The notes under the pieces are model-generated. The model saw only the letters and a program-made list of their open reading frames with translations. It searched no databases and had not been told where the DNA came from. Of a DNA stretch of 35,850 nt, positions 1 to 35,850 are shown piece after piece. The position numbers and the translations under genes are program-made. Numbering within the stretch: position 1 is the first letter of the stretch; each line of letters opens with the position of its first letter. The DNA comes from Candidatus Hydrogenedens sp. (lineage in GTDB: Bacteria; Hydrogenedentota; Hydrogenedentia; Hydrogenedentales; CAITNO01): the NCBI GenBank assembly GCA_012522755.1, contig JAAYJV010000022.1, positions 1 to 35,850 on the forward strand, in the 5' to 3' direction.

Positions 1-574
1 CCAAGACCTGGCGGGTAACGCTGATGGGTCCAGTTTGTGCTTCGGCTGTATAGGTGATTTGGAAGGTGCGGCCCGAACCGCTGAAGCCGGTGTTTACAGA
101 ATCCACGGGAAGACCGTCCAAGGTGACGGTGGGAGTGACGGTCAGAACAGAGCCGTCGATGTCCTGAGCTTCCACACCGGGATCGTCGAAGCTCTCTGCA
201 CATTCAACAACAACTTCTTCCGGACCGAAAAGCTGGATTTGTGCTTCTCCTTCCGGGAAAGGGTACCAACATTCCGGAGCTTCCAGAGACTGATCCCAAG
301 CGTAGGCTCCACCGGAATGTACGAGATAGAGTGCTCTGATGGCATAGATAAAGGGGGCGTCCTCTTCTTGCCAGAGGCGGACATATGAGTCCAGCTCTTC
401 CTGGTCGATTATTTTGTTCTTGCTGGTGTCAGCGGGATGAAAAGCGTCGCTGGTGGCCATGGCCATCGGTGAGAAGGCAATTGCAGTGAAAAGCATCAAC
501 ACGGACAAGAAAGTTGAGGCATAAGAGAGATTCATGTTGACGGTTTCGCCAAGGAAATACTTCCAAGTTTTCAT
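1..574 (-). CDS. Exported protein with EF-hand loop and Ig-like domain, 3' end outside the window
   Basis: An uninterrupted minus-strand frame runs from ATG 574-572 off the left edge (191 codons seen). The start is chosen because AAGGA lies 8-9 bases upstream; a second in-frame ATG at 536-534 is possible. The N-terminus has a hydrophobic stretch (about residues 16-36) and a likely signal peptidase site after the AMA ending at residue 40. A full 12-residue EF-hand/dockerin-like loop follows (D49, S51, N53, I55, D57, E60), introduced by HPAD. Next come a segment rich in aromatic residues and the beginning of an Ig-like domain (DDPGVEAQDIDG motif, about residues 115-190), similar to DUF5011/HYR-type modules. 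The protein is probably secreted or surface bound, with calcium-stabilised modules. Its function is unknown. It diverges from the polysaccharide cluster. Confidence 0.8.
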   Translation of the reverse strand, partial: MKTWKYFLGETVNMNLSYASTFLSVLMLFTAIAFSPMAMATSDAFHPADTSKNKIIDQEELDSYVRLWQEEDAPFIYAIRALYLVHSGGAYAWDQSLEAPECWYPFPEGEAQIQLFGPEEVVVECAESFDDPGVEAQDIDGSVLTVTPTVTLDGLPVDSVNTGFSGSGRTFQITYTAEAQTGPISVTRQVL

Positions 575-650
575 CAGGTTTTCCTTTCGATATACTGTTG
601 GAAGAAGGAAAGGTTTTTATGCACGCTATTCCTGTGCCTTTATATACTAC

Positions 651-659
651 ACTATAGCA
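651..659 (-). promoter_or_regulatory. Extended -10 promoter for the partial exported-protein gene
   Basis: On the minus strand the sequence reads TGCTATAGT, an extended -10 element (TGn plus five of six consensus bases). It lies about 75 bases upstream of the start codon at 574. No good -35 hexamer is present, as is common for extended -10 promoters. The prediction is from sequence only. Confidence 0.45.
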
Positions 660-946
660 CACACTGTTGTCACCAGTATATCAAAAACACAGGTAAAAGT
701 TGTTATATTTTCATGAAAGCTTAAAAGTTTTCGAGTCTTGTATAAGAAAACATTCCTGATTAAGAGGTGGAATATTGTTTTTTAGAAGTTTTCAGGGAGT
801 TGCTTTTCGCCGGGAGACGGTTGGATCAGTCGGATCTGCAAAAGTCCGGGGTTGGGGCTGGGTATTGGGGCTGTGCCTTTTACCTCATGTGATGAAAAAG
901 AAAAATATTGTCCTTTGCTTTTGAACTTTCAAAGGAGCAAGAACAG

Positions 947-976
947 TTGACTTACTCCCGAGGGCTGCCGTATACT
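947..976 (+). promoter_or_regulatory. Sigma70-type promoter of the polysaccharide export cluster
   Basis: The -35 TTGACT (947-952) and -10 TATACT (971-976) are separated by 18 bases, each matching five of six consensus positions. Transcription would start near 983, giving a leader of about 78 bases before the ATG at 1061. All five downstream plus-strand genes overlap or nearly touch, so this promoter could drive the whole cluster to 9176. Confidence 0.65.
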
Positions 977-990
977 CAGAATCATTCTGA
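976..990. promoter_or_regulatory. Palindromic operator-like site over the predicted +1
   Basis: TCAGAAT-C-ATTCTGA is a perfect inverted repeat with 7-bp arms and one central base. It overlaps the last base of the -10 box and is centred on the predicted start site at 983. This is the expected place for a repressor operator; the regulator is unknown. Confidence 0.45.
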
Positions 991-1060
991 CAAGGCTTTA
1001 TATAAGGGAATTCGGTGCAGAAGATACCTCTGTTCAACAGAAATTCCGGTAGAAAGAATC

Positions 1061-1681
1061 ATGACTGACAAGAAGAGTTTTATATATAGTGTGGGTATAG
1101 GGATATTGGCTGTATTTTGCCTGATTCCCCTGGCAGCGGAAGAGAGCACTATACCCCGATTGCTCAATTCCGATTTGGATCAATGGAAAGATGGGCGTCT
1201 GGCCCACTGGGTTTATGTTCCCTACAGTGAGTTGGAAATAAAAAAGAGCGAAGAATTTTATGAAGGGAAGCCCGTAATTGAGGTTTTTCATTCCAAACTG
1301 GGCTTCCTCCAACAGGACTATGTGCCGGTATCTTCCTTGCGACCGGGAGACATGCTGTCTGTTTCCGCCATGGTCAGATCCGATCAAAAAGCCGATGTGG
1401 ATCTTTCTTTTTTACTTGTATATGGTAAAGGGGACAATGTACAGCGTAAATACAAAAGGTCTGTCTATAATGGACAGGGCCAATGGCAGCAATTACGGGC
1501 GACGTGGATTGTTTCCGCCAAAGACCTGGAGAACCTCAGTCGGGTCACAGTGCATTTCTCCCTTGCCAAGGCTGAAAAAGCCGTGCAACTCTCTTCTTTT
1601 GAAGCCTCTGTAGTCAATGTCGGTTTGTCCCGGAATGCCGTCTCGCCGGGAACTGTTGAGGTGGCATGGGCACACCCCTGA
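1061..1681 (+). CDS. Secreted jelly-roll (CBM4/9-like) carbohydrate-binding protein
   Basis: The 206-residue product has an N-terminal signal sequence (MTDKK followed by a hydrophobic core to about residue 24, then LAAEES). The body looks like one beta-sandwich carbohydrate-binding module. It opens with LLNSDLDQWKDGRLAHW, which resembles the NGDFEQW-type opening of CBM4/9-like domains, and ends in an SFEASVVNVG strand. The frame is open further upstream to 908, but that extension carries the promoter, so ATG 1061 is preferred; its ribosome site (AGAAAG) is weak. The 3' end overlaps the permease gene by 16 bp, implying coupled translation. A role in binding the exported glycan in the periplasm or at the surface is inferred from context. 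No catalytic motif is visible. Confidence 0.75.
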   Translation: MTDKKSFIYSVGIGILAVFCLIPLAAEESTIPRLLNSDLDQWKDGRLAHWVYVPYSELEIKKSEEFYEGKPVIEVFHSKLGFLQQDYVPVSSLRPGDMLSVSAMVRSDQKADVDLSFLLVYGKGDNVQRKYKRSVYNGQGQWQQLRATWIVSAKDLENLSRVTVHFSLAKAEKAVQLSSFEASVVNVGLSRNAVSPGTVEVAWAHP

Positions 1682-2466
1682 GTCTCATCAGAAATCACCG
1701 TGTTCTGCTGTGGCGTTTTGGCTGGCGCAGCCTCACACAGCGTTACAAAGGCAGCCTCTTCGGTCTTCTCTGGACGGTGATCACGCCTGTATGCATGCTC
1801 TGCATCTACACCTTCATGTTCAGCGTCGTCTTTCAGGCCAGGTGGGGTCATGGTGTTGGTGACTCGAAAATGGCTTTTGCCATTGTGCTTCTGTGCGGAC
1901 TGACAGTCTATCAGATCTTTTCGGAGTCACTTGGCGCCTCTGTTCAGGTGGTGAGCAACAACCCCAACTATGTGAAGAAGGTTGTTTTTCCACTGGAAAT
2001 CCTTCCCTTTTCCACACACATCAGTTTTCTGATTCCCAATATGATCTGGCTGGTCATGGTCATCGCAGGAGCCTACATCTTCATGGACAGTCTTTCCGTG
2101 ACTCTGGTGGCTCTGCCTTTGATCTTGTTCCCGCTCAGCCTCTTCACCATAGGTGTTTCCTGGCTCTGCGCCTCTCTGGGTGTTTTCATTCGCGATCTCA
2201 GCCATTTCATTACCATTGTGCTGCGCATGCTTCTTTTTCTTACGCCCATATTTTATGATACAGATCGCATTCCTCATCCCTGGCATTATATTCTGCTGGT
2301 GAATCCCATAGCACATTTTGTCAACCAGATGCGGCGGATTTTGATTTATGGTTACTGGCCCGACTGGCGTATTCTTGCCGGACTCACGGTCCTGTCTCTG
2401 ATTGTCTTTCAGTTGGGTTATCTCTGGTTCATGAGAACGAAGAAGGGCTTTGCCGATGTGCTCTGA
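1666..2466 (+). CDS. wzm: Wzm-type polysaccharide ABC transporter permease
   Basis: This 266-residue ABC-2 family permease (Wzm/KpsM/TagG type) would export an undecaprenyl-linked or otherwise lipid-linked polysaccharide across the inner membrane. The N-terminus has the characteristic amphipathic segment WRSLTQRYKGSLFGLLW followed by the first membrane helix (about residues 27-52). About five further hydrophobic helices follow, including the pair around residues 110-170 and a C-terminal helix before WFMRTKKGFADVL. The length is typical for the family. ATG 1666 has GAGG four bases upstream and lies inside the 3' end of the lectin-like gene. The 3' end overlaps the ATPase gene by 11 bp. The substrate is unknown; the adjacent Wzt with a carbohydrate-binding C-terminus points to an O-antigen-like or capsular chain. 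Confidence 0.9.
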   Translation: MGTPLSLIRNHRVLLWRFGWRSLTQRYKGSLFGLLWTVITPVCMLCIYTFMFSVVFQARWGHGVGDSKMAFAIVLLCGLTVYQIFSESLGASVQVVSNNPNYVKKVVFPLEILPFSTHISFLIPNMIWLVMVIAGAYIFMDSLSVTLVALPLILFPLSLFTIGVSWLCASLGVFIRDLSHFITIVLRMLLFLTPIFYDTDRIPHPWHYILLVNPIAHFVNQMRRILIYGYWPDWRILAGLTVLSLIVFQLGYLWFMRTKKGFADVL

Positions 2467-3766
2467 TTCTTATGCCTTGGATTTACAGCATGTAAGCAAG
2501 GTGTATCATATTTACGAAGCTCCCCACCATCGGCTCTTGCAGATGATTTGCGGCTATAGAAAACGTTTTTTCCGCGAATTCAAAGCCTTGGACGATATCA
2601 GCTTTCAGGTGAAGCCCGGTGAGAGTGTGGGCATTATCGGACGCAACGGCGCAGGTAAAAGTACCCTGTTGCAGGTCATTGCCGGTACCCTTGCGGCAAG
2701 CTCCGGACAGTGTCATACCACCGGGCGTATTACCGCTTTGTTGGAGCTGGGCAGCGGCTTCAACCAGGAATTCACGGGCCATGAGAATGTATTGCTCAAT
2801 GCGGCTATTCTGGGCATGTCCGAAAAGGAGATAGCCGAAAGATACGATGACATTGCCGCTTTTGCCGATATCGGTGATTTCATCAACCAGCCTGTCAAAA
2901 CTTACTCCAGCGGTATGAAAATGCGTCTGGCTTTTGCCGTACAGGCCTTCATCGATCCTGAAATCCTCATTATTGATGAAGCACTCTCTGTGGGTGACGG
3001 TGCTTTTCAAATGAAATGCATGCAGCGTATGCGTGAGATGGTGGAGCAGAAAACGACCATCCTGCTGGTGAGCCACAGTCTTCAAACCTTGCGTTCCTTC
3101 TGTTCACGGGTCATCTGGATCGATGAAGGCAGGATCAAAATGGATGGCGATACCCGAGAGGTGACGGGTCATTACAGCGAAGTGCTTTTCGGCACAGCGA
3201 CAAAAGACAAACCCAAACCCAAATTGAAAGTCGAAAGTCCTCAAAAATCGACCAGCCTCGAAGAAGAAGGGGATTTTCCACTGGTTCCTCTGGAAAGTGT
3301 TTCCCGGACAGAAACATTGCGTCGCTGGGGCAATGGCGAAGCACGGGTGAACGCTTTTTCTTTGCACGACGGTTCCGGCAAAATATCCAAATCCTATGAA
3401 TTCGGTTCTATGATGCAACTCAATGTGGAAGCGGAAGCAGGGGACAAGATTCTCGACGAGGAATTTTCAGTCGCTTTTGCTATCAAAAATCGACAGGGGC
3501 TCGACATTATATCCATCAGCACGGACCGGCTCGGTGTTTTTGTGGATCCGCCTGATGCGGGTGAAAAAATCCGGGTGCGTTTTCAGTTTCCGCTGCAGAT
3601 TGCTCCGGGCGATTACTCTCTTGTTCTCGCAATTGCCTATCCCCTGGAAGGGCGCCGTGCCTATATGGATTATGTGGAGAATGCTCATTACTTTTCCATT
3701 CTTTCCGACAGACCCCGTTACGGTATTTATGAACCTGATGCCACCGCTGTCTTTTTAGAAGCGTAA
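2456..3766 (+). CDS. wzt: Wzt-type polysaccharide ABC transporter ATPase with C-terminal carbohydrate-binding domain
   Basis: The 436-residue product has an ABC domain with Walker A GRNGAGKST (residues 62-70), signature YSSGMKMR (150-157) and Walker B ILIIDEA (170-176). About 170 further residues form a predicted beta-sandwich (about 275-430) matching the Wzt C-terminal domain, which in characterised systems recognises the modified non-reducing end of the glycan before export. ATG 2456 is preferred to the TTG at 2450 because AGAAGG lies nine bases upstream of the ATG. The gene overlaps the permease by 11 bp. The large fused methyltransferase/glycosyltransferase follows 18 bases after the stop and could supply the terminal modification read by this domain; that link is inference. 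Confidence 0.92.
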   Translation: MCSDSYALDLQHVSKVYHIYEAPHHRLLQMICGYRKRFFREFKALDDISFQVKPGESVGIIGRNGAGKSTLLQVIAGTLAASSGQCHTTGRITALLELGSGFNQEFTGHENVLLNAAILGMSEKEIAERYDDIAAFADIGDFINQPVKTYSSGMKMRLAFAVQAFIDPEILIIDEALSVGDGAFQMKCMQRMREMVEQKTTILLVSHSLQTLRSFCSRVIWIDEGRIKMDGDTREVTGHYSEVLFGTATKDKPKPKLKVESPQKSTSLEEEGDFPLVPLESVSRTETLRRWGNGEARVNAFSLHDGSGKISKSYEFGSMMQLNVEAEAGDKILDEEFSVAFAIKNRQGLDIISISTDRLGVFVDPPDAGEKIRVRFQFPLQIAPGDYSLVLAIAYPLEGRRAYMDYVENAHYFSILSDRPRYGIYEPDATAVFLEA

Positions 3767-3784
3767 AATCATTTGGAGCGTGCA

Positions 3785-6700
3785 ATGGACAAGCATTCTG
3801 ACATCAACTCCCCGGAATATTGGGATAAGCGCTTTCAAAAAGACTGGGCTTCCAATGGCGGCGAACAGTATACCCATGCCTATGGCGAGCTCCTGGCTCA
3901 ATACCTTCCCTCACACTTCTTTCAGGAGATGCAGAAGGCGGCCATGACTTTTTGCGATTGGGGCTGCGCGGAAGGGGAGGCTGTCGCTTATTTGAATCAG
4001 CTATACCCCGAATTGAAGCTCACCGGGGTGGATGTGTCGGCAACAGCCATTGAAAATGCGCAACGGAAATTTCCTGATCTGCCCTTTGCGGCGGAAAACT
4101 GGCTCGCCGAAGAATTTTCTTTACCCCGCTATGATGTGGTTTTCACTTCCCATGTCCTGGAACATTTCTCCAATCCCATCACCATCATTCAGCAGACCTT
4201 GGCACAGGTGGCCGAAAAGATGATCATCATTCTCGTGCCCTATGCGGAGGATCCTGCAAGAAAAGATCCGGAACACTTTTTCCGCTTTCTCGACAGCAAT
4301 CTCCCCGTCCGATGGCCCGGCTGGACCTGTGTTCACTTTCAGGTACTGGACACAAGCATGCGCGAAGGTCTCTGCTGGCGAGGTCAGCAGATGCTGCTGG
4401 TTTATGCAGCCGATGATTGGGCTCTGGAGACGGGAATTACACAGTTTCTGAGCAGCTTTCGCGGTGAGACCGATGTGGTTCTCGCAGAACTGGCAAAATA
4501 CCGTCAGGAAAGCGAGAAGGCAATCAATGAGCTGAAACAGACCATTCAAGAGAACAAACTGTCTCTCAAATTGCGCGAAAAACAACTGGAAACGCAATTT
4601 CTCCATGACCAGAACTTTATACGGATTAATGATGTTCTGAGAAGTCAGGTGGAGACGCTCAAGGCCAAGTTGAAAGAGAAACAGACGCTGTATCAGGGGC
4701 TGACAGAAACACATAAGAATCTCAAGAAGACCCATGATCAGCTTTGTGCTGAAAAACAAATACTCCAGACGAAACTGGCTTCTTCTCAGGCTGAGAGTAC
4801 TCAGTTATCCAGTCGCAATGAGCAGCTGCGTCAGGATCTCATGCGAACAGAACAGGCCTGGCTGAAAACCAAAGATATACTTCATTCTCCCTGGAAGATC
4901 GCGTTCTATTATCTTCGCGCTGTGGGTCGGCGACTCGGACTTGTGTCCAAAGGAGGAGAGACTGCGGCCACTTCAACTCCGATGAGCACACCTTCCGCGG
5001 AGGAAAAGCCAGCAGCCGGAACTTCCCCTGAGAAGACAGCAACCGTTGTTGGGCCAGATCCGGTTGTGATTCCTGTCTCTGAACCACAGCCAAGTCTTGT
5101 TCATCCTGCAGCCCGCAGATTGCGCCGGACAGACCAGGCGCTGAAGGAGCTGAAAATCGCCTCCATTCTGGACACCTTTTCACACAGCTGCTTTGCGCCT
5201 GAAGCCTCCTTTTTTCCTGTCACTCCAGACGACTGGAAAGAGGTCTTTGAACGCGAAGAGATTGATTTTCTTTTTGTTGAATCGGCCTGGAACGGCAATG
5301 ACGGTGCCTGGCAATATCGTATTGCCTCTTATGCCAACCCGGCCGGCAAGGAATTGGATGATCTTCTTCAATGGTGTAATGAGCATGACATTCCCACGGT
5401 TTTCTGGAACAAGGAAGACCCGCCCAATTTTGACCGCTTTATCCAGACAGCCGTAAAGTTTGATTATATTTTTACGACAGATGAAAATTGTGTTCCTGCT
5501 TATAAGGAACGTTGCGGCCACGATCGTGTTTATCCCTTGCTCTTTGCGGCCCAGCCCGCTATTCACAATCCCATTTCACAAAAAAGAAGGGAAGAGAAAG
5601 TCTGTTTTGCCGGGACTTATTATGCCGACTGTTTCCCTGAGCGTCGCCGACAGATGGATGCCATACTGGCCGGGAGCGTCCCTTATGGTCTGGAGATTTA
5701 CGATCGCATGCACGGGCATCAGGGAGACGATCGGGAGCGCTACCTCTTTCCAGAGCAATTTCAACCATACATCAAAGGCAAGCTCAGTTACGAAGAAATG
5801 CTTGAAGCCTACAAGGCTTATAAGGTTTTCTTGAACGTGAACTCCGTGCAGGATTCACCCACCATGTTTGCCCGTCGGGTTTTTGAACTGCTCGCTTGCG
5901 GTACGCCGGTCATATCCACACCCAGTAAAGGGGTCACCAGAGTCTTTGGCGATCTTGTTCCTCAGGCGAGCAGTGCTCCGGAAGTCCGACGTTATCTGGA
6001 GCCTCTCCTGGAAGACCATGCGTACTGGTATCGTCGGGCTGCTTTGGGTGTCAGGTCTGTAATGGAAAAGCACTGTTATGAACACAGACTCAAAGAGATC
6101 ACGTCCAAACTTAATCTGGCTCCTCCTTCTTCCGGGCCCGAGCTGTTTCTGATTCTGGATGTGGGCTGTGGCTTTCCAGAGTTGATCATTCGCGAAATTC
6201 TCTCTCAGCGTTTTCTTCCCGCCGGTGTTTTCATCAGGAAAAGCGGTGAGCATATGAAAGCCCGTCAGGTAGCCTTGGAGCGATGGCTGGATAAAACGGG
6301 ATGTGAACCCGAAGAGGCATCCATCAGCGCATGCAGTCAGGAAGAGGCCCACGCAAAAATAATTACCGCACTGACAGCCAAGGATATCGCTGTTGAACCT
6401 TATAATGGTTCTTCGACCATTGCAAAATTACAAAAAGATCATGGAGAGGCTCTTTTCGCCTTATGGGATGGCAAGAGTTTTTACGGACCCAATTATCTGC
6501 TCGATGCCGTCCAGGCCATGGGTTATTCAGGGGCTTCTCTCTCGGCCATGTCTGATTGTTTCCGACTGAATGAGGATGGCAAGTTTTGTGAAGCACAGAA
6601 CTTCACAGATTCAGTTCACAGATCCGCCTGCAAAGGGCCTGTGGCCTGTCCATTGAAGAGTTCTTTTTCGGAGCATATTCTTGCAGCTACATTGATCGGT

Positions 6701-6862
6701 AAAATGGAAGAGCTTTTTGAGTTTCCTGTAAGTCGTATTAACGCTCATGAACCTATAGGCCTTTCCGTAGACTGTTACAGCCGTCATGCTTTTGAGTTCC
6801 TTCACAGTCCCAACCATCCGGAGCCTTTATCCGATGAAATTTCTGCCCAGGTTTTTATCTGA
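3785..6862 (+). CDS. Methyltransferase / coiled-coil / CgeB-like glycosyltransferase fusion
   Basis: This 1025-residue cytoplasmic protein has several parts. Residues 1-225 form a class I SAM methyltransferase (motif I DWGCAEG at 58-64, then GVDVSATAIENA and HVLEHF). Residues about 230-365 are a charged heptad-rich coiled coil. Residues about 385-440 are a Pro/Thr/Ser/Glu-rich linker. Residues about 445-775 resemble the CgeB family: an N-terminal half, then a GT4-like half with CFAGTYYADCFPERR and RRVFELLACGTPVISTPSKG. The last 245 residues resemble a degenerate GT2-like domain (YGPNYL motif, no clear DxD). GGAG lies six bases upstream of ATG 3785; an in-frame TTG at 3773 is less likely. The layout recalls WbdD, the methyltransferase with coiled-coil ruler that ends O-antigen chains in Wzm/Wzt systems. 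A chain-terminating role is inferred. Confidence 0.8.
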   Translation: MDKHSDINSPEYWDKRFQKDWASNGGEQYTHAYGELLAQYLPSHFFQEMQKAAMTFCDWGCAEGEAVAYLNQLYPELKLTGVDVSATAIENAQRKFPDLPFAAENWLAEEFSLPRYDVVFTSHVLEHFSNPITIIQQTLAQVAEKMIIILVPYAEDPARKDPEHFFRFLDSNLPVRWPGWTCVHFQVLDTSMREGLCWRGQQMLLVYAADDWALETGITQFLSSFRGETDVVLAELAKYRQESEKAINELKQTIQENKLSLKLREKQLETQFLHDQNFIRINDVLRSQVETLKAKLKEKQTLYQGLTETHKNLKKTHDQLCAEKQILQTKLASSQAESTQLSSRNEQLRQDLMRTEQAWLKTKDILHSPWKIAFYYLRAVGRRLGLVSKGGETAATSTPMSTPSAEEKPAAGTSPEKTATVVGPDPVVIPVSEPQPSLVHPAARRLRRTDQALKELKIASILDTFSHSCFAPEASFFPVTPDDWKEVFEREEIDFLFVESAWNGNDGAWQYRIASYANPAGKELDDLLQWCNEHDIPTVFWNKEDPPNFDRFIQTAVKFDYIFTTDENCVPAYKERCGHDRVYPLLFAAQPAIHNPISQKRREEKVCFAGTYYADCFPERRRQMDAILAGSVPYGLEIYDRMHGHQGDDRERYLFPEQFQPYIKGKLSYEEMLEAYKAYKVFLNVNSVQDSPTMFARRVFELLACGTPVISTPSKGVTRVFGDLVPQASSAPEVRRYLEPLLEDHAYWYRRAALGVRSVMEKHCYEHRLKEITSKLNLAPPSSGPELFLILDVGCGFPELIIREILSQRFLPAGVFIRKSGEHMKARQVALERWLDKTGCEPEEASISACSQEEAHAKIITALTAKDIAVEPYNGSSTIAKLQKDHGEALFALWDGKSFYGPNYLLDAVQAMGYSGASLSAMSDCFRLNEDGKFCEAQNFTDSVHRSACKGPVACPLKSSFSEHILAATLIGKMEELFEFPVSRINAHEPIGLSVDCYSRHAFEFLHSPNHPEPLSDEISAQVFI

Positions 6863-9176
6863 TCTCTTTTCTTTAAAGGAAGAGACCCATCTCAAATCAC
6901 GACCGGCCCGGCCCATACGTTTTCTTCTGGCTGGTCATGATCTGAAATTTACGGGCCCTTTCAAGGACTATTTCTCCAATGATCCGCGCTATGAGTTTCG
7001 TGTGGATGAGCATCCCGGCCATGAGATCGCTTCGGAAAAACAGTCGCGGGAATGCCTGGCCTGGGCAGATGTCATCTTCTGTGAATGGGCCATGGGTAAC
7101 CTGGTGTGGTATTCAAAACACAAAAGACCGGGACAACTGCTTTTCGCACGGCTTCACAGCCAGGAATGGAATTATCGGGAAAGACTGGGGCATATTTACA
7201 AGACTGACTGGAAAAAAGTCGACAAGCTTTTTCTGGTAACTCCGTTAATTTATGATCACATGATCAGAGAGTTTCCTGTTCTTGCCTCTTCAAAAGCGCA
7301 GGTAATGAACTGTCCCATAAATCTCAGTGCCTATGCCGGAACCTGGCAGAAGGAAAGAGACCCCTACAGCCTGGGTTTTGTGGGAATGGTTCCGGCTATG
7401 AAACGTCTGGACCTGGCAGTGGATATGCTGACCTTGCTTCAGGAAAGACATCCGGAATTTTCACTCCACATCAAAGGCAAAGGTCCTGAAGAATATCCCT
7501 GGATGCTGGAACGCGAAAAAGAGATGCAGTGGTATGCTCGTGTGTTTGACAGAATAAAAGACCTGCCCAACCCTGAAAGTGTCGTTTTTTATGAATTCGG
7601 TTCGGACATGCCGGAGTGGTATTCCACAGTCAGCTTTTTACTTTCCACAAGCGATCATGAGGGCTGTCACCTCTCGACAGCGGAAAGCATGCTTGCCGGT
7701 TGTGTTCCCAGTATCCGTGACTGGAAAGGGGCCAATCGCATCTATCCAGCCCGCTTTGTCTGGTCAACACCGGAGGAAGGGGCAGAGCAAATATTAGGTA
7801 TGCTCGAAAAGGACGCTTTGAAAGACGCTTCTACCTTCAGTCGAGCTTATGCGGAAGAGCGTTTTTCAGAAAAAGTGCTTTGTGTGCAGCTGGACGCCAG
7901 AATTATGCGTTATTTTGAAAGCCAGTGGCCTGCCGTAATGTCTGACCAATGGCGTGAGACCAGCAAGCAACTCCTTCCGAATATGCTTTTTCTGGGTTAT
8001 CTCGCTCCCGGTAATCGCGGTGGCTATCGCATCCGCATTGAACAGGAAATCCGTGCCTGGGCGCGCACAGGAGCCCACGTCTGTTTTGCCTGTTGTCACC
8101 CTGAGGCTGATAAAGCAGCCCTGAAGAGTCTGAGAAAAGAACTGGACTCCTTGCCCTGCATTGTCTCTCTTCATGAAGCTCCCAATTTCTTTGATATGAA
8201 TCTGGATGCAGCCCAAGCCAAAGCTTTGCTTGATTCTCTGGAAACAGTTATTCAGAAGGAAGCCATCGATATTGTCCATGCCGAAGCTTTGTATGCAGCG
8301 CGTATTGGCAGCTTGATGAAAGAACGCCGTCCTGAACTCAAACTCTTCTTCGACTGCCATGGAGTGTCGCCGGAGGAAGAAGCCATGGGCGGTGCGGCAG
8401 CGACACGGCTGGAGAAGGTGAATGAACTGGAGTTGGCGACGCTCTTCCGAACGGACCTGAATATCTTTGTGTCTCAAGCCATGAAGGAACACTTTCAGAA
8501 AAAGTACGCATACAGAGGCGACAACTATAGAATCCTGCCTTGCTGCGTGGCGGAGAGGCAGTTTGTCAGGGGCGATGCTGTCTCATTAGATATTCCCGAA
8601 GATGCGCTGGTCCTCGCCTATGTGGGCACCCTGGCGGCCTGGCAGTGTGGCGAGGAAATGTTGCGTATCTTCTCACAGCTTCGCCGAAAAGAGTCCCGAC
8701 TTCATTTCCTGTTACTCCTCCCAGAAAAAGAACATGACCAGGCCCGTCAGTGGTTTGTGAAATACCATATCCCTGAGACAGCCATCACCATGCTTGAGGC
8801 GGGTCATGAAGAAGTGCCTCATTATTTGCAGGCTGCTCACGCCGGTCTCCTGTTGCGCCGCAGCGACCCTGTCAATGAGGTGGCATCGCCCACCAAGTTT
8901 GGAGAATATCTGGCGGCAGGTCTGCCCGTCCTGCTTACGGAAGGCATCGGCGATTTCAGCGACATCGTGGCGGAGCAAGGTCTGGGCATGATCGTGGACA
9001 GGGCACTGCTGGATGGGGAGGAGGTGCTCGAAGAAAGTCTGGCCAGCCTCCTGCAGTTTTTAAAGGAAGCATCTGAAGATCGTGGCGCCATGCGCAGCCG
9101 TTGCATTGCCTATGCCCGGGAAAACCTCCATTGGGAAAGCCATGCCTGTGACTTTTTGAAAGCAATTACGGATTGA
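6834..9176 (+). CDS. Double-domain GT4-type glycosyltransferase
   Basis: The 780-residue product contains two consecutive GT-B glycosyltransferase units. The first (about 20-360) has CEWAMGNLVWYSK, the sugar-nucleotide-domain start LGFVGMVPAMKRLDLAVDML, and SDHEGCHLSTAESMLAGCVPS, a GT4-like E-x7-E region. The second (about 385-780) has FLGYLAPGNRGGYRIR, an acceptor-like domain, AYVGTLAAWQ, and PTKFGEYLAAGLPVLLT near its end. No signal peptide or membrane helix is visible, so it probably acts at the cytoplasmic face. ATG 6834 is chosen over earlier in-frame starts because GGAG lies ten bases upstream and the residues from there match the start of a domain. It overlaps the previous gene by 29 bp. 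It converges with rfbB, leaving only ten bases between the two stops. It probably adds sugars to the glycan exported by Wzm/Wzt; donors and linkages cannot be read from sequence. Confidence 0.82.
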   Translation: MKFLPRFLSDLFSLKEETHLKSRPARPIRFLLAGHDLKFTGPFKDYFSNDPRYEFRVDEHPGHEIASEKQSRECLAWADVIFCEWAMGNLVWYSKHKRPGQLLFARLHSQEWNYRERLGHIYKTDWKKVDKLFLVTPLIYDHMIREFPVLASSKAQVMNCPINLSAYAGTWQKERDPYSLGFVGMVPAMKRLDLAVDMLTLLQERHPEFSLHIKGKGPEEYPWMLEREKEMQWYARVFDRIKDLPNPESVVFYEFGSDMPEWYSTVSFLLSTSDHEGCHLSTAESMLAGCVPSIRDWKGANRIYPARFVWSTPEEGAEQILGMLEKDALKDASTFSRAYAEERFSEKVLCVQLDARIMRYFESQWPAVMSDQWRETSKQLLPNMLFLGYLAPGNRGGYRIRIEQEIRAWARTGAHVCFACCHPEADKAALKSLRKELDSLPCIVSLHEAPNFFDMNLDAAQAKALLDSLETVIQKEAIDIVHAEALYAARIGSLMKERRPELKLFFDCHGVSPEEEAMGGAAATRLEKVNELELATLFRTDLNIFVSQAMKEHFQKKYAYRGDNYRILPCCVAERQFVRGDAVSLDIPEDALVLAYVGTLAAWQCGEEMLRIFSQLRRKESRLHFLLLLPEKEHDQARQWFVKYHIPETAITMLEAGHEEVPHYLQAAHAGLLLRRSDPVNEVASPTKFGEYLAAGLPVLLTEGIGDFSDIVAEQGLGMIVDRALLDGEEVLEESLASLLQFLKEASEDRGAMRSRCIAYARENLHWESHACDFLKAITD

Positions 9177-9186
9177 CAGTTGCGGC

Positions 9187-10206
9187 CTATTCGCTGGTGC
9201 TTTCTTCCAAACGCTTTCTGTAATGTTCTTCGTAATAGGCTTTGAATTCGCCGCTCTTGATCTTGCGCCACCACCATTCGTTTTCCTGATACCATTGGAC
9301 AGTGAGCTTGATTCCTTCATCGAAATCGATTTTCGGCGCCCAGCCGAGTTTCTTTAATTTGCTGCTGTCGATGGAATAACGGCGGTCATGCCCGGTCCGG
9401 TCTTCCACATAGCGGATGAGGGATTCAGGCTTACCCAGCAATGACAGGATTCTTTTGGTGAGGAAGATATTCTCCCGCTCATTCTCCCCGGCAATGTTAT
9501 AGGCCTGCCCGGGCTCGCCTTTACGGAAGACGAAATCTATGCCTGAGCAATGATCTTCCACGTGGAGCCAGTCCCGTACATTTTTGCCGTCGCCATACAA
9601 AGGCAGTGCTTCGTTGTCGATGGCATTACTGATGAAAAGAGGCAGCACTTTTTCCGGGTACTGGTAGGGGCCATAAGTATTGGAACCGCGGGTGATGACA
9701 ATGGGCATACCGAAAGACTCGAAATAGGAAACGCCCAGCAGTTCACCGGCCGCTTTGCTGGCGGAATAAGGATTGCGTGGTACGATAGGCGAATCCTCCA
9801 CACTGGACCCCTCCAGAACACTGCCGTATACCTCGTCTGTGGACACCAGAAGAATGCGTTTTATGTCCAGCTCACGAGCCTGGCTCAGAAGGGTATTCAC
9901 ACCGCCCACGTTGGTATCGATGAAGTCCGAGGCGCCGCTCAGGCTTCTGTCCACGTGGCTCTCCGCAGCAAAATGTACAATGCCCTCACATCCTTCCAGT
10001 GCTTTCCCTACACACTCCGGGTCGTTGACATCGCCCTGAATGAAGGTATAACGGTTCTGATCGAGATCCTTGAGATTGTCCAGATTGCCCGAATAAGTCA
10101 ATTTGTCCAGGACGACGATATGTTGGTCGGGATAGTCGCGCAGCTGTGTGCGTACAAAACCGGATCCGATAAAACCGGCACCACCTGTGACCAGAATCTT
10201 TTGCAT
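9187..10206 (-). CDS. rfbB: dTDP-glucose 4,6-dehydratase
   Basis: The product (339 residues, usual family length) converts dTDP-glucose to dTDP-4-keto-6-deoxyglucose. The N-terminal NAD-binding motif TGGAGFIGSGF is at residues 7-17. The catalytic TDE triad is at 123-125 and the Tyr-x3-Lys pair is Y147/K151 (NPYSASKAAGE). ITRGSNTYGPYQ and HDRRYSID are further RmlB-family signatures. AAGGAAA lies about eight bases upstream of ATG 10206. It is 41 bp downstream of rfbA in the same direction and probably shares its promoter. rmlC and rmlD are not in the window, so whether dTDP-rhamnose or another deoxysugar is made cannot be decided here. Confidence 0.95.
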   Translation of the reverse strand: MQKILVTGGAGFIGSGFVRTQLRDYPDQHIVVLDKLTYSGNLDNLKDLDQNRYTFIQGDVNDPECVGKALEGCEGIVHFAAESHVDRSLSGASDFIDTNVGGVNTLLSQARELDIKRILLVSTDEVYGSVLEGSSVEDSPIVPRNPYSASKAAGELLGVSYFESFGMPIVITRGSNTYGPYQYPEKVLPLFISNAIDNEALPLYGDGKNVRDWLHVEDHCSGIDFVFRKGEPGQAYNIAGENERENIFLTKRILSLLGKPESLIRYVEDRTGHDRRYSIDSSKLKKLGWAPKIDFDEGIKLTVQWYQENEWWWRKIKSGEFKAYYEEHYRKRLEESTSE

Positions 10207-10247
10207 AACAATGTTTCCTTTTGTAATCGTCAGCAGTCTGCTCAGAT

Positions 10248-11141
10248 CTATCCTGCAGAGGCGTCACGCTTTTCCTGTCTGTCCACGAGCAGGCGCAAAT
10301 AGTCGCCATAGGCACTGTTGCCCATACGCGCCGCCGTTTCTTTCACGGACGCCAGATCGATCCATCCTTTTTTGAAAGCGATTTCTTCGAGACAGGCGAT
10401 CTTCAAGCCCTGCCGTTCTTCAATGGCCTGGACGAACATGGTCGCATCAAGAAGACTTCTGTTGGTTCCCGTATCCAGCCAGGCAACGCCGCGTCCGAAT
10501 ACTTTCACTCGAAGCCGTCCCTGATCCAGATAAATCCGGTTGAGATCGGTGATTTCCAATTCTCCCCGGCGGCCCGGCTTCAGATCTTTCGCAAATTCCA
10601 CCACATCGGAGCCATAGAAATACAAGCCCGGAATGGCAAAGTTGCTTTTAGGATTATCCGGCTTTTCTTCAATACTGACAGCTTTCCCCGAAGTATCAAA
10701 CTCCACTACCCCATAACGCTGCGGATCGCTGACATAATAGGCGAAAACAACAGCACCTTCCTCAGTAGCGGCTGCACTTGTCATCATCTGAGACATGTTG
10801 TTGCCGTAAAAAATATTGTCGCCCAGCACCAGTGCAACAGGCTCGCCCGCACAGAATTCCTCGCCGATCACAAAAGCCTGGGCAAGACCACGGGGCTCCG
10901 GCTGTTCAGCATAGCTCAGACGGATACCGAATTGTTCTCCATCGCCCAGAAGTTTTTTGAACAGGGGCAGGTCGTGAGGCGTGGAAATAAGAAGGATGTC
11001 CCGTATCCCCGCAAGAAGAAGCATGCTCAAAGGGTAATAAACCATGGGCTTGTCATAAACGGGAAGCAACTGTTTGCTCACAGCCACGGTCAGCGGGTGA
11101 AGACGTGTTCCGGCACCACCGGCAAGTACTATACCTTTCAT
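10248..11141 (-). CDS. rfbA: Glucose-1-phosphate thymidylyltransferase
   Basis: This enzyme makes dTDP-glucose from glucose 1-phosphate and dTTP, the first step of dTDP-deoxysugar synthesis. The 297-residue protein starts with [18 protein letters not shown], the nucleotidyltransferase signature. It continues with [26 protein letters not shown] and the [10 protein letters not shown] segment, all typical of RmlA. ATG 11141 has AAGGA five bases upstream. The promoter upstream is a perfect sigma70 consensus (11171-11199), suggesting strong constitutive expression together with rfbB. The products probably feed the adjacent glycosyltransferases. Confidence 0.95.
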
Positions 11142-11170
11142 CGCATCCTTTCTGATTGAAACTGTTTTGG

Positions 11171-11199
11171 ATTATAACGGCACTATGGCTCTATGTCAA
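11171..11199 (-). promoter_or_regulatory. Perfect sigma70 consensus promoter of rfbA-rfbB
   Basis: On the minus strand, TTGACA (11199-11194) and TATAAT (11176-11171) both match the consensus exactly and are separated by 17 bases. Transcription should start near 11164, about 23 bases before the rfbA start codon. Confidence 0.85.
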
Positions 11200-11678
11200 G
11201 ATTCGCATAAGAGGCTGAGAGACTTGTTCAGAGAGCGGCATGTGTCTTTCTGTGCTGTCAACCGTCAACCTCTGTTATTTTTTTGAAGTAGTTTATGGTG
11301 TAATCATAGCAAGCCCTGGATTTCGACATATCACAGGATCACAGAGTTGCTGAGTTGTTTTCTGATATTCAAAAAGAATAATACCTTCGGGAAATCTTGA
11401 AAGACCTTGAGATTCACTCCTGGGAACGCCAATTTCCACATTGGCAGACAGCGTATGATGACATAGACATCTGGTAAACAGTGCGTCGGCAAGATAAAAC
11501 ACTCAAGAGAGCGGTCATTCCCCTTAAAGTCTTCCCAATCTGGATAACCGTCTATCTTTGCGTTGTTATGGTTGAATGCTTTGATGGCAAGGCCGGTCGC
11601 AAAAAAAACGGGCATGACGGCGGGCTATGTCTTGGGGTAAATAAGAGACTTGAAGGGATAAGTGGCCTCCGGGGAATC

Positions 11679-11710
11679 GGTCGGATCAGTCGGATCAGTC
11701 GGATCGGACG
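11679..11710. repeat. Short tandem repeat, unit CGGATCAGT
   Basis: Two exact 9-bp units (11682-11690 and 11691-11699) are followed by a diverged copy starting CGGATCGGA. The flanking sequence is G-rich. The sequence GGTCGGATCAGTCGGATC (11679-11696) recurs with one mismatch at 819-836, in another intergenic region. Confidence 0.7.
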
Positions 11711-12065
11711 GATGTGCGAGGGGCTCGGGTGGGGCCAGGATATGTGTGCAGTGTCAGTGGACGGTGTTGAGCCTGAAGATCTTTTTTATGCTGTCTTAAT
11801 TTTTTCCGTGTGTGACCTGATTGACGTGGTTAAAAGAGAAAGGCTGATTTGGTGTCGGCTATGCTGCGTTGCGCTTTCCTCGGCCCCTGTTTTTTCCCGG
11901 ACCTTATAGTGTAAAAAAGCATAAGTTGAACATTGTGCACTGGATGATGAGAATAAAGTATACTGTATACACAAGCTTGCTATTTCAGCCTGCGTATCAT
12001 GGACGGGTCAGCGGCATCATGTTCTCTTACCTGTCCTATGCATACCCAAAAGATGGAGATTGTGA

Positions 12066-13019
12066 ATGTCAAAACGGACGATTCTGGTCACTGGCGGTGC
12101 CGGTTTTATCGGGTCTCATGTGGTGGATGCCTTTATTGAAAAAGGGCATACCGTAGTTGTGCTGGACGATCTCTCTTCGGGTGATCCTGATTTTGTCAAT
12201 GAGCAGGCCATCTTCATTGAAGCGGATATCCGTTCTCCACAAATCGAAGAGATTTTTCAGAAACATAAACCCGATGTCATCAGCCACCATGCTTCTCAGA
12301 TTGATGTTCGCAAGAGTGTGGATGATCCCCTCTATGATGCCGATGTGAATATTCGCGGAGCCTTGAATCTTCTGGAACTCGCCGTTGCCTATAAGACTAA
12401 AAAAATAATCTTTTCCTCCACAGGCGGTGCGATCTATGGTACTCCCGAAGAGCTGCCCGCTGATGAAGACAGCCTTCCCCGCCCGGAGTGTCCTTATGGC
12501 ACCAGTAAATTTTGCGTGGAGCAATACATCATGCTCTATTCGCGGATGCACAAGCTGGCCTATACCATCCTGCGTTATCCCAATGTCTATGGTCCCCGTC
12601 AGAATCCTCAGGGCGAAGCCGGGGTCTGCTCCATCTTTACGGGTTTGATGCTGGACGGTCGTCAACCGACTCTTTACGGCAAAGGAAAAGCATTCCGCGA
12701 CTATGTCTATGTTTCCGATATTGCAGCAGCCAACCTCCTGGCTCTTGATAAAGGCTCAGGCGAAACAGTGAACCTCGGATCGGGAATACCCGTCACCGTA
12801 AAAGAACTCTATACTCAAATCGCCAAACTGACCGGATACAAAGGCCGGGCCAGTCTCAAGCCTCTGCGCCGCGGTGAAGTGGAGGGGATCTATATTACAG
12901 GTTCCAAAGCGGAGCGTGTCCTGGGCTGGAAACCTCAGATCAATCTCGCTGATGGCCTCGAAAAAACAGTTGCCTTTATTCGTGAAGAGAAGGAAAAGGA
13001 AGAAAGCACTGAGGAATAA
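12066..13019 (+). CDS. NAD-dependent sugar-nucleotide epimerase (GalE-like)
   Basis: This 317-residue extended short-chain dehydrogenase/reductase probably interconverts UDP-hexose 4-epimers or a related sugar nucleotide. The Rossmann motif TGGAGFIGSH is at residues 9-18. The catalytic set is S118/T119 (IFSSTGGAIYG) with Y144 and K148 (CPYGTSKFCVEQY), and RYPNVYGPRQ and YVYVSDIA follow. GGAG lies about eight bases upstream of ATG 12066. It sits near the rfbA-rfbB genes but on the opposite strand. The substrate is not certain: family members with this signature include UDP-glucose and UDP-GlcNAc 4-epimerases. No gene symbol is assigned for that reason. Confidence 0.88.
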   Translation: MSKRTILVTGGAGFIGSHVVDAFIEKGHTVVVLDDLSSGDPDFVNEQAIFIEADIRSPQIEEIFQKHKPDVISHHASQIDVRKSVDDPLYDADVNIRGALNLLELAVAYKTKKIIFSSTGGAIYGTPEELPADEDSLPRPECPYGTSKFCVEQYIMLYSRMHKLAYTILRYPNVYGPRQNPQGEAGVCSIFTGLMLDGRQPTLYGKGKAFRDYVYVSDIAAANLLALDKGSGETVNLGSGIPVTVKELYTQIAKLTGYKGRASLKPLRRGEVEGIYITGSKAERVLGWKPQINLADGLEKTVAFIREEKEKEESTEE

Positions 13020-13030
13020 CGTTATTCAGT

Positions 13031-13059
13031 ATGACTTCAATTCGTACTGTTTATATACT
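13031..13059 (+). promoter_or_regulatory. Candidate promoter of the HD-GYP gene
   Basis: The -35-like ATGACT (13031-13036, four of six) and -10 TATACT (13054-13059, five of six) are 17 bases apart, about 60 bases before ATG 13119. Overlapping half-sites TCAGTAT (13026-13032) and ATACTGA (13055-13061) form an inverted repeat across the promoter. Confidence 0.4.
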
Positions 13060-13118
13060 GATGCATAGAGAATATTCATATCCACCAGGGAAGAATTGTT
13101 CTTTAGAGGGGATTTTTC

Positions 13119-14801
13119 ATGGCCGAATATGGACATTTGATAGTACTTACGGGCACACAAGAGGGGCTGGTTGTACCCGTCAAAGGAACGATCAGCATAG
13201 GGCGCAGTGAATCCAATACCCTGCGTCTGACGGATCTTCAGGTCTCCCGGCGTCATGCCGTTGTTCAGTGTACTTCACGGGGTGTGCTGATCAGAGACCT
13301 GGAAAGTGGAAACGGTCTTTATGTTCAGGGCGTACGCATAACCGAGCACTTCCTTCAGGATGGTGATATTATCCGTCTGGGCAAGCAGCAGGTTCAATAC
13401 CATCGACCCGAGCCGCAGGAGCTGGGTTCCATGCAGCCTCCCAATGAGTCCTCGGAAGGTTCCGGCATTGAGTCCAAAAAAGCGGATACCGTTTACAAGA
13501 CTTTTTTTCAATCTCCCCGTGCCTCCGCATCAGCTGTTGAACTGAAAGAAATACAGAAACGCCTGCAGGCCGTCTATGCAGCCAATCAGGCCATTGCCGG
13601 CGAGCTTTCACTGGAGCAGGTTTTCAAGACGGTTATTGATGAGGTCTTCTCTCTGGTCAAAGCGCATAACGGGCTCATCCTGCTCAAACAGGAAGACAAA
13701 ACAGAGCTGTCCGTGGAGTATGTTAAAAATCAGGATCCGGGAGAGACGGTCCAGGTCAGCTCCTCCATCATCGCCCGTGTTTTTGAAAATGGCGAAGCAA
13801 TCATCACCAGCAATGCCGCTGAAGGGGCCGGCATGGGCGGGGGCCAGAGCATCATTGCTCAGAATATCTCGTCGAGCATGTGCGTGCCCCTTACACACCG
13901 CCAGGAATGCCTCGGTGTCATTTATGTGGACAACCGCGGGTTGGAGAATGCTTTTACTCATTCTGATCTGGAACTGCTGGTGGCTCTCGCCGCATCAGCC
14001 GCCTCGGCCATTAAAAACGCCCAGTATCTGAAGCAGATAGAACAGTCCTATCAGGACACGCTTGTCGCTCTCGCCAATGCCATTGAATTGCGGGATCACT
14101 ACACGGTCGGACATACCTGGCGTGTTACCAATATCGCCATGGAGATGGCCCGTGAACTTGGCTGGAGTGAAGAGAAAATCAAAGAAGTGCAGATGGGCGG
14201 AGTACTTCATGATGTGGGCAAGATAGCCGTGGACAATGCGATTTTGTGTAAACCGGCGCCCCTGGACGACGATGAATTCGCTCAGATGAAAGTGCATCCT
14301 GAACGGGGAGCCGATCTGCTGCGGGATATCAAATTTCTCAATCCTCTTATTCCCTATTGTCTGTACCATCATGAAAAATGGGACGGCTCCGGTTATCCCT
14401 TCGGGCTGGAAGAAGAATATATCCCCGAGGAAGGGCGTCTCATTGCCGTAGCCGATGCCTTTGATGCCATGACCAGCACACGCCCCTACCGTAAGGGGAT
14501 GGAACCTACGCGAGCTCTGGAAAAAATTATTGAGAACAAGGGCACTCAATTTGATCCGGTAATGGTGGATGCTCTGGAACGCTCTTATCACAAAGGGAAG
14601 ATTGACCAGATTCTCCAGGATTACAACAAGAATGAGGCCCACAGCATCTCCTGCCCCTTCTGCAGCACTTACATTCGTTTTGACCAGAACGCCGTCGACG
14701 GCTCGCAGATACAATGCAACGTATGTCATAAGACGATTTATCTGATTGTCCAAAACGGCCGCTTCTTTGGAAATTTGACACCGCCAAATGGTGTTCACTA
14801 A
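13119..14801 (+). CDS. FHA-GAF-HD-GYP signalling protein with C-terminal zinc ribbon
   Basis: The 560-residue cytoplasmic protein has an FHA domain (about 5-100; GRS at 28-30, SRRH at 42-45, ESGNGLYV at 62-69) that should bind phosphothreonine peptides. A GAF domain follows (about 153-308). The HD-GYP phosphodiesterase domain (about 315-500) has H364-D365 in LHDVGKIAVD and the HHEKWDGSGYP motif with GYP at 425-427. The C-terminus (about 510-550) has two CxxC pairs (SCPFCS, QCNVCHK) forming a zinc-ribbon-like unit. Conserved metal ligands suggest active hydrolysis of c-di-GMP or a related cyclic dinucleotide. AGAGGGG lies about seven bases upstream of ATG 13119. No partner kinase or phosphatase is nearby. 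The FHA domain could tie cyclic-dinucleotide turnover to Ser/Thr phosphorylation; that is inference. Confidence 0.9.
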   Translation: MAEYGHLIVLTGTQEGLVVPVKGTISIGRSESNTLRLTDLQVSRRHAVVQCTSRGVLIRDLESGNGLYVQGVRITEHFLQDGDIIRLGKQQVQYHRPEPQELGSMQPPNESSEGSGIESKKADTVYKTFFQSPRASASAVELKEIQKRLQAVYAANQAIAGELSLEQVFKTVIDEVFSLVKAHNGLILLKQEDKTELSVEYVKNQDPGETVQVSSSIIARVFENGEAIITSNAAEGAGMGGGQSIIAQNISSSMCVPLTHRQECLGVIYVDNRGLENAFTHSDLELLVALAASAASAIKNAQYLKQIEQSYQDTLVALANAIELRDHYTVGHTWRVTNIAMEMARELGWSEEKIKEVQMGGVLHDVGKIAVDNAILCKPAPLDDDEFAQMKVHPERGADLLRDIKFLNPLIPYCLYHHEKWDGSGYPFGLEEEYIPEEGRLIAVADAFDAMTSTRPYRKGMEPTRALEKIIENKGTQFDPVMVDALERSYHKGKIDQILQDYNKNEAHSISCPFCSTYIRFDQNAVDGSQIQCNVCHKTIYLIVQNGRFFGNLTPPNGVH

Positions 14802-14915
14802 AGTGAAGGTGTGGTCAAACCAATCCAACAAGCTCCAGGATGGCCGGATCCAGCCTTCAAACTGAACCTGTTTCCCACCGCAGCCACTATGTATAAGGAA
14901 CGAAAAGGGTAGATT

Positions 14916-17585
14916 ATGAGTATGCTCGATAAAAACATGCTTCAAGACTGGCGAGAGGCACTGGCCGCCGTTGTTAATCAAAGTGGCCCGGAGGCTGCAG
15001 GGCTTCTGCTGCGTGAACTGGAACAGGGCTTCAACAGAGAGACGGGAATCAGCGCATTTTCAGCAACAACTCCCTATGTGAACACCATTCCCAAAGAGGA
15101 GGAACCGCCGTATCCCGGAGACCGTGATCTGGAACGTATCAACAAATCACTCATCCGCTGGAATGCCATGGCCATGGTGGTTCAGGCCAATCAGGCTTCC
15201 GACGGCATAGGCGGTCATATTTCCACTTACGCCTCCGCCGCGACTTTGTATGAAGTGGGCTTCAATCATTTCTTCCGAAACCGATCCGCCGATTACGGTG
15301 GCGACCAGCTTTTCATTCAAGGTCATGCGTCCCCCGGAATTTATGCGCGAGCCTTTCTTGAAGGACGTATTTCCTCCGAACTCATGACCAACTACCGTCG
15401 CGAACTCAAAGAAGGGGGAGGTCTCTCCTCTTATCCTCATCCCTGGCTCATGCCTGACTTCTGGAGCTATCCCACGGTGAGCATGGGGCTCGGCCCCATC
15501 ATGGCCATTTATCAGGCGCGCTTCAATCGTTACCTGGAAAACCGGGGACTCAAAGCAGCCAATGGCGGCCATGTCTGGGCTTTTCTGGGCGATGGTGAAA
15601 CGGACGAACCGGAATCTCTCGGTGCCATTACCCTGGCGGCCCGCGAGCGCCTGGACAATCTGATTTTTGTCGTCAACTGCAACCTGCAGCGCCTCGACGG
15701 GCCTGTACGCGGTAACGGCCAGATCATTCAGGAACTTGAAGGACACTTCAGAGGGGCCGGATGGAATGTCATCAAGGTTTTGTGGGGCAGTGAATGGGAT
15801 CCTGTCTTCGCCTCCGATACCGAAGGCGTTCTCCCTGAAGTCCTGGGTTCCATCGTGGACGGTGAGTATCAGAAATTCAGTGTGGAATCGGGTGCCTATA
15901 TCCGCAAAAAAATGCTGGAAAAAGATGCGCGCCTGGCTCCTTTCCTAGACAAATTCAGTGACACCCAGCTGCGCAAAATTCAGCGTGGGGGACATGATCC
16001 TCTCAAGGTATATGCAGCCTATCACCGTGCTGTGAACCATACAGGCCAGCCCACGGTGATCCTCGCCAAGACCATCAAAGGCTACGGCCTGGGCGAAAGT
16101 GGAGAAGGCAAGAACATCACGCATCAGCAGAAGAAACTCAATGAAGAGGAACTCTGGGAATTCCGCGGGCGCTTCGGCATCCCCATTTCAGACGAAGAAA
16201 TCGCCTACGCCCCCTTCTACCGCCCCCCTGAAGACAGCCCCAGCATGCGGTATCTTCACGAGAAACGCAAAGCCCTGGGTGGCTATCTTCCTGAGCGTGT
16301 TGTTGATGTGCCGCCCGTCAAAAAACTTGATGAGTCCCTCTTCGAGGAATTTCAGACCGGCTCGGACCGTCCCGCATCCACTACTATGGTCTTTGTCCGT
16401 ATCCTCATGAAACTGCTGCGTGATCGCGAAATAGGCAAGCTTATCGTGCCTATAGTGCCTGATGAAGCACGCACCTTCGGTATGGATGGCCTGTTCAGAC
16501 AGTTCGGTATCTATTCTTCCATCGGACAGCTCTACGAGCCTGTTGACGCTGAAAATCTGCTCTACTATAAAGAAGCCACAGATGGCCAGATCCTCGAAGA
16601 AGGAATCACTGAGGCCGGAGCCATGTCTTCTTTCCTCGCAGCCGGTTCCGCCTATGCCAACCAGGGAATCAACACCATTCCCTTCTTCGTCTATTATTCC
16701 ATGTTCGGCATGCAGCGCGTGGGCGATCTTGTCTGGGCCGGTGGCGACATGCGCACCCGTGGATTCATGGTGGGTGGTACTTCCGGCCGGACCACTCTGG
16801 CCGGTGAGGGCTTGCAGCATCAGGATGGCAACAGCCATCTTCTGGCCATGCCCGTCCCGAATCTCCACGCCTATGACCCGGCCTTCGCTTTCGAACTGGC
16901 CACCATCATTGAAGACGGTATCCATCGTATGTATACCCTTCAGGAAGATTGCTTTTACTATATCACCATCGGCAATGAGAACTATGCCATGCCTTCCAGG
17001 CCTTCCGGCGAAGGAATCCGCGAAGGAATCCTCAAAGGCATGTACAAGTTCCGGGCTGCGGAAGAGCTTCCCGGTGCAGATCAGGCCCGACACAAAGCCG
17101 TCCTGCTGGGAAGTGGCGCCATCATGAACGAAGTGCTCAAGGCGCAGGAAATCCTGGCCAGAGACCATCAGGTAGCCGCCGATGTCTGGAGTGTGACGAG
17201 CTATAAGGAACTGCGTCATGATGGCATGGCGGCTGATCGGCACAATCTCCTCAATCCCGGAGCACCCGAAAAGAAAGCCTATGTCACTCAATGTCTGGAG
17301 AAGGAAGAAGGCGTTGTCGTGGCCGCATCGGACTATGTGAAAATGCTTCCTGACAGTCTCGCCCGCTGGGTGCCTCAGGGCATTACCAGTCTGGGCACCG
17401 ATGGTTTCGGACGCAGCGAAACACGTCAATCCCTGCGCGACTTCTTCGAGGTGGATCATCGCTTCGTCATACTGGCAACCTTGAATGCCCTCCTGCAGAA
17501 AGGCGAGATCCCCGCGGAAAAGGTGAGCGAATATATGCAGTCAGCCGGCATTGCTTCAGACAAGCCGGATCCGCTTTTAAGTTGA
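14916..17585 (+). CDS. aceE: Pyruvate dehydrogenase E1 component, homodimeric type
   Basis: The 889-residue product matches the AceE length and decarboxylates pyruvate with thiamine diphosphate, passing the acetyl group to E2. The thiamine-diphosphate motif GDGETDEPES starts at residue 225 and runs to NCNLQRLDGPVRGNG. HISTYASAATLYEVGFNHFFR and MVGGTSGRTTLAGEGLQHQDGNSH are strong AceE signatures. ATG 14916 has AAGGG about seven bases upstream. aceF follows after 41 bp in the same direction. The lpd gene for E3 is not in the window and must lie elsewhere. The 114-bp upstream gap shows no clear promoter. Confidence 0.97.
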   Translation: MSMLDKNMLQDWREALAAVVNQSGPEAAGLLLRELEQGFNRETGISAFSATTPYVNTIPKEEEPPYPGDRDLERINKSLIRWNAMAMVVQANQASDGIGGHISTYASAATLYEVGFNHFFRNRSADYGGDQLFIQGHASPGIYARAFLEGRISSELMTNYRRELKEGGGLSSYPHPWLMPDFWSYPTVSMGLGPIMAIYQARFNRYLENRGLKAANGGHVWAFLGDGETDEPESLGAITLAARERLDNLIFVVNCNLQRLDGPVRGNGQIIQELEGHFRGAGWNVIKVLWGSEWDPVFASDTEGVLPEVLGSIVDGEYQKFSVESGAYIRKKMLEKDARLAPFLDKFSDTQLRKIQRGGHDPLKVYAAYHRAVNHTGQPTVILAKTIKGYGLGESGEGKNITHQQKKLNEEELWEFRGRFGIPISDEEIAYAPFYRPPEDSPSMRYLHEKRKALGGYLPERVVDVPPVKKLDESLFEEFQTGSDRPASTTMVFVRILMKLLRDREIGKLIVPIVPDEARTFGMDGLFRQFGIYSSIGQLYEPVDAENLLYYKEATDGQILEEGITEAGAMSSFLAAGSAYANQGINTIPFFVYYSMFGMQRVGDLVWAGGDMRTRGFMVGGTSGRTTLAGEGLQHQDGNSHLLAMPVPNLHAYDPAFAFELATIIEDGIHRMYTLQEDCFYYITIGNENYAMPSRPSGEGIREGILKGMYKFRAAEELPGADQARHKAVLLGSGAIMNEVLKAQEILARDHQVAADVWSVTSYKELRHDGMAADRHNLLNPGAPEKKAYVTQCLEKEEGVVVAASDYVKMLPDSLARWVPQGITSLGTDGFGRSETRQSLRDFFEVDHRFVILATLNALLQKGEIPAEKVSEYMQSAGIASDKPDPLLS

Positions 17586-17626
17586 ACAGTCACTGTAAGC
17601 CAAGCATTTAAAATAAGGGTAATTGC

Positions 17627-18970
17627 ATGCAAATTGAATTCAGAATGCCGGAACTGGGCGAAAACGTATCCGCCGGAACCATTGCAAGGATTCTTGTCCG
17701 GGTGGGAGACAGCATTTCTGTCGGGCAGGATGTATTGGAAGTGGAAACGGACAAGGCTGTGGCGGAACTTCCTTCTGACGTTGCCGGAGTCATCAAAGAA
17801 ATTCGGGTCAAAGAAGGCGATAAAGTCGGTACAGGCGAAGTACTCTTTATTCTGGAAAGTGCCGGAGAAACTATTCCAGCCGCTCCGGTTGCCGAGAAAA
17901 AAGAAGAGGCTGCACCGCCTCCAACAGCACCCGCACCTGCGCCCGCTCTTGCAGAACAAGCCGCACCCGCCGCACCTGCGCCGGCCCCGCAAGCTGCACC
18001 TCCTGTGGCTGCGCCGAGTCAGCCCACCGGTAAAGTACGCGCCGCTCCCTCAACACGGCAGTTTGCTCTGAATCATGATGTGGATCTGGCGCTGGTGCCT
18101 TCCGGCGATGGGTCAGGACGGGTCACCACGCAGGATGTGAAAGCCTATCTTGCCCAACGCGAGAGTGGGGGTGAAGCTGAAGCCCCTGCAGTCGCTCCCG
18201 TTGCATCAGCCGCTGCTGATCCTGCTGTTGCACCAGTCCTCAGCGGTGATGCGGGAAGGGACGCCTGGGGAGCCACGGAACTTGTGCCCATGAGTACGCT
18301 GAAAAGTACTGCGGCGAAACATCTGACCAGCAGCTGGCAGACCATTCCCCATGTGACCCACTTTGACAAAGCTGATATTACCGAATTGGAAGCCTTCAGA
18401 AAAGCCTCGGCCCGCAAAGCTGCGGTACTGGACATCCGATTGACTGTCACCGCTTTTCTCATCAAAGCACTGCCTGAAGTGCTCAAGCGCTTCCCCCAGT
18501 TCAACGCTTCCATCGATGTGGAAAAAATGGAACTGTCCCTCAAAAAATATTACAACATCGGCGTTGCCGTAGACACCGAAAATGGATTGCTTGTTCCGGC
18601 ACTGCGCAATGTGGATCAGAAGAGTGTTCTGGAAATTTCTCAAGAAATGGCCGAGCTGGCGCAAAAAGCACGGAACAGAAAATTGACTCTCGACGAAATG
18701 CGCGGAGGCACCTTCACGGTCAGCAATCTGGGTGGCCTGGGCGGTCATGCCTTCACGCCTATTATCAATGCTCCGGAAGTGGCCATTCTCGGCGTGTCCC
18801 GCTCTGTCATCGAGCCTGTCTACAGGGACGGTGAATTCGAGCCCCGCCTCATGCTTCCTCTGAGCCTCTCCTATGATCACCGCGTCATTGACGGAGCCGA
18901 TGCAGCCCGCTTTCTTCGCTATCTCTGCGAAGCGCTGGCGCAGCCCTGGCAACTGATGCTGGGCCTCTGA
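17627..18970 (+). CDS. aceF: Dihydrolipoamide acetyltransferase, E2 of pyruvate dehydrogenase
   Basis: This is the E2 core of the complex (447 residues, one lipoyl domain). The lipoyl domain spans 1-80 with the lipoyl lysine K43 in VETDKAVAE. An Ala-Pro-rich swinging linker (about 84-135) leads to a peripheral subunit-binding domain (about 137-174: STRQFALNHDVDL, then GRVTTQDVKAYL). A second Ala-Pro linker precedes the catalytic domain (about 215-447). The active-site motif DHRVIDGADAARFL has H418 and D422. AAGGGT precedes ATG 17627. It is co-directional with aceE and probably in one operon. Its stop lies only 30 bp from the convergent pilT stop. Confidence 0.96.
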   Translation: MQIEFRMPELGENVSAGTIARILVRVGDSISVGQDVLEVETDKAVAELPSDVAGVIKEIRVKEGDKVGTGEVLFILESAGETIPAAPVAEKKEEAAPPPTAPAPAPALAEQAAPAAPAPAPQAAPPVAAPSQPTGKVRAAPSTRQFALNHDVDLALVPSGDGSGRVTTQDVKAYLAQRESGGEAEAPAVAPVASAAADPAVAPVLSGDAGRDAWGATELVPMSTLKSTAAKHLTSSWQTIPHVTHFDKADITELEAFRKASARKAAVLDIRLTVTAFLIKALPEVLKRFPQFNASIDVEKMELSLKKYYNIGVAVDTENGLLVPALRNVDQKSVLEISQEMAELAQKARNRKLTLDEMRGGTFTVSNLGGLGGHAFTPIINAPEVAILGVSRSVIEPVYRDGEFEPRLMLPLSLSYDHRVIDGADAARFLRYLCEALAQPWQLMLGL

Positions 18971-19000
18971 CCCTGAAATCATCCTCCAGCCGGTGGCGGT

Positions 19001-20098
19001 CTATTTCAAGATGCCGCCCCGGCGGGAGCTCAGGCGGATGCCTTGCAGCAGCATGTTGAGGTCTTCCGGATTGTCCGAAATATCCATGCCCACCTCTTTT
19101 GTGATCAGTTCCCCCTTGATCAGGTCATGGAGGCTGTCATTGAAGCTCTGCATTCCCATTTCCCGACCGCTGGCAATGACCGTGTCCAGCTGAATGATAC
19201 GATTGTCCTTGATCAGTTTGCGTGCAGCCGGATTGACGATGAGTACCTCACAGGTGGGTACGCGCCCCATCCCGTCAGCTCTGGGCAGAAGGCGCATGCA
19301 CATGATTCCCCGCAGATTGAGAGAAAGCTGTGAGCGGATCTGATCATGATGTGTTGAGGGAAAGAGGTCAATGATACGATCAATGGTCTGTACCACGTTT
19401 GTTGTATGCAGGGTGGTGAAAACAAGATGGCCTGTTTCCGCAGCACTGATGGCCGCCTGAAAAGTTTCCAGATCACGCATCTCACCCACGAGAATAACAT
19501 CAGGGTCCTGGCGCATCATGGCCTTCAAGGCTGTGGAAAAATCCCGTGTATCCATGGAAATCTCGCGCTGACTGATGAGCGCCTTGCGGTCCTGATGCAG
19601 GTATTCAATGGGATCTTCAATCGTGACAATATGGCATTTGCGACGTCGGTTGATATAGTCCACAATGGCGGCCAGTGTCGTTGTTTTACCGCTCCCAGTG
19701 GTTCCCGTCAGAAGCACGAGCCCACGGGGCATTTCCGCAAAGGTGACCATGGCCGGCGGCAGATGCAGTTGCTCAAAAGTCTGAATGGTCGTCTTGATGC
19801 GACGCATGACACAGGAAACAAAGCCCCGTTGCCGGAAGATGTTCACACGGAAACGACCCACTCCTTTCTCTGTATAGGACAGATCCACTTCTCCGCGCTT
19901 GGTGAAATAGCGGCGTTGCTCCGCATTCAACATGATGTCCAGAACGGCATCCATCATTTCACTGCTGTAAACTTCTCCTTCAACAGGAGCCATGATGCCA
20001 TCAATACGAAGCCAGGGAGGACTGCCGACCTTCAAATGAACGTCCGAGGCATCCCGCTGCACACAACGCTGCAGAAGTTTCAAAAATTGTGTTTTCAT
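19001..20098 (-). CDS. pilT: Type IV pilus twitching motility ATPase PilT
   Basis: The 365-residue hexameric retraction ATPase has the typical N-terminal RDASDVHLKVGSPPWLRIDG, Walker A GTTGSGKT (132-139), the Asp box TIEDPIEYLH, Walker B VGEMRD (204-209) and the His box TGHLVFTTLHTTN. The GEMRDLET form favours PilT over PilB. The start codon overlaps the ftsZ stop in an ATGA (20095-20098), so translation is coupled to ftsZ. Linkage of pilT to a division cluster is unusual; pilus genes themselves are not in the window. PilU or a PilT paralogue is an alternative name. Confidence 0.93.
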   Translation of the reverse strand: MKTQFLKLLQRCVQRDASDVHLKVGSPPWLRIDGIMAPVEGEVYSSEMMDAVLDIMLNAEQRRYFTKRGEVDLSYTEKGVGRFRVNIFRQRGFVSCVMRRIKTTIQTFEQLHLPPAMVTFAEMPRGLVLLTGTTGSGKTTTLAAIVDYINRRRKCHIVTIEDPIEYLHQDRKALISQREISMDTRDFSTALKAMMRQDPDVILVGEMRDLETFQAAISAAETGHLVFTTLHTTNVVQTIDRIIDLFPSTHHDQIRSQLSLNLRGIMCMRLLPRADGMGRVPTCEVLIVNPAARKLIKDNRIIQLDTVIASGREMGMQSFNDSLHDLIKGELITKEVGMDISDNPEDLNMLLQGIRLSSRRGGILK

Positions 20099-21348
20099 TG
20101 CCTGTGCCTGTCTTTATGTTGTTTCAGGAGAAAAGCCGGAATATTGATATCTTCCATCCAGGTTGATTTGGATGAGACCGGCGGTGGCGGAGCGGGTGCT
20201 TCTTCAGCAACCCTGAAAAGATCATCCGTCTCACCCTCAACAAGGTCGTAACTATTTTCTTTCCCATCAGTCTCGGCATCACTGTCGTTGCTTTCAGGGA
20301 ACAGGGTATTGTCGGATTCAGCAACAGCCGCCATTACAGGTGCCGGAGTGATCACTTCTCTCTTGAGCGCCGTCCGGTATTCTTCGGCATCTCTACAGGG
20401 GAAGCCGGCGGCAATGACAGTAATCTGAATTTCTTCTCTATCTTCCAAATCCACAACATTGCCGCTGATGATCCGGGCATCGGGACTCGTGTTCCTGCGG
20501 ATGAAGCTGTTTGCCTGGACCACTTCCGCCATACGCAGGTCTTTTCCACCTCGGATATTGATGATCACCCCCTTGGCGCCCTGAATGTTGGTCTGCTCCA
20601 GAAGGGGACAATTGATGGCTTCTTCAGCTGCTATCATCGCACGGTTTTCACCGGTGGCAATACCAATACCCATGAGGGCACGTCCTTTGGATTCCATGAT
20701 CGTGCGAAGGTCAGAAAAGTCCAGATTGATCAGGCCGGGCTCAGTGATCAGTTCTGAAATGGCGCGCACACCATTGTGAAGCACTTCATCACCATGGCGG
20801 AACGCATCGACGAGAGCCATGTTCTCATCACAGAGCTCAGCGATACGATCATTGGGTACCACAATCAGTGTGTCCACTTCTTTTTCAAGTGCTTCCAGAC
20901 CTTCCAGTGCATTGTTCATCCGGTCTGCTCCCTCAAATTCAAAGGGAAGTGTAACGACGGCTATTGTCAGGGCACCCACACTGGCCGCTTCCTGTGCCAC
21001 CACGGGCGCCGCTCCGGTCCCTGTTCCGCCGCCCAGACCCAGAGTCAGAAAAATCAGGTCCGCACCTTCGAGGATCTTGTGGATTTCTTCGCGGTTTTCT
21101 TCCGCAGCCAGCCGGCCCACTTCGGGAATTGCGCCGGCACCCAGTCCGTTGTTCTGGCCGATCTGAAGACGATAAGGAGCAAGAGACTGCTGCAAGTCCT
21201 GTGCATCCGTATTGATGGCGATAAAGTCAACGCCGCTCATCTGGGCGTTGATCATGCGATTGACAGCATTGCCGCCACCTCCGCCAACGCCACAGACCTT
21301 AATGATCGCATGCTCCTCAAAGCATTGAAAGAGATTGTTCGGTGCCAT
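20095..21348 (-). CDS. ftsZ: Cell division protein FtsZ
   Basis: This tubulin-like GTPase (417 residues) forms the Z ring. The tubulin signature GGGTGTG is at 106-112, and the catalytic T7 loop NLDFSD (208-213) supplies the acidic residues. VGGGGGNAVN lies at 21-30. A variable acidic linker (about 335-395) leads to the conserved C-terminal peptide INIPAFLLKQHKD (about 402-414), which normally binds FtsA/ZipA-type partners. AAGGAG lies nine bases upstream of ATG 21348. ftsQ is directly upstream with a 52-bp gap containing a perfect hairpin; ftsA, normally between them, is absent here. It is coupled to pilT downstream. Confidence 0.97.
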   Translation of the reverse strand: MAPNNLFQCFEEHAIIKVCGVGGGGGNAVNRMINAQMSGVDFIAINTDAQDLQQSLAPYRLQIGQNNGLGAGAIPEVGRLAAEENREEIHKILEGADLIFLTLGLGGGTGTGAAPVVAQEAASVGALTIAVVTLPFEFEGADRMNNALEGLEALEKEVDTLIVVPNDRIAELCDENMALVDAFRHGDEVLHNGVRAISELITEPGLINLDFSDLRTIMESKGRALMGIGIATGENRAMIAAEEAINCPLLEQTNIQGAKGVIINIRGGKDLRMAEVVQANSFIRRNTSPDARIISGNVVDLEDREEIQITVIAAGFPCRDAEEYRTALKREVITPAPVMAAVAESDNTLFPESNDSDAETDGKENSYDLVEGETDDLFRVAEEAPAPPPPVSSKSTWMEDINIPAFLLKQHKDRHRQ

Positions 21349-21375
21349 CTCAAGTTCTCCTTCCGGATAAGTTCC

Positions 21376-21395
21376 CGGGTTGAGCAGTCAACCCG
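21376..21395. other. Perfect 8-bp hairpin between ftsQ and ftsZ
   Basis: CGGGTTGA (21376-21383) and TCAACCCG (21388-21395) pair perfectly around a 4-base loop. It is not followed by a T-run on either strand, so it is not a standard intrinsic terminator. It lies between the ftsQ stop and the ftsZ ribosome site and could affect mRNA processing or the FtsZ to FtsQ ratio. Confidence 0.6.
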
Positions 21396-21400
21396 CCTGT

Positions 21401-22183
21401 TTATTTACAAACCAGATCCGCATCAAAACGCAGATCAAGATAACAATCACAAGGAAGCTCACCCTGTCTGTCATCCCAGAGAATATTCAGACGGGTGGCC
21501 TGTTCTTCAAAATCAGAACGGCCCCAGCGGATTTCGTAAGGAAGCTCTTCAAAAAACATGCGTAAAAGAGAGGGAGACTCCGCTGACAGTTCAGACAGTG
21601 TCAGCTTCTCTGACATGGGCATGCGGATATAGATGTCCCACAAAGACAGTGCCTCCGATAATTCCGGACTCACGATCTGGGTGCCGGGCGTGCCCACGGT
21701 CAAGGTGGGCAGATTCGTGATCAGAGGTCCCGTATGAAGGGAAAAGGGAGTCAGTTCCCGAAGAATATAGCACTCCCGATCAATCTCAAAAAGCCGGTTA
21801 TGCATGAGCACACAGGCAAAAGCCGTACGCTCAATCACACGGATAAGCACCTGCTCCGGATAACTGCGAATCACTTTACAGTGCTTGATATACGGCATTT
21901 CTTCTACTCGTCGGGCGATATCTTCAAGATCCAGCCGGAAAATGGCATCCTCCTTCCTGATCTCGGCCACATCGAGGATTTCCTCTTCATCCACCATGAA
22001 GTTGCCTTCAAACAGAATCTTCTTCACAGTAAACCTCGGAAGCATCTGTGTAATCACAACAGCGAGCACAGTCAGGATTATGATTCCACCCACAATCATT
22101 TCCGCAACCTGGACATAAGGTTTTTTCGCTCCTTTTTGAGCCTCTTTACCCCGACCAGATGTCTTTTTCCCTTTATCGCTCAT
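21401..22183 (-). CDS. ftsQ: Cell division protein FtsQ
   Basis: The 260-residue bitopic inner-membrane divisome protein has a basic cytoplasmic N-terminus (KGKKTSGRGKEAQKGAKK), one membrane helix (about 28-50, IVGGIIILTVLAVVI) and a POTRA domain starting FTVKKILFEGNFMVDEEEIL. The FtsQ/DivIB beta domain continues to the end. The POTRA opening and the SYPEQVLIRVIER segment are good family matches. The start overlaps the murC 3' end by 11 bp, so the genes are co-translated. Identification rests on architecture and position as well as sequence. Confidence 0.88.
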   Translation of the reverse strand: MSDKGKKTSGRGKEAQKGAKKPYVQVAEMIVGGIIILTVLAVVITQMLPRFTVKKILFEGNFMVDEEEILDVAEIRKEDAIFRLDLEDIARRVEEMPYIKHCKVIRSYPEQVLIRVIERTAFACVLMHNRLFEIDRECYILRELTPFSLHTGPLITNLPTLTVGTPGTQIVSPELSEALSLWDIYIRMPMSEKLTLSELSAESPSLLRMFFEELPYEIRWGRSDFEEQATRLNILWDDRQGELPCDCYLDLRFDADLVCK

Positions 22184-23639
22184 GGGTGCTTCCTCGATGA
22201 ACCTTCCTCAAACTCGCCAAAACAGCCGGAGCAATCTTGTTGATATCCCCGGCACCTAAAATCAAAATCACATCACCTGACTCAGCATCATGGGCAACAA
22301 CCTCGGGAACACTGTGCATGTCCTGCAACAACTCGACATGGCTCATGCCCTGCTCGCAAGCAGCGTCAACGATCAAACCCGCATCCACACCCGGCATGGG
22401 CTGCTCCCGGGAGGGATAAATCTCTGTAACCAGTGCCCGATCGGCTCCGGAAAGGACCCGCGCGAAATCGTCACAGAAAAACTTTGTGCGACTGTACAGA
22501 TGAGGTTGAAACACACATAAAATACGCTTCGGCTCAAGCCAGCGGATGGCCTCCAGAGCGCTTGCTATTTCCGTGGGGTGGTGGGCATAATCTTCCACAA
22601 GCTGAACTCCGGCCACTTCGCCACGCCATTGAAGACGACGACGCACACCCTCAAACTGACCCAGACCGGCACTCACCGTGGGAAAGCGCATCCCCAGACA
22701 CAAGCCTACAGAACACGCAGCAAGCGCATTGAGAATGTTATGACGGCCCACAGCCTGAATCTCCACCGTACCCAGAAAGCCTTTCTGACCGAAACGCAGA
22801 TCATGGCTCACCACATCGAAAAGTGTACGAAAGGGAGTGAATGCATCCCCGCCGGAACTCTCGGAAACAGATCTTCCCTTACGGATATTGGTCGCCTGCA
22901 GAGACACGTCATCCTCGAGCCCGTAAGTCAGGGTCACCCCTTCTATCTGGGGCATGATCTCACGGCAGTTCGGATCATCACCACATAAAATCGTCTGACC
23001 GTAAAAGGGAACCATATTGCAGAAATCGACAAAAGCACGTTTGATGCGATCCAGAGTGCCATAATATTCCAGATGCTCCGCATCGATGCTTGTCACAACG
23101 GCAACAGTGGGATGAAGCCGCAGGAAAGAACCGTCATGCTCATCCGCTTCGGCAACAAGACAATCCCCGGCGCCCCAACGTGCATTGGTGCCACTGCGAT
23201 GCAGAATCCCGCCCACGATCGTTGTCGCACCAATATTGGCACTATCGAGGAAGGCGCTGATCATGGACGTGGTGGTTGTTTTCCCATGGGTACCCGCAAC
23301 AACCACAGCATGGGGTTTCAAGCGGATCAGATCGGCCAGCAACTCACTGCGATGCAGGACAGGGATACCCCGTTCCCGCGCGGCAACCACTTCCGCATTG
23401 TCTTCCGCAATAGCGGCTGATACCACCACAATCTCCGCATCCCCCAGGTGGGTGGCGTCATGCCCCTCATGAAACAACAGACCGAATTGCTGCAATCGCC
23501 GGATGATCGAAGAGTGTTGCACATCCGATCCGGAAAGCTCATACCCCAGATTCAACAGAATCTCGGCCAGACCGCTCATTCCGATGCCGCCAACGCCGAT
23601 AAAATGAACTTTTCGCCTAGGACCGTTTAAAGATTGCAT
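22173..23639 (-). CDS. murC: UDP-N-acetylmuramate--L-alanine ligase
   Basis: The product (488 residues, usual length) adds L-alanine to UDP-MurNAc in peptidoglycan precursor synthesis. VHFIGVGGIGMSGLAEIL (11-28) is the MurC N-terminal signature. The ATP-binding motif GTHGKTTTT starts at G116, and EADEHDGSFLRL, AVGRHNILNALAA and EDYAHHPTEI follow as typical Mur ligase motifs. ATG 23639 has only a weak ribosome site (GGGA about 11 bases upstream). It is the first gene of murC-ftsQ-ftsZ-pilT. The promoter is an extended -10 at 23671-23679. murB and ddl, often next to murC, are absent. Confidence 0.96.
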   Translation of the reverse strand: MQSLNGPRRKVHFIGVGGIGMSGLAEILLNLGYELSGSDVQHSSIIRRLQQFGLLFHEGHDATHLGDAEIVVVSAAIAEDNAEVVAARERGIPVLHRSELLADLIRLKPHAVVVAGTHGKTTTTSMISAFLDSANIGATTIVGGILHRSGTNARWGAGDCLVAEADEHDGSFLRLHPTVAVVTSIDAEHLEYYGTLDRIKRAFVDFCNMVPFYGQTILCGDDPNCREIMPQIEGVTLTYGLEDDVSLQATNIRKGRSVSESSGGDAFTPFRTLFDVVSHDLRFGQKGFLGTVEIQAVGRHNILNALAACSVGLCLGMRFPTVSAGLGQFEGVRRRLQWRGEVAGVQLVEDYAHHPTEIASALEAIRWLEPKRILCVFQPHLYSRTKFFCDDFARVLSGADRALVTEIYPSREQPMPGVDAGLIVDAACEQGMSHVELLQDMHSVPEVVAHDAESGDVILILGAGDINKIAPAVLASLRKVHRGSTHER

Positions 23640-23656
23640 GAGTCAAAATCCCATAT

Positions 23657-23695
23657 ATTGTGGTTTTTCTATTATAGCATAAGGCAAACCACAAT
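23657..23695 (-). promoter_or_regulatory. murC promoter inside a 10-bp inverted repeat
   Basis: On the minus strand, TGCTATAAT (23679-23671) is a perfect extended -10; no strong -35 is seen. It is enclosed by a perfect inverted repeat, ATTGTGGTTT (23657-23666) and AAACCACAAT (23686-23695), whose 19-base gap contains the -10. This looks like a repressor site or a stem in the 5' leader. Confidence 0.6.
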
Positions 23696-23750
23696 AAAAA
23701 GGGGTGTTTTCACTGGGAGGGACTGTGACAGTATAGGAAAAAGAGAAAGA

Positions 23751-23775
23751 AAAACACAAAAAATCTTTGTGTTTT
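23751..23775. other. Perfect A/T-rich hairpin
   Basis: AAAACACAAA (23751-23760) and TTTGTGTTTT (23766-23775) form a 10-bp perfect inverted repeat around the loop AAATC. It lies between two divergent promoters, so a terminator role is unlikely unless it insulates them. A regulator site is possible. Confidence 0.5.
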
Positions 23776-23804
23776 CCGTATGATGGAATGATAGTGTGTT
23801 ATAC

Positions 23805-23833
23805 TTGTCCTCAATAAACAGTATGTGCATAAT
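23805..23833 (+). promoter_or_regulatory. Candidate promoter of the cas3-csx17-csb1-csb2 operon
   Basis: The -35 TTGTCC (four of six) at 23805-23810 and -10 CATAAT (five of six) at 23828-23833 are 17 bases apart. Transcription would start near 23840, giving an unusually long leader of about 147 bases before cas3. Confidence 0.5.
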
Positions 23834-23916
23834 ACAAAAGGTGGAAAGACCTGACACAATATAAAGGACCGATCATTGAAGTATCCTGAAAAGGAAAACT
23901 TTAGAGAGAGATAAAC

Positions 23917-23958
23917 ATGCCGGGGCTACCTTATTGGGACACAGTATTTGTTCCATAG
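23917..23958 (+). CDS. Possible 13-residue upstream ORF in the cas leader
   Basis: ATG 23917 is preceded by a purine-rich GAGAGAG ribosome-site-like stretch and opens a 13-codon frame (MPGLPYWDTVFVP) ending in TAG, 28 bases before the cas3 start. It could be a leader peptide affecting cas3 translation. A frame this short is easily random. Confidence 0.2.
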   Translation: MPGLPYWDTVFVP

Positions 23959-23986
23959 CAAACATCCCGGACGAAGGAGACTGAAT

Positions 23987-26395
23987 ATGGAATTTTCAGA
24001 GTTTTTCAGAAAAGCCACCGGGGGCGATACTCCCTTCCCCTATCAGTGCCGCCTGGCTGAAAGTGATCCTTTCCCTCAGCTTCTTTCTGTGCCTACCGGT
24101 GCGGGAAAAACAGCCGCTGTTGTGCTGAGCTGGCTTTGGCGACTCAATTTCAGTAACATGACACTCAAAGAAAAGACACCACGACGCCTTGTATATTGTT
24201 TGCCCATGCGTGTTCTCGTTGAGCAAAGCAAAAGAGAATGCCAGAAATGGCTTGCCAATCTTCACGACCTGTTTGACGAAAAGACTTTTCCTGAAATACA
24301 TATTCTGATGGGGGGAGAAAAAGCAAAAAGCTGGGATGAGAAACCTGAATGCTCAAGCATATTGATCGGCACCCAGGACATGTTGTTGTCCAGAGCTTTG
24401 AACCGTGGTTATGGTGTGAGCCGTTTTCGCTGGCCCATCCAATTTTCATTACTGCATTCTGACTCTTTGTGGATATTTGATGAAACGCAGCTTATGGGCG
24501 TCGGATTGAAAACAAGTGTTCAGCTGGAAGCTTTCAGAAAAGAGTGGAAAAATTTTTTTCCAGCCCAATCTCTTTGGATGTCTGCGACACTCGATGAAAG
24601 AGCATTATCCACTACAGACAGTATGATTAATAGCGAAAAACCAGGCACTTGCCTGACTTTGTCGCCGGAAGATGAAAGCGCCTCTGTTCTGGAAAAGAGA
24701 ATAAATGCCTCAAAAACACTTCTTCCGCTAAATCTTAATCTGTCGTCTGAGACAAGAAAAACTTATATCAGCCAGTTGGCGGAAATTCTGCTCCAGCTTC
24801 ATACACAAAGACAGGGGCAGACGCTGGTAGTGATGAATACCGTACAGCGTGCCCAGCAATTGTATGAGACCTTGACAAAAATAAACAAAGAAGAAATACC
24901 TCTGGTGCTGATTCATGCCCGTTTTCGGTCTGCAGAACGGTCAACACAGTTTGAGGTGTTGCATCATTCTGAGGATGTCACCCAGCGTATCATTATCACA
25001 ACTCAGGCCATAGAAGCGGGTGTTGATATCTCGTCGAAGACCTTGATCACAGAATTGGCTCCCTGGGACTCTCTGATACAGCGTTTTGGGCGTTGTAACC
25101 GATATGGCGAATGGGCCGGGGAGGATCATGCACAGGTTTATTGGATCGATATCTCTGACGGAGAAAAGAATTTCCTGCCCTATACACAGGCTCAATTGGA
25201 GGCTTCACGCAAACTTTTAGAAGAACGGACTGACGCCGCACCTGCTTCAATTGGAGGGATATACGATGAGTTGCCTGAAAACCTTTATCCTGTAATTCGC
25301 AAAAAAGACCTGCAAGATCTGTTTGACACAACCCCTGATCTTGCAGGGGCGGACATAGATGTGTCACGTTATATACGAGAGATAGAACAGATGGACCTCC
25401 TGGTTTTCTGGCGTGAACTGGAAGATGCGCCTGGAGATCAAGAAGCCGCTCCGACACCTGAAGAACTGTGTCCTGTATCAATCGCCAGTTTTCGTGACTT
25501 TTTCCGAAGAAAAAGGAAAGATGGCGAAAAAATGTGGATTTGGGACAATCTGGAAGGGCAATGGAAGCTTTTGAATGAGGCCCAGCTTCGACCGGGTATC
25601 CAGGTGATGATACCCTCGGCTCTGGGAGGATATGCCTGTGAAACAGGATGGATTCCCAAATCCAAAAACACCGTGAAGCCCGTGCAATTGCCCGAAATAG
25701 TGTATGAAGAAGGAAATACGGACGATCCTTTCACCTCCATCGGTCAATTTGTAAGCCTCTCCGACCACGCTGATGATACGGCCGAAGCCATGGCTCAGCT
25801 TCTGAAAAATTTGGATTTGGAAGAGGAACTGAAAAAAGAACTCCTTCTTGCAGCACGGTATCATGATTGGGGGAAAGCCCATCCCTATTTTCAACAGCGT
25901 CTTGCCGCGGGCAATGAAGAAGAAAATATCCCTGTTGGCGGGCCTTGGGCAAAGTCAGATCGCATACGGAAAATGGTGTCCGGTGCTCGACCCCAATTCA
26001 GACATGAGCTTGCCAGTGCTCTAGCAGCATTGCAAAGTGGTTTTTCCGATCTTGTGGCATATCTGATCGCCGCCCATCATGGGAAGGTAAGACTATCCAT
26101 ACGTTCCATGCCTGATGAAAAACGACCGCCGGAAACGGGAAGGCGATTCGCAAGAGGGCTCTGGGATGGAGAAAGAATCCCGCCTTGTCGTCTCGGAAAA
26201 GATGAGCCTGAACAAGAGGAAATTATTTTGGATTTGGAACCCATGGAATTGGGACGTAACACCACAGGAGAGCCTGGTTGGCTTGAGCGTTGTCTCCGCT
26301 TGATAGAAGAGTGGGGCCCCTTCCGGCTTGCTTATCTGGAAAGCCTTGTACGTATTGCTGACTGGCGCGCCAGCAGAAAGGAGCAAAACTCATGA
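23987..26395 (+). CDS. cas3: Type I-G Cas3 helicase with C-terminal HD nuclease domain
   Basis: The 802-residue protein would unwind and degrade DNA marked by the effector complex. The helicase part comes first: Walker A VPTGAGKT with K41, DEAH-like box DETQ at 165-168, SATL at motif III, and TQAIEAGVDISS plus QRFGRCNRYGE as motifs V and VI. The HD nuclease is C-terminal: H626-D627 in ARYHDWGKAHP, followed by an AAHHGK motif near residue 690. This helicase-then-HD order is typical of type I-G (old I-U) and opposite to most Cas3 proteins. ATG 23987 is chosen because AAGGAG lies eight bases upstream; the frame extends to a TTG at 23948 without support. It overlaps csx17 by an ATGA. It is the first gene of the interference operon. 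Confidence 0.93.
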   Translation: MEFSEFFRKATGGDTPFPYQCRLAESDPFPQLLSVPTGAGKTAAVVLSWLWRLNFSNMTLKEKTPRRLVYCLPMRVLVEQSKRECQKWLANLHDLFDEKTFPEIHILMGGEKAKSWDEKPECSSILIGTQDMLLSRALNRGYGVSRFRWPIQFSLLHSDSLWIFDETQLMGVGLKTSVQLEAFRKEWKNFFPAQSLWMSATLDERALSTTDSMINSEKPGTCLTLSPEDESASVLEKRINASKTLLPLNLNLSSETRKTYISQLAEILLQLHTQRQGQTLVVMNTVQRAQQLYETLTKINKEEIPLVLIHARFRSAERSTQFEVLHHSEDVTQRIIITTQAIEAGVDISSKTLITELAPWDSLIQRFGRCNRYGEWAGEDHAQVYWIDISDGEKNFLPYTQAQLEASRKLLEERTDAAPASIGGIYDELPENLYPVIRKKDLQDLFDTTPDLAGADIDVSRYIREIEQMDLLVFWRELEDAPGDQEAAPTPEELCPVSIASFRDFFRRKRKDGEKMWIWDNLEGQWKLLNEAQLRPGIQVMIPSALGGYACETGWIPKSKNTVKPVQLPEIVYEEGNTDDPFTSIGQFVSLSDHADDTAEAMAQLLKNLDLEEELKKELLLAARYHDWGKAHPYFQQRLAAGNEEENIPVGGPWAKSDRIRKMVSGARPQFRHELASALAALQSGFSDLVAYLIAAHHGKVRLSIRSMPDEKRPPETGRRFARGLWDGERIPPCRLGKDEPEQEEIILDLEPMELGRNTTGEPGWLERCLRLIEEWGPFRLAYLESLVRIADWRASRKEQNS

Positions 26396-28602
26396 GTACC
26401 AGTAAACAAAATGTACTGTCTTTTCCCGGATGTACACCCGCACCGCTCATGACCTATCTCAAGGCTATCGGTGTGTTCAGAATCATTGCCGAACAGTGCG
26501 ATTCCCAAGCGACATGCTGGTGGGAGGACGAGGTGTTCCGGATTGCCACTTCATTGAGCCAGGAAGAATTGTTCTCTTTCTTTTTGAATGAATACAGACC
26601 GGCCCCTGTTCTTGCGCCCTGGACTGGAAGCAGCGGTTTTTATCCGGGCGACAACACTGAGATCCTTGATGCTTTCCTGTCTTCTGATCATCAGCGTTTC
26701 ACGCCTTATAAAACCGCCATTGATCAGGCATGGCTTGCTTTGAAAGCTTTAGGACTGACCATGAAGGAAAAGAAAGTGTTCAAAGAGCAGATGGCTCGTA
26801 AAAAGAGTGATTTGCTGCGCTATCTTCGCAATACCATGTGTGAGGAAGCATTGGCCTGGCTCGATGCTGCTTTTCTCTTGACCTCAGGCAATCCCAAATA
26901 TCCGCCTTTGCTGGGAACAGGCGGAAACGATGGACGTTTTGATTTTACCACTAATTTCATGCAGCGTGTGGATCTGCTTTTCTGTATAGCCACAGGTGAA
27001 GCCCGTCCTGATGCGGCTGCTTTTCTCGATCATGCCTTATACGATACAAAAATCTGCGGTATGCACAAAAAAGCCATAGGCCAGTTTCACCCCGGATTTG
27101 CAGGAGGAAAAAATATGGGCGCTTCTTTTGAAGCAGACTCCTTGAACAATCCCTGGGATTTTTTACTGACCATAGAAGGTACACTTCTATTTGCAGCTTC
27201 GGGAAGCAGACGATTGAATTCTTCGGATAAAGAATCGCTCAGCTATCCTTTTTGTGTGCGCAGTTCAGCAGCCGCCTATGAAAGTGCTTCGGATGGAGAT
27301 GAAAACAATACTCGCGCGGAATTCTGGACTCCTTTGTGGCTGAAAGCCTGTCGACTTCCTGAGCTTAAATTCTTTCTTTCCGAAGGACGAGCTCAACTGG
27401 GGCGGCGCAACGCTGTACGTGGAGCAGATTTTGCCCGGGCCTTATCCACCTTGGGGATTGACAGAGGAATTGAGGCCTTCAATCGCTTTGGCTTTCAGGA
27501 GCGCAATGGGCAGGCCTATCTGGCTGTTCATCTGGGTCATTGGAAAGTCCGGGAACGCCCTCTTATTCATCTGCTCAATGAATGTCATGGCTGGGTGGAG
27601 CGTTATCGTCGCTGCGCCTCAGCCAAAACAGCACCCAGGCGTCTTGTCTCAGCGCTGCGGAATTTTGATGATGCCCTCATGCGTGCCTGTAAAGAAGAGC
27701 AAAAACTTACGGGAGTTCTCATTGCGCTGGGGCGGATGGAACAGGCTCTGGTCCATTCCCCACGTGCTGCTGTGGGAAGCGATACAATGCCCGCCATGAG
27801 CCCCTTGCCTAAGCTTTCCTCCCGATGGATTCAGGCTGCTGATGACGGATCAATCGAATTTCGCCTGGCATGTGCCCTGGCTTCCATTCGGGATGACGAA
27901 GCCTTAGGCCCCCTTCGCTGCAACATGATGCCCTGTGACCCGCAACGCCCTTGGACTCGCTATGACGCAGCAAAGATGGACCAGCCCCAAATCGTGTGGA
28001 CCCATGGAACTCTCACAGATAATCTTATTGCTGTTCTCCAACGACGTTGTCTGGATGGTCAGCGTAACAGTCTTGCGAAACTTCCCTTATCCGGCGCTTG
28101 CCCTTTGCCATTAAGCGACATTATTTCTTTCATTCTGGGTCAGGTGGATGAAAGAAAGATAGAACGATTGTTATGGGGACTCAATGCCCTCCGTTGGAAA
28201 AAGGGAAAGAAGTATTTTTCTGACTACCGTACTGATCCTCTATCACTACCGCTCCCCCCAGCCTATGCTCTTTTCAAATTGACACACTGTCCCGAATTTC
28301 CGGAGAGTCACGAAGCAGTGGAGAGCAAAGAAAAAATTCCTCTTGATCCCTCTATTATGGCTTTGGCTGGGGCTGGCCGTGTCGAAGCGACTCGAATGGC
28401 CGCCAGACGCCTGAATGCCTCCGGATGGAAAAGCTTTGTCCGAGTGGCTCCCGCTTCAGCTGACCAGATCAAGCGTTGCGCCGCCGCTGTTCTTTTTCCT
28501 CTCAAAAAATACGACTTGAGAAAGCTGACAGGACGCCTGTCCATTACTGCTCAAGAATCCATAAGTGATGTTCCTGAAGCAGAAAATAAAACCATTCTTT
28601 AA
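26392..28602 (+). CDS. csx17: Type I-G CRISPR protein Csx17 (Cas8-like large subunit)
   Basis: The 736-residue protein is the probable large subunit of the type I-G effector, the position where PAM recognition is expected. The N-terminus LSFPGCTPAPLMTYLKAIGVFRIIAEQ, then WWEDEVF and PVLAPWTGSSGFYPGDN, are characteristic Csx17 motifs. PLLGTGGNDGRFDFTTNFMQR is another conserved block. Translation starts at an ATGA overlap with cas3. csb1 follows 18 bases after the stop. No separate small-subunit (Cas11) gene is present in the operon. I looked for an internal ribosome site in the 3' part and found none that is convincing. Confidence 0.92.
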   Translation: MSTSKQNVLSFPGCTPAPLMTYLKAIGVFRIIAEQCDSQATCWWEDEVFRIATSLSQEELFSFFLNEYRPAPVLAPWTGSSGFYPGDNTEILDAFLSSDHQRFTPYKTAIDQAWLALKALGLTMKEKKVFKEQMARKKSDLLRYLRNTMCEEALAWLDAAFLLTSGNPKYPPLLGTGGNDGRFDFTTNFMQRVDLLFCIATGEARPDAAAFLDHALYDTKICGMHKKAIGQFHPGFAGGKNMGASFEADSLNNPWDFLLTIEGTLLFAASGSRRLNSSDKESLSYPFCVRSSAAAYESASDGDENNTRAEFWTPLWLKACRLPELKFFLSEGRAQLGRRNAVRGADFARALSTLGIDRGIEAFNRFGFQERNGQAYLAVHLGHWKVRERPLIHLLNECHGWVERYRRCASAKTAPRRLVSALRNFDDALMRACKEEQKLTGVLIALGRMEQALVHSPRAAVGSDTMPAMSPLPKLSSRWIQAADDGSIEFRLACALASIRDDEALGPLRCNMMPCDPQRPWTRYDAAKMDQPQIVWTHGTLTDNLIAVLQRRCLDGQRNSLAKLPLSGACPLPLSDIISFILGQVDERKIERLLWGLNALRWKKGKKYFSDYRTDPLSLPLPPAYALFKLTHCPEFPESHEAVESKEKIPLDPSIMALAGAGRVEATRMAARRLNASGWKSFVRVAPASADQIKRCAAAVLFPLKKYDLRKLTGRLSITAQESISDVPEAENKTIL

Positions 28603-29565
<963 letters not shown>

Positions 29566-29569
29566 TGAT

Positions 29570-31255
29570 ATGGTTGTCATAGAATTCACTTTTCCGGGCA
29601 AGCGCTACCATGCTACCCCCTGGGGTCGCCATGTCAATGAAGGAGCTGTTGAATGGCCTCCCGGCCCCTGGCGTTTGCTCCGTGCACTGGCCGCCACTTA
29701 CTGGGTAAAGATAGATCATCTCGAGGAGCACCGTGTTCGGGCACTTCTGGATAATATGGCTTCCTGTTTGTCTGAATACATTCTGCTCGATACAACTGGA
29801 GCACATACCCGCCATTATATGCCCCTCTACAAAGCCCCGGACAGTTCGAAAATTTTTGACACTTTCCTGCATATAGAAAAAGGCGAACGAATTCTCATGG
29901 GCTGGCCGGAACTGGAGCTTGATGACGAGCAGCGGACACTACTCGAACAGCTTCTCACTGCATTGGGATATCTGGGACGTGCCGAATCCTGGGTGGAAGC
30001 ACGCCTCCTTCCTTTCGGCGAGCTTTGCCCGGAGTTTACGGTGAGACAACTTCGTGATACAGAGAGTATCCCTGCTGAAGGATGGGAGGTGGAAACAGTT
30101 CTCTGCCCCATGATACCTCGGGAATATGAACGCTGGCGCAACAAATCCCATAAAGCGGAGATAGACAAAGGGGAAGAGGAGAGGCTCCTCTTCAAACAGG
30201 AGAGGGCTCAAAAACAAGGCAAGGATGTGGGAAAAGTCACATTGACCTCTTCTGAAAAAACAAAAATCGCAGACAAGGCAAACCGGCTTTTCCCCCCCAA
30301 CCTTTTTGATGCTCTTCTGCAGGACACAACCACTTTACAGAAGTTGGGATGGAGTGCTCCCCCTGGAAGCCGAAAAATCAGATATTTGCGACCATCAAGC
30401 AGCAAAAAGAGACTTGCTCAAAGTCAGAGAAGAAAAATGATTGAACAACCAACCGTGATCCGATTTGCTCTTGCCCCTGACACTGTACAGGCCGATACCC
30501 GACCCCTGGTTTTCAACACCCTTTATCTTGGAGAGCAATTGCGCCACTTCATCATGGGATTCTCCCGTCGTCTCGCAGAAGAACAAGGCATGAACAATCC
30601 GCAATGCTCCTCTGTTTTTTCAGGAAAAGATGGAGAGGGAAAAGCTCTTGAAGATGATCACAGTCATGCATTCTTTTTGCCTTGTGATGATGATGGAGAT
30701 GGACGTATCGATCATTTGATTCTTTACGCCCTCCGTGGCTTTTCCATCGATGAGATCATCGCTGCTTCACGGTTGAAGAATATCTGGCAGCATGGAGGAC
30801 GACCCGGATTATTCGCTATTTATCTGGGACATGGAAGAGCACGGGACTATGGCGGCTTCAAACTGCGCGAAGGTCAATCCCCCTATCTGGCCACATCGCG
30901 CAGATGGCGTTCCGCCACACCCTATTTGCCAACACGACATCCCAAACAAAATCGACGGGGCGAACCCAGAGTGGATGCACGGGGAAACTGGATTGACGGA
31001 CCCGAAATGCAAATCAAAACAGAGTTGCAAAACCGCGGAATTCAATGCGATGTGAAAGTTACAGACTATGCGCCAGGGAATAATCCGGGAGAATGGCGCC
31101 ACTTCGCAACGCACCGAAAACGTGGGGGAGGGGCCCGCTATAAGGGTGCTCCTCTGGGTTTTTCTCTGGAGTTTACAGAGCCCGTTACCGGCCCTCTGGC
31201 ATTGGGCTATGGATGCCATTTCGGATTGGGCCTCTTTGTAGCTGAGGAGGAGTGA
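29570..31255 (+). CDS. csb2: Type I-G Cas5-Cas6 fusion protein Csb2 (GSU0054 family)
   Basis: The 561-residue protein is expected to process pre-crRNA (Cas6 part) and hold the crRNA 5' handle (Cas5 part). The N-terminus IEFTFPGKRYHATPWGRHVNEGAVEWPPGPWRLLRAL is the Csb2 signature. PCDDDGDGRIDHLILYA lies in the middle. The extreme C-terminus LALGYGCHFGLGLFVAEEE contains the glycine-rich loop typical of Cas6-like RAMP proteins. ATG 29570 follows the csb1 stop by four bases, with AAGG about nine bases upstream. The next gene, cas4-cas1, comes after a 192-bp AT-rich gap, so csb2 closes the interference part of the locus. The Cas6 part would be expected to cut at the 3' base of the repeat hairpin. 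Confidence 0.92.
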   Translation: MVVIEFTFPGKRYHATPWGRHVNEGAVEWPPGPWRLLRALAATYWVKIDHLEEHRVRALLDNMASCLSEYILLDTTGAHTRHYMPLYKAPDSSKIFDTFLHIEKGERILMGWPELELDDEQRTLLEQLLTALGYLGRAESWVEARLLPFGELCPEFTVRQLRDTESIPAEGWEVETVLCPMIPREYERWRNKSHKAEIDKGEEERLLFKQERAQKQGKDVGKVTLTSSEKTKIADKANRLFPPNLFDALLQDTTTLQKLGWSAPPGSRKIRYLRPSSSKKRLAQSQRRKMIEQPTVIRFALAPDTVQADTRPLVFNTLYLGEQLRHFIMGFSRRLAEEQGMNNPQCSSVFSGKDGEGKALEDDHSHAFFLPCDDDGDGRIDHLILYALRGFSIDEIIAASRLKNIWQHGGRPGLFAIYLGHGRARDYGGFKLREGQSPYLATSRRWRSATPYLPTRHPKQNRRGEPRVDARGNWIDGPEMQIKTELQNRGIQCDVKVTDYAPGNNPGEWRHFATHRKRGGGARYKGAPLGFSLEFTEPVTGPLALGYGCHFGLGLFVAEEE

Positions 31256-31447
31256 CACAGCAAATCACAATAGAAAAAACTCAGATTCTTTTTTACAAGG
31301 CTGTTGACTGAGATTAATGCCGAAATAGCAAAGGTTTTTCTGAAAAGAACGCACAGAAAAAGCAGCTCATTGGATCAAATAACCATAACATCTATGGAGT
31401 AAACTTATACAAAAAAAGAAAATTTAAAAATAAAGAGGGTTAAACAC
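31256..31447 (+). other. AT-rich gap between interference and adaptation genes
   Basis: This 192-bp stretch is notably AT-rich compared with its neighbours and has no clear terminator. Weak promoter-like words are present (TTGACT at 31304-31309). A 32-codon frame starting with TTG (31304-31402) lacks a good ribosome site. It may carry a separate promoter for cas4-cas1-cas2. Confidence 0.4.
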
Positions 31448-33190
31448 ATGGAACAGAGAACTATCATGGATGACAGACGCAATCCTTTGCCGGATCTGAT
31501 CCCGGTACGTATGTTGAATGAATTCACATATTGCCCAAGACTATGTTGGATTGAATGGATTGAAGGCGAGTTTCTTGACAGTGCCGATACCCTTGAAGGA
31601 AACTACCATCATCGCCGGGTGGATCGACAGAGTGGATCCATACCTGATGCCGATAAATCAGCCCAGATGGCCGAAGATGACGACAATCCCCTGGAACAAG
31701 CCCGGGCGGTCATGCTTTCCGCACCGCAGGCCGGGCTGATTGCCAAGATGGATCTGATCGAAGCCCAGGCGGGGCTGGTGGTACCTGTTGAAGTGAAGCG
31801 CGGAGCCATTCCAAACATTCCCTCGGGAGCCTATGAACCGGAAAAAGTCCAACTCTGTGCCCAGGCAATCATCCTGCGGGAAAATGGATACCGATGCGAT
31901 TATGGAGAGCTATACTACGCTTCATCCAGACGACGCGTCCGAATAGACTTCGACGAAGCATTGGTCAACCGCACTTTTGAACTGGCTGATGCTATGCGGG
32001 CTATGGCGTTGGAGGGAGTGAAGCCTCCACCACTCGACAACAGCCCAAAATGTCCACGATGCTCACTTGTCCCTTTTTGTTTGCCGGACGAGACTCTTCT
32101 CCTCATGGCCGGAGAAGAAAGTGCAGAAGAAGACAGGGTGCGCCGCTTATTGCCGGCAAGGGACGATGCTATTCCCTGTATCGTCCAGAAACAAGGGGCT
32201 GTGATCGGGAAACAAGGCGATTGTCTCACTGTAAAATACAAAGGAGAACTCCAGCAGACAGCACGACTCATGGAAATATCACAACTCTGCGTTTTCGGAA
32301 ATGTGCAGATAACTACCCAGGCACAGCAGCAATGTTTGTCCAAAGGAGTGCCCATAGTCTACTTTTCCACAGGCGGTTGGTTTTACGGATACACCAGCGA
32401 TCTGGGGCATAAAAACATTCTTCTCCGTCAGGAACAGTTCCGAATGGCCGATGACCCGCAGTTCTGCCTGAAAATTGCCCGGGGACTTGTCAATGCAAAA
32501 ATCCTCAATTGCAGAACTCTACTCAGAAGAAATCACCCGGAAACACCAACTAAAAGTCTGCAAGCTCTTAAAAATTTCGCAGACCAGAGTGAAGAAGCTC
32601 AAAGTATTGAATCACTTTTGGGAATTGAAGGTATGGCCGCAAAAATCTTTTTCTCACACTTCGATGCCCTTATTAAACCGACCATAAAAGAACAACAAAG
32701 CACGGAACAAAAAGGACTTTCCTTTAATTTCAAAAATAGAAACAGACGTCCACCGACAGATCCCATAAATGCACTGCTATCCTATGCTTATGCACTTTTT
32801 GCAAAGGATTGGCATGTCACCCTTGCCGCCGTGGGTTTGGACCCTTTCCTGGGATTCTACCATCAACCGCGATATGGACGCCCGGCTCTGGCTCTCGATA
32901 TGATGGAACCTTTCAGACCCCTTATCCCGGATTCCGTCGTGCTATGGGCTGTCAATAACAGAGTCATTGCACTTGACGACTTTATCCAAAGACCCGGCAC
33001 TGTCGCATTGACCGAAGAAGGAAGAAAAAAATTCATACGGGCCTATGAAAAAAGAATGGACGACCTTGTCACACATCCCGTTTTCAATTATCGGATCTCA
33101 TACAGACGTGTACTGGAAGTCCAGGCAAGGCTACTGTCAAGAACACTTACAGGCGAAATTGATTCGCTCCCACCATTTATGACAAGGTGA
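31448..33190 (+). CDS. cas4-cas1: Cas4-Cas1 fusion protein, spacer acquisition integrase
   Basis: The 580-residue protein joins a Cas4 nuclease (about 15-215) to Cas1 (about 235-580), a fusion characteristic of type I-G. Cas4 shows the cysteines expected for an iron-sulphur cluster: C29 (with C33 near) and C202, C205, C211 in KCPRCSLVPFC. The nuclease motif is VEVKRG with E115 and K117. Cas1 metal ligands are E394 (GIEGMAAK), H472 (GFYHQPRYGRP) and D484 (ALDMMEPF, with E487). All are intact, so it should trim PAM-containing prespacers and integrate them. ATG 31448 has GAGGG about eight bases upstream. cas2 follows four bases after the stop. Confidence 0.94.
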   Translation: MEQRTIMDDRRNPLPDLIPVRMLNEFTYCPRLCWIEWIEGEFLDSADTLEGNYHHRRVDRQSGSIPDADKSAQMAEDDDNPLEQARAVMLSAPQAGLIAKMDLIEAQAGLVVPVEVKRGAIPNIPSGAYEPEKVQLCAQAIILRENGYRCDYGELYYASSRRRVRIDFDEALVNRTFELADAMRAMALEGVKPPPLDNSPKCPRCSLVPFCLPDETLLLMAGEESAEEDRVRRLLPARDDAIPCIVQKQGAVIGKQGDCLTVKYKGELQQTARLMEISQLCVFGNVQITTQAQQQCLSKGVPIVYFSTGGWFYGYTSDLGHKNILLRQEQFRMADDPQFCLKIARGLVNAKILNCRTLLRRNHPETPTKSLQALKNFADQSEEAQSIESLLGIEGMAAKIFFSHFDALIKPTIKEQQSTEQKGLSFNFKNRNRRPPTDPINALLSYAYALFAKDWHVTLAAVGLDPFLGFYHQPRYGRPALALDMMEPFRPLIPDSVVLWAVNNRVIALDDFIQRPGTVALTEEGRKKFIRAYEKRMDDLVTHPVFNYRISYRRVLEVQARLLSRTLTGEIDSLPPFMTR

Positions 33191-33194
33191 AATC

Positions 33195-33485
33195 ATGAGA
33201 AAAATATATCTTGTATGCTACGATATCTCCGATGACAAAAGACTGCGCAAAACCTTCAAAAAAATGAACGGCTATGGGGACCACCTGCAATATTCCATAT
33301 TCCAATGCGAACTGTCGGAAAAAGAAAAAATACAATTGATCACTGAACTGACTGAAATCATTCATCACAAGGAAGATCAAATTCTGATCTTTACACTCGG
33401 AACTCCGGAAAGATACAAAAATAACGATACCATAGCTTTGGGAAAACCATATGAATTTAATGAAAGAAGGGCAATTGTAGTATAA
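33195..33485 (+). CDS. cas2: CRISPR-associated protein Cas2
   Basis: The 96-residue protein forms the dimer that bridges Cas1 dimers during spacer integration. The start MRKIYLVCYDISDDKRLRK has the conserved D10 after the first beta strand. YGDHLQYSIFQCEL and DQILIFTLG complete the ferredoxin-like fold. AAGGTGA lies upstream of ATG 33195. It is co-directional with cas4-cas1, four bases apart. The composition is AT-rich. The stop codon overlaps a TATAAT (33481-33486). Confidence 0.94.
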   Translation: MRKIYLVCYDISDDKRLRKTFKKMNGYGDHLQYSIFQCELSEKEKIQLITELTEIIHHKEDQILIFTLGTPERYKNNDTIALGKPYEFNERRAIVV

Positions 33486-33691
33486 TACAAATACGTTTTT
33501 TGATAGTTGAATCAAATAACGTACTGCGAGCACCGAAATGATGCTCGAAAACCCGGACACTGCTCGAGTCAGATAATTCAACAACTTATGACCAAATACA
33601 CAAGAAAAATAGAAAAAAAGTAAAGTGAAGAACAGGCCCTCGAAAACAACGCTGAATAACACTGAAAACATTGACCGAAAACTATGCGCCC
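33486..33691 (+). promoter_or_regulatory. CRISPR leader
   Basis: This 206-bp AT-rich non-coding stretch lies between cas2 and the first repeat. A TATAAT word overlaps the cas2 stop (33481-33486) and may be a -10, though no good -35 is seen. Inside are CGAGCA (33527-33532) and two copies of TGCTCGA (33542-33548 and 33561-33567), either of which can pair with CGAGCA. An outer inverted repeat GTTGAAT (33506-33512) and ATTCAAC (33576-33582) encloses them. Orientation is supported by the repeat 3' end ATTGAAGC on the plus strand and by position next to cas2. Confidence 0.75.
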
Positions 33692-35850
33692 CTTTCCGCC
33701 GATAAAAATCGGCGGCCCCATTGAAGCAAACCGTGATCCTCTGTAATTAGTTGGCGCAAGGTGCCTTTCCGCCGATAAAAATCGGCGGCCCCATTGAAGC
33801 GTCCCCTCTGGAGAAAAAGCCTTCGGTTACATCATTCTTTCCGCCGATAAAAATCGGCGGCCCCATTGAAGCCAGCACCTCATATTGCTCAGGCGTTTCC
33901 CAGAGCACGCTTTCCGCCGATAAAAATCGGCGGCCCCATTGAAGCGTGCAGCTGAGGGAATCTTGCAGGGCATAGCAGATTCCCCTTTCCGCCGATAAAA
34001 ATCGGCGGCCCCATTGAAGCTTTCCGTAAAGTCACATACTTTATTAAGGTTCATTTTCCTTTCCGCCGATAAAAATCGGCGGCCCCATTGAAGCTCCGGG
34101 AACCAAAAGTCACGTGAGTAGTTTACCTCAGCTTTCCGCCGATAAAAATCGGCGGCCCCATTGAAGCCAAACCTGAAACCAAACGCTGGGAACCTCATAT
34201 CTTCCTTTCCGCCGATAAAAATCGGCGGCCCCATTGAAGCCTAGCAATACGGAATTCTTCTGTCCTATACGGTGCTGCTTTCCGCCGATAAAAATCGGCG
34301 GCCCCATTGAAGCCTTCCCCTCCCTCCCTGTGACCTCCCTCCCTGGGATCCTTTCCGCCGATAAAAATCGGCGGCCCCATTGAAGCTGTGTGGGTGCCCT
34401 GATCGACCTCTACTGAGGCGGTGAGCTTTCCGCCGATAAAAATCGGCGGCCCCATTGAAGCGCCCCCGGTCGTTGCGTTCGGGAGGGTTCAGGGATCATC
34501 CTTTCCGCCGATAAAAATCGGCGGCCCCATTGAAGCACAATGACCATGACCCGGACCGCGTAACTTTTATTTCTTTCCGCCGATAAAAATCGGCGGCCCC
34601 ATTGAAGCGTGGCCAGATGGCCGTTGTTATTGCGTAGCCTAATGTGCCTTTCCGCCGATAAAAATCGGCGGCCCCATTGAAGCTAACCAGTATAAAATCT
34701 CTATATATATGAAATATTAACCTTTCCGCCGATAAAAATCGGCGGCCCCATTGAAGCGGGTAAGTTGGATAATATCTTCCAGGATATGTTATACTTTCCG
34801 CCGATAAAAATCGGCGGCCCCATTGAAGCCCCGGGATGCTCCCCGAGTGATTCCCTCCTCCCCTGCTTTCCGCCGATAAAAATCGGCGGCCCCATTGAAG
34901 CAGATCGAAGCCAACTTGCGTGAGCTTGCTAAGGTTGACTTTCCGCCGATAAAAATCGGCGGCCCCATTGAAGCCGCTTCTTTTATGGTGGCGTACTCGC
35001 CGTAGCTGTACTTTCCGCCGATAAAAATCGGCGGCCCCATTGAAGCACAAGCAACGATAGGTCGCTGGGAAAGATCGACAGGACTTTCCGCCGATAAAAA
35101 TCGGCGGCCCCATTGAAGCGTTTTTTTTATTGCAGTGGTTCTTTCTCTTCTCGCACTTTCCGCCGATAAAAATCGGCGGCCCCATTGAAGCGACCAACAT
35201 ATAACCGTGAAGCGTTCTGGAAACTCTCTTTCCGCCGATAAAAATCGGCGGCCCCATTGAAGCAGCGACCTGAAACTCGTGTGTGCCGGGTTCCAGGGGC
35301 CTTTCCGCCGATAAAAATCGGCGGCCCCATTGAAGCAACGCTGAAGGCGAGCCTGGTGAAGTAATTATATCCACCTTTCCGCCGATAAAAATCGGCGGCC
35401 CCATTGAAGCTTTTTCATGGGGGTGTCCTTTCCTAGTTAGCTTCCCCTTTCCGCCGATAAAAATCGGCGGCCCCATTGAAGCTCTACAGATTCCCTTACA
35501 CGTTCCCTGAGTGCTACCAGCTTTCCGCCGATAAAAATCGGCGGCCCCATTGAAGCCTGTGAACGTTCGGTATCCGGTGACCTTCTGGACAAGCTTTCCG
35601 CCGATAAAAATCGGCGGCCCCATTGAAGCACAGAATTCTCCGAAGCCAACGGAGTAAAAAAAGTCCCGCCTTTCCGCCGATAAAAATCGGCGGCCCCATT
35701 GAAGCACGCTGATTCCGGGCTCGAAAAATATCCCTCGACATACTTTCCGCCGATAAAAATCGGCGGCCCCATTGAAGCCACAGAATTTCTTGAAACTGAA
35801 AATTATGAATATTCCTTTCCGCCGATAAAAATCGGCGGCCCCATTGAAGC
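33692..35850 (+). CRISPR. CRISPR array, 30 identical 36-bp repeats, truncated by the window end
   Basis: The repeat is 36 bp: CTTTCCGCCGATAAAA, then ATCGGCGGCCCC, then ATTGAAGC. CCGCCGAT and ATCGGCGG form an 8-bp stem with loop AAAA, and the last eight bases match the usual 5' handle of type I crRNAs. Repeat starts: 33692, 33765, 33837, 33910, 33985, 34059, 34132, 34205, 34278, 34351, 34426, 34501, 34573, 34648, 34722, 34794, 34866, 34939, 35011, 35084, 35156, 35228, 35301, 35375, 35447, 35521, 35594, 35670, 35743, 35815. The 29 spacers are 36-40 bp. All repeats read identically and no spacer is duplicated by eye. The last repeat ends exactly at the window edge, so the array probably continues. 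Confidence 0.99.

Follow-up and report, generated by a model that had tools for sequence, protein, structure and literature searches.

The 1025-residue protein encoded at positions 3785 to 6862 of the window (the whole stretch of 35,850 nucleotides that was analysed, which is an entire contig of a Hydrogenedentota genome) is likely to both elongate and terminate a surface glycan, probably an O-antigen, whose export depends on an ABC transporter, with a methyl cap as the termination signal and a coiled coil that sets the chain length. This reading draws on the domain order, the long helix, the SAM motif, the lack of a kinase, the operon context and the linkage to Wzt_C, all of which are seen in the sequence or in predictions made from it. 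Two of these features, a distal catalytic domain on a predicted extended coil and a cognate Wzt with a Wzt_C domain, place the protein, as judged by sequence and model, in the class of coiled-coil chain terminators set out in PMC11231755 and in the 2019 census of Mann, Kimber and Whitfield to which that paper refers. The features of the locus and of the protein are:

908..1681, forward strand: small putative secreted protein, weakly CBM_4_9-like (CBM_4_9, 5e-4, under the curated cut-off)
1666..2466, forward strand: wzm, ABC-2 permease of the glycan exporter (Pfam ABC2_membrane, 8e-20)
2450..3766, forward strand: wzt, ABC ATPase with a C-terminal carbohydrate-binding domain (ABC_tran, 3e-22; Wzt_C, 1.6e-23)
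3320-3730, forward strand: Wzt_C domain of wzt, residues 291-427 (Pfam Wzt_C, 1.6e-23)
3785..6862, forward strand: candidate terminator/polymerase protein, 1025 aa (open reading frame; same gene order in G001 (=L026) and G008)
3785..4420, forward strand: methyltransferase domain, residues 1-212, SAM loop DWGCAEGE (Pfam, AlphaFold2, 80 relatives)
4469..4882, forward strand: predicted coiled-coil spacer, residues 229-366 (AlphaFold2 helix, heptad score, 74 of 80 relatives coil-like)
4889..4933, forward strand: short helix WKIAFYYLRAVGRRL, about residues 369-383 (AlphaFold2 helix)
4934..5149, forward strand: disordered Pro/Ala/Thr-rich linker, residues 384-455 (composition; pLDDT <50 at 387-398)
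5150..6139, forward strand: CgeB-type GT-B glycosyltransferase, residues about 456-785 (Glyco_trans_1_2, 1.7e-16)
6140..6859, forward strand: degenerate GT2 (GT-A) domain, residues about 786-1025 (alignment to the GT2 of Citrobacter L116)
6834..9176, forward strand: separate protein with two GT4-type glycosyltransferase modules (Pfam Glycos_transf_1, two stretches)
9187..11141, reverse strand: rmlB and rmlA, convergent neighbours (NCBIfam equivalogs over cut-off)

Four genes follow one another on the same strand with overlaps or very short gaps: wzm, wzt (which overlaps wzm by 17 bases), the gene for the 1025-residue protein and the gene for the two-module GT4 protein, which starts at about position 6834, overlaps the terminator gene and has a 50% identical counterpart in G008. 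The identical four-gene order is found in a sister species (G001) and in a genome of the same family (G008). The terminator reading frame is uninterrupted from the ATG at 3785 to the stop at 6862, with a TTG at 3773 as an alternative possible start. The original prediction had noted that the protein directly follows a Wzm/Wzt pair whose Wzt carries a C-terminal carbohydrate-binding domain, and the Wzt_C match bears this out; the domain is present in this genome as a single copy, in the wzt of the window, and can be aligned to the cap-binding domain of Aquifex aeolicus (6o14/8dky). The putative secreted protein, whose start codon is uncertain, overlaps the start of wzm and has a 48% identical homologue at the same position in G001; it may belong to the glycan operon. 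rmlB (dTDP-glucose 4,6-dehydratase) and rmlA (glucose-1-phosphate thymidylyltransferase) are presumably part of the glycan pathway. LpxC was found in the genome of the window (G000) and LptD was not found by a Pfam search of the same genome, which makes an LPS context uncertain; LPS export may be divergent in the lineage, or the genome may be incomplete. Three Wzy_C/O-antigen ligase-like proteins are also present in G000. Elsewhere in the window, the Type I-G CRISPR genes cas3g and cas8g1/csx17 are found at 23948-28602 (both far over the NCBIfam cut-off) and an FHA-GAF-HD protein adjoins a pyruvate dehydrogenase E1/E2 pair (13119-14801 and 14916-18970).

The N-terminal part of the protein was proposed to be a SAM methyltransferase, and both lines of analysis agree with this. 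Pfam matches to Methyltransf_31/23/12/25 cover residues 45-155, with E values down to 4e-12, and identify a class I methyltransferase; the AlphaFold2 model, built from 71 aligned sequences, has a methyltransferase fold with pLDDT >90 over most of residues 11-210. Residues D58, G60, C61, A62 and G64 are invariant in the methyltransferase family, and the SAM motif is intact in the window protein. Among named relatives, Candidatus Hydrogenedentes bacterium ADurb.Bin170 comes nearest, with a methyltransferase that is 72% identical. After a gap of about 20 residues in the AlphaFold2 model comes a single continuous helix of 138 residues (229-366), with pLDDT of about 91-97 at residues 251-350. The rise of a helix is 0.15 nm per residue, and the spacer would measure about 20 nm if fully helical. 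A coiled coil of about 135 residues had been predicted, with structure prediction proposed as a check; the long helix is present in the model and the heptad score peaks in this stretch at 22.8, against at most 20.6 in 200 shuffles of the remainder of the protein. As the score is home-made and the model that of a monomer, they point to a coiled-coil assembly indirectly. A kinase would not fit into the gap of about 20 residues that separates the methyltransferase from the coil, and a kinase of the O9a type was not found after the methyltransferase of the window protein; without room for a kinase, a plain methyl cap would be expected. The short helix WKIAFYYLRAVGRRL that follows the coil matches the SxSWxxTxPLR stretch of the consensus of the relatives and possibly contacts the membrane or a partner. 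The disordered linker that had also been predicted is evident from its composition and from the pLDDT <50 at residues 387-398, close to residue 400, where the model of the N-terminal part stops.

For the C-terminal half, CgeB-like and GT2-like glycosyltransferase regions had been predicted; the former stands, whereas the latter stands as a homology and probably not as an active transferase. In the GT-B part, the Glyco_trans_1_2 match at residues 661-772 has an E value of 1.7e-16 (60.9 bits against a gathering cut-off of 25), DUF3880 matches weakly at residues 541-613 and the conserved motif TMFARRVFELLACGTPV is kept. The last ~240 residues gave no match in a Pfam search. In their alignment to the intact Citrobacter L116, KMDDDD is replaced by ALWDGKS and RGEDT is absent, so that neither the DxD nor the ED catalytic motif is found; the donor-binding aspartates and the catalytic ED are missing in all three Hydrogenedentota proteins. 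Since the DxD and RGED motifs are gone, the GT2-like tail is probably not an active transferase: the alignment suggests that the homology is real and that the enzyme is probably dead. The idea that one chain holds two active transferases was rejected on this motif comparison with L116.

The C-terminal half shares 35.6% identity, across 97% of its length, with a plasmid-encoded glycosyltransferase of Citrobacter freundii, WP_182945381, and the two are homologous along their length, both with a CgeB-type GT-B and a GT2 part. The Citrobacter CgeB-GT2 protein differs in that its GT2 catalytic motifs are intact and in that it has no recognisable methyltransferase; it belongs to a capsule-type locus with wecB and wecC. 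The CgeB-GT2 relatives L116 (2918-5680), L117 and L118 adjoin wecB/wecC or other nucleotide-sugar dehydrogenase genes. As to the sugars used, the wecB/wecC neighbourhood is a hint that transferases of this type may take an aminouronic acid donor. AlphaFold2 applied to the C-terminal half, with a two-sequence alignment only, returned a pLDDT of 35, and a scan of viral contigs for relatives of this half that could deepen the alignment found none. Two homologues are interrupted, L022:7536-10532 (G008) by an in-frame TAG in the CgeB part and L023 (G081) by an in-frame TAA in the methyltransferase part; in each case the copy is broken or the sequence is in error. In an unrelated genome (G075), L024:8010-10757 is a fusion of a methyltransferase and a CgeB-like part with a different layout.

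To collect relatives, two short peptides from the methyltransferase were scanned against 84,980 species genomes; 108 sequences were found, of which 80 were kept. The expectation that homologues would co-occur with a Wzt carrying a C-terminal domain was confirmed: a Wzt ATPase is encoded in the fetched DNA of 72 of the 80 loci (several of the eight Wzt-less loci sit on short contigs), it lies immediately upstream and on the same strand in 59, and Wzt_C is present in 58 of these 59. In 74 of the 80 relatives, the sequence behind the methyltransferase includes a heptad-rich stretch of 40 residues or more. Glycosyltransferase domains were counted in the 61 members, the window included, with at least 350 residues past the methyltransferase, and were found in at least 52 of them (Glyco_trans_1_4 in 52, Glycos_transf_2 in 36). 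The DUF3880 marker of CgeB was detected in two of the 61, the window and L026 (=G001), the latter having its own DUF3880 match as well as homology to the CgeB region of the window. Sixteen members are short or end near the coil, so that the methyltransferase and coil alone also exist. The spacing between the methyltransferase and a post-coil motif ranges from 59 to 305 residues among 49 members, varying as it would for rulers of differing length. Given the linkage to wzt, the heptad-rich stretches and the glycosyltransferases in most members, counts that are not phylogenetically independent, the sequences indicate that a chain of methyltransferase, coil and transferase is the layout usual in a widespread family, with members in Pseudomonadota, Bacillota (L059, L067, L074 and L095) and several candidate phyla. 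The methyltransferase family is rare, with one match in roughly 320 sampled genomes outside the Hydrogenedentota, and 386 genomes searched for more methyltransferase lineages contained only those already known. A high-scoring methyltransferase was found in only 3 of 68 sampled genomes of the phylum, which makes its distribution patchy.

A layout of this kind has been described before, although the original prediction knew of no described terminator with exactly this layout. ORF6 of Klebsiella pneumoniae O7, a single protein shown to both polymerise and terminate, also has an N-terminal methyltransferase, a central coiled coil and C-terminal glycosyltransferases, and also belongs to a Wzm/Wzt cluster; it differs from the window protein in having a kinase and a CBM-like domain before the coil, two GT2 domains and a methyl-phosphate cap (PMC11231755). 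WsaE of Geobacillus stearothermophilus NRS 2004/3a, which acts on the S-layer glycan, has the same one-chain layout, a methyltransferase with two rhamnosyltransferases, and is likewise encoded directly after wzm/wzt; it forms a 2-O-methyl cap (PMC2943079; PMC3898925). WsaE methylates the terminal sugar, which has been proposed to stop elongation, and Wzt has been proposed to bind the methylated end (PMC2943079; PMC3898925). Its two rhamnosyltransferase domains are active, whereas the window protein has a single GT-B, of CgeB type, together with a degenerate GT2; the likeness drawn here is one of published layout, and the two papers mention no coiled coil. According to the passages on it in PMC11231755, WbbB of Klebsiella O12 also joins a terminator, a coil and a polymerase in one chain, the terminator in that case being a beta-Kdo transferase.

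The original prediction had further regarded the protein as a rebuilt WbdD. WbdD of E. coli O9a and O8 resembles the window protein in having a methyltransferase and a long coil; it caps the non-reducing end, is required for export and has a C-terminal recruitment region, and it differs in having no glycosyltransferase in the chain, recruiting WbdA instead (PMC3482155). Derivation from WbdD was rejected by a search of the PDB with a family profile of 71 sequences, as WbdD is absent from its 60 best matches (down to E 0.0038); it is also absent among the 50 Foldseek matches listed. Moreover, WbdD of O8 has the methyltransferase but likewise lacks the kinase (PMC3482155). The sequence evidence nevertheless fits a terminator that caps by methylation, carries a spacer and a tethered transferase and has its cap read by Wzt. 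Neither of the two refuting results that were looked for, a structure prediction lacking the coil and homologues situated away from Wzm/Wzt or lacking Wzt_C, was obtained.

How the cap might be read can be considered from the Wzt of A. aeolicus, which reads a methyl cap and whose domain holds 3-O-methyl-mannose with Leu300, Asn313, Thr346, Ala348, His350 and Trp362, among others (PMC9445017). At these positions, 63 Wzt_C domains paired with the methyltransferase family have Ser, Thr/Ser, Val/Ala, Ala, Glu and Tyr, respectively, a signature not shared by 16 control Wzt_C domains from other genomes. Glu at position 350 occurs in 61 of the 63, as compared with none of the 16 controls, 12 of which have Asn at 313 and nine His at 350; the flanks of the control loci were short, and weakly matching methyltransferases were present in four. 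In a tree, the paired domains all fall on one side of a single branch (95/87). The paired domains were detected with the window's own domain as query, so the pocket signature was in part selected for, and with this bias and the shared ancestry the small Fisher p is not independent evidence. Three Wzt proteins (L089, L094 and L105) that escaped the first search have C-terminal extensions; since only one of the three domains is partly alignable, the selection bias of the pocket comparison is not removable. A partial Mantel comparison of methyltransferase and Wzt_C distances, with the ATPase distance taken out, gave r 0.35, exceeding all 1000 permutations; shared species history is uncontrolled in it, and it lends weak support only.

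The Hydrogenedentota depart from the rest of the family on both sides of this pairing. In their Wzt pocket the near-invariant Glu is replaced by Ala, and Ser by Ala; of the 63, the window and L026 alone do not have Glu at position 350, and G008, which lies outside the 63, also has Ala there. With the key Glu replaced, cap reading is less certain in this lineage than in the family. In the methyltransferase, Q29, F33 and N123, invariant in the other 69 aligned sequences, are Tyr, Tyr and His in all three Hydrogenedentota proteins; the scan patterns permitted both His and Asn at 123, so the change was not forced by the search. We take N123 to come after strand 4 of the fold, a place that lies near the acceptor in class I methyltransferases. 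On the methyltransferase tree, the longest inner branch (1.26 changes per site, 100/100) is the one that bears this lineage, which falls, with modest support, within a mostly Pseudomonadota part. A change of cap would produce a joint change of the acceptor side, the cap pocket and the elongating module. We put forward, tentatively and as a possibility on which we would not insist, that terminator and exporter switched jointly to a different cap in the Hydrogenedentota and that a CgeB-type transferase took the place of the elongating module. The joint change is, however, a single event, and a long branch under relaxed constraint would leave much the same picture. If the proposal is true, the cap sugar or the methyl position would be unlike that of the rest of the family, and the rod-and-cap mechanism would be retained.

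In the reading that we favour, the CgeB-type transferase and the neighbouring two-module GT4 protein would extend the lipid-linked chain near the membrane, and the coil would keep the N-terminal methyltransferase about 20 nm off, a distance at which it would be reached only by chains grown long enough. The methyltransferase would then methylate the non-reducing end and growth would stop; the methylated sugar would be recognised by the carbohydrate-binding domain of Wzt, and the chain admitted to Wzm/Wzt. The coil, however, may not suffice for counting, as methylation by WsaE in vitro is independent of chain length (PMC2943079). The methyltransferase may cap the chain while the coil only oligomerises or scaffolds the enzymes at the membrane, the length being governed by the relative amounts of the enzymes or by how elongation, capping and export compete. 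The wide variation in coil length across the family would suit such a scaffold, as would the relatives in which methyltransferase and coil occur with no transferase in the chain, and the coil of WbdD also drives trimer formation (PMC3482155). We nevertheless consider a mere scaffold unlikely: a continuous helix of 138 residues in the AlphaFold2 model exceeds the need for oligomerisation, and the coil is a reported ruler of glycan length in E. coli O9a and Klebsiella O12, in work to which PMC11231755 refers.

A function as end-capping enzyme could also be questioned. Cap and internal methylation are indistinguishable by sequence, and the residues altered in the window lineage (Q29, F33 and N123) are ones that other members keep; the enzyme could then decorate sugars within the chain or those of the adaptor, the coil giving it reach along the growing chain. 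We hold this to be improbable, because the family's strong association with Wzt_C and the pocket signature common to its Wzt partners agree with recognition of an end, and because characterised proteins of similar layout cap the end (PMC2943079; PMC11231755). The solved structures closest by sequence, which are peptide and small-molecule methyltransferases such as BamL, could even suggest a non-glycan substrate, for example a lipid or a protein, with the fusion mirroring operon neighbourhood only; the recurrence in several phyla of both the fusion to coil and glycosyltransferase modules and the wzm/wzt linkage makes this very hard to credit.

The strategy of a methyl cap and a coil spacer is already known in many bacteria, and the window does not encode a new kind of system. 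What is new is the CgeB-type module, which was not observed among the other relatives, and a methyltransferase and Wzt pocket that depart from the family residues in the Hydrogenedentota, a poorly studied phylum for which a full-text literature search of limited extent found no published description and to which the strategy of capped glycans and coiled coils would now be extended. Most worth the attention of specialists are the CgeB module, with a GT2 tail that is probably dead, and the way in which methyltransferase and Wzt pocket have changed in step. As methyltransferase and Wzt pocket come as matched pairs, the family can be used to ask how the matching of exporter and cap persists, and the Hydrogenedentota pair would be a natural test case.
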